A stretch of DNA of 64,000 bases from the NCBI RefSeq assembly GCF_900046455.1, contig NZ_FCOT01000013.1, positions 1-64,000 of the forward strand. Reading direction: 5' to 3'. Each line of letters begins with the position of its first letter. Position 1 is the stretch's first letter. Source of the DNA: Cellulomonas timonensis (lineage in GTDB: Bacteria > Actinomycetota > Actinomycetes > Actinomycetales > Cellulomonadaceae). Below the pieces are notes generated by a model. The model made no database searches and had not been told where the DNA came from. It worked only from the letters and a program-made list of their open reading frames with translations. Positions 1-64,000 of this stretch are shown here, piece by piece. The position numbers and the translations under genes were made by a program.

Positions 1-5
1 GCGTC

Positions 6-27
6 TGTTCCTTGAGAACTCAACAGT
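6..27 (+). promoter_or_regulatory. rRNA leader boxA-like antitermination site
   Basis: The segment reads TGTTCCTTGAGAACTCAACA followed by GTG. It matches the TTGAGAACTCAACAGTG block commonly found in actinobacterial rRNA leaders next to boxA. A diverged copy (TTGAGAACTGCACAGTGG) lies in the 16S-23S spacer near 2124-2141. The rrn promoter itself must lie left of the window. The rest of the leader (28-243) holds no gene; bases 36-44 can pair with 1856-1864 and may form the base of the 16S processing stem. Confidence 0.6.
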
Positions 28-243
28 GTGCCAAGTAGTCGATGCCAAGATGGTTCATCGTCTGGTGGTTCCCCGCTTTTCGGTGGGGGGTTGCTGGTTG
101 GTGAGTCTTGGTTGACTGAGTGTGTCGTCCACCCCGTGGGTGGCATGCTCGAATCAGCCGAATTAACTGGTCCTGCTTTCGAGTGGGGCTGTTTCGTGTG
201 TCGGTTTCCTTGCCGCTTCGGTGGCAGGGTGCCATGAGACATC

Positions 244-5286
<5,043 letters not shown>

Positions 5287-5296
5287 TACATTGCTA

Positions 5297-5315
5297 CGCG
5301 TCCACTGTGCGGTTC
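5297..5315 (+). other. 23S processing stem, 3' arm
   Basis: This is the partner of 2128-2146 (CGCGTCCACTGTGCGGTTC). Together they form a 19-bp helix with one wobble pair at the base of 23S. It lies between the 3' end of 23S and the start of 5S. Confidence 0.8.
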
Positions 5316-5361
5316 CCGAGATACGAACGGGAATCATCCCGAGATTCATATCTCCATAGAG

Positions 5362-5479
5362 TTACGGCGGTCATAGCGAGGGGGAAACGCCCGGTCCCAT
5401 TCCGAACCCGGAAGCTAAGCCCCTCTGCGCCGATGGTACTGCACTCGCCAGGGTGTGGGAGAGTAGGTCGCCGCCGGAA
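5362..5479 (+). rRNA. rrf: 5S ribosomal RNA
   Basis: The segment begins TTACGGCGGTCATAGCG and ends GTAGGTCGCCGCCGGAAC. It contains the diagnostic central block CCCATTCCGAACCCGGAAG. Its ends pair (ACGGCGG with CCGCCG) to form helix I. Length is about 117 nt. It is the last gene of the operon and is followed directly by a terminator. Confidence 0.95.
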
Positions 5480-5487
5480 CATCATTC

Positions 5488-5520
5488 AGAAAGAGCCACC
5501 CCTATGGGGTGGCTCTTTCT
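5488..5520 (+). terminator. rRNA operon terminator
   Basis: A perfect 15-bp inverted repeat (AGAAAGAGCCACCCC / GGGGTGGCTCTTTCT) is separated by a three-base loop TAT. It starts 9 bases after 5S and is followed by TGCGTTTT. It is a strong factor-independent terminator at the expected place. Because the arms carry A and T tracts at both ends it could also work from the other strand. Confidence 0.93.
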
Positions 5521-5592
5521 GCGTTTTCCAGGGCATTCACGTGGAGTTCGTGCGCGGGCGGCCTCGCGCTCTTGCGCTGGTCAGTGCACGTC

Positions 5593-5628
5593 GAAGGGCC
5601 CGCAGGAGGCAGACTCCGCGGGCCCTTC
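5593..5628 (-). terminator. Hairpin downstream of glgB
   Basis: An 11-bp inverted repeat (GAAGGGCCCGC at 5593-5603, GCGGGCCCTTC at 5618-5628) lies 26 bases beyond the glgB stop codon. It probably ends leftward transcription from glgB. No long T run follows, as is common in high-GC genomes. Confidence 0.65.
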
Positions 5629-5653
5629 CACACATGCGGCTACGCCGCCGAGC

Positions 5654-7837
5654 TCACTCGGGGATGAGGTAGACGGCGCCGAGCGGAGGGACGCGGACCG
5701 TCGCGGAGAACGGACGGCCGTAGTGCGGCTGGGCGACGGCTTCCACCGCGCCGAGATTGCCCACACCGGAGCCTGAGTACGCCGTCGAGTCGGTGTTGAG
5801 GGCCTCGATCCAGCGGCCGCCCGTGGGCAGCGCCAGTCGGTAGCCCTCATGGGGCGTGCCGGCGAAGTTGACCACCACGGCGACCTGCCGGCCGGCCGAG
5901 TCCCGGCGCAGGTAGGCGAGGACGTTGTGGTCGGCGTCATTCGAGTCGATCCACTCGAAGCCCTGGGGCGAGCTGTCCAGCTCCCAGAGAGCCGGAGTCT
6001 CCCGGTACAGGCGATTCAGATCCCGGACGAGACGCTGGATGCCAGCGTGCGGCGCGCTGTCGAGCAGCCACCAGTCGAGGCTGCGGGACTCCGACCACTC
6101 GGCGCCCTGGCCGAACTCCGAGCCCATGAAGAGCAGCTGCTTGCCCGGGTGCGACCACTGATAGGCGAGCAGTGCGCGGACGTTCGCCAGTTTCTGCCAG
6201 TCGTCGCCGGGCATCTTGCCCATGAGCGAGCCCTTGCCATGCACCACCTCGTCATGGCTGATCGGCAGGATGAAATGCTCCGAGAAGGCGTACACCAGCG
6301 AGAACGTGGCCTCGTTGTGGTGATACCGGCGGTTGATCGGCTCCTCCGCGAGATAGCGCAGAGTGTCATTCATCCAGCCCATATTCCATTTGAATCCGAA
6401 GCCGAGGCCGCCGTGATCCGTGGGCGCCGTGACACCCGACCAGGCGGTCGACTCCTCGGCGATCATCATGACGCCGGGGCTGCGGCGGTACGCCGTGGCA
6501 TTGGCCTCCTGGATGAACGCGATCGCCTCGAGGTTCTCGCGTCCGCCGTGCACGTTCGGCCGCCACTGGCCGGGCTGGCGCGAGTAGTCGAGATAGAGCA
6601 TGGAGGCGACGGCGTCGACGCGGAGCGCGTCGATGTGGAACTCCTCAAGCCAGTACGTGGCGTTCGCTACCAGGAAGTTACGCACCTCCAGTCGCCCGTA
6701 GTTGAAGACGAAGGTGCCCCAGTCGGGCTGCTCTCCGAGGAGAGGGTCTGGGTGCTCGTAGAGCGGGGTGCCGTCGAACCGGGCGAGTGCCCACTCGTCC
6801 TTGGGGAAGTGGGCGGGCACCCAGTCGAGGATCACGCCGACGCCGGCGCGGTGCAGGGTGTCGACGAGGTGCCGGAAGTCGTCGGGGTGCCCGAAGCGCG
6901 AGGTCGGCGCGTAATACGAGGACACCTGGTAGCCCCAGGAGCCGCCGAAAGGATGCTCCGCCACGGGCATCAGCTCGACGTGGGTGAATCCGAGGTCCAC
7001 GACGTACTCGGTGAGCTGGGTGGCCAGCTCGCGGTACGACAGGCCCGCGCGCCACGAGCCGAGGTGCACCTCGTAGATGCTCACCGGCCCGGTGTGCGGG
7101 TCGCGCGAGGCCCGGCCAGCCAGCCAGGCGTCGTCGGTCCAGGAGTAGCGGCTCTCGACGACCACCGACGCGGTCGCGGGCGGCACCTCGGTGCCCTTGG
7201 CCAGCGGGTCGGCCTTCTGCCGCCAGGAGCCGTCACGGCCCAGAATCTCGAACTTGTACCGGGCGCCAGCGTCGACCCCGGGGATGAAGAGCTCCCACAC
7301 ACCGCTCTCGCCGAGTGAGCGCATCGCGTTCTGGGTGCCCTGCCAGTGGTTGAAGTCCCCGACCACCCGCACCGCCACGGCGTTGGGGGCCCAGACGGCG
7401 AACGCCGTGCCCCGGACCTCGCCGAGGACGCTCGGGTACGTGTGGGGGTTGGCGCCGAGCACCGTCCACAACTCCTCGTGCCGGCCCTCGCGGATGAGGT
7501 GGCGGTCGAGCTCGTGCACCGTGGGCAGGAACCGGTAGGGATCGTCGGCGCGAGTGGTGTGGCCGGCGTAGGTGACGTCCAGGCGGTAGTCCGGCACCTG
7601 CTCGCCGGGCAGGACGGCGAACCAGATGCCGTCGAGCTCATGGGTTGCGGAGACCGCGCCCTGGGGGGTCACGATCTCCACGGAGTCGGCCAATGGCCGC
7701 AGCACCCGGATCGTCGTCCGCCCGTTGCCCACATGGGGGCCGAGCACGGAGTGCGGTTCATGGGAGACGCCCTGGGCGACCGCGCGCAGCAGTGCGGGGT
7801 CGACGGGGACGGGGATGAGCTCGGCCTGCCGGTTCAT
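5654..7837 (-). CDS. glgB: 1,4-alpha-glucan branching enzyme GlgB
   Basis: This GH13 enzyme of 727 residues makes alpha-1,6 branches in glycogen-like alpha-glucan in the cytoplasm. An N-terminal CBM48-type beta-sandwich (from about 30, with SVLGPHVG) and a second one ending near 230 precede the catalytic barrel. Barrel motifs include [18 protein letters not shown], the nucleophile in [10 protein letters not shown] (about D408), the acid/base in IAEESTAW (about E460) and [12 protein letters not shown]. Length equals that of the actinobacterial family. ATG 7837 is chosen because an in-frame TTG 12 bases earlier would add only four residues. It is separated from the other alpha-glucan genes (39.7-51.8 kb) by more than 30 kb, although in many actinobacteria glgB adjoins glgE-treS-pep2. 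The gene upstream, 60 bases away on the same strand, encodes the LacI-like protein. Confidence 0.96.
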
Positions 7838-7897
7838 GCCCCTACCCAACCACCACGAGGGGCGCCATGCAGCGTCTCCACGCGGGGAACTGCGAGG

Positions 7898-8743
7898 TCA
7901 GCGCGTGAAGGAGGCGGTGGAGCCCCGTGCGACGAGGCAGGGGAGAGGCGCCATGTGGGAGGCGACGGGACCGCCGGCGAGCAGGTTGAGCACGCAGTCG
8001 GCGGCCTGCGCGCCCATCGCGTACACGTCCAGGCTCATCGCGGACAGCGGCGGGTGGGCCAGGCGGCACAGCGCCGAGTCGTCCCACGCCAGGATCGAGA
8101 GCCGCTCGGGCACTGAGACGCCCATCTCCTGGGCGACGCCCAGCCCGGCGAGGGCCATCACATCGTTGTCGTAAACGATCGCGGACGGGGCGCCGCGGCG
8201 GCCGAGGAGCGCCCGCGTCGAGCGGGTCCCGGACAGCTCGGTGTAGTCGCCCTCGACGACCGTGCCCTCGGCGCCGCGGCGAGTGCACTCGGACAGGAAG
8301 GCCTCGGTGCGGGTCTGCGTGTGGGCGAGGGTGCTGGGCCCGCTGACCCGCGCCAGGTGGAGGTGGCCGAGCGAGACGAGGTGGGCCACCGCGTCGCGCA
8401 TCGCCTGGGCGTTGTCGATCCACACGTTGGAGAACGGCAGGTCGCGGGTGGGCCCGCCGATGACGACGGCGGGGATGCCGAGCTCGGTGAGGATCGGCAG
8501 GCGGGGATCCTCGGCGACGACGTTGACGACGACGACGGCGTCGACCATCTCGCCCTTGCCCCAGCGCCGGTACGCCGCGATCTCGGCGTCGTGGTCGGGC
8601 ACGACGTGCAGCAGCAGCGAGCGCCCGTCGGAGGCGAGGACCTCCTCGATGCCGGCGATCAGCTCCATGAAGAACGGCTCGAGGCCCAGCATGCGGGCGG
8701 GTCGAGCCAGCACCAGTCCGACGGCGTCCGCCCTGCTCTTCAC
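7898..8743 (-). CDS. LacI/GalR-type sugar-binding protein lacking the DNA-binding domain
   Basis: The protein has 281 residues and is a LacI-family effector-binding domain of the periplasmic-binding-protein fold. Motifs include ADAVGLVLARP at the very N-terminus, FFMELIAGIEEVL, PAVVIGGP, GHLHLARVSGP, AIVYDNDVMALAG and ERLSILAWDDS. The roughly 55-residue helix-turn-helix that normally precedes this domain is absent, and none is found in the other frames upstream. GTG 8743 looks like the true start because TAGGCT lies exactly 7 bases before it, an arrangement typical of leaderless transcripts. It is therefore probably an intact short gene rather than a misannotated start. Whether it regulates anything is unknown. 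It may sense a sugar and act through a partner, or be a decayed repressor. It lies upstream of glgB on the same strand. Confidence 0.8.
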   Translation of the reverse strand: MKSRADAVGLVLARPARMLGLEPFFMELIAGIEEVLASDGRSLLLHVVPDHDAEIAAYRRWGKGEMVDAVVVVNVVAEDPRLPILTELGIPAVVIGGPTRDLPFSNVWIDNAQAMRDAVAHLVSLGHLHLARVSGPSTLAHTQTRTEAFLSECTRRGAEGTVVEGDYTELSGTRSTRALLGRRGAPSAIVYDNDVMALAGLGVAQEMGVSVPERLSILAWDDSALCRLAHPPLSAMSLDVYAMGAQAADCVLNLLAGGPVASHMAPLPCLVARGSTASFTR

Positions 8744-8750
8744 GCGGGTC

Positions 8751-8756
8751 AGCCTA
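8751..8756 (-). promoter_or_regulatory. Candidate -10 of leaderless LacI-like gene
   Basis: TAGGCT on the minus strand ends 7 bases before GTG 8743. No Shine-Dalgarno sequence is present. This matches the TANNNT plus 6-7 bases pattern found at many other starts in this window. Confidence 0.5.
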
Positions 8757-8851
8757 GTGCCGCGGGCATCGCGCCGGGGCGGGGCGCGTCGGGGCCCCGG
8801 GCGCGCGGGGTGATGGCGCAGGCGCGGTGGGGCGCGATACACTTCCCGTTC

Positions 8852-8869
8852 ATACCGAACAGTCGGTTT
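8852..8869. promoter_or_regulatory. TetR-type operator, site 1
   Basis: ATACCGAACAGTCGGTTT is an inverted repeat (ACCGA-n4-TCGGT) 24 bases before the SDR start at 8894. A likely -10, TACACT, is at 8838-8843, so the site covers the start of transcription. The same element appears at 12053-12070, 21324-21341 and 27482-27499, each in front of an operon of the same catabolic island. The TetR gene in the operon downstream is the most likely binder, which would make this the autoregulatory site. Confidence 0.8.
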
Positions 8870-8893
8870 GTCAGACAGGAGCGAAGGGGCCCC

Positions 8894-9649
8894 GTGAGAC
8901 GATTCGAAGGCGACGTCGCCGTCGTGACAGGCGCGAGCCGGGGAATCGGCCTCGCCATCGCGGAACGGCTCGTCTTCGAAGGCGCCCGCGTCGTGCTGAC
9001 GGCCCGCGACGAGGACGTGTTGCGACAGGCCGCCGCGAGGATCGGACCGCCCGAGCGCGTGCTCTGTGTCGCAGGGCGCGCCGACGACCCCGCGCATCGG
9101 GCCAGCGTGCTCGACCTGGTGGACCGCGAGCTGGGCCAGCTCGACCTGCTCGTCAACAACGCCGGGGTCAACCCCGCGTATGGGCCGGCGCTCGAGATCG
9201 AGGTCTCGGTGGTCCGCAAGATCCTGGACCTCAACGTCGTGGCGGCGCTCGAGTGGTCGCGAGACGCCATGGCCCACGGACTGGGCGACGGCGACGGCGG
9301 CGCCATCGTCAACATCGCGTCGATCGCGGGCCTCACGGCGAGCCCCGGTATCGCGTTCTACGGGGTGTCGAAGGCCGCGCTGATCTCCCTGACCACCCAG
9401 CTCGCCTACGAGCTCGCGCCCCGGGTGCGTGTCAACGCCGTGGCGCCCGCAGTGATCAAGACGGACTTCGCCAAGGTCCTCTACGCGGGACGCGAGGAGC
9501 AGGTGGCCGCGTCCTATCCTCTTGCCAGGCTGGGCGTCCCGGCGGACGTGTCGGGGCCCGTGGCGTTCCTGCTCTCGCGCGACGCCGGCTGGATCACCGG
9601 GCAGACGCTCGTCATCGACGGCGGCGGCTCCATCCGCCCGGTCTCCTGA
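8894..9649 (+). CDS. SDR-family oxidoreductase (FabG-like)
   Basis: This short-chain dehydrogenase has 251 residues. The Rossmann glycine motif TGASRGIGLAIA is near residue 13, the structural NNAGVN motif near 90, and the catalytic Ser-Tyr-Lys set in NIASIAGL and FYGVSK near 140-157. The C-terminal GQTLVIDGGG block is standard for classical SDRs. Within a beta-oxidation island it may be a 3-hydroxyacyl-CoA or alcohol dehydrogenase; the exact substrate cannot be read. GTG 8894 is preceded by AGGAG and AAGGGG. It is the first gene of the SDR-tetR-QOR-SDR operon and lies just downstream of TetR-type operator 1. Confidence 0.9.
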   Translation: MRRFEGDVAVVTGASRGIGLAIAERLVFEGARVVLTARDEDVLRQAAARIGPPERVLCVAGRADDPAHRASVLDLVDRELGQLDLLVNNAGVNPAYGPALEIEVSVVRKILDLNVVAALEWSRDAMAHGLGDGDGGAIVNIASIAGLTASPGIAFYGVSKAALISLTTQLAYELAPRVRVNAVAPAVIKTDFAKVLYAGREEQVAASYPLARLGVPADVSGPVAFLLSRDAGWITGQTLVIDGGGSIRPVS

Positions 9650-9665
9650 GGAAGAAGGACAACCA

Positions 9666-10262
9666 GTGAAGAACTCCAGCGTCCAGGACAGCGTCAAGAA
9701 GGCCGCTGTCGACCTGTTCGCGAGCCAGGGCTACGCCACGACCTCGGTGCAGCAGATCGTCGAGGCGGCGGGTGTCACCAAGGGCGCGATGTACCACTAC
9801 TTCCGCTCCAAGGACGACCTGCTGTTCGCGATCTACGAGCAGCTGCTGACCCTGCAGAGCGAGCACCTCGCGGAGATCGTCGACAGTGGCCTGCCCACCG
9901 ACGCGACGCTGCGCGCGGTGTGCGTGGACGTCATCGAGACGTCCATCGACTACCTGCCCGAGGGCACCGTCTTCTTCAGGTCCGTCCACATGCTCGCGCA
10001 GGACCGGCAGGAGGAGGTGACACGGCGGCGACGGCAGTACCACGACGACTTCGCCAGGATCATCGAGCGTGGGCAGCGGGAGGGCCTGTACCGCGTGGAC
10101 GTGCCGCGGGCGGTGCTCGTGGCGCACTTCTTCTCCGATGTCCACTACCTCTCGCACTGGTACTCGCCCGCGGGGCCGGAGAGCAAGGGCGAGATCGCCG
10201 CGCAGCTCACAGACCTGTTCCTGGTCAGCCTGCGGTCGGGTGCGGGACAGGGCACGCGATGA
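9666..10262 (+). CDS. TetR-family transcriptional regulator, probable master regulator of the island
   Basis: The protein has 198 residues. An N-terminal TetR helix-turn-helix (QQIVEAAGVTKGAMYHYFRS at about 28-47, followed by KDDLL) precedes an all-helical ligand domain. GTG 9666 follows AGGAAGAAGGA. The gene sits 16 bases after the first SDR and overlaps the next gene (ATGA), so it is co-transcribed with enzymes. TetR proteins of this type usually repress until an acyl-CoA or related ligand binds. Four identical-type inverted repeats occur in front of the island's operons, one before this operon, so autoregulation and control of a small regulon are inferred. The ligand is unknown. Confidence 0.9.
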   Translation: MKNSSVQDSVKKAAVDLFASQGYATTSVQQIVEAAGVTKGAMYHYFRSKDDLLFAIYEQLLTLQSEHLAEIVDSGLPTDATLRAVCVDVIETSIDYLPEGTVFFRSVHMLAQDRQEEVTRRRRQYHDDFARIIERGQREGLYRVDVPRAVLVAHFFSDVHYLSHWYSPAGPESKGEIAAQLTDLFLVSLRSGAGQGTR

Positions 10263-11239
10263 TGCGCGCCTGGCAGGCGCAGGCCGCCGGCGAGCCGAGG
10301 GACGTGCTCCGGCTCGTCGACGTCGAGCGCCCGGAGGCCGGACCCGGCCAGGTGCTGGTGCGCGCGCTGGCGGTCGCGGCCAACTTCCCGGACGTGCTGC
10401 TGGCGCGTGGCCAGTACCAGGTCAAGCCGCCGCTGCCGTTCACGCCCGGCATCGAGCTGTGCGGCGAGGTCGTCGCCGTGGGGGAGGGCGTGTCGCGCCT
10501 GGCGCCGGGGCAGCGGGTGATCGGCTCGAAGATCGGGGTGCTTGCGGAGTACTCGGTGCTCGACGCCGCGCTCGTGTTCCCGGCGCCCGAGCCGCTGAGC
10601 GACGCCGAGGCGGCGGCGCTGTACGTGGGCCACCAGACAGGGCACTTCGGGCTGCACCGGCGGGCCCGGATCCAGGCGGGGGAGACGCTGCTGGTGCATG
10701 CCGCCGCGGGCGGGGTGGGCACCGCCGCCGTGCAGCTCGGCAAGGCCGCCGGGGCGCGGGTGGTCGGCGTGGTCGGCACGGCCGCGAAGGCAGGCGTCGC
10801 CCGCGCCGCAGGCGCCGATGTGGTGGTGGACCGCAGTGCGGAGGACTTCGTCGACGTGGTCATGGAGGCCACGGGCGGGCGCGGCGCCGACGTCGTCTAC
10901 GACCCCGTGGGCGGGGACGCGTTCGACAGGTCCACGCGGTGCATCGCGTTCGAGGGGCGGATCGTCGTGGTCGGGTTCGCCGGTGGCGTCATCCAGACCG
11001 CCCGTGCGAGCCATGCCCTGCTGAAGAACTACGCGGTGCTGGGCCTGTACTGGGGGCTGTACGCGGAGCGCCGCCCGGACCTGGTCGCGGCGACCCACGA
11101 CGAGCTGACCCGGTTGGCATGGGCCGGGCAGGTGCGGCCGGTGGTGCGGCAGATCGTGCCGTTCGCCCAGGCGGCCGACGCGATCCAGGAGCTCGCCGGT
11201 GGCGTCACCGTCGGCCGGGTGGTCATCGCGATGGAGTGA
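10259..11239 (+). CDS. NAD(P)H:quinone oxidoreductase-like MDR protein
   Basis: The protein has 326 residues and is a zinc-free medium-chain dehydrogenase/reductase. A GroES-like N-terminal half (FPDVLLARGQYQ, PFTPGIELCGEV) precedes an NAD(P)-binding Rossmann half with HAAAGGVGTAAVQLGKAAGA near 145-164 and VVYDPVGGDAF near 210. Zinc-ligand cysteines are absent. Members reduce quinones, enones or acrylyl/crotonyl-CoA type substrates, so here it may reduce an unsaturated intermediate. The start ATG 10259 overlaps the tetR stop; a second ATG follows immediately. It belongs to the TetR-controlled operon. Confidence 0.88.
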   Translation: MMRAWQAQAAGEPRDVLRLVDVERPEAGPGQVLVRALAVAANFPDVLLARGQYQVKPPLPFTPGIELCGEVVAVGEGVSRLAPGQRVIGSKIGVLAEYSVLDAALVFPAPEPLSDAEAAALYVGHQTGHFGLHRRARIQAGETLLVHAAAGGVGTAAVQLGKAAGARVVGVVGTAAKAGVARAAGADVVVDRSAEDFVDVVMEATGGRGADVVYDPVGGDAFDRSTRCIAFEGRIVVVGFAGGVIQTARASHALLKNYAVLGLYWGLYAERRPDLVAATHDELTRLAWAGQVRPVVRQIVPFAQAADAIQELAGGVTVGRVVIAME

Positions 11240-11291
11240 CGACGACGGCGGCCCGGCCGGGCGCGCCGCGAAGACCCGGAAGAGGTGCGCA

Positions 11292-12026
11292 GTGGGACGA
11301 GTCGACGGCAAGGTCGCCATCGTGACGGGCGGATCGCGGGGTCTGGGCGCCGCCTACTCCCGGGCGCTGGTGCGCGAGGGGGCTCGGGTGATGGTCGGCG
11401 ACGTGCTCGACGACGAGGGCAAGGTCCTCGCCGACGAGCTGGGCGAGGGCGCCGTCTACCAGCACCTGGACGTCACCCAGGAGAGCGCGTGGGCGGCTGC
11501 GGTGGCGGCCGCCGAGCAGGCGTTCGGACCGGTGGACGTGCTGGTCAACAACGCGGGCGTCGCGAGCGCCGGGTCGGTGGAGTCGTACCCGATGGAGAGC
11601 TGGAACGCGACGCTCGCGGTCAACCTCACGGGCGTGTTCCTGGGCATCCGGGCTGTGGTGCCGGGGATGAAGGTGTTGGGCCGCGGGTCCATCGTCAACG
11701 TGTCGTCGGTGGAGGGGCTGCGCGGGAGTGCGGCGCTGCACGGGTACGTGGCCAGCAAGTTCGCCGTGCGGGGCCTGACCAAGTCGGTGGCGATGGAGGT
11801 GGGGCGGCACGGCATCCGCGTCAACTCGATCCACCCGGGGTTCATTCTCAGCGCGATGACGGAGCGGCTGGACCCGGAGCACCTGCCGATCCCGCTGGGG
11901 CGGCCTGCCACGGCGGAGGAGGTTGCCGGGACCGTCCTGTTCTTGGTGAGCGACGAGTCGTCGTACTCGACGGGGGCGGAGTTCGTGGTGGACGGCGGGC
12001 TCGTCGCGGGGGTCGGTCACCGCTAA
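11292..12026 (+). CDS. SDR-family oxidoreductase
   Basis: This classical SDR has 244 residues. Cofactor motif TGGSRGLGAAYS is near residue 13, NNAGVASAG near 85, and catalytic residues are in NVSSVEGLRG and YVASK near 137-155. The sequence resembles the FabG3 / 3-alpha(20-beta)-hydroxysteroid dehydrogenase group, but closely related SDRs act on many hydroxyl compounds. GTG 11292 follows AGAGG. The gene starts 52 bases after the quinone-oxidoreductase-like gene and is the last gene of that operon; the next promoter, with operator 2, lies directly behind it. Confidence 0.9.
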   Translation: MGRVDGKVAIVTGGSRGLGAAYSRALVREGARVMVGDVLDDEGKVLADELGEGAVYQHLDVTQESAWAAAVAAAEQAFGPVDVLVNNAGVASAGSVESYPMESWNATLAVNLTGVFLGIRAVVPGMKVLGRGSIVNVSSVEGLRGSAALHGYVASKFAVRGLTKSVAMEVGRHGIRVNSIHPGFILSAMTERLDPEHLPIPLGRPATAEEVAGTVLFLVSDESSYSTGAEFVVDGGLVAGVGHR

Positions 12027-12052
12027 GAGAAGGGCAGTTCGGTCACAACGGC

Positions 12053-12070
12053 ATACCGTCTAGTCGGTTT
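12053..12070. promoter_or_regulatory. TetR-type operator, site 2 (Liv transporter promoter)
   Basis: ATACCGTCTAGTCGGTTT lies 40 bases before the first gene of the Liv-type ABC transporter. TACGGT at 12075-12080 is a plausible -10, so the operator fills the -35/spacer region and binding would block RNA polymerase. It differs from site 3 at only one base. Confidence 0.82.
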
Positions 12071-12110
12071 CTTGCTACGGTGGGCACACGACCGACACGA
12101 CGAGGTGTTC

Positions 12111-12932
12111 ATGTCACGCAGCTCCCCGGCCACAGCCGCCACCGAGCGGCTCTCGCTACACAACGTCAGCGTGCGCTTCGGCGGCGTCCAGGCGCTCGAC
12201 CAGGTGAGCCTCACCGTCTCCGACGGCGAGGTGGTCGGCCTCATCGGCCCGAACGGCGCGGGCAAGACCACCCTCTTCAACGTGGTCTGCGGGATCGTGC
12301 GCCCCACGAGCGGGGAGGTGCGCCTGGGCGGCACGCCGCAGCGCCCCGTCACCCACCGGCTGGTGCGCGACGGCGTGGCCCGCACGTTGCAAGGGCTCGG
12401 GTTGTTCGCCGGGCTCACCGTGCGCGAGAACGTCATGGCCGGGCTCAGCTCGACGGTGCCCGGCATGGCCGCCGCAGCCATCGGCGCGCACCGCATGCTG
12501 CGGCACGATCGGGAGGCGGCGCGGCGCGCCGAGGACGTGCTCGACGAGCTCGGCGTCCTCGACGCCGCCGATCGGCGCCCGGGCGACCTGCCGTACCCCG
12601 TCAGGAAGCGGGTCGCGCTGGCGCGCGCGCTCGTGAGCGAGCCGGCGCTGCTGCTGCTCGACGAGCCGGCCGGGGGGCTGGGCGCCGCCGACATCGCCGA
12701 CCTCGCCCGGACCGTTCGGGACCTCGCGGCCACACGCGGCTGCGCGATCCTGCTCGTGGAGCACCACGTCGACCTGGTGATGTCGCTGTGCGACCGGGTC
12801 GCGGTGCTGGACTTCGGCCGGCTGATCGCCGACGGGGCCCCGCAGGAGGTGCGCGCCGATCCTGCGGTAGTCGACGCCTACCTGGGGATCGAGGCGCCCA
12901 CGGCGCCGCGCGCCAGCGGGGGAGCGGCATGA
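12111..12932 (+). CDS. Liv-type ABC transporter ATP-binding protein (LivG-like)
   Basis: The protein has 273 residues. Walker A GPNGAGKTT is near 49, Walker B LLLLDEPAGGLG near 180 and the switch histidine in LLVEHHVDLVMSLCD near 218. The ABC signature is degenerate (LPYPVRKR in place of LSGGQ), a departure often seen in this branch of LivG-like proteins. It energises a five-component importer of the branched-chain amino acid type. Such importers near acyl-CoA ligases often take up carboxylic acids rather than amino acids. ATG 12111 is chosen because the upstream extension would cross the promoter. The stop overlaps the next start (ATGA). Confidence 0.93.
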   Translation: MSRSSPATAATERLSLHNVSVRFGGVQALDQVSLTVSDGEVVGLIGPNGAGKTTLFNVVCGIVRPTSGEVRLGGTPQRPVTHRLVRDGVARTLQGLGLFAGLTVRENVMAGLSSTVPGMAAAAIGAHRMLRHDREAARRAEDVLDELGVLDAADRRPGDLPYPVRKRVALARALVSEPALLLLDEPAGGLGAADIADLARTVRDLAATRGCAILLVEHHVDLVMSLCDRVAVLDFGRLIADGAPQEVRADPAVVDAYLGIEAPTAPRASGGAA

Positions 12933-13696
12933 GCGCCGGCGTCGTGGCTCCCCGCGCCGGGACGCCGCCGGAGGCCGCCGGCGAGCCGCTGCTCGACGTG
13001 GCCGGGCTCACCGCCGGGTACGGGGGTACCCCGGTGCTGCACGACGTGGCGCTGCGCGTCCCGGCCGGCGACGTCGTGGCGGTGGTCGGGGCGAACGGCG
13101 CGGGGAAGACGACGCTGCTGCGCGCCCTGTCGGGCCTGGTGCGGCCGCGCGCCGGGACCGTGCGGCTCGGCGGCGCCGACCTGCTGGCCGTCCCCGTCGA
13201 GCACCGGGTACGCGCGGGGCTCGCGCACGTGCCGGAGGGGCACGGAGTGATCGCCGAGCTGACAGTCGACGAGAACCTGCGGCTCGGCGGCCTGTGGCGC
13301 GGCGGCGGACGCGACCTGCGCGACGCCGTCGACGAGGTGTACGCGCTGTTCGAGCCGCTCGCCCGACGCGTCGCCAGCCCCGGCCACCAGCTCTCCGGGG
13401 GTGAGCGGCAGATGCTCGCCGTCGGCCGCGCGCTCGTCTCCCGCCCCCGGCTGCTGCTGCTCGACGAGCCATCGCTCGGCCTGGCCCCCCGCGTCGTCGC
13501 CGACATCATGGCGATGCTGCGCCGGCTCTGCGACGACCACGGGCTGACGATCCTGCTCGTCGAGCAGAACGTGCGCAGCGCGCTGTCCGTCGCCGACGTG
13601 GGCGTCGTGCTGCACCTGGGCCAGGTCGTCGCCACCCGCCCCGCGCGCTCGTTGCTCCACGACGACGCGCTCCGCCACGCCTACCTGGGGTTCTGA
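12929..13696 (+). CDS. Liv-type ABC transporter ATP-binding protein (LivF-like)
   Basis: The protein has 255 residues. Walker A GANGAGKTT is near 55, the signature LSGGERQMLAVGRAL near 158 and Walker B LLLLDEPSLGLAP near 177. It is the second nucleotide-binding subunit and forms a heterodimer with the LivG-like protein. ATG 12929 overlaps the upstream stop by four bases and its own stop overlaps the permease start by one base, so translation is coupled. Confidence 0.93.
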   Translation: MSAGVVAPRAGTPPEAAGEPLLDVAGLTAGYGGTPVLHDVALRVPAGDVVAVVGANGAGKTTLLRALSGLVRPRAGTVRLGGADLLAVPVEHRVRAGLAHVPEGHGVIAELTVDENLRLGGLWRGGGRDLRDAVDEVYALFEPLARRVASPGHQLSGGERQMLAVGRALVSRPRLLLLDEPSLGLAPRVVADIMAMLRRLCDDHGLTILLVEQNVRSALSVADVGVVLHLGQVVATRPARSLLHDDALRHAYLGF

Positions 13697-14574
13697 TGGA
13701 CCACTTCCTGCACCTGCTGAGCAGCGGCCTCGCGCGGGGCGCCGTGTTCGCGGTGTTCGCCCTCGCGCTCGTGCTCATCTGGCGGGCCGCGCGCATCGTC
13801 AACTTCGCGCAGGGCGCCATGGCCGCGGCCACCACCTACGTGGCGTTCGCCGTGACCGCCGCGACCGGGAACTACTGGCTGGGGCTCGCCGCCGCCGTGC
13901 TGGCCGGCGCCCTGCTCGGACTGGTGGTCGAGCGGGGCGTGATGCGCCACGTCGCCCGGCAGTCGCCGCTCAACAGCGTGATCGTCGCGCTGGGCGTGGT
14001 CATGGTGCTGCAGGCGGTGCTGGGCATCGCGTTCGGCAACGACTACACGCCGATGCGGGTCCCGTTCAGCATGGAGCCGCTGTGGGTGGGCGGCGTGCCA
14101 CTCCTCTCGCCCTACGACCTGTACGTGATCGGCGCCGTTGCGATGCTCCTGCTGGCGCTTGGACTGCTGTTCACCCGCACAGCCGTGGGCCTGAGGATGC
14201 GGGCCGCGGCGTTCGCCCCTGAGACGTCCCGGCTGCTCGGCGTGCCCGTGTCCCGGATGCTGACCCTCGGCTGGACGCTGTCGGCAGCAGTCGGGGCCTT
14301 CGCGGCGGTGCTCGTCATCCCCACCGAGCTGGGCCTCAACCCGCACGCCACCGACACCCTGTTCGTGTACGCGTTCACAGTGGCGATCGTGGGCGGGCTC
14401 GACTCGCCGGTGGGCGCCGCCGTGGGCGGGCTGGTAGTCGGGGTGCTGCTCAGCCTGGTCACCGGCTACCTCGGCTCCACGCTGGCGCCCATCGCGGTGC
14501 TGGTGCTGCTGGTGGTGGTGCTGCTGGTGCGGCCCGCGGGGATCTTCAGCGCGAGGCAGGTGCGGCAGGCATGA
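13696..14574 (+). CDS. Liv-type ABC transporter permease (LivH-like)
   Basis: This integral membrane protein of 292 residues has about eight hydrophobic segments, beginning with AVFAVFALALVLIWRAARIV. The segment NFAQGAMAA at about 35-43 is the characteristic LivH N-terminal motif, and FTVAIVGGLDSPVGAAVGGL near 230-249 is the conserved cytoplasmic loop that contacts the ATPase. It forms the membrane channel with the LivM-like protein. It overlaps both neighbours by a few bases. Confidence 0.92.
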   Translation: MDHFLHLLSSGLARGAVFAVFALALVLIWRAARIVNFAQGAMAAATTYVAFAVTAATGNYWLGLAAAVLAGALLGLVVERGVMRHVARQSPLNSVIVALGVVMVLQAVLGIAFGNDYTPMRVPFSMEPLWVGGVPLLSPYDLYVIGAVAMLLLALGLLFTRTAVGLRMRAAAFAPETSRLLGVPVSRMLTLGWTLSAAVGAFAAVLVIPTELGLNPHATDTLFVYAFTVAIVGGLDSPVGAAVGGLVVGVLLSLVTGYLGSTLAPIAVLVLLVVVLLVRPAGIFSARQVRQA

Positions 14575-15719
14575 GCGCCCACAGCCGCATCGACGCCCGT
14601 GCCGCCCGATGGCGCCCCGGACCGACGCTCCGGCGCCTCGCGCTCACAGTGCTCGGCCTCGCGCTCGCGATCACGGCGACGCTCGCGCTCGAGCCCTACC
14701 GCGCCTACCAGGCGGCGGTCGTCGCCGCATACCTGTGCGCGACGGCAGGCCTGACGCTGCTGGTGGGCCGGGGCGGGCAGCTCTCGCTCGGGCACGCCGC
14801 GCTGATGGCCGCGGGGGCCTACGGGTTCGGGCTCACGTCCAACGCCCTCAGCGCCGCAGACGTGGCCGGGCCCGTCCGGCTGCTGGTCCCCCTGGCGGTC
14901 GGGGTCGCGTCGGCCGCCGCGCTCGGCGCCCTACTCGGCGCCGCCGGCGCCCGGCTGCGCGGGCCGTACCTGGCAGGCCTCACCCTGGCCGTGGTGGTGG
15001 CGGTGCCAGCGATCACCAGCACCTTCTCCCGGACACTGGGCGGGGACCGCGGGCTGTGGATCGAGATCGAGCGGCGCCCGGAGGCGCTGCGCCCGTACGT
15101 CGGCGCCGAGCAATGGCAGGCCTGGGTGGCGCTCGCGGCCGCCGCGCTCGTGCTCTTCGTGCTGGGCAACGTGGGATCCGGCAGTGCCGGGCGCCAGATC
15201 GCCGCCGTGCGGGACGACGAGGCGGCGGCGCGCCTGGCCGGCATCGACGTGACCCGCGTCAAGGTCGCCACGTTCACCCTCAGCGCCGCGGCCGCGGGGC
15301 TGGGCGGCGCCGTCCTGGCCTACGTCACGCAGATCGCGAACCCCGGCGCGTACTCGCTCGTCTTCTCGCTGTTCCTAGTGGTGGCGGTGGTGGTCGGCGG
15401 GCTCGGCTCGCTCGCTGGGGCGTTCTGGGGCGCGTTGCTGCTCGTGGCGCTGCCCGAGCTCACCAGCTCCGTCACCGACGCCCTGCCGGTCAGCGCGGGA
15501 CTCGCGCAGCGCCTCGACGGGAACCTGGCGGTGCTCGTCTTCGGCGTGCTGCTCATCGTGCTGATGATCGCGGCCCCGCGCGGGATCCAGGGCGCCCTGA
15601 CCGCTGCCCGCCGCCGCGACATGCGGCCACGCAGGCCCGCGCGCGGCGCCACGCCAGCCCCGGGCCCGGCCGCCCAGACACAGGGGGACCCCGCCGCACG
15701 GGCTCCGACGGCCGGGTGA
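14571..15719 (+). CDS. Liv-type ABC transporter permease (LivM-like)
   Basis: This membrane protein of 382 residues has many hydrophobic helices and the LivM motif GRGGQLSLGHAALMAAGAYG near 64-83. The ATPase-contact loop VVVGGLGSLAGAFWGALLL is near 270-290. The last 45 residues form a Pro/Ala/Arg-rich hydrophilic tail with no counterpart in the E. coli protein, likely cytoplasmic and disordered. ATG 14571 overlaps the LivH-like stop. Confidence 0.92.
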   Translation: MSAHSRIDARAARWRPGPTLRRLALTVLGLALAITATLALEPYRAYQAAVVAAYLCATAGLTLLVGRGGQLSLGHAALMAAGAYGFGLTSNALSAADVAGPVRLLVPLAVGVASAAALGALLGAAGARLRGPYLAGLTLAVVVAVPAITSTFSRTLGGDRGLWIEIERRPEALRPYVGAEQWQAWVALAAAALVLFVLGNVGSGSAGRQIAAVRDDEAAARLAGIDVTRVKVATFTLSAAAAGLGGAVLAYVTQIANPGAYSLVFSLFLVVAVVVGGLGSLAGAFWGALLLVALPELTSSVTDALPVSAGLAQRLDGNLAVLVFGVLLIVLMIAAPRGIQGALTAARRRDMRPRRPARGATPAPGPAAQTQGDPAARAPTAG

Positions 15720-15792
15720 CAGGCGCCAGGACCGCGCGCACGACCGACCCGCAGGACAGTCCCAGACCCACCCACAGAGAAAGGCGTTCCCG

Positions 15793-17097
15793 ATGACACG
15801 TCCCAGGATCGTCCGAGCGGTCGCCGCCGCCGGCGTCGCCGCGCTGCTCGTCCCGCTGCTCGCCTCGTGCAGCGCGGACTCCACAGATGACGCGAGCGGG
15901 GCGGCAGGGGACGCCGAGCCCGCGCCCGGCGTCACCGACACGGAGATCGTGGTCGGCACGCACCACCCGCTGAGCGGTCCCGCAGCGGCCGGATACGCCT
16001 CGATCTCCGCGGCGACCACCGCCTACTTCGCCTACCTCAACGACAACGGTGGGGTGAATGGCCGCACCATCGAGTACATCGTCAAGGACGACGGCTACAA
16101 CCCGGCGACCACGCAGTCGGTGGTGCGCGAGCTGGTCCTGGAGGACCGGGTGTTCGCGCTGCTCAACGGGCTGGGCACCGCGCCGCACAGTGCCGTGCTG
16201 GACTTCCTCGACGAGAACGAGGTGCCGGACCTGTTCGTCGCGTCCGGCAGCCCCGTCTTCAACCAGCCCGACGAGCACCCGTGGACGTTCGGGTTCAATG
16301 CCGACTACACGGCGGAGGCGAAGGCGCTCGCCACCTACGCCCAGGAGCACTTCCCGGGGAAGACCACCTGCCTGCTGGCGCAGGACGACGACCTCGGCGA
16401 GGACTTCGCCGCCGGCCTGGTCACAGTGCTGGGAGAGGATGGCCTGGCCTCGGAGCAGGTGTACACGACGTCCAACCCCGACGTCTCGGCACAGGTGGCC
16501 GCGATGAAGCAGGCGGGCTGCGAGGTCAACTTCCTGGCCGCGATCAACGCGTTCAGCGCGCTCGCGGTGGGCACGGCGGCCAAGCTCGGGTACCAGCCGC
16601 AGTGGCTGTCCTCGTCGGTGGGCGGGGACTACGGCACCGTGTCGCAGTACCTCGGGGAGAACGCCGCACTGCTCGAGGGGTTCGTGAGCGCGAACTACCT
16701 GCCGTCCCACTTCAGCGAGACCGACGAGTGGACCACCCTCTTCCGCCAGATCAACGAGGACTACAACGAGGGCGCGCCGTTCGACGGCAACACCGTGTAC
16801 GGCATGTCCGTGGGCTACCTGTTCGCGGAGGCGCTGGCGAAGGCCGGTGAGACGCCGACCCGGCAGGGCATCGTCGACGCGGTGACGTCAGGGGACCTGC
16901 GCGGCAACGGCGTGGTGCCGCTGGCGCTCTCGGCGACGAACAACGGCGCCTACCAGGGCGTGCAGGTCACAGTGGTGGCCGGCGGTGTGCAGGAGTACGT
17001 GGGGACGCCGTACACGGCGGAGCCCGGCGCCGGGGAGGTGACGCCCTACACCGGCGGGCCTGTCGCGCTCGAGGACGACGGCATCCCGTCGTCCTGA
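15793..17097 (+). CDS. Liv-type ABC transporter substrate-binding lipoprotein
   Basis: The precursor has 434 residues. The N-terminus is a lipoprotein signal with a hydrophobic core and lipobox LLASC, putting the acylated cysteine at about residue 26. The mature part is a type I periplasmic-binding fold of the Peripla_BP_6/LivK family (GTHHPLSGPAAAGY, VKDDGYNPATTQSVVREL, YTTSNPDVSAQVAAMKQAG). It would capture the substrate outside the membrane and pass it to the LivHM-like permease. ATG 15793 follows GAGAAAGG. A 15-bp hairpin follows the gene. The ligand is not known; the neighbourhood suggests an organic acid. Confidence 0.93.
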   Translation: MTRPRIVRAVAAAGVAALLVPLLASCSADSTDDASGAAGDAEPAPGVTDTEIVVGTHHPLSGPAAAGYASISAATTAYFAYLNDNGGVNGRTIEYIVKDDGYNPATTQSVVRELVLEDRVFALLNGLGTAPHSAVLDFLDENEVPDLFVASGSPVFNQPDEHPWTFGFNADYTAEAKALATYAQEHFPGKTTCLLAQDDDLGEDFAAGLVTVLGEDGLASEQVYTTSNPDVSAQVAAMKQAGCEVNFLAAINAFSALAVGTAAKLGYQPQWLSSSVGGDYGTVSQYLGENAALLEGFVSANYLPSHFSETDEWTTLFRQINEDYNEGAPFDGNTVYGMSVGYLFAEALAKAGETPTRQGIVDAVTSGDLRGNGVVPLALSATNNGAYQGVQVTVVAGGVQEYVGTPYTAEPGAGEVTPYTGGPVALEDDGIPSS

Positions 17098-17123
17098 CAG
17101 GCCGTGCGCGAGGCGCCTCCGAC

Positions 17124-17157
17124 GGCAGGGCCCGGTCGACACCGACCGGGCCCTGCC
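17124..17157. terminator. Bidirectional terminator between converging operons
   Basis: A perfect 15-bp inverted repeat (GGCAGGGCCCGGTCG / CGACCGGGCCCTGCC) encloses the loop ACAC. It lies 26 bases after the binding-protein gene (rightward) and 39 bases beyond the acyl-CoA ligase stop (leftward), so it can end both operons. Confidence 0.88.
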
Positions 17158-17196
17158 ATTCCCCTGCCGTTCCCCTGGGGCGGATGCGGTGCTGCC

Positions 17197-18855
17197 TCAG
17201 GGCTCGTGCGTGAACTCCGCGACGAGCTCGCGCTTGAGCACCTTGCCGCTGGCCCCGACGGGCAGGGCGTCCACCACGTGCACGTGGCGGGGGTACTTGT
17301 AGGCGGCGATCCGCTCCTTGGCGAACGCGACGAGCTCCTCGCCGTCGAGGTGCGCGCCGGGGGCGGCGACCACCGCCGCGTGGATCTCCTGGCCCCGCGC
17401 CTCGTCGGGCAGGCCGAAGACCGCCGCGATGGCCACGCCGGGGTGCCGGGCCAGGATCTGCTCCACCTCGCTCGGGTACACGTTGTAGCCGCTGCGCACC
17501 AGCATGTCCTTCTTACGGTCGACGATGGTGAGGATGCCGTCGGCGTCCTGGGTCCCGAGGTCGCCGGTGCGGAACCAGCCGTCGACCATCACCGCGGCGG
17601 TGTCCTCGGGGCGGCCGAGATAGCCCTTGAACAGGTTGTGCCCGCGCACCACCACCTCGCCGACGACGCCGTGCGGCACGATCTCGACGACGTGCTCGAG
17701 CGCGGCGTCGGCGATCGCGACGTCGACGCCCCACAGCGCGCGGCCGACGGTGCCGGGGCGCGGCTCCTCGTTGACGTAGTTGAAGGACACCGTGGGCGAG
17801 GTCTCCGTGAGCCCGTAGCCCTCGTGCACGGGCGCCCCGAACGTCGCCTCGAACTGCTCCAGCACGGCCACCGGCAGCGCGGACCCGCCGGAGACCGCGT
17901 AGCGCAGCGGCGGGCGGCCGGGATGCTCGATGGCGGCGGCGAGCAGCGCGACGTACATCGTCGGCACCGCTGTGAACACGGTCGCGCCGTGCTCGACCAT
18001 CAGGTCGAGCGCCTCGGCCGGGTCGAACCGGGGGATCAGCAGCACCGTCGCCCCGCGCCGGAACGCCATGTTCATCACCGAGCTCTGCCCGAAGCTGTGG
18101 AACAGCGGCAGGCCGCCGAAGACCACGTCGTCGGCGGTCAGGTCGAACATGTCGATCAGCGCGACGTGCACCTGCTCGACGAGCGCCAGGTGCGAGCCCA
18201 CGGCGCCCTTGGGCTTGCCGGTGGTGCCGCTGGTGTACAGCACCGTCGCGGCCGCCAGCGGGTTGACGGGCTCATGGCGCGGCAGCGGCTCGGCGGCCGC
18301 CGCCTCGTCCTCGAGCCGTGGCACGGGTGTCTGCGCCGCGAGCGTCTCGGGCAGCAGCACCGAGACCATCGGCACGCCCGCAGCCGCCGCGGCGGGTGCG
18401 GCCACGGGCAGCAGCGGGGCGGCGACGACGAGCACCCGAGCGCCGCTGTCGCGCAGCACATGCTCGATCTCCTCGGCCTTGAACAGCAGGTGCACCGGCA
18501 CGACGACGGCGCCCAGGGCCAGGACCGCGTAGTAGACGCGCGGGAAGTCGGGCACGTTCGGCACCAGCATGGCCACCCGGTCGCCGGGTCCGATGCCCCT
18601 GGCCCGCAGCGCGCCGGCGTAGCCGCGGGCCTGGTCCCACAGGTCCCGGTAGGTCGTGGCGGCGCCCGCCCAGACGACTGCTGTGCGGTTGGGAGTGCGC
18701 CGGGCCTGCTCGGCGAGGATCGAGGCCACCGACAGGCTGCCGTGGCCGAGGCCGCCCAGGGCGGCGTCTGGAGTGGGGCCTTGGGCGTGGGCCGGCGCGG
18801 GGGCCGGTTCGCGGAGGCCCGCGAGCGCGGGAGAGGACTGAGGACTCGACATCAT
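17197..18855 (-). CDS. Acyl-CoA synthetase (AMP-forming, FadD-like)
   Basis: This ANL-superfamily enzyme has 552 residues and activates a carboxylic acid to its CoA thioester with ATP. Motifs are the P-loop YTSGTTGKPKGA near 208, GYGLTETSP near 350, DGWFRTGDLG near 431, the hinge DRKKDMLVRSGYNVYPSEVE near 450 and the catalytic lysine in GKVLKREL near 542. Two ATG codons are adjacent at 18855 and 18852; GGAAGG lies upstream. The first 40 residues are Pro/Ala-rich and not conserved. It is the last gene of the kinase-dehydrogenase-ligase operon, which is under TetR-type operator 3. In the Lva comparison it takes the place of LvaE. Confidence 0.92.
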   Translation of the reverse strand: MMSSPQSSPALAGLREPAPAPAHAQGPTPDAALGGLGHGSLSVASILAEQARRTPNRTAVVWAGAATTYRDLWDQARGYAGALRARGIGPGDRVAMLVPNVPDFPRVYYAVLALGAVVVPVHLLFKAEEIEHVLRDSGARVLVVAAPLLPVAAPAAAAAGVPMVSVLLPETLAAQTPVPRLEDEAAAAEPLPRHEPVNPLAAATVLYTSGTTGKPKGAVGSHLALVEQVHVALIDMFDLTADDVVFGGLPLFHSFGQSSVMNMAFRRGATVLLIPRFDPAEALDLMVEHGATVFTAVPTMYVALLAAAIEHPGRPPLRYAVSGGSALPVAVLEQFEATFGAPVHEGYGLTETSPTVSFNYVNEEPRPGTVGRALWGVDVAIADAALEHVVEIVPHGVVGEVVVRGHNLFKGYLGRPEDTAAVMVDGWFRTGDLGTQDADGILTIVDRKKDMLVRSGYNVYPSEVEQILARHPGVAIAAVFGLPDEARGQEIHAAVVAAPGAHLDGEELVAFAKERIAAYKYPRHVHVVDALPVGASGKVLKRELVAEFTHEP

Positions 18856-18919
18856 GCCCTTCCTTTCATCGTCGTCGTCGACGTGCTCCGGTGCTGCGGC
18901 ACACCACCGGTAGAACAGC

Positions 18920-20161
18920 TCAGGGATGAGCCGGCTCGGGGAGCGGCTGCGTGCGGCGCAGCTCTGCCGCTCCGAGGGAGACGCGGTGGACCTCGTCGGG
19001 CCCGTCGGCCAGGCGCAGCGCCCGGGCGGCCGCGAACATCGCGGCCAGCGGCTCGTCGTCGTGCAGGCCGGCTGCCCCGTGGAGTTGCACGGCGCGGACG
19101 AGGATCTGCTGCACGGCGCCAGGCACGGCGACCTTGATCGCGTGGATCTCGGTCATGGCGGCGCGGTTGCCGGCCGTGGCCATCAGCCAGGCCGTCTTGA
19201 GCACGAGCAGCCGCAGCGCCTCAATGGCCCACCGGGACTCCGCGAGCCATTCCCGCACCACCCCGCGCGTCGCGAGCGGGCGGCCGAACGTGACGCGCTG
19301 GTGCGCTCGGGCGCCCATCAGATCCATCGCGCGCTCGGCCATGCCCAGCGCCCGCATGCAGTGGTGGACGCGGCCCGGGCCGAGGCGCGCCTGCGCGATC
19401 GCGAAGCCCTCGCCCTCGCCGCCCACCAGGTTCTCCGCCGGGACGCGGGCGTCCTCGAACACGATCTCGGCGTGGCCGCCGTGGTCCCGGTCGTCGTAGC
19501 CGAAGACGGTCAGCGGCCGCACCACCCGCACGCCGGGGGTGTCGCGCGGCACCAGGATCATGCTCTGGCGCCGGTGGCGCGGCGCCTCGGGGTCGGTGGC
19601 GCCCATCACCACCAGCAGGGCCGCATCGGGGTTCATGGCGCCTGTCGACCACCACTTGCGCCCGGTCACGACGTAGGAGTCGCCGTCGCGGCGCAGGCGG
19701 GTGGCCAGGTGGGCCGCATCCGAGGAGGCGACGTCCGGCTCGGTCATGCAGAACGCGGAGCGGATGGAGCCGGCGAGCAGCGGGGCGAGCCAACGCTCCT
19801 TCTGCGCGGGCGTGCCGAACTGGTGCAGCAGCTCCATGTTGCCCGAGTCCGGCGCCGCGCAGTTCATCGCCACCGGGGCGAGCTGGGGGCTGCGGCCGCT
19901 CAGCTCGGCCACCGGCGCGTACTGCAGCGTGGTCAGCCCGCGCCCGCCGTCGCCGTGGTCGCCGGGCAGGAACAGGTTCCACAGCCCGCGCTCGCGGGCG
20001 TCGTCGCGCAGCGCGCCGACCACTGGCCGCAGCGACCACACGTCCGGCGTCTGCGCGACCTCGCGGCGCAGCACGGGCTCGGCGGGGTAGACGCAGTCCT
20101 CCAGGAAGTCCTGCATGAGGTCGACGTACTTCGACGCTGTGGCGTCGTGCGCGAAGTCCAT
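18920..20161 (-). CDS. Acyl-CoA dehydrogenase family protein, ACAD10/ACAD11 type
   Basis: This FAD enzyme has 413 residues. Central motifs are FCMTEPDVASSDAAHL near 139 and YVVTGRKWWSTGAMNPDAAL near 161. The C-terminal region has QLHGAAGLHDDEPLAAMF near 365 and ADGPDEVH near 391. In canonical dehydrogenases the catalytic base sits in YEGT; here the aligned motif is ADGP, so Glu appears replaced by Asp, as in the ACAD10/ACAD11 branch. It starts 10 bases after the APH-type kinase gene. Those mammalian proteins join the same two domains in one chain, and the bacterial LvaA-LvaC pair processes 4-hydroxyacyl-CoA through a 4-phospho intermediate. That route is the leading hypothesis here; ordinary dehydrogenation is the alternative. 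Confidence 0.88.
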   Translation of the reverse strand: MDFAHDATASKYVDLMQDFLEDCVYPAEPVLRREVAQTPDVWSLRPVVGALRDDARERGLWNLFLPGDHGDGGRGLTTLQYAPVAELSGRSPQLAPVAMNCAAPDSGNMELLHQFGTPAQKERWLAPLLAGSIRSAFCMTEPDVASSDAAHLATRLRRDGDSYVVTGRKWWSTGAMNPDAALLVVMGATDPEAPRHRRQSMILVPRDTPGVRVVRPLTVFGYDDRDHGGHAEIVFEDARVPAENLVGGEGEGFAIAQARLGPGRVHHCMRALGMAERAMDLMGARAHQRVTFGRPLATRGVVREWLAESRWAIEALRLLVLKTAWLMATAGNRAAMTEIHAIKVAVPGAVQQILVRAVQLHGAAGLHDDEPLAAMFAAARALRLADGPDEVHRVSLGAAELRRTQPLPEPAHP

Positions 20162-20171
20162 GACTGCCCCT

Positions 20172-21251
20172 CTACCTGGCGCCGGTGCGGGTGGGGCCCA
20201 GGGACGCGAGCCCGTGGGCGGCGAGCGGGGCGACGAGCGCGCCCACGGTGTCGAAGCCGGGGCCGACGGTCTCCCCGGCCAGGTGCCTGTAGTGGATCCC
20301 CTCGAGGATGATCGCCAGCTTGTATGCCGCGAACGCGCGGTACCAGGCGAGCTTGGGCACGGGGGCCCGGCGGGTGGCGCTGTACACGTCGACCAGCTCG
20401 TCGAACGAGGGGTAGCCCGCGGCGGGGTCGACGGCGCTCGCGGCCGCTCCCATCGCCTCGCCGCTGAGCGTGCGGATGTCCCAGTAGAGCGCCAGCAGGC
20501 CCAGGTCGGTGAGTGAGTCGCCGAGGGTCGCCATCTCCCAGTCGAGGATGGCCGCGAGCGTGGGCGCGCCGTCCGGCCCGACCTGCACGATGGCGTTGTC
20601 GAGTCGGTAGTCGCCGTGCAGGATCGAGGTGCGGGTCGTGGCGGGGATGCTCGCGCGGAGCTCGTCCTGGAGTTGGTCGAGCTGGGGCAGCGGGCGGCTG
20701 CGGGACCTGTCGTACTGCTCTCCCCAGCGGCGTGCCTGCCGGGTGAGGAACCCGTCGGGGCGCCCGAGGGACCCGAGCCCGACGGACTGCGGGTCGAGGC
20801 TGTGCAGGCGCCCGAGGGTGGCCGCGAGGTCGAGGCTGAGGGCGCGGAGCTGCGGCGCCGAGAACTGGGCGTTGTCCGCCGGGGACCTGAGCACGACGCC
20901 CTCCACGAGCTCCATCACGTAGAACGGCGTGCCGACACCTGCCGACCCGTCGGAGTCGTCGTGGTGGAGCTCGGCGCGGGGGACGGGCACCGACGCGGGC
21001 GCCAGGGCCGAGATGACGCGGTGCTCGCGGGCCATGTCGTGGGCGGTGCTGAGCACGTGGCCGAGGGGCGGCCGGCGCAGCACGAGCGGGGCGGCGCCGC
21101 CGGTCACCTGGTAGGTGAGGTTGCTGCGCCCGCCGTCGAGGATGGTCGCGCGCAATGGCCCGTCGGCGAGCAGGTCGGGGCGCCGGGGGCGCAGCCATCG
21201 TTCGAACGTCGAGGTGGACAGGCCCACCGGTTCCGTCAGGTGTTCGCTCAC
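20172..21251 (-). CDS. APH-family phosphotransferase, probable hydroxyacyl-CoA kinase
   Basis: This protein-kinase-like phosphotransferase has 359 residues. ATP-binding residues are in DGGRSNLTYQV near 33, the catalytic loop is SILHGDYRLDNAIV near 207 and the metal-binding motif AAILDWEMATLGDSLTDLG near 230. It belongs to the acyl-CoA-associated subgroup (ACAD10/11 N-terminal domain, LvaA), not to antibiotic kinases. Known members phosphorylate the 4-hydroxyl of hydroxyacyl-CoA. It starts the operon with the acyl-CoA dehydrogenase and ligase. GTG 21251 is chosen because a longer frame would run through the promoter and operator. No LvaB-like small partner is seen. Confidence 0.86.
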   Translation of the reverse strand: MSEHLTEPVGLSTSTFERWLRPRRPDLLADGPLRATILDGGRSNLTYQVTGGAAPLVLRRPPLGHVLSTAHDMAREHRVISALAPASVPVPRAELHHDDSDGSAGVGTPFYVMELVEGVVLRSPADNAQFSAPQLRALSLDLAATLGRLHSLDPQSVGLGSLGRPDGFLTRQARRWGEQYDRSRSRPLPQLDQLQDELRASIPATTRTSILHGDYRLDNAIVQVGPDGAPTLAAILDWEMATLGDSLTDLGLLALYWDIRTLSGEAMGAAASAVDPAAGYPSFDELVDVYSATRRAPVPKLAWYRAFAAYKLAIILEGIHYRHLAGETVGPGFDTVGALVAPLAAHGLASLGPTRTGAR

Positions 21252-21323
21252 AGTCGGCGTCTTCCCGCAGGGGTCGTGGCGACGCGCCCTGGTGGGGCGG
21301 TGGCCCTGGAGCGTCACGGTAAC

Positions 21324-21341
21324 ATACCGGCTAGTCGGTTT
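21324..21341. promoter_or_regulatory. TetR-type operator, site 3 (kinase-dehydrogenase-ligase promoter)
   Basis: ATACCGGCTAGTCGGTTT lies about 72 bases upstream of the kinase gene, read leftwards. TATGTT (21326-21321 on the minus strand) abuts it and is a plausible -10, so the operator occupies the -35/-10 spacer. It differs from site 2 at one position. Confidence 0.82.
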
Positions 21342-21359
21342 GATGGTCGTTCGCACGAC

Positions 21360-21773
21360 TTAGGCCACCAGGCGCGCCTCGACCGCCGCGCGCAGCGCGG
21401 CCGGGATGGGGACGGGGCGACGATGCGCCCGGTCGACGAAGACGTGCACGAACCGGCCCGTCGCCAGCAGCTGTCCGTCGTGCTCGCGGAAGATGCCGGT
21501 CTCCCAGGTGAGGCTCGTGGAGCCGAGGCGCCCGGCGCGCAGGCCGACCACCAGCACGTCGGGGTAGCTGCCGGAGGCGACGTACTCGCACGACGACGCC
21601 TTGCAGACGCCGATAGCCGATCCGTCCAGCAGGTCCAGGCCGCCGTGCTCGATGAGCCACGTGTTGATCGTCGTGTCCATGGCCTCGTAGTAGACGGCGT
21701 TGTTCACGTGGCCGTAGACGTCGTTGTCGTTCCAGCGGGTGGGGAACGCCGCTCGGTGCCCGTACTCGTCCAT
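21360..21773 (-). CDS. Acyl-CoA thioesterase, hotdog fold (4HBT type)
   Basis: The protein has 137 residues, normal for the 4-hydroxybenzoyl-CoA thioesterase/YbgC family. The diagnostic RWNDNDVYGHVNNAVYYEAM at about 13-32 contains the catalytic Asp. It hydrolyses acyl-CoA esters and may release trapped CoA. ATG 21773 follows GAGGTGG. It lies 50 bases after the TetR gene on the same strand and is probably in one operon with it. Confidence 0.9.
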   Translation of the reverse strand: MDEYGHRAAFPTRWNDNDVYGHVNNAVYYEAMDTTINTWLIEHGGLDLLDGSAIGVCKASSCEYVASGSYPDVLVVGLRAGRLGSTSLTWETGIFREHDGQLLATGRFVHVFVDRAHRRPVPIPAALRAAVEARLVA

Positions 21774-21823
21774 GTCGCGTCCACCTCGTCGTGGGTCGTC
21801 GTGGGTCGGTTCGTGCTGCGCGG

Positions 21824-22474
21824 TCAGGCGCCCCGCAGCACGTAGGCGAACGAGGCGTGCGCGCGCTCGGCGCTGGGCTCCTCGCCCGTGACCAGGTCGG
21901 CGTAGGTGAAGGACTCGGAGATGCGCACCAGCAGGTATGCGAGGTCGTGGGCGGGCAGCCCGAGGGTCAGGCGGCCGGCGTCGGACTCCTCGCGCAGCAG
22001 GTGCTCGATCACGGCGACGTAGCGCCGTTGCACCTGGCTGTCCTTCGTGGTCAACAGGCGCAGCGCGCGGGCGGGCTCGCGGCGCAGGAAGGCGCGGAAG
22101 TAGTCGGCCGAGATGAGCGCGTCGACGAACTCGGTGAGCAGCGCGACGACGCGGTCGGCGCCGCGCCCGGCCGCCAGGCTGTCGGCGTGGGTGAGCGTCG
22201 GGACGGCAAGCGACCACAGCACCTCGGAGAGCAGCGAGTCACGGTTGCCGACCCAGCGGAACAGCGACGTGCGGTCCACGCCCAGGCTGGCCGCGAGCTC
22301 GCCCATGTCGACGCGGTCGCCGGCCACGAAGGTCTTGCGGGCGAGGAGGAAGGCGCGCAGGGCGTCGGCGTGCGCGTCGGGGCCGGGCTCGAGGCGGCGC
22401 GACAGCGGGCTGGGCGCGAGCGTGGCGCCGAGGTCGCCGAGGCCCTGGGCCCGAGGGGTGGCCGTCGAGGTCAT
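21824..22474 (-). CDS. TetR-family regulator (QsdR-like)
   Basis: The protein has 216 residues. The helix-turn-helix is DMGELAASLGVDRTSLFRWV near 60-79. The C-terminal part (RISESFTYADLVTGEEPS near 186) resembles the QsdR group. ATG 22474 is taken as the start since upstream codons would overlap the operator. It is divergent from an acyl-CoA dehydrogenase gene, and a 24-bp palindrome lies between them. It probably represses itself, the thioesterase and the dehydrogenase-thiolase unit until an acyl ligand binds. It differs clearly from the TetR at 9666-10262, as do the operators. Confidence 0.87.
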   Translation of the reverse strand: MTSTATPRAQGLGDLGATLAPSPLSRRLEPGPDAHADALRAFLLARKTFVAGDRVDMGELAASLGVDRTSLFRWVGNRDSLLSEVLWSLAVPTLTHADSLAAGRGADRVVALLTEFVDALISADYFRAFLRREPARALRLLTTKDSQVQRRYVAVIEHLLREESDAGRLTLGLPAHDLAYLLVRISESFTYADLVTGEEPSAERAHASFAYVLRGA

Positions 22475-22504
22475 GCCCGCACAGTAACGGGGGGACAAAC
22501 CGGA

Positions 22505-22528
22505 TGCAACATTCTGCAGAATGATGCA
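22505..22528. promoter_or_regulatory. 24-bp palindromic operator of the QsdR-like regulator
   Basis: TGCA-ACATTCTGCAGAATGA-TGCA is symmetric at 22 of 24 positions around the perfect core ATTCTGCAGAAT (22511-22522). It lies in the 106-base divergent region, 30 bases from the tetR start and 52 from the dehydrogenase start. It is the obvious binding site for the adjacent regulator and appears only here in the window. Confidence 0.85.
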
Positions 22529-22580
22529 TAGTGGAAGCCACGACAGGAGCCACGACACCCCTCGAGCAACGGAGCCCAGG

Positions 22581-23759
22581 ATGCGGTCAGACCTGCTGAG
22601 CAGCGACTTCTACTCGTTCCAGGACCGCCTCACGCCCCGGGAGTCCGAGGTGACGCTGGCCGTGCGCGACTTCTTCGAGGCCGAGGTCCGGCCCATCGCC
22701 AACGACTTCTGGGCCCGCGCCGAGTTCCCGGGACACCTCGTCAAGCCGCTTGCCGGCCTCGGCCTGCTCGGCGCCGCCTGGGAGGAGTCCCGGCAGTTCG
22801 AGAACTCCGCCCAGTGGCGCGGCTGGATCGCCCTGGAGATGTCCCGCGTCGACGCGTCGGTCTCCTCGTTCGTGGGCGTGCAGAGCGGGCTGGCGATGGG
22901 GTCCATCGCCAGCGGCGGCTCACCCGCCCAGCGCAAGGAGTGGCTGCCCGTGATGGCCACCGGGGAAGTCGTCGGCGCCTTCGGGCTCACCGAGCCGTTG
23001 TCCGGCTCCGACTCCGCGCGCGGCCTGCGCACCGTGGCGCAGCGGCGCGGCGAGAGCTGGGTGCTCAACGGGGCCAAGCGGTGGATCGGCAACGGGACCT
23101 TCGCCGACATCGTGGTCATCGCCGCCCGCGACGCCGCCGACGGGCAGGTCAAGAGCTTCCTGGTGCCGACCAGCACACCCGGGTTCGCCGCCGCCAAGAT
23201 CGAGGGCAAGCAGAGCCTGCGGATCGTGCAGAACGCCGACCTCACCCTGCGGGACGTCGTGGTGCCGGACGAGCTGCGGCTACCGCTCGTCGAGTCGTTC
23301 CGCGACGTGGCCACGGTGCTGCGGCTCACCCGCGCCGAGGTGGCCTGGCAGGCCGTCGGCAACTCGATCGGCGCCTACGAGGCGGCCGTCGCCTACGCCA
23401 AGGAGCGCGAGCAGTTCGGCAGGCCCATTGGCGCCCACCAACTCGTGCAGGACCTGCTCTCACGATGCCTGGGGAACATCACGGCGAGCATCGCGCTGTG
23501 CATGCAGGTCTCCCGGCTGCTCGACGAGGGCCGCCAGCTCGACGAGCACGCGGCGCTCGCCAAGTCCTTCGCGACCAGCCGGATGCGCGAGACCGTCGCC
23601 TGGTCGCGGGAGATCCTCGGCGGCAACGGCATCCTGCTGCAGAACGACGTCGCCCGGCACTTCGCCGACGCCGAGGGCATCTACTCCTACGAGGGCACGC
23701 GCGAGATGAACAGCCTCATCGTGGGGCGCGCGATCACCGGCCACGCCGCGTTCGCCTGA
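22581..23759 (+). CDS. Acyl-CoA dehydrogenase, glutaryl-CoA dehydrogenase-like
   Basis: The protein has 392 residues. FAD/substrate motifs FGLTEPLSGSDSARGL near 134 and WVLNGAKRWIGNGTFADI near 160, and the catalytic base in YSYEGTREMNSLIVGRAITG near 368-387, identify the GCDH branch. Carboxylate-binding residues of human GCDH (Arg94 and Ser98, in YRSAMSVQ) align with Ser and Gly in VSSFVGVQ near 98. So glutaryl-CoA is an unlikely substrate and a simple acyl-CoA is more likely. ATG 22581 follows GGAGCCCAGG. It is divergent from the QsdR-like gene and followed by the thiolase. Confidence 0.9.
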   Translation: MRSDLLSSDFYSFQDRLTPRESEVTLAVRDFFEAEVRPIANDFWARAEFPGHLVKPLAGLGLLGAAWEESRQFENSAQWRGWIALEMSRVDASVSSFVGVQSGLAMGSIASGGSPAQRKEWLPVMATGEVVGAFGLTEPLSGSDSARGLRTVAQRRGESWVLNGAKRWIGNGTFADIVVIAARDAADGQVKSFLVPTSTPGFAAAKIEGKQSLRIVQNADLTLRDVVVPDELRLPLVESFRDVATVLRLTRAEVAWQAVGNSIGAYEAAVAYAKEREQFGRPIGAHQLVQDLLSRCLGNITASIALCMQVSRLLDEGRQLDEHAALAKSFATSRMRETVAWSREILGGNGILLQNDVARHFADAEGIYSYEGTREMNSLIVGRAITGHAAFA

Positions 23760-23791
23760 GACCCGAGCCACCGCCCCGAGAGGACGTCGCC

Positions 23792-25030
23792 GTGCCTAGA
23801 CCTGCCATGCCCGAGGCCGTCATCGTCGCCGCCACCCGGTCGCCCACCGGCCGGGCCTTCAGGGGCTCGCTCGCCGCCCGGCGCGCCGACGACCCCACCG
23901 CCGAGATCGTCGCCGCCGCGCTCGCGGCCGTGCCCGCGCTGAACCCCGAGCGCATCGACGACCTGATCCTGGGCTGCGGGCTGCCCGGCGGGGAGCAGGG
24001 CATGAACATGGCGCGCGTCGTCGCAGTGCTGCTCGGCCTCGACGCCGTCCCGGGAACCACCGTCACCCGCTACTGCGCGTCCAGCCTCCAGTCCACCCGC
24101 ATGGCCTTCCACGCGATCAAGGCCGGCGAGGGCGACGTGTTCGTCTCGGCGGGCGTCGAGACCGTCAGCCGCTCGGCGCACGGCACCAGCGACCACATCC
24201 CCGGCGAGGAGGTCCGCAACCCGCGGCTGGCCGACGCGATGGCGCGCAGCGAGAAGCTCGCCTCGGGCGGCGGGCGGTGGACCGATCCGCGTGGGGAGGG
24301 CGACGTGCCCGACGTCTACGTCGCGATGGGGCAGACCGCCGAGAACGTCGCCCAGCTCTGCGGGGTCACCCGCGACGAGCAGGACGCGTTCGCCGCCCTG
24401 AGCCAGCAGCGCGCGCAGGCGGCACTCGCCAGCGGCTTCTGGGGGCGGGAGATCACGCCCGTCACCCGGCCCGACGGGTCCGTGGTCTCGCGCGACGACG
24501 GCCCGCGCGCCGGGGTCACCGTCGAGACGCTCGCGGGGCTCGAGCCGGTGTTCCGGCCCGACGGCACCGTGACCGCCGGCAACTGCTGCGCGCTCAACGA
24601 CGGCGCCGCGGCGCTGGTCGTCATGAGCGACACCGTCGCCGACGAGCTCGGGCTGGCGCCGCTCGCCCGGATCGTGTCCACGGGGGTCAGCGGGCTCTCG
24701 CCCGAGATCATGGGACTCGGCCCCGTCGAGGCGAGCCGGCAGGCGCTGGCGCGGGCCCGGCTCACGATCGACGACATGGACCTGGTGGAGATCAACGAGG
24801 CCTTCGCCGCACAGGTGCTGCCCTCCGCGCGCCAGCTCGGCGTGGACCCCGAGCGGCTGAACGCGCATGGCGGGGCGATCGCCGTCGGCCACCCGTTCGG
24901 CATGACTGGCGCCCGCATCACCGGCACCCTGCTCAACGGCCTGGCCGCCGTGGACGGACGCTACGGGCTGGAGACGATGTGCGTGGGCGGCGGGCAGGGG
25001 ATGGCGATGGTGGTGGAGCGACTCCGCTGA
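23792..25030 (+). CDS. Acetyl-CoA acyltransferase (thiolase)
   Basis: The thiolase has 412 residues. The nucleophilic cysteine is in TVTRYCASSLQSTRMA near 95, with INEAFAAQ near 332, the active-site histidine in NAHGGAIAVGHPFGMTGAR near 353 and the second cysteine in METMCVGGGQ-like ETMCVGGGQG near 395. It cleaves 3-ketoacyl-CoA with CoA in the last step of beta-oxidation. GTG 23792 follows GAGAGGAC at good distance; an in-frame ATG at 23807 is possible. It lies 32 bases after the dehydrogenase and is probably co-transcribed. Confidence 0.94.
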   Translation: MPRPAMPEAVIVAATRSPTGRAFRGSLAARRADDPTAEIVAAALAAVPALNPERIDDLILGCGLPGGEQGMNMARVVAVLLGLDAVPGTTVTRYCASSLQSTRMAFHAIKAGEGDVFVSAGVETVSRSAHGTSDHIPGEEVRNPRLADAMARSEKLASGGGRWTDPRGEGDVPDVYVAMGQTAENVAQLCGVTRDEQDAFAALSQQRAQAALASGFWGREITPVTRPDGSVVSRDDGPRAGVTVETLAGLEPVFRPDGTVTAGNCCALNDGAAALVVMSDTVADELGLAPLARIVSTGVSGLSPEIMGLGPVEASRQALARARLTIDDMDLVEINEAFAAQVLPSARQLGVDPERLNAHGGAIAVGHPFGMTGARITGTLLNGLAAVDGRYGLETMCVGGGQGMAMVVERLR

Positions 25031-25044
25031 CACCGGCGTCAGCG
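25025..25044. terminator. Short hairpin spanning two converging stop codons
   Basis: CGCTGAC (25025-25031) and GTCAGCG (25038-25044) form a 7-bp stem with loop ACCGGC. The stem contains the TGA of the thiolase on one strand and the TGA of the MaoC gene on the other. It may act as a compact bidirectional terminator. The stem is short and lacks a T run. Confidence 0.5.
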
Positions 25045-25491
25045 AGCCAGCACCGAGATCGTCTCGGCCACCAGGGCGGGCTTCTCTGCGCCCTCGATCT
25101 CCACGGTCACGGCCAGGGTGAGCCGCACGCCGAGGCCCACCCGGCGCGCGTCGGCCACCGAGCCCGTCGCCCGCACGCGCGAGCCCACGCGCACGGGCTG
25201 CAGGAACCGGACCCGGTCCAGCCCGTAGTTCACGGCCATCGTCACACCGTCCACCACGAGCAGCGACGAGGTCAGCACGGGCAGCAGCGACAGGGTGAGG
25301 TAGCCGTGCGCGATCGGGGCGCCGAACGGCCCGGCGGCCGCGCGCTCGGGGTCGACATGGATCCACTGCTCATCGTCGGTGGCGGCCGCGAACGCGTCGA
25401 TGCGCTCCTGGTCGACGGGGAACCAGTCCCCGGCGCCGAGGTCGGCGCCCGCCGCGTCGAGCAGGGCGTCAGGGCTGGTGAAGGCTCGCAC
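25039..25491 (-). CDS. MaoC-family (R)-specific enoyl-CoA hydratase-like protein
   Basis: The protein has 150 residues and a single hotdog domain. The hydratase motif QWIHVDPERAAAGPFGAPIA, then HG, near 59-80 contains the catalytic Asp and His. It would hydrate trans-2-enoyl-CoA. No crotonase-type hydratase is present in the island, so this is the only evident hydratase for its beta-oxidation steps. GTG 25491 lies 8 bases after the FabG-like stop with GGGGG before it. It is the last gene of the alcohol dehydrogenase-SDR-MaoC operon. Confidence 0.88.
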   Translation of the reverse strand: MRAFTSPDALLDAAGADLGAGDWFPVDQERIDAFAAATDDEQWIHVDPERAAAGPFGAPIAHGYLTLSLLPVLTSSLLVVDGVTMAVNYGLDRVRFLQPVRVGSRVRATGSVADARRVGLGVRLTLAVTVEIEGAEKPALVAETISVLAR

Positions 25492-25499
25492 GGCGCCCC

Positions 25500-26255
25500 C
25501 TAGGCCTGAGGTCCGCCGGCGACGTACAGCACCTGGCCCGAGACGAAGGAGGCCTCGTCCGAGCACAGGTAGGACGCTGCGGCGGCGATGTCGTCGGGCT
25601 GCCCGACCCGGCGCACCGGGATCTGCTGGGCTGCGGCCCCCAGGTACTCCTCGAAGCTGATGCCCAGGCGGGCTGCCGAGGCGCGGAGCATGTCGGTGGC
25701 GATGAAGCCGGGCGCGATGGCGTTCGCGGTGATGCCGAACGGGCCCAGCTCAATGGCCAGCGTCTTGGTGAAGCCCTGCAGCCCGGCCTTCGCCGCCGCG
25801 TAGTTCGCCTGCCCGCGGTTGCCCAGTGCCGAGGTGCTCGACAGGTTGACGACGCGGCCCCAGCGGGCCTCGACCTGGTGGCGCTGCACCTCGCGTGACA
25901 TGAGGAACGCGCCGCGCAGGTGCACCGCCACGACGGCGTCCCAGTCCTCGTCGGCCATCTTGAACAGCATGTTGTCACGCAGGATGCCCGCGTTGTTGAC
26001 CAGCACGGTGGGCGCGCCGAGCTCCTGCGCGGTCCGTGCGACTGCCGCCTGCACATGGGGGCCCACGGACACGTCGGCCCCGATGCCGATGGCCTTGCCG
26101 CCCTTGTCGGTAATGGCGGCGACGGTCGAGGCGGTGTCCTCTTCCCGCAGGTCGAGCACTGCGACGTGGTTCCCGTCGGCGGCCAGGCGGCGGGCGATGG
26201 CCGCGCCGATCCCGCGCGCGGCTCCGGTGACGATTGCGACTCGTGTCTCAGACAT
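25500..26255 (-). CDS. 3-oxoacyl-ACP/CoA reductase-like SDR (FabG family)
   Basis: This SDR has 251 residues. TGAARGIGAAIA is near 11, NNAGIL near 87, Ser in NLSSTSALGNRG near 137, and YAAAK near 151-155 gives the Tyr-Lys pair. The C-terminal VSGQVLYVAGG completes the fold. Between a MaoC hydratase and an alcohol dehydrogenase it most likely oxidises or reduces a 3-hydroxyacyl/3-ketoacyl-CoA. Its start overlaps the upstream alcohol dehydrogenase stop by 8 bases, indicating translational coupling. Confidence 0.92.
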   Translation of the reverse strand: MSETRVAIVTGAARGIGAAIARRLAADGNHVAVLDLREEDTASTVAAITDKGGKAIGIGADVSVGPHVQAAVARTAQELGAPTVLVNNAGILRDNMLFKMADEDWDAVVAVHLRGAFLMSREVQRHQVEARWGRVVNLSSTSALGNRGQANYAAAKAGLQGFTKTLAIELGPFGITANAIAPGFIATDMLRASAARLGISFEEYLGAAAQQIPVRRVGQPDDIAAAASYLCSDEASFVSGQVLYVAGGPQA

Positions 26256-27405
26256 GGGCGTGCTGGTCCTTCCGCTCGTGCTCGGGCTGCTCGCCGGCGT
26301 CGCCGTCGAGGTGGATGAGCTGGCGTAGCGCGCGGCCGTCTGCGAGCGCGTCCATCGCCTCGTTGACCTCTCCGAGTGTGATCCGGGCGGAGATCAGCCG
26401 CTCGACGGGCAGCCGGCCCTCACGCCAGAGTTGGGCGTAGCGCGGCACGTCCCGCTCCGGCACGGCGGAGCCGAGGTAACTGCCGATGATGGTCCGGGCC
26501 TCGGCGGTGAGCAGCAGCGGCGAGATCGCGGCTCGGGCGTCGGGGGAGGGCAGGCCGACGGTCACGGTCCGGCCGCCTGGGGCGGTGGCGAGCACGGCGG
26601 TCTCGAACGCGCGTGGGTGGCCCGCGGCCTCGATGACCATGGGCGCCGTGCGGCCTGTGTCGAGGAGCTGCTCGGGGGTGGACGTCTCCTGGACTCCGCA
26701 GGCCCGGGCGTGCTCGAGCTTGGCGTCGAGGCTGTCCACTCCGATCACGTGGTGGCCGAGCGCGAGCGCCACCAGCGCGGCCGCGAGCCCGACGCCGCCT
26801 AGCCCCACCACCATGACGGTCTGGCCGGGCGCCGGCCGGGCGGCGTTGACCACCGCCCCGCCGCCGGTGAGGACGGCGCAGCCGAGCAGCGCGGCCACGT
26901 CGGGTGGCACGTCGGGGTCGACGCGCACCACCGAGGCGCGATCGACCACGGCGTGGGACGCGAAGGCCGAGACCCCGAGGTGGTGGGCGACCGGCTGGCC
27001 GTCGCGGTGCAGCCGCACGCCGCCGCGCAGCAGGGCTCCGGCGCTGTTGGCCGCGCTGCCGGCTGGGCACGGCAGCCGGCCGTCGCTCGCGCATGCGTCG
27101 CAGCGCCCGCAGCGCGGGAGGAAGGTCATGACGACGCGGTCGCCCACTGCGACGTCGGAGCCGCCCGGGCCGATCGCCTCGACGATCCCCGCCGCCTCGT
27201 GGCCGAGCAGCATCGGAGTGGGCCGTGCCCGGCTGCCGTCCACCACCGACAGGTCTGAGTGGCACACCCCTGCGGTCTCGATCCGGACGAGGATTTCGCC
27301 GGGGCCGGGCTCGTCGAGCTCGAGCGGCCCCACGGTGAGCGGCCGTGAGGCGGCGAATGGCGCGGGCTCGCCGACGGACTCGAGCACGGCGCCGAGGATC
27401 TGCAT
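26248..27405 (-). CDS. Zinc-dependent alcohol dehydrogenase
   Basis: This medium-chain dehydrogenase has 385 residues. Catalytic zinc ligands are in AGVCHSD near 40 and GHEAAGIVE near 60; structural zinc cysteines are in CGRCDACASDGRLPC near 91-105. The cofactor site is VVGLGGVGLAAALVALALG near 192. It resembles class III/mycothiol-type alcohol dehydrogenases of actinobacteria and would oxidise an alcohol to an aldehyde or ketone. ATG 27405 follows AGGAGG. The last 20 residues form a charged, His/Glu-rich tail, part of which overlaps the SDR gene. It is the first gene of the operon controlled by operator 4. Confidence 0.92.
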   Translation of the reverse strand: MQILGAVLESVGEPAPFAASRPLTVGPLELDEPGPGEILVRIETAGVCHSDLSVVDGSRARPTPMLLGHEAAGIVEAIGPGGSDVAVGDRVVMTFLPRCGRCDACASDGRLPCPAGSAANSAGALLRGGVRLHRDGQPVAHHLGVSAFASHAVVDRASVVRVDPDVPPDVAALLGCAVLTGGGAVVNAARPAPGQTVMVVGLGGVGLAAALVALALGHHVIGVDSLDAKLEHARACGVQETSTPEQLLDTGRTAPMVIEAAGHPRAFETAVLATAPGGRTVTVGLPSPDARAAISPLLLTAEARTIIGSYLGSAVPERDVPRYAQLWREGRLPVERLISARITLGEVNEAMDALADGRALRQLIHLDGDAGEQPEHERKDQHAHV

Positions 27406-27481
27406 CGCTGGCCTCCTGGTGCGGCCCGGGCGCAGCGCTGCGCGCGGGGTCCAGTCGGCCACGAGAACCGGGCGAATCGCA

Positions 27482-27499
27482 ATACCGACTGGACGGTAC
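27482..27499. promoter_or_regulatory. TetR-type operator, site 4 (alcohol dehydrogenase promoter)
   Basis: ATACCGACTGGACGGTAC is the fourth copy of the island's inverted repeat (ACCGA-n4-ACGGT), 76 bases upstream of the alcohol dehydrogenase gene. It is the most diverged copy, with one mismatch in the right half-site. On the minus strand TATTGC abuts it as a possible -10, in the same geometry as site 3. Confidence 0.72.
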
Positions 27500-27530
27500 G
27501 TTGCTGGAACCGTACACCAGGGACCCCGTC

Positions 27531-27573
27531 CGCGGCCCTCGATCCTGAGTCCCTCGCCGGATCGAGGGCCGCG
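27531..27573 (-). terminator. Terminator downstream of the beta-mannosidase
   Basis: A perfect 15-bp inverted repeat (CGCGGCCCTCGATCC at 27531-27545 and GGATCGAGGGCCGCG at 27559-27573) with a 13-base loop starts 10 bases beyond the beta-mannosidase stop codon. It separates this operon from the alcohol dehydrogenase promoter. Confidence 0.8.
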
Positions 27574-27582
27574 CGCGGGCCG

Positions 27583-30117
27583 TCAGTCGACGGGCGCCGC
27601 GACCAATGCCACGTCGTCGGCCCGAGTGGCCACCAGGTCGTTGGCGGTGCGCAGGACCGGCGCGGACGTCAGCGCGCGCTCGTCGAGCCGTGCCGACGTC
27701 TTCACCCAGAACGTGACGGTCGCGCCCGCGGGGAGCGTCACCAGCGCATCGTCCACCGTCGCGTCCGGGTCGAGGCGGTCCACCAGCAGCGTCACGTCGC
27801 GTGCGAGCGAGCGCGCTGTGGCGTCGACCCGGTACCCGCCATCGGCCGGCGTGGCCGTGACCTTCAGCGGGGTGGGGTCCAGATCGAGAACCACATCCTC
27901 GGCCCACAGGTGGACGGAGCGGATGCCGTCCAGCTCGGCGACGAGCACCTCGCGGCGTGGGTCGCCGGGCGTCCGGACGTCGTCGGGCAGCGGGAGAAGT
28001 GCCACCGACCGGGCCCCGACGCTCACCGGCTGGGTGGACTCGGCGAGGAGCGTCCCGTCGAACAGCTCACGACGCATGCGCACGGCGCCTTGCCAGAGCT
28101 CCGGGCTGTCGTTGACGACGGCCAGGGCCAGCCGCCCGTCACGCTCATGCACCGACAGCACGCGGTCGGCGAACGCGTGCCGCAGCGCGTACCAGAGCGG
28201 CTTGGGCCGCTCGTCGCCGTCCACGGCAGCCCAGGATGTCACCGGCCAGCAGTCGTTGATCTGCCAGACGATGGCGCCGGTGGTCCGCGGCCACCAGGCC
28301 CGGTAGTGGTCGATGGCGTGCTGCACGGCGCGCGCCTGGTTGAGCTGGGTGGCCCAGTGCCAGTCGCCGAAGTCGGCGGGCACGCCCAGGTGCGGCGCCA
28401 GGCCGCGGTCGAGCTTGCCGTTGCCATCGTCGGCCTTCTGGTGGAGCAGGAACACCGGGTCGGTCTTGCTCAGCGGGGCCCCGTCGGCGTTGCGGACCGC
28501 GCGCTCCAGCGTGGCCCAGGCGGGCGGCCCCTGGAAGCCGAACTCCGAGCAGAACCGGGGGACCTCGTCGCGGTAGGCGGCGTAGTCCACCCGGTTCCAC
28601 ACCTCCCACTGGTGGTGGGTGCCGTGATCCGGGTCGTTCGGGTGCGCGCCCTCGGGCGCCGAGTCGGGGGAGTACGGACTGCCGTCCATGTACGGCCGGG
28701 TCGGGTCGAGCTCGGCGACGATCGCCGGGAAGAGCTCCGTGGCGTACCGCCGGCCCCAGGTGGCGCCGTTGAGCCGGTCCTTCCAGCCCCAGTCCTCGAA
28801 GCCCCAGAGGTTCTCGTTCCCGCCGTTCCACAGCACGAGCGAGGCGTGCGGGGTCAGCCGGGCGACATTCTCCCGGGCCTCGGCCTCGAGCTCGTCCCAG
28901 AGCGGGGCCTCCTCCGGGTAGGCCGCGCAGGCGAGCAGGAAGTCCTGCCAGACGAGGACACCGCGCTCGTCGCACACGTCGTAGAAGTCCTCGGACTCAT
29001 AAACGCCGCCGCCCCATACCCGCAGCAGGTTGAGGTTCGCGCCGAGGGCCTGGTCCACCCGGCGGGCCACCTGGGCCCGGGTGATCCGGGTCAGCAGGTG
29101 GTCGTCGGGGATCCAGTTGGCTCCCTTGACGAAGATCGGCCGCCCGTTGACCCGCAGCGTGAAGGACGAGCCGAACTCGTCTGGCTGGGTGTCGAGCTCG
29201 ACGGTGCGGAACCCGATCCGGCGCCGCCACGAGTCGAGGGCCACCGGGCTCGCCGCGGCGGGCGCCGACTCCTCGAGGGTGACGTCCAGGTCGAGCAGCG
29301 GCTGGGCGCCGTGGCCCACCGGCCACCACAGGGGGGCGTGCGGCACGGTGACGCTCACCGTCGCGGAGTCCTGGCCGGGCGCCAGCGCGACCTCTCCCTC
29401 GACGTCCCCGATGCGGGCCCGGAGCACGAGGGCCGCGTCCCGCGATCCGGCCAGGCCAGAGCGCTCGACCTCGACGTGGACGGCGACCTGGCCGGTCCCG
29501 TCAGCGTCGACGGTGACCTGCGGGCGGACCTGGGCCAGGCGGGCGGTGCGCCAGCGCTCGACGCGCACGGGCTTCCAGATGCCGGCGGTCTGCAGGTCGG
29601 GGCCCCAGTCCCAGCCGAAGCTGCAGGCCATCTTGCGGACCATGTTGAACGGGTGGTCGTAGGCGGTGGGACGGGCGCCGATCCTGTCGCGCAGCGCCTC
29701 GGCGTGCTCGAGCGCTGAGCGCAGGTCGACGGCGAGGGTGCGGGCGGTCCCGTCGGCGGCCCAGCGGACGTCGAAGCGGTAGGACCTGTGCTGGTTGGCG
29801 GTGGCTCCCACGAGCGCGTTGTCGAGCCGCACCTCGGCCACGGTGTCGAGGCCCTCGAAGACCAGGTCGACCCGCTCGTCGGCGTCGGCGGGCTCGAGGG
29901 CGAGGTCGCGGCTGTACCGCCAGTCGGCGCGGTGCATCCAGGCGAGGGCTGTCTCGTTCTGGTCGAGGTAGGGGTCGGGGATGAGGCCCGCGGCGAGGAG
30001 GTCCGTGTGCGCGCTGCCGGGGATCTCAGCGGCCACCGTTTGGCCGGCGATCTCGGCGGGCACAGGTCCGCCTGTGGCGCGCAGGGTCCATCCGTCGTGC
30101 AGGTCCAGTCGGTACAT
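27583..30117 (-). CDS. Beta-mannosidase, glycoside hydrolase family 2
   Basis: This exo-enzyme of 844 residues releases beta-linked mannose from manno-oligosaccharides. The N-terminal sugar-binding domain (DGWTLRATGG, then PGSAHTDLLAAGLIPDPY) and HPFNMVRKMACSFGWDWGP are typical of GH2 mannosidases. The catalytic domain has LLRVWGGGVYE, acid/base WNGGNENLWG (about E433) and nucleophile FCSEFGFQG (about E524). There is no signal peptide, so it is intracellular and works on imported oligosaccharides. It is divergent from the alpha-galactosidase, and its promoter (-35 TTGACT, -10 TAAGAA) holds the element shared with the transporter promoter. Confidence 0.94.
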   Translation of the reverse strand: MYRLDLHDGWTLRATGGPVPAEIAGQTVAAEIPGSAHTDLLAAGLIPDPYLDQNETALAWMHRADWRYSRDLALEPADADERVDLVFEGLDTVAEVRLDNALVGATANQHRSYRFDVRWAADGTARTLAVDLRSALEHAEALRDRIGARPTAYDHPFNMVRKMACSFGWDWGPDLQTAGIWKPVRVERWRTARLAQVRPQVTVDADGTGQVAVHVEVERSGLAGSRDAALVLRARIGDVEGEVALAPGQDSATVSVTVPHAPLWWPVGHGAQPLLDLDVTLEESAPAAASPVALDSWRRRIGFRTVELDTQPDEFGSSFTLRVNGRPIFVKGANWIPDDHLLTRITRAQVARRVDQALGANLNLLRVWGGGVYESEDFYDVCDERGVLVWQDFLLACAAYPEEAPLWDELEAEARENVARLTPHASLVLWNGGNENLWGFEDWGWKDRLNGATWGRRYATELFPAIVAELDPTRPYMDGSPYSPDSAPEGAHPNDPDHGTHHQWEVWNRVDYAAYRDEVPRFCSEFGFQGPPAWATLERAVRNADGAPLSKTDPVFLLHQKADDGNGKLDRGLAPHLGVPADFGDWHWATQLNQARAVQHAIDHYRAWWPRTTGAIVWQINDCWPVTSWAAVDGDERPKPLWYALRHAFADRVLSVHERDGRLALAVVNDSPELWQGAVRMRRELFDGTLLAESTQPVSVGARSVALLPLPDDVRTPGDPRREVLVAELDGIRSVHLWAEDVVLDLDPTPLKVTATPADGGYRVDATARSLARDVTLLVDRLDPDATVDDALVTLPAGATVTFWVKTSARLDERALTSAPVLRTANDLVATRADDVALVAAPVD

Positions 30118-30221
30118 CCGGGGGTGCTCCCTGCCTCGTGGGGCCCTCGCACACGGCGCGCGCAGCGTTGCGCGGCTCCGTCGACGACATCGTCACCGAG
30201 GCGAGAACCCGGGTGGATCAA

Positions 30222-30250
30222 TTCTTAGGCAACTGAACAAAGTAAGTCAA
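30222..30250 (-). promoter_or_regulatory. Beta-mannosidase promoter with embedded operator-like element
   Basis: On the minus strand TTGACT (30250-30245) and TAAGAA (30227-30222) are 17 bases apart. The spacer contains TACTTTGTTCAGTT. The same layout, TTGAC[AT]-n3-4-TACTTTG-nn-CAGTT-TAAGAA, occurs at 32620-32648 before the oligosaccharide-binding protein. The spacer element is probably an operator for the ROK repressor encoded at 38453-39709. It also lies in the divergent region upstream of the alpha-galactosidase, so it may control both genes. Confidence 0.72.
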
Positions 30251-30298
30251 ACATTTCTCCTCTATGGTCGTCTCCTCAGCCGACGAAGGAGCCGACCT

Positions 30299-32551
30299 GT
30301 GACGCGCGACGCCGTGCACCACCACCTCACCACCGCCCGCACCGGCTCGCCAGCCCTCGGCGCGCGCTCATCCGCCGCCGCGCGCGCTGGCGCCCTCGTC
30401 GACGTCACCGGCGAGATCCTCCAGCTCCGCGCGGCGGGGGTCGGCGTCGTGGTCGACCTGGGAGGGGGCACGCTGCCCCGGGTGCTGCACTGGGGCGCCG
30501 ACCTGGGCGGGCTCGACGCGGACGCGCTCGCCGCGCTGCGCGCCGTGTCGCGTCCGCAGCCGCTGGGCTTCCCGGTGGACGGCGAGGTCGAGATCGCCGT
30601 CCTGCCGGAGCAGTCAGCTGGCTACCTGGGCACTCCAGGGCTGGCCGGGCACCGCGACGGCGCCGACTTCTCCACCGCGTTCCGGGTCCGGGGCGCCCGG
30701 CTCGAGGCCGACGTCGACGGGACCCAGCGCCTGGTGGTGGACGCGGAGGACCCGGACGCCGGGCTGGACCTGCGCCTCGTCCTCGAGCTCACCCCCCAGG
30801 GCCTGGTGCGGCAGCAGGCCCGGCTCATGAGCTCGGGGCCGGGCGTCTTCACCGTGGACGGGCTCCTGCTCACGCTGCCCGTGCCCGCGCGGGCTGCCGA
30901 GCTGCTCGACTTCACGGGCCGCCACCTGCGCGAGCGCAGCCCGCAGCGCACCGCGTTCACCCACGGCGTCCGGCTGCGGGAGAACCGGCGCGGGCGCACC
31001 GGCTACGACGCCGCGCACGTGCTGGTGGCCGGCGTCCCCGGCTTCGCGAACCGGCGCGGAGAGGTGTGGGGGGTGCACACGGCGTGGTCCGGCAACCACC
31101 GCTCACTCGCCGAGCGCAGCCACTACAACCCCGGCCTGCTGGGAGGCGGCGAGCTGCTGCTGCCCGGCGAGGCGCGGCTGGCGCCGGGGGAGTCGTACAC
31201 CAGCCCGTGGCTGTACGGGTCCTACGGCCACGGCCTCGACGACCTCGCCGCCCGGTTCCACGGCTGGATGCGCGGGCGCCCGCAGCATCCGAGGCGTCCG
31301 CGCCCCGTCGTGGCCAACACGTGGGAGGCCGTGTACTTCGAGCACGACCTGACCCGCCTGACCGACCTCGCTGACGCGGCCGCGGCGGTCGGCGTCGAGC
31401 GGTTCGTGCTGGACGACGGGTGGTTCGGCTCACGGCGCGACGACTCCACCGGGCTCGGAGACTGGTTCGTCTCGGCGGATGTGTGGCCGGACGGCCTGGG
31501 CCCGCTGGTGCGGCATGTGAACGGCCTGGGCATGGAGTTCGGGCTGTGGGTGGAGCCGGAGATGGTCAACCCCGACTCCGACGTGGCCCGCGCGCACCCC
31601 GACTGGATGCTGCGGACTCCTGGCCGGCTCCCGCGCGAGGCGCGTCATCAGCAGGTGCTCGACCTGGCCCGGCCTGAGGCGTTCGCGTACATCCTCGGGC
31701 GGCTGGACGCGCTGTTGGCGGAGTACCCCATCGCGTACCTCAAGTGGGACCACAACCGCGACCTCGTCGACGCCGGGCATGGCGCCCGCGGGGTCGGCGG
31801 CGTCCACGGGCAGACGCGCGCCGTCTACCGGCTGCTGGACGAGCTGCGGGTGCTGCATCCGGGCGTCGAGGTGGAGTCGTGCTCATCTGGCGGCGGGCGG
31901 GTCGACCTGGAGATCCTCGAGCGCACCGACCGGGTGTGGACGAGCGACTGCATCGACGCGCTCGAGCGCCAGCAGATCCAGCGCTGGACCAACCTGCTGG
32001 TGCCGCTCGAGCTGATGGGCGCGCATGTGGGCTCGGGCGCCGCGCACTCCACCGGGAGGCGCCATCCGCTGTCCTTCCGGGCGGGCACGGCGCTGTTCGG
32101 GCACCTGGGCGTCGAGTGGGACCTGCGCGAGGCCGACGAGGCCCAGCGCGCGGAGCTCGCCGAGTGGATCGGGCTGTACAAGGAGGTGCGCGGCCTGCTG
32201 CACACGGGCGTCGCGGTGCACGCGGATGTGGCCGATCCGGCGCATGACGTGCATGGCGTGGTGGCCGCGGACGGCTCGGACGCGCTGTTCGCGTGGGTGG
32301 CGACGGCGACGTCGGCGGACTACCCGACGGGACGGCTGCCACTGCCCGGTCTGGAGCCCGACGCGCTTTACCACGTGCGCCCCCAGGCGCCGGGCGCCAA
32401 GGTGGACGGCGTCGCGAGCCAGTGGACCCATGTGCCCTGGTGGGCGCCGGAGGGCGTGCGACTGCCGGGGCGGGTGCTGTCCGAGGTGGGGCTGCAGGCT
32501 CCGGTGCTGTTCCCCGAGCGGATGGTGCTGCTGCGCGCGACGCGGGTCTGA
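30299..32551 (+). CDS. Alpha-galactosidase, glycoside hydrolase family 36
   Basis: This enzyme of 750 residues removes alpha-1,6-galactose from oligosaccharides such as galactomannan fragments or raffinose-type sugars. An N-terminal beta-supersandwich precedes the barrel. Motifs are the NTWEAVYFEHD block near 341, DDGWFGSRRDD near 379, nucleophile YLKWDHNRD (about D484) and acid/base TSDCIDALERQQIQR (about D550). Both positions agree closely with characterised GH36 enzymes. It has no signal peptide and so is cytoplasmic. GTG 30299 follows AAGGAG at 7 bases. It is divergent from the beta-mannosidase. Confidence 0.95.
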   Translation: MTRDAVHHHLTTARTGSPALGARSSAAARAGALVDVTGEILQLRAAGVGVVVDLGGGTLPRVLHWGADLGGLDADALAALRAVSRPQPLGFPVDGEVEIAVLPEQSAGYLGTPGLAGHRDGADFSTAFRVRGARLEADVDGTQRLVVDAEDPDAGLDLRLVLELTPQGLVRQQARLMSSGPGVFTVDGLLLTLPVPARAAELLDFTGRHLRERSPQRTAFTHGVRLRENRRGRTGYDAAHVLVAGVPGFANRRGEVWGVHTAWSGNHRSLAERSHYNPGLLGGGELLLPGEARLAPGESYTSPWLYGSYGHGLDDLAARFHGWMRGRPQHPRRPRPVVANTWEAVYFEHDLTRLTDLADAAAAVGVERFVLDDGWFGSRRDDSTGLGDWFVSADVWPDGLGPLVRHVNGLGMEFGLWVEPEMVNPDSDVARAHPDWMLRTPGRLPREARHQQVLDLARPEAFAYILGRLDALLAEYPIAYLKWDHNRDLVDAGHGARGVGGVHGQTRAVYRLLDELRVLHPGVEVESCSSGGGRVDLEILERTDRVWTSDCIDALERQQIQRWTNLLVPLELMGAHVGSGAAHSTGRRHPLSFRAGTALFGHLGVEWDLREADEAQRAELAEWIGLYKEVRGLLHTGVAVHADVADPAHDVHGVVAADGSDALFAWVATATSADYPTGRLPLPGLEPDALYHVRPQAPGAKVDGVASQWTHVPWWAPEGVRLPGRVLSEVGLQAPVLFPERMVLLRATRV

Positions 32552-32619
32552 GCGCGGGGGAGGCGTTCGCGCAGGTCATCCACGCGTCGGGCAGACAGGT
32601 CACAAACAGGACACAATCC

Positions 32620-32648
32620 TTGACAGCGATACTTTGGACAGTTAAGAA
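32620..32648 (+). promoter_or_regulatory. Promoter of the oligosaccharide transporter with embedded operator-like element
   Basis: TTGACA (32620-32625) and TAAGAA (32643-32648) are 17 bases apart; the spacer includes TACTTTGGACAGTT (32630-32643). This is the same arrangement as in the beta-mannosidase promoter in opposite orientation. The rest of the 206-base gap (32552-32757) holds the transporter leader and no gene. Confidence 0.75.
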
Positions 32649-32757
32649 AGTAACCACTGGAAGGCCTAATGCAGTGCCGTGCCGCCGACAGGGACGTCGC
32701 GGAGGCTTCCAGCACAGCCTCGTCACGACGTGGTGACGACAGACCGAGGGATCACAG

Positions 32758-34461
32758 ATGCTCCTCTTCACTCGGCGCCCCGGAAGGCGCCTGGCCTGGA
32801 CCGCGGCAGCCGTCGCCTCGGTCGCCGCACTCAGCCTGAGCGCATGCTCGGGAGCCGACCCCGCCGCAGGCCCCGAGGGGGGCGGCGGATCCGCGATCAC
32901 CGTCTTCAACGGCGCCACCGGCACCATCACCGAGAACTTCAACCCGTTCTCGCCCACCGCGCTGCAGCCCACGCTCGGGGTGATCCACGAGTCGCTCTAC
33001 TGGTACAACCTGGCGTCGGAGTCCGAGCCCACCCCGCTGCTGGCCACCGGCTACGAGTGGAACGAGGACGGCACCGAGCTGACGATCACCACGCGCGAGG
33101 GCGTCAAGTGGAACGACGGCGAGCCGTTCAGCGCCGCCGATGTCGCCTTCACGTTCAACCTGGTCAACGAGACGCCCGAGTTGAACACCACAGGCCTGGC
33201 CGCCACCGCTGAGGCCACGGACGAGAACACCGTCGTCCTCACCTTCCCGGAGAAGTCGTTCATGCAGGAGCCGGAGATCCTCGGCAACCGAGGCATCGTG
33301 CCCGAGCACATCTGGAAGGACGTCGCCGACCCGGTCACCGAGGTCAACTCCAACCCCGTCGGCACCGGCGCCTTCAAGGTGAAGACCTTCTCCGCGCAGA
33401 GCTACGCGCTCGAGAAGAACGCCGACTACTGGGAGAAGGGCAAGCCGGCCATCGACGAGGTGCGCTACATCTCGCTCGAGACGGCCGACGCCGCCAGCGC
33501 CGCCCTCATCGCCGGCCAGGTCGACTGGATGAGCGCGTTCCTCCCCGGCCTCGAGCAGCTCCTCAAGGACCAGGAGGACCTCGCCTACGTCAACACCCCC
33601 GGGCTGACGGCCTCCATCTACACCTGCTCCAACGCGGACCTGGGCTGCGAGGGCCCGCAGACGGACGTCGCTGTGCGCCAGGCCATCTACCACGCGATCG
33701 ACCGCACCCAGCTCAACAAGCTCGCCGGCGGCGGGTTCGCCGGCGAGGGCAGCCCGACGCTGCTTCTCCCCGAGCGTGACGCCAAGTGGATCGCCGACAA
33801 GGACCACGCCGTCGCGCCGCAGACCGCCGACACGGCCAAGGCCAACGCGATCCTCGACGCCGCCGGCTGGACCCTCGGCTCAGACGGCATCCGCGTGAAG
33901 GACGGCCAGAAGCTCTCCCTGACCATCCAGACGGTCACCGGCTGGAGCGACTTCATCTCGCTCAACGACGCGATGAAGCAGCAGCTCAAGGAGGTCGGCA
34001 TCGACCTCACGCCCACGCAGCTCTCGTGGAACGAGTGGAACGCCAACCAGACCGGCGGCACCTACCAGCTCTCGCTCGACTCGATCGGCCTGTACGCCTC
34101 GCCGAACCCGTACTACCCGTACAACCAGCGCTACCACAGCGACAACACCACGCCAGTGGGCGAGTCGGCCATCTCCGGCAACTTCGCCCGCTACGCCAAC
34201 CCGATCGTCGACGCGGCGGTCCGCGCGGCGGGGTCCACGAATGACGAGGCCGAGCAGCTCAAGCAGTACGCGATCGTGCAGGAGCAGATCGTCAACGACC
34301 TGCCCTACATCCCGATCTACGTGAACTCCACGCTCACCGAGTTCAACACGAGCCGTGCCGAGGGCTGGCCTTCCAACGACGACAAGTACGCGTTCGCCGC
34401 GTCGTGGAAGGCCTGGGACAACGGGATCATCCTCAAGACGATCACGCCCACCAGCAAGTAG
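32758..34461 (+). CDS. Opp/Dpp-type ABC transporter substrate-binding lipoprotein, probable oligosaccharide binder
   Basis: The precursor has 567 residues and belongs to SBP_bac_5. The signal peptide ends with lipobox SLSAC, placing the lipidated Cys at about residue 30. Family features include the TREGVKWNDGEPFSAADVAF block near 112 and QLKEVGIDLTPTQLSWNEW near 411. Although the family is named for peptides, several actinobacterial and Thermotoga members bind cello- or manno-oligosaccharides. The adjoining beta-mannosidase and alpha-galactosidase suggest such a ligand here. It is first in a five-gene transporter operon. Confidence 0.92.
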   Translation: MLLFTRRPGRRLAWTAAAVASVAALSLSACSGADPAAGPEGGGGSAITVFNGATGTITENFNPFSPTALQPTLGVIHESLYWYNLASESEPTPLLATGYEWNEDGTELTITTREGVKWNDGEPFSAADVAFTFNLVNETPELNTTGLAATAEATDENTVVLTFPEKSFMQEPEILGNRGIVPEHIWKDVADPVTEVNSNPVGTGAFKVKTFSAQSYALEKNADYWEKGKPAIDEVRYISLETADAASAALIAGQVDWMSAFLPGLEQLLKDQEDLAYVNTPGLTASIYTCSNADLGCEGPQTDVAVRQAIYHAIDRTQLNKLAGGGFAGEGSPTLLLPERDAKWIADKDHAVAPQTADTAKANAILDAAGWTLGSDGIRVKDGQKLSLTIQTVTGWSDFISLNDAMKQQLKEVGIDLTPTQLSWNEWNANQTGGTYQLSLDSIGLYASPNPYYPYNQRYHSDNTTPVGESAISGNFARYANPIVDAAVRAAGSTNDEAEQLKQYAIVQEQIVNDLPYIPIYVNSTLTEFNTSRAEGWPSNDDKYAFAASWKAWDNGIILKTITPTSK

Positions 34462-34527
34462 TCCCACCCGCGACACAGCACTGCGAGTCGGTGCCGAGGG
34501 GCGCCGTCGACGAGGGAGAGCGACCGC

Positions 34528-35517
34528 ATGAGATACGTCTTGCAGAAGCTGGGGTTCTACGTGGCAGCCCTCTGGGCCGCGCTCACGCTGAACTTCTTCA
34601 TCCCGCGATGGATGCCGGGCGACCCCGTCGACATCATGATCTCGAAGCTCGCGACGCGAGGGCCGGTCACCCCGGCCACCCGTCACGCCATCGAGCTCCT
34701 CCTCGGCACCGACACGCAGCAGCCGCTGTGGCAGCAGTACATCGCCTACCTGGGCCAGATCTTCTCGGGGAACCTCGGGACGTCGGTCGTCTACTTCCCG
34801 ACCCCGGTGGCGAAGGTCATCTCCCAGACGCTCCCGTGGACGATCGGGCTGATCGGCATCGCGACGATCATCTCGTTCCTGGTGGGCATCGGGCTGGGGA
34901 CCCTGGCGGGCTGGAAGCGCGGCTCGTGGCTGGACAACGTCATCCCCGTGACGACGATGCTCCAGTCCGTGCCGTACTTCTGGCTCGCGCTGATCCTGCT
35001 GTTCCTCTTCGGCAGCATCTGGCAGGTGTTCCCGCTCAACGGGGGCTACGACGTGTACACGACGTCGATCGGGTTGAGCTGGCCGTTCATCTCGTCTGTC
35101 GTCTACTACGGCACCCTGCCGGCGCTCACCATCGTGATCTCCTCGATCGGCGGCTGGATGCTCGGGATGCGCAACATGATGGTCTCGACGCTCTCGGAGG
35201 ACTACATCCTCACCGCCGAGGCCAAGGGCCTGAAGCCGGGGCGCATCATGCGCACCTACGCCGCGCGGAACGCCGTGCTCCCCTCGATCGCGGGGTTCGC
35301 GATCTCGCTGGGGTTCGTCGTCGCGGGGTCCATCGTCACCGAGGCCGTCTTCTCCTACCCGGGCATCGGGTCGGCGCTGCTGCAGGCGGTCAACAGCAAC
35401 GACTACGCGCTCATGCAGGGCATCTTCCTGGTGATCACCCTGTCCGTCCTCGGAGCGAACCTGCTGGTCGACCTCCTGTACACGATCATCGACCCGCGCA
35501 CGCGGGCCCGGGCCTAG
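34528..35517 (+). CDS. Opp/Dpp-type ABC transporter permease (DppB-like)
   Basis: This integral membrane protein has 329 residues and about six helices. The N-terminal YVLQKLGFYVAALWAALTLN helix and the loop EDYILTAEAKGLKPGRIMRT near 230, which contains the EAA-type ATPase-contact motif, place it in the DppB/OppB family. ATG 34528 follows GGGAGAG. It pairs with the DppC-like protein to form the channel. Confidence 0.93.
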   Translation: MRYVLQKLGFYVAALWAALTLNFFIPRWMPGDPVDIMISKLATRGPVTPATRHAIELLLGTDTQQPLWQQYIAYLGQIFSGNLGTSVVYFPTPVAKVISQTLPWTIGLIGIATIISFLVGIGLGTLAGWKRGSWLDNVIPVTTMLQSVPYFWLALILLFLFGSIWQVFPLNGGYDVYTTSIGLSWPFISSVVYYGTLPALTIVISSIGGWMLGMRNMMVSTLSEDYILTAEAKGLKPGRIMRTYAARNAVLPSIAGFAISLGFVVAGSIVTEAVFSYPGIGSALLQAVNSNDYALMQGIFLVITLSVLGANLLVDLLYTIIDPRTRARA

Positions 35518-35530
35518 GAGGAACCCCGAC

Positions 35531-36502
35531 ATGGCACTGACCACCCAGGACCCGGCGGTCGCGGAGAGCGAGCCGCACGCCCCGGCCGCCTCCGGCCGCT
35601 CACGCAAGCGCTCGTTCCCCCCGATGACGGCGAAACTCGCCATCGGGCTGTCCATCGCCGGCGCCATCGCGCTCTTCGGCCTCGTCGGCCCGTACCTCGT
35701 CGGCGACCCGTCCAAGGTCGACGACATCGGGCTGAGCGGCCCCGGCGGCGGCTTCCTGCTCGGCACCACCCAGACCGGGCAGGACGTCTTCGCGCAGCTC
35801 GCCTACGCGACGCGCGGCTCGCTGACCATCGGGCTCGTGGTGGGCGTGCTGACGCTCGTGCTGTCCACGTTCTTCGGTGTGGTGGGCGCGTACATCGGCG
35901 GCGTGGTCGACGAGTCGTTCTCGCTGTTCAGCAACGTCATGCTGGTGATCCCCGGACTGCCGCTCGTGATCGTCATCTCGAGCTATGTGCCGAACAAGAG
36001 CGTGTGGCTGATCGCCTTCGTGCTCGCCCTGACCGGCTGGGCCGGCTCCGCGCGGGTGCTGCGCGGGTTCACACTGTCGCTGCGCAACCGGGACTACGTG
36101 CTCGCGTCGCGCGTCTCGGGGGAGCGGTCGTGGCGGATCCTCACCGTGGAGGTGCTGCCCAACCTCATCCCCCTGCTGGCCTCGCAGGTCGTGTTCGCGA
36201 TCATCTTCGCGATCCTCGGCGAGGCGGGCCTGTCGTTCCTGGGGCTCGGCGCCTCCGGCTCGTTCACCTGGGGCACGATGCTCTACTTCGCGCAGAACGG
36301 CCTGGCGCTGCGCTTGGGCGCCTGGTGGTGGTTCATCCCGCCGGGCCTGATGCTCGCGCTGTTCGGCGCCGCGCTGTCCCTCATCAACTTCTCGATCGAC
36401 GAGATCATCAACCCGAAGCTGCGCTCGCAGACGCGCGCGGCACGGCGCACGTGGCGCATGTCGCGGTCCCAGCTCAAGAGCGCGAAGGAGGCCACGCTGT
36501 GA
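35531..36502 (+). CDS. Opp/Dpp-type ABC transporter permease (DppC-like)
   Basis: This membrane protein has 323 residues and a DppC/OppC layout: a hydrophilic N-terminus, one helix, a short periplasmic segment (FLLGTTQTGQDVFAQLAYAT), then five helices. The cytoplasmic EAA loop includes NRDYVLASRVSGERSWRI near 185. ATG 35531 follows AGGAGG. The stop overlaps the next start by four bases. Confidence 0.93.
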   Translation: MALTTQDPAVAESEPHAPAASGRSRKRSFPPMTAKLAIGLSIAGAIALFGLVGPYLVGDPSKVDDIGLSGPGGGFLLGTTQTGQDVFAQLAYATRGSLTIGLVVGVLTLVLSTFFGVVGAYIGGVVDESFSLFSNVMLVIPGLPLVIVISSYVPNKSVWLIAFVLALTGWAGSARVLRGFTLSLRNRDYVLASRVSGERSWRILTVEVLPNLIPLLASQVVFAIIFAILGEAGLSFLGLGASGSFTWGTMLYFAQNGLALRLGAWWWFIPPGLMLALFGAALSLINFSIDEIINPKLRSQTRAARRTWRMSRSQLKSAKEATL

Positions 36503-37464
36503 CGACCACGCCGACCCCCACGCCCGCCCCGGCTTCCACGCCGACACCCACCCGTATGAGAGCCGGGAGGACGTCCCCGGCTTCCACGCCGACACCCACC
36601 CCGCCGGGGACGTCCTCCCACCCGGTGCTCACCATCGAGAACCTGAGCATCGACTACCTCGTCGACCCCGTCGTGCACGCCGTGAAGAACGTGTCGCTGT
36701 CGCTCGGCCGCGGCGAGGTGCTCGGCCTCGCGGGGGAGAGCGGCTGCGGCAAGAGCACCCTCGCCTACGGGGTGAACCGCCTGCTCAAGCCGCCTGCCGC
36801 CATCACCAGCGGGCGCGCGGTGTTCCACTCGCGGGAGGGGTACGAGCTCGACCTGGGCGCCCTGCACGGCGAGGACCTGCGGGCCTTCCGCTGGGACCGG
36901 ATCGCGATGGTCTTCCAGGGGGCGATGAACTCGCTCAACCCGGTGATCAGCGTTCAGGCCCAGCTCGAGGACATCTTCACCACGCACCGGCCCGACATGG
37001 GCCGCGCCGAGCGCGTCGAGCGCTGCGCCGAGCTGCTCGAACGGGTGGGGGTGGACCGCGGCCGGCTCAAGTCGTTCGCGCACGAGCTCTCCGGCGGCAT
37101 GCGGCAGCGGGTGATGATCGCGATGGCGATGGCCCTGGACCCGCAGGTCATGATCATGGACGAGCCGACCACCGCGCTCGACGTGGTGGTGCAGCGGGAG
37201 ATCCTGCGGGAGATCACCCGGCTGCGCTCCGAGCTGGGCTTCGCCGTCATCTTCATCACGCACGACCTGCCGCTGCTGCTGGAGATCAGCGACCGGATCG
37301 CCATCATGCGCGACGGAGAGATCGTCGAGCTGGCTGACGCGATGACGCTCTACACCCAGCCGCAGCACGAGTACACCCGCACGCTGCTCGGGTCCTTCCC
37401 GAGCCTGACCGGCGCCCGCGGCGGGTTCATCCGCTCCGGCGTCGACGAGGAGGAGGCCCGATGA
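36499..37464 (+). CDS. Opp/Dpp-type ABC transporter ATP-binding protein (DppD-like)
   Basis: The protein has 321 residues. Walker A GESGCGKST is near 83, the signature LSGGMRQRVMIAMAMALDP near 197 and Walker B VMIMDEPTTALD near 217. The first 40 residues are a Thr/Pro/Ser-rich, low-complexity extension encoded by a duplicated DNA segment (36527-36552 and 36575-36600). The conserved domain starts at HPVLTIENLSI. The C-terminal extension found in peptide-importing DppD proteins is short and lacks its cysteine cluster, which agrees with a sugar transporter. GTG 36499 overlaps the permease stop. Confidence 0.9.
   Translation: MTTTPTPTPAPASTPTPTRMRAGRTSPASTPTPTPPGTSSHPVLTIENLSIDYLVDPVVHAVKNVSLSLGRGEVLGLAGESGCGKSTLAYGVNRLLKPPAAITSGRAVFHSREGYELDLGALHGEDLRAFRWDRIAMVFQGAMNSLNPVISVQAQLEDIFTTHRPDMGRAERVERCAELLERVGVDRGRLKSFAHELSGGMRQRVMIAMAMALDPQVMIMDEPTTALDVVVQREILREITRLRSELGFAVIFITHDLPLLLEISDRIAIMRDGEIVELADAMTLYTQPQHEYTRTLLGSFPSLTGARGGFIRSGVDEEEAR
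36527..36600 (+). repeat. 26-bp direct repeat with 48-bp period in the DppD-like gene
   Basis: Two identical 26-base copies lie at 36527-36552 and 36575-36600. They are offset by 48 bases, so the reading frame is kept. They encode the repeated PASTPTPT of the N-terminal extension. This looks like a recent in-frame tandem duplication. Confidence 0.85.
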
Positions 37465-38273
37465 CCACCCTCGAGGTGCGTGACGTGGTGAAGGAGTACC
37501 ACCTGCGCAGCGGCTTCCGGTCCACGACGCTGACGGCCGTCGACCATGTGAGCTTCACGCTGGAGCCGGGGCGCACCGTCGCGCTGGTGGGGCAGTCCGG
37601 CAGCGGCAAGTCGACGATCGCCAAGCTGCTCATGCAGCTCGAGCGCCCCACCAGCGGAGAGATCGTGGTGGACGGCGAGCCCGTGCAGCGGCGCGGGCCC
37701 GGGCTGCGGCGGTACCGCAAGGAGGTGCAGATGGTCTTCCAGGACCCGTTCGCCTCGCTGAACCCGTACCACACCATCGAGCACCACCTGGAGCGCCCGA
37801 TCCGGCTGCACCAGCGCGGGCTGTCCGCCGACGAGGTGCGCGACAAGGTGCGCTCACTGCTCGAGCGGGTGCGGCTCGACGCCACCGACGACTTCGCACG
37901 GCGGCGGCCGCATGAGCTCTCCGGCGGGCAGCGGCAGCGCGTCGCGATCGCCCGCGCGCTGGCCCCGGAGCCCGGCATCCTCGTCGCGGACGAGCCGGTG
38001 TCGATGCTCGACGTCTCGATCCGGCTCGGGGTGCTCAACCTGCTCGCGAGCCTGCAGCGCGAGGAGAACCTCGGCGTCCTCTACATCACGCACGACCTCG
38101 CGACGGCCCGGCACTTCTCCGACGAGATCCTGGTCATGTACCGGGGGCAGATCGTCGAGCGCGGGCCGGCGGACGACGTCATCCTCAACCCGCAGCACGA
38201 GTACACGCGGCTGCTGGCGGAGGCCGCCCCGGACCCCGAGCGGCGGCTGCGCGAGCTGTCCGCGACGGCTTGA
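37461..38273 (+). CDS. Opp/Dpp-type ABC transporter ATP-binding protein (DppF-like)
   Basis: The protein has 270 residues. Walker A GQSGSGKST is near 45, VQMVFQDPFASLNP near 89 is the OppF-type Q-loop, LSGGQRQRVAIARALAPEP near 154 is the signature and VADEPVSMLD near 175 is Walker B. It is the second ATPase of the importer and the last gene of the operon. ATG 37461 overlaps the upstream stop. A 179-base gap to the ROK gene follows; it holds no further gene. Confidence 0.93.
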   Translation: MTTLEVRDVVKEYHLRSGFRSTTLTAVDHVSFTLEPGRTVALVGQSGSGKSTIAKLLMQLERPTSGEIVVDGEPVQRRGPGLRRYRKEVQMVFQDPFASLNPYHTIEHHLERPIRLHQRGLSADEVRDKVRSLLERVRLDATDDFARRRPHELSGGQRQRVAIARALAPEPGILVADEPVSMLDVSIRLGVLNLLASLQREENLGVLYITHDLATARHFSDEILVMYRGQIVERGPADDVILNPQHEYTRLLAEAAPDPERRLRELSATA

Positions 38274-38452
38274 CGGAACGCAGGCGTGGCAGTCGGGGGA
38301 AAGCGCGGCGGACGGCCCACGATCCTGTGGCACGCTGTGGCGATCGAACGAATTCGGTGGACTCGCGGTCCCCGGGCGACGCCACGCCGTGGCCCAGTCG
38401 GCACGGCGCGCAGCCGTCCAGATCCCGCGCACTGCCGGACAGGAGACCCAGC

Positions 38453-39709
38453 GTGAGCAGCACGAGCCTTGGCATGGCCCACACGAGCAGCCGATCGGCG
38501 ATCCTCGACGTCATCCGGGCCGCCGGCACCATCAGCCGCGTCGAGCTCACCCATGCCACCGGCCTCACCGGCGCCACCATCTCGACGGTCGTGCGCCGCC
38601 TGATGAACGAGGGGCTCGTCGTCGAGGCGGGGCAGGCCGAGTCCACCGGCGGCAAACCCCGCAGGCTGCTCCGGCTCGATCCGAACGCCCGGTACGCCGT
38701 GGGGGTGCACCTCGACCACGCGGGCATCACCTACGTGCTCGCGAACCTCGGCGGGGCGATCGTGGGCCGGTGGCGCAAGTCCGGCGCGGGCTCCGACGAC
38801 CCGCAGGAGGTCGTCACCCGCATGGTCGGCGAGATCGACGCGATGATCACCCGCGTCGGGGTCGACCACGCCCGCGTGCTCGGCATCGGCGTGGTCTCGC
38901 CCGGGCCGATCACGGCATCTGTCGGCATGGTGCTGGCGCCGCCGATCATGCAGCGGTGGGCCGACTACCCGCTCGGCGACGCTCTCGAGGACGCGGTCGG
39001 GGTGCCCGTGCTGCTCGACAACGACGCGACGGCCGCCGCGATCGGCGAGTACTGGGCGGGCGGCATCGAGACGACGTCCGCGTTCGCGGCCCTGTACATG
39101 GGCACCGGCATCGGCGCGGGCGTGCTCGTCAACGGCACCGTCTACCGGGGCTCGTCCTCGAACGCCGGGGAGGTCGGCCACATCTGCGTGGACGTGGACG
39201 GGCCGGAGTGCTGGTGCGGAAGCCAGGGTTGTGTCGAGGCGCTCGCCGGGCCCGCTGCCGTGGTCGCCGCCGCGCAGGCCCAGGGACTCGACCTCGGCCA
39301 GCCGGACCGCACCATCGCCGAGCAGTTCGCGGCCGTCGCCCGCGCCGCGCTGCGCGGGGAGCCCGCCGCACAGGAGATCCTGCAGCGCTCGGCCCGGTTC
39401 ATCGGCGTCGCCGCCCAGACGTTGGCGAACGTCATGGACCTGGACCTGGTGGTCCTGACCGGGCCGTCGTTCGCGCTCGCGGGCTCCATCTACCTGCCCA
39501 CCGTCGAGGACCAGCTCGGGCGCTCGTTCTTCGCGCGGGGCAGCCACCCCGTGCGCGTGACGATCTCCTCCAACGCGTCCGAGGCCGCCGCGGTGGGCGC
39601 CGCGGCGCTCGTGCTGCAGAGCGAGCTGGCGCCGCGGCAGTCGGGCCTGCGGATCCCCGCGGAGCTCATGGCCGAGGGCGACGGGAAGCCGGTGCAGGCC
39701 CTGGCTTGA
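38453..39709 (+). CDS. ROK-family transcriptional repressor
   Basis: The protein has 418 residues. An N-terminal winged helix-turn-helix (SRSAILDVIRAAGTISRVEL at about 12-31, recognition helix near LTGATISTVVRRLMNEG) is joined to a sugar-kinase-like ROK domain. The DNDATAAAIGEYWAGG block near 187 and the zinc motif CWCGSQGCVEALAG near 255 are present. Such proteins repress sugar genes until a sugar binds. Its position after the transporter and near the beta-mannosidase and alpha-galactosidase makes it the likely regulator of this locus. GTG 38453 follows AGGAGA. Confidence 0.92.
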   Translation: MSSTSLGMAHTSSRSAILDVIRAAGTISRVELTHATGLTGATISTVVRRLMNEGLVVEAGQAESTGGKPRRLLRLDPNARYAVGVHLDHAGITYVLANLGGAIVGRWRKSGAGSDDPQEVVTRMVGEIDAMITRVGVDHARVLGIGVVSPGPITASVGMVLAPPIMQRWADYPLGDALEDAVGVPVLLDNDATAAAIGEYWAGGIETTSAFAALYMGTGIGAGVLVNGTVYRGSSSNAGEVGHICVDVDGPECWCGSQGCVEALAGPAAVVAAAQAQGLDLGQPDRTIAEQFAAVARAALRGEPAAQEILQRSARFIGVAAQTLANVMDLDLVVLTGPSFALAGSIYLPTVEDQLGRSFFARGSHPVRVTISSNASEAAAVGAAALVLQSELAPRQSGLRIPAELMAEGDGKPVQALA

Positions 39710-39713
39710 GCGA

Positions 39714-41137
39714 TCAGGCGAGCAGCCGGGTGATCGCCATCAGCGGGATGGGCAGCCACGCGGGCCGGTTGCGGGCCTCGTACACGGCCTCGTACAGCGC
39801 CTTGTCGAGCTCGAGCGCGCGCAGGAGCTGGGCGCGCGTCTCCAGGCTGATCGCGTCCGGGTCGCCGTCGGCGCCGTGCTGCGGCTGCGCGCAGAGCCGG
39901 GCGTCGCGGTAGCCGACGAGCAGGCCCTCCCGGGCGGAGTCCGTCCACGCCAGCGCCGCCGCCTCGTCGGGGATGCCGTCGGCGCCGCTCGCCGCGCCCA
40001 CCGCCGCCGCGTAGTCGAAGGACCGCAGCATCCCCGCGACGTCCCGCAGCGCCAGGTCGGGGCGGATGCGGGCCGCCACCGGCGCCAGCGGCTCGCCCTC
40101 GAAGTCGGTGATGAACCAGACGTCGTCGGCGTAGAGCGCCTGGCCCAGGTGCAGGTCGCCGTGGATGCGCTGCGGGGCTGGCAGGCGGTCGAGGTGCTGG
40201 GTGCGGACGGCGAGGTCCTCGACGGCGCCCGCGAACTTGTCGAGCACGGGCACGGCGGCCGCGGCCCAGCGGAAGCGGTCGCGCACTGCCTGGGCGACAG
40301 AGCTCGCGCGGTGCACGGTGGCGGGCGGCGGCGGCACGGGGAGCGCGGCGGCGAGGGCCCCGTGCATGCCGGCCACGACCCCGCCGAGCGCGCGGGCATG
40401 CGCGGCGAACGACCCGCCCCGCCCCGCCATCGCGCAGGCGAGCTCAAAGCCGTCCTGCGCGCCGGACAGGAACTGGCTGAGCACGGCCAGGTGCCCCTCG
40501 GCGATCTCCGCCCGGTCCGGCCAGGCGCCGTCGAGCCAGCCCAGCGGGCGTGGCACGTGTCGCCACCCGTGCGCGGCGAGCGCCCGGGGCACGTCGACGT
40601 CCGGGTTGTCGCCGGGGGACAGGGTGCGGAAGACCTTGAGGATGGCGGGGCCGGGCGGCAGCCCGCGCTCGTGGGCGACCGCATCGTCGGCGGGCAGCAC
40701 CACTGACGTGTTCGACTGCTCGCCGGTGAGCACCCGCGCGCGCTCCGGGTCGACAGCGGCGCCGGGGCCGTCCGCGGCAGCCAGCCAGGCCCGCAGGAAC
40801 GCCGGGTCCCCGCAGCCGTCGTGCACCTCCATCGGCGGGGCGCCGGCCACGCCGATCCACGAGGCGACCACGCCCTCGTCCGGGCCGCCGGGGCCGCCCG
40901 GGAGCCTCAGCGTCACGGGGATCTGCAGCACCACGTCCGTGCCCGGCGCGGTGGCGCGCACGAACAGGATCCGGACCCGGGCCTCGCCGCGTGGGTCGAT
41001 CAGCTCACGCGCGCCCACCAGGTCCAGCGCGGCCACCACCCCCTTGACCGGGAACCAGCGCCGCTCCGGGAGCCAGTCCGCGAGCAACTGGACGAGCTCG
41101 CCGTCCACGAGGTCGTCGGCCGCGCCGGGGGCCGCCA

Positions 41138-41138
<1 letters not shown>
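39714..41138 (-). CDS. mak: Maltokinase (Pep2/Mak)
   Basis: The enzyme has 474 residues and phosphorylates maltose to maltose 1-phosphate with ATP, feeding GlgE. An N-terminal cap (LLADWLPERRWFPVKG near 19) precedes the kinase-like fold. The catalytic motif is IHGDLHLGQALY near 319 and the metal motif FITDFEGEP near 334. It ends 4 bases from the convergent ROK gene. ATG 41138 overlaps the treS stop by one base; an in-frame GTG 3 bases earlier is an equal alternative. The operon order is glgE-treS-mak, read leftwards. Confidence 0.93.
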
Positions 41139-42900
<1,762 letters not shown>

Positions 42901-42904
<4 letters not shown>

Positions 42905-44994
42905 GCCGGGTCCGCCTGGACCACGTGCGCGGCGCGGACAGCCGGGTCCAGCCGCACGTAGACCGTGGACCCCCAGGCGTAGGTCTCCTCCGAGAGGAGG
43001 TCATGTGCCACGAAGAGGCCGGTGGGCTCGCTGCCCGGGCGGGGCAGCCCGAGGGCCGCCAGGTCGAGGTGGACCAGGCCCTCACGGGCCTGGAACGGGT
43101 CGAGGTTCACGACGACGATGATGGTGTCCGGCCTGCCCGTCGGCGAGTCCTGGGCGGACAGGCTCCGCGAGAAGCACACCAGCGCGTCGTCGGTGGTGGG
43201 GTGCACCACGAGGTCGCGGAGCTGGCGCAGCGCCGGATGCTGGTGGCGGATCGCGTTGAGCTTGCGGATCAGCTCGGCGATGCCGAACTGGTCGGCGCGA
43301 CTCCAGTCGCGCGGCTTGAACTCGTACTTCTCGTTGTCGATCTGCTCCTCGACGCCCGGCCGGGGCACGTTCTCGACGAGCTCGTAGCCCGAGTAGACGC
43401 CCCAGCTCGGCGATCCCAGCGCGGCGAGCACCGCGCGCACGGCGAAGCCGGCGACGCCGCCCTGCTGCAGGTACGGCGGCAGGATGTCGTGCGTCGTCGG
43501 CCAGAAGTTCGGCCGCATCCACGAGCCCTGCTCGCCGGACACCTCGCGCAGGTACTCCTCCAGCTCCGGCTTGGAGTTGCGCCAGGTGAAGTACGTGTAC
43601 GACTGGTGGAAGCCGATCCGGGCCAGGTTGAGCATCATCGCCGGGCGGGTGAACGCCTCCGACAGGAAGATCACCTCGGGATGGGCAGCGCGGACGTCCG
43701 CGAGCAGCCGCTCCCAGAACGGCAGCGGCTTGGTGTGCGGGTTGTCGACGCGGAACGCCGTGACCCCGTGGTCGATCCACACCTGCAGCACCCGGCGGAT
43801 CTCCTGGTAGATGCCCTCGGGGTCGTTGTCGAAGTTGAGCGGGTAGATGTCCTGGTACTTCTTGGGCGGGTTCTCCGCGTAGGCGATGGTGCCGTCCGCG
43901 CGGGTCGTGAACCACTCCGGGTGCTCGGTGACCCACGGGTGGTCCGGCGACGCCTGGAGCGCCAGGTCCAGGGCCACCTCGAGGCCCAGGCCGCGGGCGG
44001 TCGCCACGAAGGCGTCGAAGTCCTCGAACGTGCCCAGCGCCGGGTCGATGGCGTCGTGGCCGCCGTCGGGCGAGCCGATCGCATACGGCGAGCCGGGCTC
44101 GTCGGGCTGGGCAGTCAGCGAGTTGTTCCGGCCCTTGCGGTACGTCGTGCCGATCGGGTGCACCGGTGTCAGGTAGACGATGTCGAAGCCCAGGTCCGCG
44201 ATGCGGGGCAGCTCGAGCGCGGCGGTGCGGAAGGTGCCCGACGTCCACTGGCCGGTCTCCGGGTCGCGCAACGCGCCCGCCGACCTCGGGAACATCTCGT
44301 ACCAGGCGCCCGCGAGCGCGAGCTCGCGGTCCACCTGGAGCGGGTACACCGGCGACGGGCTGACCAGGTCGCGCAGCGGGTGCTCGTCGAGCACGGCGCG
44401 CACCGGGTCGCCCAGCGCCGCGGCGAGGCGGGCCTGCGGCGGCCGCGCGGTGTCGCGCAGGGCGGTCACCGCGCCGAGCAGCACCCGGGCGGCCGGCTCG
44501 GGCAGCGCCTCGCCGCCGTTGCGCTGGGCCGCGCGCTCGAGCAGCAGCGCGCCCTCGGCGAGCATCAGCTCGACGTCGATGCCCGCCTCGACCTTGATCG
44601 ACGCGTCATGCGCCCACGTCGCGTACGGATCGGACCAGCCCTCCACCCGGAAGCCCCACAGGCCCAGGGAGTCGGGCACGAGCCGGCCCTCGAAGCGGTC
44701 CAGGCCGGGCGCGATGTCCACCATGCGGGTGCGCGCCCGGTCACGGCCGTCGGGGCCCACCAGCACGGCCGTGGCGGCGACGGCGTCATGGCCCTCGCGG
44801 AACACGGTGGCGCGGATGGGCACCGCCTCGCCGACCACGGCCTTGGCGGGCCATCGGCCGGCGTCGACGACGGGGGAGAGGTCGACCACGGGGATGCGCC
44901 CGATCGGGGGTCCGTCAGCGTGGGGCTTGGGGAGTGCCGAGGTGCGGGCGCGACGCGGTGTCGCCGGGGGGACCTGCGGTGGTGTCTGCGTCAC
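42901..44994 (-). CDS. glgE: Alpha-1,4-glucan:maltose-1-phosphate maltosyltransferase GlgE
   Basis: The enzyme has 697 residues and adds maltosyl units from maltose 1-phosphate to alpha-glucan. GlgE features are [20 protein letters not shown] near 31-50, the [20 protein letters not shown] block near 379, nucleophile [15 protein letters not shown] (about D417) and acid/base [12 protein letters not shown] (about E446). GTG 44994 is preceded by TAGGTT at 6 bases without a Shine-Dalgarno sequence, so it is probably leaderless. It is divergent from glgP, also apparently leaderless. It heads the glgE-treS-mak operon. Confidence 0.96.
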
Positions 44995-45000
44995 GGTCCG

Positions 45001-45006
45001 AACCTA
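45001..45006 (-). promoter_or_regulatory. Candidate -10 of leaderless glgE
   Basis: TAGGTT on the minus strand lies 6 bases before GTG 44994. The 164-base glgE-glgP divergent region also carries the matching TAGTGT in front of glgP at 45146-45151 and no other gene. Confidence 0.55.
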
Positions 45007-45145
45007 TCCACTCCGTGGTGGTCAGAGCATCCGCTGGCCACGGCGCGCCCCAGGTCGGGCGGCATTCGCGACCCGTGAGCGACCCCGACGCGCCCGGGCG
45101 CGCCTCAGCAGCGCGTTCGGGGTGTGCGCAGGGGGTTGACCTGCG

Positions 45146-45151
45146 TAGTGT
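45146..45151 (+). promoter_or_regulatory. Candidate -10 of leaderless glgP
   Basis: TAGTGT lies 7 bases before GTG 45159; no purine-rich ribosome-binding site is seen. The geometry matches other starts in this half of the window. Confidence 0.5.
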
Positions 45152-45158
45152 CGGGCAC

Positions 45159-47735
45159 GTGAGAGCGATCAGACGATTCACCGTCCGCACTGTTCTGCCG
45201 GCAGAGCTCGCTGACCTCGACGAGCTAGCCCATAACCTGCGCTGGTCGTGGCATGCGCCCACACGCGACCTGTTCGCCTCGATCGACGAGGAGCTGTGGG
45301 CCCAGGTGGGCGGCGATCCCGTCGCGCTGCTGGGCGCGCTGGCGCCGGGCCGCCTCGCCGCGCTCGCGGCCGATGAGGCGTTCGTCGGACGGGTGCAGGC
45401 CGCTGCCGCCGATCTGCAGCGCTACCTCACGGCGCCGCGCTGGTACCAGGAGCAGGACCCTGAGGACCTGCCCGCCTCGATCGCCTACTTCTCGCCGGAG
45501 TACGGCATCACCTCGGTGCTGCCCCAGTACTCGGGCGGCCTCGGCATCCTGGCCGGCGACCACCTCAAGAGCGCCTCCGACCTCGGGGTGCCGATCGTGG
45601 GCGTCGGGCTGCTCTACGGCTCCGGCTACTTCAAGCAGTCGCTCACCCGCGACGGCTGGCAGCTCGAGACGTACCCGGTGCTGGACCCCGACGGGCTCCC
45701 GCTCAGGCTGCTGCGCGAGGAGGACGGCGCCCCGGCGCTGGTGAGCATCTCCCTGCCGGGCGGGCGCGCCCTGCACGCGCACATCTGGTCCGCCGCCGTC
45801 GGCCGGATCCCGCTGCTGCTGCTCGACTCCGACGTCCCCGAGAATGACGAGCTCGCCCGGAAGGTCACCGACCGGCTCTACGGCGGCGGCGGCGAGTACC
45901 GGCTGCAGCAGGAGCTGCTGCTGGGCGTCGGCGGGGTCCGCGCGCTGCGGCTGTGGTCTCAGCTCACCGGGGCGCCCGCCCCCGAGGTCTTCCACATGAA
46001 CGAGGGCCACGCCGGCCTCCTCGGCGTGGAGCGCATCCGCGAGCTCGTCACCGACAAGGGCCTGGACTTCGACTCGGCGCGCGAGGCCGTGCGCGCGTCG
46101 ACGGTGTTCACGACCCACACCCCGGTGCCCGCCGGCATCGACCGCTTCGAGGCGCGGCTCGTCCGCCAGTACTTCGGCGAGGACAACGCCGTCGAGGGCG
46201 TCCCCGTGGAGCGCGTGCTCGAGCTCGGCGCCGAGGACTACGAGGGTGGCGACCCGCTGCTGTTCAACATGGCGGTGCTGGGCCTGCGCCTCGGCGGCCG
46301 TGCGAACGGCGTCTCGCTGCTGCACGGCGACGTGTCCCGGAACATGTTCAACGGGCTGTGGGAGGGGTTCGACGCGGCCGAGGTCCCCATCGGCTCCATC
46401 ACCAACGGCGTGCACTCCCCGACATGGGTGGACCGCAAGCTGGCCGACTTGGCAGCCGCCCGGCTCACCCCGGAGGAGGTCGCCACCGGCACGGGCTGGC
46501 TGCGACCGGACGGCGTGACCGACGTCGAGCTGTGGCAGGTGCGCCACGAGCTGCGCGCCCAGCTCGTCGCGGACGCGCGCGATCGGGTCGGGTCGTCCTG
46601 GCACCAGCGCGGCGCGAGCCCGGCCGAGCTGGGCTGGCTGGACGACGTCCTCTCGCCTGACGTCCTCACCATCGGCTTCGCGCGTCGTGTGCCGACGTAC
46701 AAGCGGCTCACGCTGATGCTGCGCGACCCCGTCCGGCTGCGCGCGCTGCTCACCGACCCGGATCGCCCGGTGCAGCTCGTGGTCGCCGGCAAGTCCCACC
46801 CCGCCGACGACCAGGGCAAGCGGCTCATCCAGCAACTGGTGCGCTTCGCTGACGAGCCGGACGTGCGCCACCGCATCGTCTTCCTGCCGAACTACGACAT
46901 CGGGATGGCGCAGACCCTGCTGCCGGGCTGCGACGTGTGGCTCAACAACCCGCTGCGCCCGCTGGAGGCGTCCGGCACGTCCGGGATGAAGTCCGCCCTC
47001 AACGGTGGCCTCAACCTGTCCGTGCTCGACGGCTGGTGGGACGAGTGGTTCGACGGCGAGAACGGCTGGGCCATCCCCACCGCCGACGGCGTCGACGACG
47101 CCGAGCGCCGGGACGACCTGGAGGCGGCGGCGCTGTACGACCTCATCGAGCACCAGGTCGCGGCCCGGTTCTACGACCGGGACGAGCGCGGCCTGCCGGT
47201 GCACTGGCTCGAGATGGTCCGCCACACGCTGGCCACGCTCGGGCCCAAGGTCCAGGCCACCCGCATGGTCGCCGACTACGTGCGCCACCTGTACGTCCCC
47301 GCCGGGGTCGCGGGCCGGGAACTCGAGGCCGACGACTTCGCCGGGGCGCGCGAGCTGGCGCGCTGGAAGGAGCGCGTGCGGGCCGGCTGGAGCCAGGTCC
47401 GCGTGGACCATGTCGAGTCCGGCGGCGTCGGCGACGTGCCGCAGGTCGGCGACGAGATGAACGTCAAGGCCTACATCTCCCTCGGCCAGCTCACCCCCCA
47501 GGACGTCGAGGTGCAGGTGCTGCACGGGCACGTCCGGGAGGACGACGAGCTGTCCACCTTCGCGGTGTCGGCGTTGCAGGTCGCCGAGACGTTCGAGGTG
47601 GGCCGCTATGCGTTCGCGGGCACGGTGCGCCTCGAGTCGTCCGGCTCCTTCGGCTACACCGTGCGGATCGTGCCACGGCACCGCGGGCTGACGTCGGTCG
47701 CCGATGTGGGGCTGGTCGCGAACGCCGCGAGCTGA
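45159..47735 (+). CDS. glgP: Alpha-glucan phosphorylase GlgP
   Basis: The enzyme has 858 residues and releases glucose 1-phosphate from alpha-glucan. The N-terminal NLRWSWHAPTRDLF near 25, YFSPEYGITSVLPQYSGGLG near 109-128 and the pyridoxal-phosphate lysine in SGTSGMKSALNGGLN (about K611) identify the short bacterial/archaeal-type GlgP family, which is related to MalP but lacks its regulatory sites. Its start pairs with a -10 hexamer for a leaderless transcript. It faces away from the glgE operon, so synthesis and breakdown share one divergent control region. Confidence 0.95.
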   Translation: MRAIRRFTVRTVLPAELADLDELAHNLRWSWHAPTRDLFASIDEELWAQVGGDPVALLGALAPGRLAALAADEAFVGRVQAAAADLQRYLTAPRWYQEQDPEDLPASIAYFSPEYGITSVLPQYSGGLGILAGDHLKSASDLGVPIVGVGLLYGSGYFKQSLTRDGWQLETYPVLDPDGLPLRLLREEDGAPALVSISLPGGRALHAHIWSAAVGRIPLLLLDSDVPENDELARKVTDRLYGGGGEYRLQQELLLGVGGVRALRLWSQLTGAPAPEVFHMNEGHAGLLGVERIRELVTDKGLDFDSAREAVRASTVFTTHTPVPAGIDRFEARLVRQYFGEDNAVEGVPVERVLELGAEDYEGGDPLLFNMAVLGLRLGGRANGVSLLHGDVSRNMFNGLWEGFDAAEVPIGSITNGVHSPTWVDRKLADLAAARLTPEEVATGTGWLRPDGVTDVELWQVRHELRAQLVADARDRVGSSWHQRGASPAELGWLDDVLSPDVLTIGFARRVPTYKRLTLMLRDPVRLRALLTDPDRPVQLVVAGKSHPADDQGKRLIQQLVRFADEPDVRHRIVFLPNYDIGMAQTLLPGCDVWLNNPLRPLEASGTSGMKSALNGGLNLSVLDGWWDEWFDGENGWAIPTADGVDDAERRDDLEAAALYDLIEHQVAARFYDRDERGLPVHWLEMVRHTLATLGPKVQATRMVADYVRHLYVPAGVAGRELEADDFAGARELARWKERVRAGWSQVRVDHVESGGVGDVPQVGDEMNVKAYISLGQLTPQDVEVQVLHGHVREDDELSTFAVSALQVAETFEVGRYAFAGTVRLESSGSFGYTVRIVPRHRGLTSVADVGLVANAAS

Positions 47736-47784
47736 CCCCGCCGCGATGTGACCCCGCGGTGATCTGACCCAGGGCGCTCGTCGA

Positions 47785-49500
47785 TCAGCCGCTGAGCTGG
47801 TCGGCGAGCGCCTTGCCGGTGGTGCGCCCGGTGAACAGGCAGCCGCCCAGGAAGGTCCCCTCGAGCGCGCGCCGGCCGTGCGCGCCACCACCGCCGAAGC
47901 CCGCCGCCTCGCCGACCGCGAACAGCCCGGGCAGCGCGCCCCCGCCGGGCCGCAGCACCCTGCCATCGGTGTCGGTGAGCAGGCCGCCCAGGGTCTTGCG
48001 GGTCAGCACCGACAAGCGCACCGCCAGCAGCGGCCCGTGCGCGGGGTCGAGCAGCTCATGCGGCTTGGCCACCCGGATCACCCGGTCCACCACATAGCGG
48101 CGGGCCATCGCCGTGGCCGTGACCTGCAGGTCCTTGCCGAGGCCGGTCCGCACCTGGCGGTCGCGGTCCCGGATCGTGCGGTCGAGCCGCCCGGGGTCGA
48201 TGCGGTCCGTGCCGGTCAGGGCGTTCATCCGCGCGGCGAGCTCCCCGGGCGTGTCCGCCCACAGGAACTCCTCCGAGTGCTGGGCGAAGGCCTCCACCGG
48301 CCCCACGGCGCCGGGACGCACGCGCTGCAGCAGCAGCCTGAGGTCCTTGCCGGTCAGGTCGGGGTTCTGCTCCGAGCCGGAGAGCGCGAACTCGGCGCCC
48401 AGGATCGTCTTGTCCAGCACGAACCACGAGTGGTCGTCCCCACGGCCGGTGATGTGCTGCAGCGCGCCGAGCGAGTCGAAGCCGGGGAACAGCGGCGAGG
48501 GCAGGCGGTGGCCGTCGGCGTCGAGCCACAGCGAGCTGGGGCCGGGCAGGATGCGGATGCCGTGCCGCCCCCACACGGGCGAGTGGTTCGTGACGCCCTC
48601 GGGGTAGTGCCACATGCGGTCCTCGTGGACCACGGCGGCCCCCGCGCCCCGGGCGGCCTCGATGCCCGATCCGTCGACGTGGTCCGGCACGCCCGACAGC
48701 ATCCGCTCCGGCAGGCGCCCCGCTCGCTCCGGCCAGGCGGCCCGGACCAGGTCGTGGTTCGCCCCGATGCCGCCGGTGGCGATCACCACGGCGCTCGCGG
48801 CCAGCTCGAACTGCCCCACGGCCTCGCGTGAGCTCGGCGCCCCGCGCGCCGCGCCGTCGGCGGCCAGGACGTCCCCGCGCACCCCTGTGACCCGGCCGTC
48901 CGTCAGCACGAGGCCGGTCACCCGGCGCCGGAACATCCCCGTCAGGAGGCCCGCGGCGCGCGCGTCGAGCAGCGCCCGCACGAACGGCTCGAGGATGCCC
49001 GGCCCAGTGCCCCAGGTGACGTGGAACCGGGGCACCGAGTTGCCATGCCCGTCGGCCAGGTACCCGCCGCGCTCGGCCCACTGCACCAGGGGGAACCAGC
49101 GCACGCCCTGCGCGTGCAGCCAAGGGCGCATCTCGCCCGCGGCGAAGTCGATGAACCCCTCGGCCCAGGCGCGCGACCACTCGTCGCCGCCGCCCGGGGC
49201 GCCGCCCGCGTCGAAGTCCGCCGAGCCCAGCCAGTCCGCGAGCGCCAGGTCGGCGGTGTCCCGGATCCCGAGTCGGCGCTGCTCGGGCGAGTCGACCAGG
49301 AACAAGCCGCCGAAGGACCACCAGGCCTGCCCGCCCAAAGCCGCGGGGCCCTCGGCGTCGACGAGCGTGACGTGACGGCCGGCAGCGGTGAGCTCGGCGG
49401 CGGTGACGAGCCCCGCGAGGCCCGCCCCCACGACGATCACGTCGGTGGCGCGCTGCGGGCGCTGCGGGACCTGCTGCGGACTGACGGCGGTGTCGGCCAT
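47785..49500 (-). CDS. FAD-binding dehydrogenase (fumarate reductase/KstD fold)
   Basis: This flavoprotein has 571 residues. The FAD-binding motif DVIVVGAGLAGLVTAAELT is at about 20-38, GGIGANHDLVRAAWP is near 290, and the C-terminal LPGLFAVGEAAGFGGGGAHG with the RRALEGTFLGGCLFTGR block is near 525. The family includes 3-ketosteroid delta-1-dehydrogenase-like and fumarate reductase-like proteins; the substrate of this subgroup is not known. It begins 20 bases after glgX on the same strand, but TACGCT 6 bases before ATG 49500 suggests an independent leaderless promoter. There is no clear functional link to glucan metabolism. Confidence 0.88.
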   Translation of the reverse strand: MADTAVSPQQVPQRPQRATDVIVVGAGLAGLVTAAELTAAGRHVTLVDAEGPAALGGQAWWSFGGLFLVDSPEQRRLGIRDTADLALADWLGSADFDAGGAPGGGDEWSRAWAEGFIDFAAGEMRPWLHAQGVRWFPLVQWAERGGYLADGHGNSVPRFHVTWGTGPGILEPFVRALLDARAAGLLTGMFRRRVTGLVLTDGRVTGVRGDVLAADGAARGAPSSREAVGQFELAASAVVIATGGIGANHDLVRAAWPERAGRLPERMLSGVPDHVDGSGIEAARGAGAAVVHEDRMWHYPEGVTNHSPVWGRHGIRILPGPSSLWLDADGHRLPSPLFPGFDSLGALQHITGRGDDHSWFVLDKTILGAEFALSGSEQNPDLTGKDLRLLLQRVRPGAVGPVEAFAQHSEEFLWADTPGELAARMNALTGTDRIDPGRLDRTIRDRDRQVRTGLGKDLQVTATAMARRYVVDRVIRVAKPHELLDPAHGPLLAVRLSVLTRKTLGGLLTDTDGRVLRPGGGALPGLFAVGEAAGFGGGGAHGRRALEGTFLGGCLFTGRTTGKALADQLSG

Positions 49501-49520
49501 GCGCGCAGCGTAGCGGCGCG

Positions 49521-51794
<2,274 letters not shown>

Positions 51795-51903
51795 ACGGCC
51801 ATTCTGACGTGCCGGGCGGGCATGCGGCGTCGGAGGCCTGCCCATGGGCGTCCGCAGGGCGGACTGTGACGAGGGCGGGCTGGGGTCCGCGCGCCCCGGG
51901 AGG

Positions 51904-51909
51904 TAACGT
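51904..51909 (+). promoter_or_regulatory. Candidate -10 of leaderless etfB
   Basis: TAACGT lies 7 bases before GTG 51917 with no ribosome-binding site between. It faces away from the glgX start region. Confidence 0.5.
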
Positions 51910-51916
51910 TCCGCGG

Positions 51917-52705
51917 GTGAGAATCGTGGTGTGCGTCAAGCACGTGCCGGACATCCAGTCAGAGCGCTCCCTCCAGCCCGACGGCCGGATGGCCCGCGAC
52001 GGCGGTGACGGCACCCTCAACGAGTTGGACGAGAACGCCGTCGAGGCGGCCCTCGCCCTCGTCGAGGAGCACGGCGGCGAGGTCGTCGCCGTGACCGTGG
52101 GCCCGGACGACGCGGTGGACGCGGTGCGCCGGGCGTTGCAGATGGGCGCCGAGCAGGCCGTCCACGTCGTCGACGACGCGATCGCGGGATCCGATGTCTT
52201 CGGCACCGCGAAGGTGCTCGCCGCCGCCGTGCGCCGCCTCGGCGAGCAGGAGCCCGTCGACCTGGTGGTGACGGGGATGGCCGGGCTCGACGGCCTCACC
52301 TCCCTGCTGCCCGCCGCGCTCGCGACCGAGCTGGACCTGCCCCTGCTGGTCCTCGCGGCCGAGGTCGGCGTCACGGACGGCACGGTGCGGGTGCGCCGCG
52401 AGCTGGACCACGCCACCGAGGTGCTGCAAGCGCCGCTGCCCGCGCTCGTCTCGGTCACCGACCAGGCGAACGAGCCGCGCTACCCCAACTTCAAGGGCAT
52501 CATGGCGGCCCGCAAGAAGCCCGTCGACGTCCTCACGCTCGCCGACCTGGGGGTCGACCCGACCACCGTCGGCGCCGCGGGCGCGCGCACCGCGGTCCTC
52601 GAGGCGGCGCCCCGGCCCGCCCGCGAGGACCGCGTGCTGGTCACCGACGACGGCGAGGCGGGCCTGCGACTGGCGGCCTACCTCGTCGAGAACAAGCTCG
52701 TCTGA
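51917..52705 (+). CDS. etfB: Electron transfer flavoprotein subunit beta
   Basis: The protein has 262 residues, normal for EtfB. It begins with IVVCVKHVPDI and carries LNELDENAVEAALAL near 34, the GPDDAVDAVRRALQMGAEQA block near 60 and the family signature NEPRYPNFKGIMAARKKPV near 190. With EtfA it accepts electrons from acyl-CoA dehydrogenases and passes them to the quinone pool. It is the likely acceptor for the two dehydrogenases at 18.9-23.8 kb. GTG 51917 fits a leaderless transcript. EtfA follows after 26 bases. Confidence 0.96.
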   Translation: MRIVVCVKHVPDIQSERSLQPDGRMARDGGDGTLNELDENAVEAALALVEEHGGEVVAVTVGPDDAVDAVRRALQMGAEQAVHVVDDAIAGSDVFGTAKVLAAAVRRLGEQEPVDLVVTGMAGLDGLTSLLPAALATELDLPLLVLAAEVGVTDGTVRVRRELDHATEVLQAPLPALVSVTDQANEPRYPNFKGIMAARKKPVDVLTLADLGVDPTTVGAAGARTAVLEAAPRPAREDRVLVTDDGEAGLRLAAYLVENKLV

Positions 52706-52731
52706 GCGCAGCGACCGGAGGACCCCTGACG

Positions 52732-53727
52732 ATGACGAACCACCTCGCCGGCCCTGTGCTGGTGCTGCTCGACCACGCACCCGACGGGACGCTGCGCGCG
52801 CCTGTCCTCGAGCTCCTGACCCTCGGCCGCGGCATCGGCGCCGTGCACGGCGTCTGGCTGGGCGCCGACGGCCCGGGCGGCGACGTGCTCGCACAGCTCG
52901 GCGCGCAGGGCGTCGAGGCCGTCGACGCGCTCGACCTGGGAGATGCCGACCAGCGGCTCTCGCCCGTGGTCGCGGACGCGCTCGCCGACCTGGCCGCCGC
53001 CCTCGGCGCCGCGGCGCTGCTCCTCACCTCCACGTTCGACAACAAGGAGATCGCCGGCCGGCTCGGTGTGCGCTCCGGCGCCGGCGTGGTCGTCGACGCC
53101 TCCGACGCGCGCGTCGTGGACGGGCGGGTCGTGGCCGACAAGACAGTGCTCGCGGGGACGTGGACCACGAGCTGCGCGGTGCGCACCCCGTTCGCCGTGG
53201 TGGCGCTCAAGGCGAACTCCACGCAGCCCACGCCCGCCGCCGCGCCCACCTCGCCCGCCGTCGTCACCCACCCGGTGGCCATCAGCGGCGCCGCCCGTCA
53301 GGCAGTCGTCGTCGAGCACGCCGAGCGCGCGCCGTCGGACCGCCCGGCGCTCGGCGAGGCGCAGGTCGTGGTCGTCGGCGGCCGTGGCACCAACGGCGAC
53401 TTCACCCCGCTCGAGGAGCTCGCCGACGTGCTCGGCGGGGCCGCGGGCGCCACCCGCGTCGCCCCCGACGAGGGCTGGATCGGGCACGACGCGCAGATCG
53501 GCCAGACGGGCGTGACGATCGCCCCCCGGCTGTACATCGGCGCCGGGGTGTCGGGCGCCGTGCACCACCGGGGCGGCATGCAGGCCTCCGGCACGATCGT
53601 GGCCGTCAACTCCGACCCCGAGTCGCCGATCTTCGAGATCGCCGACCTGGGGATCGTGGGCGACCTGTTCACGGTGCTGCCGCAGGCCACCCAGGAGCTG
53701 CGCCGGTTGAAGGACGCCCAGGGCTGA
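52732..53727 (+). CDS. etfA: Electron transfer flavoprotein subunit alpha
   Basis: The protein has 331 residues. The C-terminal FAD domain is clear: VVVGGRGTNGDFTPLEELAD near 215, DEGWIGHDAQIGQTGVTIAP near 246 and the ADLGIVGDLFTVLPQ block near 303. It forms the FAD-containing half of ETF. ATG 52732 follows a GGAGGA site. It is the last gene of the etfBA operon and converges on the kinase-like gene across a 40-base GC-rich gap. Confidence 0.96.
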   Translation: MTNHLAGPVLVLLDHAPDGTLRAPVLELLTLGRGIGAVHGVWLGADGPGGDVLAQLGAQGVEAVDALDLGDADQRLSPVVADALADLAAALGAAALLLTSTFDNKEIAGRLGVRSGAGVVVDASDARVVDGRVVADKTVLAGTWTTSCAVRTPFAVVALKANSTQPTPAAAPTSPAVVTHPVAISGAARQAVVVEHAERAPSDRPALGEAQVVVVGGRGTNGDFTPLEELADVLGGAAGATRVAPDEGWIGHDAQIGQTGVTIAPRLYIGAGVSGAVHHRGGMQASGTIVAVNSDPESPIFEIADLGIVGDLFTVLPQATQELRRLKDAQG

Positions 53728-53766
53728 GCCCGCCGCGGGGCGGACGACGCCCGCCGGCCCGTGGGG

Positions 53767-54756
53767 TCAGGCGAGCTCGCGGAGCCAGCGCAGCGCGGCC
53801 TCGGCCTGCGCGCGCTGGAACCGGCGCAAGTTGGGGATGCCCCGCGGCGCGGGCTGCAGCGACCCGTAGGCGAGGCGCCCCGACATTCCGGCGAGCGCCG
53901 CGCGCAGATGGTCCACCGGCAGGCCGTCGGCCACCGGCTGCGACCAGAACAGGTCCTGCGGGTCGCCGCCGCCCTGCATCGAGACGCTGGGCAGCATGAA
54001 CGCCAGGTCCAGCCACGGCGCGCCGACGCTCGCATGCGGCCAGTCGACCAGCGCGATCTTGGCGTGCTCATGGTTGATGAGCATGTTGTCGGCGCGCAGG
54101 TCGCCGTGCACCAGCGCGCTCCCGACGGACACCCGGGGCGCGTCCTGCTCCCAGCGCACGAGCTGCTCCAGGTTCTCCAGCGCCCAGAAGCCCGGCTCGC
54201 CAGCCCGTTCGGCCGCGTCACGCCGGACCTCGGGCGACGCGGCGTGCAGCTGACGCCAGCCCGTGAAGTCCCCGGCGAGGGCCGTGTCCGTGCTGGGGAG
54301 CTGGTGGCCGGGCAACGGCTCCGCATCCGCCAGCACCGCCAGCGCGTCCAGTGCGAGCTCCAGGTCGGCCGGGCGCCATGGCGACTCCGGCGCCCGCCCC
54401 TGGACCACCTCGAAGCCCAGCAGCACCCACTCGCCGTCGTCGTCCGACCACAGCATCCGCGGGGCCGGGACCTCGGGGGGCAGGGCCGCCGCGACCCGGA
54501 TCTCGGCTCGCGCGAGATCGGGGGAGGCAGGGTTCTGCTCCGGGGAGACCGCCTTGACGAACACCCCGCGCCCGTCGGCCAGCTCCAGCACTGCCGCGAA
54601 GCCGGGGCTGAACCCGGTGTTCGCGCTGATCTCCGCGGTCACCTGCGCGCCCGCGAGCTCGGCGATGCGGCCCCGGACGGCGCGCGGGAGGTCGCGCCAG
54701 TCGAGGCGCTGCCCGCTGAACGCGAGCGGGGATCCCTGGACGTCGTCGGCACTCAC
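53767..54756 (-). CDS. APH-family phosphotransferase of unknown substrate
   Basis: The protein has 329 residues and a kinase-like fold. The catalytic loop is LVHGDLRADNMLINHEHAKI near 208 and the metal motif IALVDWPHASVGAPWLDLAF near 226. It belongs to a broad small-molecule kinase family; the name aminoglycoside phosphotransferase would be misleading. GTG 54756 is preferred because CAAGAT lies 6 bases upstream as a leaderless-type -10; GTG 54762 would add two residues. It is divergent from iscS. Confidence 0.82.
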   Translation of the reverse strand: MSADDVQGSPLAFSGQRLDWRDLPRAVRGRIAELAGAQVTAEISANTGFSPGFAAVLELADGRGVFVKAVSPEQNPASPDLARAEIRVAAALPPEVPAPRMLWSDDDGEWVLLGFEVVQGRAPESPWRPADLELALDALAVLADAEPLPGHQLPSTDTALAGDFTGWRQLHAASPEVRRDAAERAGEPGFWALENLEQLVRWEQDAPRVSVGSALVHGDLRADNMLINHEHAKIALVDWPHASVGAPWLDLAFMLPSVSMQGGGDPQDLFWSQPVADGLPVDHLRAALAGMSGRLAYGSLQPAPRGIPNLRRFQRAQAEAALRWLRELA

Positions 54757-54782
54757 GGACACATCTTGCCAGTGCGGGTTCG

Positions 54783-54788
54783 TAGGAT
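54783..54788 (+). promoter_or_regulatory. Candidate -10 of leaderless iscS
   Basis: TAGGAT lies 6 bases before GTG 54795. The 38-base gap to the divergent kinase-like gene has room for little else, which supports leaderless transcripts on both sides. Confidence 0.55.
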
Positions 54789-54794
54789 GACGCG

Positions 54795-56006
54795 GTGAGT
54801 GTCTATCTGGACCATGCGGCGACCACGCCGATGCTCCCCGAAGCCGTCCGCGCCTTCACCGAGTCCCTGGTCCGCACCGGCAACCCCTCGTCCCTGCACT
54901 CCTCGGGCCGGGCGGCTCGCCGTGCCGTCGAGGAGGCGCGTGAGCAGCTCGCCGCCGCCCTGGGCGCGCGGCCGAGCGAGGTCGTCCTCACCGCCGGGGG
55001 CACCGAGGCGGACAACTTGGCCGTCAAGGGCCTGTTCTGGGCGCGGCGCGCACAGGACCCGGCCCGGCGGCGCATCCTCGTCTCGGCGGTGGAGCACCAC
55101 GCCGTGCTGGACCCCGCCTTCTGGATGGCCGAGCACGCCGGCGCGGAGATCGTGCTGCTGCCCGTCGACTCGGACGGCGTGCTGCGGATCGACGCGCTCG
55201 CGGCCGAGCTCGAGGCGCACGGCGACGCTGCGGCTCTGCTGTCCGTGATGTGGGCGAACAACGAGGTGGGCGCGCTGCAGCCGCTTGCGGAGGTCGCGGC
55301 GCTGGCCCACCGCCACGGCGTCCCCGTGCACGCCGACGCGGTGCAGGCGGTGGGGCAGGTTCCCGTCGATTTCGCCGCGTCGGGCCTCGACGCGCTCACG
55401 GTCAGCGGCCACAAGGTCGGGGGGCCGATGGGGGTCGGCGCGCTGCTCGCGCGTCGCGGCCTCGACCTGACCCCGGTGCTGCACGGCGGCGGCCAGGAGC
55501 GCGGAGTGCGCTCGGGGACGCTCGACACGCCGTCGGCCGCAGCCTTCGCGATGGCGGTGGAGACGGCTGTGGCCGCACGCCCGGTGGTCGCCCCGCGACT
55601 GGCCGCGCTGCGCGACCGGCTCGTGGCGGAGGTGCGGCGCGTCGTCCCCGACGCTGTGCTGCGCGGGCCAGCCGACCCGACGCTGCGGCTCCCGGCCAAC
55701 GCGCACTTCACCTTCCCGGGCTGCGAGGGCGACTCGTTGCTGTACCTGCTGGACTCCGCGGGGGTCGAGTGCTCCACCGGCTCCGCGTGCCAGGCGGGTG
55801 TGCCGCAGCCCAGCCACGTGCTCCTCGCGATGGGGGCCGGTGAGGACGAGGCCCGCGGCGCGCTGCGCTTCACCCTCGGCCACACGTCCACCGACGCCGA
55901 CGTGGACACCTTGGTCGAGGTGCTGCCCGCCGCCGTCGAGCGGGCACGGGCCGCAGGGCTCTCCGGGCGCCCGCGCACCGTCAGCGCGACTGGCGGGACA
56001 CGCTGA
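54795..56006 (+). CDS. iscS: Cysteine desulfurase (NifS/IscS class I)
   Basis: This pyridoxal-phosphate enzyme has 403 residues and takes sulfur from cysteine. It begins [14 protein letters not shown]; the [10 protein letters not shown] block is near 154, the cofactor lysine is in [10 protein letters not shown] (about K206) and the active-site cysteine in STGSACQAG (about C331). The adjacent mnmA suggests that it supplies sulfur for tRNA 2-thiouridine. The same order is known in mycobacteria (iscS-trmU). Its stop overlaps the mnmA start. Confidence 0.95.
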
Positions 56007-57109
56007 TGCGGGTGCTCGCCGCACTCTCTGGAGGAGTGGACTCCGCGGTGGCCGCCGCGCGCGCCGTGGACGCCGGGCACGAGGTGGTCGGCGTGCACAT
56101 GGCGCTGTCCCGCAACCGCGCCCAGCTCCGCAGCGGATCCCGGGGCTGCTGCTCGATCGAGGACGCGGGGGACGCACGCCGGGCCGCCGACGTGCTGGGC
56201 ATCCCGTACTACGTCTGGGACCTGTCCGAGCGCTTCGAGGACACCGTCATCGCGGACTTCCTGTCCGAGTACGCCGCCGGGCGCACGCCGAACCCGTGCG
56301 TGCGGTGCAACGAGCACATCAAGTTCGAGGCGCTGCTGGACAAGGCCCTCGCGCTCGGCTTCGACGCCGTGTGCACCGGCCACTACGCGCGCATCGAGCG
56401 TCCCGGAGGCGGGCAGCCCGAGCTGCACCGTGCGCGCGACGCCGCGAAGGACCAGTCCTATGTGCTCGCCGTGATGGGCCCCGAACGCCTCGCGCGGTCG
56501 ATGTTCCCGCTCGGGGACGCCGCCTCCAAGGACGACGTGCGCGCCGAGGCCGCCGCGCGGGGCCTGTCCGTCTCGGCCAAGCCGGACTCGTACGACATCT
56601 GCTTCGTCGCCGACGGCGACACCCAGGGGTTCCTGCGCGAGCGGCTCGGCGCGCGGCCCGGCGAGGTCGTCGACACGACAGGCGCCGTCGTGGGCGCGCA
56701 TGACGGCGCCTACGCGTACACCATCGGGCAGCGCAAGGGCCTGGCGCTGGGCCGCCCCGCCCCTGACGGCAAGCCCCGCTACGTCCTGTCGATCGAGCCC
56801 GTCAGCAACACCGTCGTGGTGGGCCCTGCCGAGGCACTGCGGGTTGGCGGCATCCAGGGCGACGCGGCGGTGTGGCTCGCACGGCCCGAGGGCGACGACT
56901 GGTCCGCCTGCGCCGTGCAGGTGCGCGCGCACGGCGAGGCCGTCCCGGCGCAGGCCCGCGCGCTGGGCGACGAGGTCGAGGTCCAGCTCGCGGACGGCGC
57001 ATCCGGCTTGCAGGGCGTCGCGCCCGGGCAGTCGCTGGTGCTCTACTCCGGCACGCAGGTGCTGGGGCAGGCCACCGTGCGCGCCACGACCCCGGCGGCG
57101 CGAGCATGA
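56006..57109 (+). CDS. mnmA: tRNA-specific 2-thiouridylase MnmA
   Basis: The enzyme has 367 residues and thiolates U34 of Lys, Glu and Gln tRNAs. The PP-loop is [13 protein letters not shown] at about 5-17; the two catalytic cysteines are in [13 protein letters not shown] near 95 and [10 protein letters not shown] near 196, with TGHYARIE near 126. ATG 56006 overlaps iscS by one base and the stop overlaps the next gene by four, so the three genes are coupled. Confidence 0.96.
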
Positions 57110-58122
57110 CCGCGGTGACGGGCTCCGGCCCGTGGCCCGGATCCGACGTGCTCGAGGCGCAGATGGTCGTGGTCGGCGACCTGGCCGACACGCCCAGCGG
57201 CGTCACCGGAGTGCCCTTCACCGTGCGGCTGCCGCAGCGCGGGCCCTGGGGCGGGCCGACGGGCGCCGCGGCGACGGTTCTGGTCGACCTGCCCACCGAG
57301 CTCGGCCCGCACGGCTGGAAGCTCGCGGACCGTCCCGGCGGCGACCTCGCCCGCGCCCAGGCCCTGCGCCGCGAGGACCTGGACGCGCTCGCGGTCGCAG
57401 CCCACGGGTTCAGCGGGCCGCTCGTGATCCCCATCACCGGTCCGCTCACGCTCGCCGCGCGGCTGTACCTGGCACGCGGCGACCGCGTCGTCTCGGACCG
57501 CGGCGCGCTCGAGGAGCTCGCCTGGTCGCTGGCCGCTGGCCTCACCGAGCACCTGGCCGACGTGCGGCGCCTCGTGCCCGGCGCCGAGCCCGTCGTGCTC
57601 CTCCACGAGCCACTTCTCGCACAGGCCGTCGCGGGGGTGCTGCCCAGCTTCTCGGGGTACAGCGCACTGCGCGCCGTCCCCGCGCCCGTCGCCACCGAGC
57701 TGCTGGGCGTCGTCGTGCGCGGCGCCCGCCCCGGCGCCACGCAGGTCGTGGTGCACGGCGGAGCCGCGTGGACGGCGCTGCGACCGGCGGTGGCGGCCGG
57801 CGCGGACGGCATCGCCCTCCCGCTCGCCGGGCTCGACGAGCGGGCCTGGGAGCACATCGCCGAAGCCGTCGAGCAGGGCACATCGCTGTGGGCAGAACTG
57901 CCGCCGCTGGCGTCCTCGCAATGCGCCGGCCCCGACCTGCGGGCCCACGCCGACGCGCTCACCGTGCCCTGGCGCCGTGTCGGGCTGCCCGCCGAGGGCC
58001 TGGCTCGCGCTACCCTCCTGCCGCCCGCGCCTCATGCGCAGGCGACCCCTGACCAGGCACGAGCGGCACTCGCCGCAGCCGTGCGGGCGGCCGAGCTGGT
58101 CGCCGAACGAGCAGAAGGCTGA
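57106..58122 (+). CDS. MetE-like barrel protein (cobalamin-independent methionine synthase family), function unknown
   Basis: The protein has 338 residues and resembles the actinobacterial MetE/UROD-fold proteins encoded between mnmA and ligA (such as M. tuberculosis Rv3015c). Recognisable parts are [19 protein letters not shown] near 6, [14 protein letters not shown] near 107 and [18 protein letters not shown] near 165. The zinc-binding HxC of true MetE is replaced by HGG in VVVHGGAAW near 210, so methionine synthase activity is unlikely. It overlaps mnmA by four bases. The conserved linkage hints at a role connected with sulfur or tRNA modification, which is inference only. Confidence 0.78.
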
Positions 58123-58127
58123 CCGCC

Positions 58128-58502
58128 ATGGCGCGCACGGCAGGACGGACCCGGGGACAGTTGCTGGCGCTGCTGGCCTCCTCCGGGGTGGCGCTCGTCG
58201 GGCTCGTGGTGCTGATCGTCGGGTGGGTCGGCCTCGGGGTCACGACACTCGAGTCGAGCTCCGCGAGCGATCAGCCATGCCTGGTCGCCCACGCGGCGGA
58301 GCAGGCGAGCGTGCGGTTCACCGCGTTCCCGCCGCGCGCGGTGTGCACGTGGGACGCGGACGGCGCCGAGGTGGTCGTCGGGCAGATGGCCCCCCAGGCG
58401 TTCGCCGCCGGGCTCACGGCGGCGGTGCTCGGAGCGGGGACGACGATCGCGGTGGGCGTCCTGACCCGGCGCCGGCGCGTGGCGGCTGTGCCGGTCGGCT
58501 GA
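58128..58502 (+). CDS. Small membrane protein, unknown function
   Basis: The protein has 124 residues. Two hydrophobic segments are visible at about 11-38 (LLALLASSGVALVGLVVLIV and onwards) and 92-111 (AAGLTAAVLGAGTTIAVGVL). The loop of about 50 residues between them has two cysteines (CLVAH, VCTW) that could form a disulfide outside the cell. A basic RRRR tail follows the second helix. It starts 5 bases after the MetE-like gene and is probably the last gene of the iscS operon. No family is recognised. Confidence 0.7.
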   Translation: MARTAGRTRGQLLALLASSGVALVGLVVLIVGWVGLGVTTLESSSASDQPCLVAHAAEQASVRFTAFPPRAVCTWDADGAEVVVGQMAPQAFAAGLTAAVLGAGTTIAVGVLTRRRRVAAVPVG

Positions 58503-58575
58503 CGCGCGTTCCTGTGGGCTGACGCCTGTGCCTGCGGGCTGGCCGAGCGCGCTCGGGTCGAGGGCCGGTCGGTGA

Positions 58576-62264
<3,689 letters not shown>

Positions 62265-62370
62265 CGCGTCGGGGCGTCCGGGGCGACGGCGTGCGCGCGT
62301 CCGAACAGCGGGTAGGACGCCCCGGTCGCCCTGAGGTGCCGCCGTCCGTGGGCCGTTCGATACTGGCCGC

Positions 62371-62790
62371 ATGGTCTCTGTCGATCGCGCGCTGCGGCTC
62401 CGTGCCGCCGGAATGAGCTGGCGCCCGCGCGCCGGCGACCGGTTCACGATCCTGCAGCCCGAGCTCTCCGGCGAGGTCTTCACCATCTCGGACATGATGA
62501 TCGAGGCGCATGAGTTCCCCACGGGCACGGTGCTCGGGTTCAACGGCACCACCGAGTGGGCACTGGACTCCGTGTCTCAGGAGGACGCGCTGTGGCTCCC
62601 GAGCGAGGGGCAGCTCCGCGAGCTGCTGGGCGGCACGTTCCGCAGCCTGTCGCGCGGCATCGACGACTATCAGGTGGTCGTGGAGCTGCCGGGCCGCCCC
62701 GAGCAGTCGTTCCGGGCCCCGACGGTGCCCGACGTGTACGCGGATGCGCTGCTCGCCCTGGTGGCGGCGGCCGTGGACCGGGTCCGTTGA
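62371..62790 (+). CDS. Conserved hypothetical protein (often labelled pilus assembly CpaE-like)
   Basis: The protein has 139 residues, without signal peptide or membrane segment. It is moderately acidic. Similar proteins in Micrococcales, with the phrase GFNGTTEWALDSV (about 53-65), have been labelled CpaE, but no ATPase motif is present and that name is unsupported. ATG 62371 is preceded by GATACT at 6 bases, suggesting a leaderless transcript. It stands alone between the GNAT gene and gatC. Confidence 0.7.
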   Translation: MVSVDRALRLRAAGMSWRPRAGDRFTILQPELSGEVFTISDMMIEAHEFPTGTVLGFNGTTEWALDSVSQEDALWLPSEGQLRELLGGTFRSLSRGIDDYQVVVELPGRPEQSFRAPTVPDVYADALLALVAAAVDRVR

Positions 62791-62825
62791 GGGCGCGGCC
62801 GTCGCTGCGGGCATGCCTGAACGCC

Positions 62826-62831
62826 TAGACT
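62826..62831 (+). promoter_or_regulatory. Candidate -10 of leaderless gatC
   Basis: TAGACT lies 7 bases before ATG 62839. A GAGG is present 3 bases before the ATG, which is too close for a standard ribosome-binding site, so a leaderless start is preferred but not certain. Confidence 0.45.
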
Positions 62832-62838
62832 TCGAGGC

Positions 62839-63135
62839 ATGTCCACCCTCTCCCGCGACGAGGTCGCGCGCGTGGCAGCCCTGGCCCGGATCGACCTGAC
62901 GACCACCGAGCTCGACCGCCTGGCGGGCGAGCTCGACGTGATCGTCGAGTCGGTCGCCCGGGTCAGCGAGGTCGCCACGCCCGACGTGCCTGCCACCAGC
63001 CACCCGCTGCCCCTGACGAACGTCTTCCGGGCGGACGTCCCCGAGCCGCCGCTCCCGGTGGCGGACGCGCTCGCTGGCGCCCCCGCGACGCAGGACGGCA
63101 AGTTCCTCGTCCCGCAGATCATGGAGGAGGACTGA
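62839..63135 (+). CDS. gatC: Asp-tRNA(Asn)/Glu-tRNA(Gln) amidotransferase subunit C
   Basis: The protein has 98 residues, the usual GatC length. Family features are [20 protein letters not shown] near 8-27 and the C-terminal LVPQIMEED. It stabilises the GatCAB complex that converts misacylated Glu-tRNA(Gln) or Asp-tRNA(Asn). The stop overlaps the gatA start (TGATG). Confidence 0.95.
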
Positions 63136-64000
63136 TGACCGACCTGACGCGGCTGAGCGCCGCCGACCTGGCCGACAAGCTCGCCGCCGGCGACGTCTCA
63201 AGCGTCGAGGCCACGCAGGCGCATCTGGACCGGATCGCCGAGGTCGAGCCCGCCGTGCACGCGTTCCTGCACGTGAGCGGCGAGGAGGCACTGGCCACGG
63301 CCCGTGACATCGACGCGCGCCGCGCCGCTGGCGAGCAGCTGCACACGCTCGCCGGGGTGCCGATCGCGGTCAAGGACATCATCGTCACGAAGGGCCTGCC
63401 GACGACGGCCGGCTCGAAGATCCTCGAGGGCTGGGTGCCGCCGTATGACGCGACGCTCGTGTCCCGGATCAAGGACGCGGGCCTGCCGATCCTCGGCAAG
63501 ACCAACATGGACGAGTTCGCGATGGGCTCCTCCACCGAGCACTCCGCGTTCGGCAACACGCACAACCCGTGGGACCTCGACCGCATCCCCGGCGGCTCGG
63601 GCGGTGGCTCGGCCGCCGCGGTGGCCGCGTATGAGGCGCCGTTGGCCATCGGCACGGACACGGGCGGCTCGATCCGCCAGCCCGCGGCCGTCACCGGCAC
63701 GGTCGGGGTCAAGCCGACGTACGGCGGCGTGTCCCGCTATGGGTTGATCGCGCTGGCCTCGAGCCTGGACCAGGCGGGCCCGGTGACCCGCACGGTGCTG
63801 GACTCGGCGCTGCTGCACGAGCTCATCGGCGGGCACGCCCCGCGTGACTCCACGTCCATCGACGAGCCGCTGCCGAACCTGGTCGCGGCCGCCCGCCTGG
63901 GCCGCACCGGCGACCTCACCGGGGTGCGCGTCGGCGTGGTCAGCGAGCTCACGGGCGAGGGCTACCAGGCGGGCGTCAGCGCGCGCTTCGCGGAGTCCCT
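63135..64000 (+). CDS. gatA: Asp-tRNA(Asn)/Glu-tRNA(Gln) amidotransferase subunit A (5' part)
   Basis: The first 288 codons are inside the window and the gene runs off the right edge. The amidase-signature triad is visible: Lys in [11 protein letters not shown]-like [11 protein letters not shown] near 79, the serines in [13 protein letters not shown] near 155 and [13 protein letters not shown] near 174. [14 protein letters not shown] near 121 is typical of GatA. It supplies ammonia from glutamine for transamidation. gatB would be expected downstream, outside the window. Confidence 0.96.

Follow-up and report, generated by a model that had tools for sequence, protein, structure and literature searches.

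Does a soil actinobacterium degrade 4-hydroxy acids through a phospho-acyl-CoA, as mammalian ACAD11 is able to do, and with which genes? Cellulomonas carries a compact gene set including a kinase-dehydrogenase-ligase trio, and the window analyzed here is the whole 64,000-nucleotide stretch of DNA that contains it. As the initial annotation had it, three leftward genes (from 21251 to 17197) encode an APH-fold kinase, a homologue of acyl-CoA dehydrogenases (ACAD), and a ligase of the AMP-forming type, which was confirmed by the ORF positions and Pfam. The kinase (359 amino acids, GTG start) matches the Pfam APH family with 147.5 bits, the ACAD (413 amino acids) has the N-terminal, middle, and C-terminal ACAD domains, and the ligase (552 amino acids) has an AMP-binding domain (311 bits) and the C-terminal domain. 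The ACAD and ligase genes are 64 bp apart. With a third-position GC of 0.96-0.97, all three genes look coding. The trio lies in a recurrent 19-gene cassette (8924-27405, Table 1), where the previously listed MaoC, thiolase, SDRs, and importer (here of the Liv type) are all present. In the window's clade of 22 loci (L107 was omitted as it comes from the L076 genome), the kinase and the ACAD are both found in all 22 and the ligase in 20, being absent from the stretch in L075 and L077. Thus, the trio is not a chance assembly. At least 15 of the 19 cassette genes are found in 14 of these loci. A search of the genome gave no second ACAD11-type gene; the next-best match to the ACAD is only 34% identical.

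Table 1. Genes and palindromic sites of the cassette, with positions in the window.
Feature	Position	Strand	Basis
Operator upstream of SDR1-TetR1, left cassette edge	8851..8870		Motif search
SDR1	8924..9649	+	Family search
TetR1, candidate reader of the operator	9666..10262	+	NCBIfam, PDB
ADHz1, quinone-oxidoreductase-like MDR	10259..11239	+	NCBIfam
SDR2, candidate for the 4-keto/4-hydroxy step	11292..12026	+	NCBIfam
Operator upstream of importer (LivG)	12052..12071		Motif search
LivG-type ABC ATPase	12105..12932	+	Family search
LivF-type ABC ATPase	12929..13696	+	Family search
LivH-type permease	13696..14574	+	Pfam
LivM-type permease (possible alternative ORF start 14571)	14649..15719	+	Pfam
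Liv-type substrate-binding protein (SBP)	15793..17097	+	Pfam, PDB search
AMP-forming acyl-CoA ligase (LvaE role; no LvaE orthologue)	17197..18855	-	Pfam, PDB search, identity (34%)
ACAD, predicted ACAD11-type 4-phosphoacyl-CoA phosphate-eliminating	18920..20161	-	Pfam, PDB search, residues, tree
Kinase, predicted ACAD11-type 4-hydroxyacyl-CoA kinase, APH fold	20172..21251	-	Pfam, PDB sequence search, residues, tree
Operator CATACCG-N6-CGGTTTG upstream of kinase	21323..21342		Motif search
4HBT-fold thioesterase	21360..21773	-	Family search; kept in 19/22 loci
TetR2 regulator (TetR_C_36)	21824..22474	-	Family search
Second palindrome GCAACATTCTGCAGAATGATGC between TetR2 and FadE2, putative TetR2 site	22506..22527		Sequence; some relatives only
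FadE2, second, ordinary acyl-CoA dehydrogenase (catalytic Glu, no Arg/HCMR cluster)	22581..23759	+	Pfam, residues
Thiolase (PRK07851)	23807..25030	+	NCBIfam, 703.6 bits (cut-off 580 exceeded)
MaoC-type hydratase	25039..25491	-	Family search
SDR3, FabG-like; best PDB match a (3R)-hydroxyacyl-CoA dehydrogenase	25500..26255	-	NCBIfam, PDB
ADHz2, zinc alcohol dehydrogenase	26248..27405	-	NCBIfam
Operator upstream of ADHz2-SDR3-MaoC, right cassette edge (weaker, 4/6 flank bases)	27481..27500		Motif search

In a PDB search, human ACAD11 was the best match of the ACAD (E 2e-123), followed at a distance by the first chain outside the ACAD11-like set (E 1.6e-43). The ACAD residues R259, R264, H267, C268, M269, R270, and D386 correspond to R626, R631, H634, C635, M636, R637, and D753 of mouse ACAD11 (mouse numbers are those of PMC12440821; alignment-derived numbers came out one or more away). 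Thus, the catalytic Glu is replaced by Asp, as in 77 of the 82 aligned ACAD rows (Glu in four ordinary rows, one gap), and the Arg...HCMR cluster for 4-phosphate binding in the ACAD10/11-LvaC group is present. According to excerpts of PMC12440821, nonconservative substitutions of R626, H634, and R637 are the most disruptive ones in ACAD10/11. R259, H267, M269, R270, and D386 are invariant across 23 aligned rows including the window ACAD, while FadE2 and three ordinary ACADs have no equivalents of R626, H634, R637, and D753 and use Glu as the base. The earlier call of an ACAD10/11-type dehydrogenase therefore holds, since the ACAD has the residues that set ACAD10/11 and LvaC off from ordinary ACADs.

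The kinase also has the residues of the ACAD11 kinase domain. Its R75, R171, D214, and N219 correspond to R86, R176, D220, and N225 of mouse ACAD11, that is, the catalytic Asp and Asn and the CoA-contact arginines. Equivalents of D220 and N225 are found in all 63 kinases compared, of R86 in 62, and of R176 in 61, the exceptions being LvaA at both arginines and one gap. The kinase is predicted to phosphorylate a 4-hydroxyacyl-CoA in an ATP-dependent manner. Could it instead be an antibiotic phosphotransferase that has a fatty-acid gene as a mere chance neighbor? It has weak NCBIfam matches to APH(3') and other kinases, but these are of 21-24 bits against cut-offs of at least 205, and ACAD11 (E 2.2e-42) is a far better PDB match than hygromycin kinase (E 8.7e-5). 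Since the CoA-contact arginines are also kept and the kinase and the ACAD never part in the 22 loci, this explanation is extremely improbable.

In the ACAD tree, the window ACAD lies within a 75-row ACAD11-like set (SH-aLRT 99) together with mammalian ACAD11, while LvaC, L201, and L103 lie outside. A clade of the same 24 rows has a support of 100 in both the ACAD tree and the kinase tree; both are 'quick' trees with SH-aLRT as the sole support measure, in which LvaA and the ACAD outgroup rows form very long branches. A position of both proteins outside the ACAD10/11-Lva clades, which would have refuted the initial annotation, was thus not what the trees gave, as the ACAD groups with mammalian ACAD11. 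The lva reference used was L200 of Pseudomonas sp. Kh13, picked by gene order and Pfam domains; Pseudomonas L173, L179, L181, L182, and L183 were not used as such because they have an ACAD11-like gene but no recognized neighboring kinase. Mouse ACAD11 and the L200 LvaC are 36% identical over 325 positions, while the identities of ACAD10/11 to LvaC are given as 62% and 56% in excerpts of PMC11342911.

The Pseudomonas lva operon (LvaABCDE) shares the gene roles of kinase, ACAD, SDR, and ligase with the cassette, and by analogy the same phospho-acyl-CoA chemistry is expected in the window. However, the window ACAD is just 38% identical to LvaC and the kinase 29% to LvaA, and both lie on other tree branches. 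Thus, the pair is not Lva-orthologous. Nor is the ligase a close relative of LvaE. The cassette has no LvaB (DUF6285), an ABC importer instead of an SSF symporter, TetR regulators with a palindromic operator instead of the sigma-54 LvaR, and its own MaoC, SDR, and thiolase. The lva operon proper was ruled out by the absence of LvaB, LvaR, and the symporter and by the tree branches. From the ACAD identity, the Asp and the Arg...HCMR cluster, the tree placement, and the kinase residues, the kinase and the ACAD are a split ACAD11-type pair.

The initial annotation saw no LvaB-like protein and suggested that the kinase may work alone. In the whole source genome, no match to LvaB (PF19802, DUF6285) was found at E<=0.001, nor any LvaA-type kinase (profile A2) at E<=1e-30. 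Among 150 genomes of the family, none has a DUF6285 match over the cut-off and two weak matches lie below it. In a 396-genome phylum sample, with at most five candidates scored per genome, all 36 LvaA-type kinases found are adjacent to a DUF6285 match, a figure carrying some ascertainment because 12 of the 13 rows of the A2 profile came from DUF6285 loci. The A2 scores leave a gap between 157 and 267 bits, with no match in between. DUF6285 without an LvaA-type kinase was found in two of 38 genomes, G685 (over the cut-off; 64% complete genome) and G757 (below the cut-off). Of 34 DUF6285-linked kinases, 29 have a gap in the R176 column and five a different letter, although this segment aligns poorly across the two kinase classes. 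In excerpts of PMC6692424, P. citronellolis has no lvaB in the region of its lva genes, which speaks against an invariable pairing of LvaA with LvaB, unless a small gene was overlooked. Since the window kinase has retained the CoA-contact arginines, which are missing from LvaA-type kinases, since no DUF6285 match was found in its genome, and since LvaA-type kinases co-occur with DUF6285, it is predicted to work without LvaB; the earlier suggestion is strengthened.

It was found that a palindromic operator precedes four units of the cassette, namely those of the kinase, the importer, SDR1, and the ADH; the right-edge site is below the threshold used for counts in the relatives. There, 45 sites occur in 21 of the 22 loci, none inside a called gene, with the kinase preceded in 17 loci and LivG in 15, while 50 Markov draws gave no site. 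Of the five exact matches in the genome, four fall within the cassette; a search that tolerates one mismatch gives 11 (six of them in the cassette), compared with three for a control pattern. TetR1 may be the reader of this operator. A role as a simple gamma-butyrolactone receptor was rejected for TetR1: an ScbR-like NCBIfam model fits it best, yet with 62.5 bits against a cut-off of 150, and the PDB search ranks 3dcf (84.7 bits) and KstR2 (57.6) above CprB (41). The operator resembles the sequence of the gamma-butyrolactone receptors ArpA/CprB quoted in an excerpt of PMC4150764, a resemblance that may be chance because 3dcf and others including KstR2 outscore CprB for TetR1.

The importer is kept in 17 of the 22 loci; no SBP gene lies in the stretch at L068, L072, L073, L076 (near a contig end), and L077. 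This conservation and the shared operator support the view that the pathway has its own importer. The SBP has only weak PDB relatives (best E 1.8e-15). The ends of the island have just 9-11 bp GC-rich matches as repeats, and in genomes of the same genus the site is empty, two genes are left as a remnant, or the ACAD lies elsewhere.

Judging from these sequence data, the trio is very probably the core of a complete catabolic cassette for 4-hydroxy acids that is coupled to an importer. I infer each reaction, the reaction order, and the substrate as follows. The Liv-type importer would bring in a small 4-hydroxy acid; alternatively, a 4-keto acid or an opened gamma-lactone may enter and be reduced to the 4-hydroxy acid. 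The ligase would form the CoA thioester, the stand-alone kinase would phosphorylate the 4-hydroxyl group, and the ACAD is predicted to remove the phosphate via a transient FAD redox, with no external electron acceptor, giving a 2-enoyl-CoA. MaoC, SDR3, and the thiolase would complete the beta-oxidation round. The ACAD11-type ACAD, the kinase residues, and the tree thus favor the proposed degradation of 4-hydroxy or 4-keto acids via a phospho-acyl-CoA, while ADHz1, ADHz2, SDR1, FadE2, and the thioesterase, which have no clear role in a minimal route for 4-hydroxyvalerate, count against it.

What is the substrate? Among the matches of the ligase are many acyl-CoA and aryl-CoA ligases, which point to no clear substrate, and no accessory family beside the cassette recurs in more than three of the 22 loci as a clue. 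It is possible, but on balance rather doubtful, that the pathway is specific for levulinate (4-ketovalerate). The gene roles match LvaE, LvaD, LvaA, and LvaC of the pathway described in excerpts of PMC6692424 and PMC9399607, and the best NCBIfam model of SDR2, trans-4-hydroxycyclohexanecarboxylate dehydrogenase ChcB1 (264.8 bits, below the cut-off of 400), acts on a 4-hydroxy/4-keto carboxylate. In such a route, at the same doubtful level, the ligase would form levulinyl-CoA, SDR2 or another SDR would reduce it to 4-hydroxyvaleryl-CoA, and the kinase and the ACAD would act as in P. putida. On the other hand, no SDR stands out for the LvaD role that the initial annotation had considered for the SDRs (each of the three is 33-35% identical to LvaD, a tie), the ligase is no LvaE orthologue, the 19 genes lack LvaB, the sigma-54 LvaR, and the SSF symporter, all of which are in or beside the reference operon, and FadE2 points to chains of more than C5 or to additional rounds.

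Medium-chain 4-hydroxy acids or gamma-lactones of plant or microbial origin are a serious candidate, if still short of an even chance, with FadE2 and the thiolase serving later beta-oxidation rounds. FadE2 is kept in 20 and the thiolase in 19 of the 22 loci, mammalian ACAD11 has been suggested to accommodate much longer substrates (excerpts of PMC12440821), and the operator likeness to the ArpA/CprB sequence (PMC4150764) would fit, although the ranking of the TetR1 structures weakens this last point. The recurrent genes include no lactonase or esterase. Liv-type importers usually carry small solutes, which also speaks against longer chains. An alicyclic or aromatic acid pathway, in which the kinase and the ACAD would dehydroxylate a 4-hydroxy ring intermediate, is improbable: the Liv-type importer, a feruloyl-CoA synthetase among the best PDB matches of the ligase, and the ChcB1 likeness of SDR2 agree with it, but the cassette has no ring-opening hydrolase, ring hydroxylase, or aromatic dioxygenase, and the want of a recurrent accessory family argues against it as well.

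Returning to the 4-hydroxyacid cassette, its kinase and ACAD resemble mammalian ACAD10/ACAD11 (excerpts of PMC12440821 and PMC11342911). With mammalian ACAD11, the window ACAD shares 50-51% identity, the catalytic Asp, and the Arg...HCMR cluster; the kinase is only 34% identical to ACAD11 and has its catalytic and CoA-contact residues. In contrast to the single fused mammalian chain, the window has two separate genes 10 bp apart, without the HAD domain of ACAD10, and clustered with ligase, importer, and beta-oxidation genes. A separate kinase and ACAD of Burkholderia, related to LvaA/LvaC and likened here by their description in PMC11342911, took the place of the ACAD10 domains in vitro; the excerpted main text of that paper does not mention LvaB. 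No actinobacterial version of the pathway was recognized among the top 10-20 papers of each literature search.

I tentatively propose, at somewhat less than even confidence, that there are two mechanistic classes of 4-hydroxyacyl-CoA kinase. The ACAD11-type kinases, including that of the window, would hold CoA by their own arginines R86/R176 and act alone, while the LvaA-type kinases would have lost that wall and would need LvaB, the small DUF6285 protein, in its place. The window would then carry a cassette of the first class, with its own regulation and importer and without LvaB, which travels as a unit between actinobacterial genomes. This would allow the need of a kinase for LvaB to be predicted from its sequence. 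The cassette appears to take up a 4-hydroxy acid, or a related one, and to degrade it via the phosphorylate-then-eliminate route of mammalian ACAD11, apparently with separate enzymes, a shared regulatory site, and no helper protein of the kind that the known bacterial version needs. The newly recognized ACAD10/11 chemistry may thus extend to an actinobacterial pathway whose candidate genes cover uptake, thiolysis, and every step between, lie together, and for the most part share one operator. The separate ACAD11-like domains may lend themselves to assays and to engineering that do not require the fused mammalian protein, for instance in the upgrading of gamma-valerolactone or levulinate.

The initial annotation had described leftward genes for an APH-fold kinase, an acyl-CoA dehydrogenase homologue (ACAD) and an AMP-forming ligase. 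All three were located as stated, leftward and tightly spaced, and their third-position GC of 0.96-0.97 supports them as coding. The window is the start of the 1.1 Mb contig C13, in a genome of 4.06 Mb. The trio lies in a cassette of 19 genes (8924-27405), together with SDR1, TetR1, ADHz1, SDR2, a five-gene Liv-type importer, a 4HBT thioesterase, TetR2, FadE2 (an ordinary ACAD), thiolase, MaoC, SDR3, and ADHz2. Elsewhere in the window are ETF beta and alpha genes (51926-53727), a possible electron acceptor for FadE2, and a FAD_binding_2 flavoprotein gene (47785-49500).

Trio genes and operator sites in the window
Feature	Position	Strand	Placement
kinase	20172-21251	-	
ACAD	18920-20161	-	
ligase	17197-18855	-	
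operator	8851		upstream of SDR1-TetR1
operator	12052		upstream of importer
operator	21323		upstream of kinase operon
operator	27481		upstream of ADHz2-SDR3-MaoC

The top solved-structure match of the window ACAD is human ACAD11 (2wbi, E 2e-123), a protein fusing kinase and ACAD domains, followed by mouse ACAD11 and the putative ACAD 4hr3 (5e-120); the first chain beyond the ACAD11-like set appears at E 1.6e-43. Over 391 aligned positions it is 50.9% identical to human and 50.4% to mouse ACAD11, and it is 37.9% identical to LvaC, its counterpart in the reference lva operon of Pseudomonas sp. Kh13 (L200). According to PMC12440821, the 4-phosphate and the alpha carbon are surrounded in mouse ACAD11 by R626, H634, R637, and D753. 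Their window equivalents are R259, H267, R270, and D386, while none of the four is present in FadE2 or in three ordinary ACADs, which have Glu as the base. Among 23 aligned ACAD rows including the window, with identities down to 47%, R259, R264, H267, M269, R270, and D386 are invariant. In a quick tree of 82 rows, with SH-aLRT support only and two very long outgroup rows, the window falls within a 24-row clade (SH-aLRT 100) nested in a 75-row ACAD11-like set (SH-aLRT 99) including mammalian ACAD11, Pseudomonas, Bacillus, and many Actinomycetota. Outside that set lie LvaC, another protein from Pseudomonas (L201), and that of locus L103. ACAD11-like proteins are widespread in bacteria, and at E<=1e-80 the ACAD has a patchy distribution, occurring in 32 of the 150 family genomes and 63 of the 297 from the order. 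Five Pseudomonas loci (L173, L179, L181, L182, and L183) have ACAD11-like genes 53-54% identical to the window ACAD; a kinase neighbour was recognised in none of the five.

The window kinase matches the structures 9o56, 3dxp, and the ACAD11 kinase domain (E 2.2e-42), with drug kinases far behind (hygromycin kinase, E 8.7e-5). The catalytic D214 and N219 are in place, and R75 and R171 correspond to the CoA-contact arginines R86 and R176 of mouse ACAD11. Among 63 kinases, the R86 equivalent is present in 62 and the R176 equivalent in 61, the exceptions being LvaA at both columns and one gap. In the kinase tree, the loci of the ACAD clade again form a clade of 24 rows (support 100), and the LvaA branch is very long.

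In L200, a small DUF6285 protein (PF19802), LvaB, is encoded between the kinase and the ACAD. PMC6692424, citing Rand et al. 2017, states that LvaB came down together with LvaA in a pull-down and that both are required. No DUF6285 match was found in the genome of the window. None of the 150 family genomes has one over the cut-off and two have a weak match; one of these, G147, carries the cassette, with the match more than 2 Mb away. In the order sample, four of 297 genomes are over the cut-off (six at E<=0.001), and in all four DUF6285 is part of, or abuts, an LvaA-like reading frame, which scores 100-124 bits with LvaA versus 58 or less with the window kinase. In the phylum sample, DUF6285 matched in 38 of 396 genomes (36 over the cut-off), and a profile of LvaA-type kinases scored at least 267 bits in 36 genomes, with the next match at 156.7 bits. 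In all 36 profile-positive genomes, a DUF6285 match lies no more than 200 bases from the kinase (coordinates compared by eye); in one, G545, this match falls below the DUF6285 cut-off. An LvaA-type kinase is present in 35 of the 36 genomes with DUF6285 over the cut-off, the exception being G685, which is 64% complete. At all 34 examined DUF6285 loci, the kinase gets a better score against LvaA than against the window kinase; among these 34, Arg occupies the R176 column in none (29 gaps and five other letters) and the R86 column in three. From this co-occurrence and from the arginine columns, the window kinase is predicted to be of a class that needs no LvaB. LvaB may make up for the CoA-contact wall missing in LvaA-type kinases. 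At four loci (L205-L208, in G230, G383, G308, and G418), open frames of 469-558 aa have DUF6285 in-frame with an LvaA-like kinase and resemble natural fusions of LvaA and LvaB. The frames adjoining three of them (L205, L207, and L208) are LvaE-like or LvaC-like.

Is the cassette a unit? Gene presence was scored with thresholds of 45% identity and half of the query covered at 22 loci, namely 20 stretches (up to 20 kb) around relatives with at least 69% ACAD identity and two Microbacterium loci. The ACAD and the kinase were found at all 22, the ligase, FadE2, and SDR3 at 20, thiolase, MaoC, and the thioesterase at 19, the importer substrate-binding protein (SBP), LivM, and TetR2 at 17, LivF and LivH at 16, LivG at 15, ADHz2 at 14, SDR2 at 13, ADHz1 at 12, TetR1 at 11, and SDR1 at five, the outermost genes often being cut off by the stretch ends. 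At least 15 of the 19 genes are present at 14 of the 22 loci, and L069 and L074 have 18 in a different order. Counting against a unit, the SBP was not seen in stretches L068, L072, L073, L076, and L077, nor the ligase in L075 and L077. Beyond the clade, the cassette is mostly absent from another 20 stretches and from 77 named loci, but in L097, L124, L132, and L151 at least three importer genes lie beside the ACAD and the kinase.

The operator is a 20-base palindrome, CATACCG-N6-CGGT(A/T)TG with small variations. Scanning the 64 kb window for ACCG-N6-CGGT gave five sites, the four operators and one at 61390 that lacks the flanks. A degenerate pattern from the four has five exact matches genome-wide, the fifth being C13:770559-770578, which lies outside the cassette and differs in its inner sequence. 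Tolerating one mismatch brings the matches to 11, compared with three for a reversed control pattern. Six of the 11 are in the cassette (both strands at 8851 and 21323, a single strand at 12052 and 27481), and the other five lie elsewhere. With at least 5/6 flank bases, 45 sites were found in 21 of the 22 relative loci, none inside called genes, at the kinase in 17 loci, LivG in 15, and ADHz2 in seven; none appeared in 50 Markov-shuffled draws made from ten of the loci. These results argue that the importer and the kinase operon form one regulon. TetR1 is the natural candidate reader, because an operator precedes its own operon. A different palindrome (22506-22527), common to FadE2-thiolase and TetR2, is present in only some relatives. 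The operators at 8851, 12052, and 21323 resemble an ArpA/CprB (gamma-butyrolactone receptor) sequence quoted in PMC4150764, a likeness that may hint at a gamma-hydroxyacid or lactone pathway or may be a coincidence.

The cassette is flanked by a LacI-type regulator gene and a GH2 gene. An alpha-galactoside/glucan region surrounds it, with GlgB and LacI on the left (5654-8692) and GH2, GH36, an oligopeptide-type ABC importer, ROK, maltokinase-like, alpha-amylase-family (TreS-like), and GlgE genes on the right (27583-44889). In G038, GH2 likewise follows the cassette and GlgB is found 1.7 kb ahead of the fetched stretch, the LacI side being outside it. In three genomes of the same genus (G016, G081, and G069), LacI adjoins GH2 with no cassette between, and G016 and G081 have the ACAD and the kinase at other places. 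G091 also lacks the cassette at the site and has no LacI match, and is not readable like these three. In G055 (locus L280), whose GlgB is 96% identical to that of the window, only SDR3 (84%) and FadE2 (87%) of the 19 genes lie between GH2 and LacI, which may be a remnant or a partial gain of the cassette. Flanking repeats of the cassette were looked for and none were found. The cassette appears to come and go mostly as one block.

The chemistry is already known from PMC12440821 and PMC11342911, and from Rand et al. 2017 as relayed by citing papers. Among titles and abstract starts of the leading literature matches, with few subscription journals covered, neither the actinobacterial importer-coupled cassette nor its operator was found. 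Under the same kind of coverage (titles and abstract starts of leading matches), the rule of LvaA with DUF6285 versus ACAD11-type kinases was not found either, and the name DUF6285 was not met among the leading matches on LvaB, DUF6285, or LvaA. The importer, ligase, kinase, ACAD, MaoC, SDR3, and thiolase most likely make a complete route from a 4-hydroxy acid. The acid would be taken up by the importer and ligated to CoA, the kinase and then the ACAD would act, and MaoC, SDR3, and thiolase would yield acetyl-CoA and a shortened acyl-CoA. MaoC is of the R-specific hydratase type, which fits the best PDB match of SDR3, a (3R)-hydroxyacyl-CoA dehydrogenase. SDR2, whose best family model is 4-hydroxycyclohexanecarboxylate dehydrogenase (below the cut-off), may feed 4-keto acids into the route. 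Levulinate, 4-hydroxyvalerate, a medium-chain 4-hydroxy acid, or a gamma-lactone would all be compatible as the substrate.
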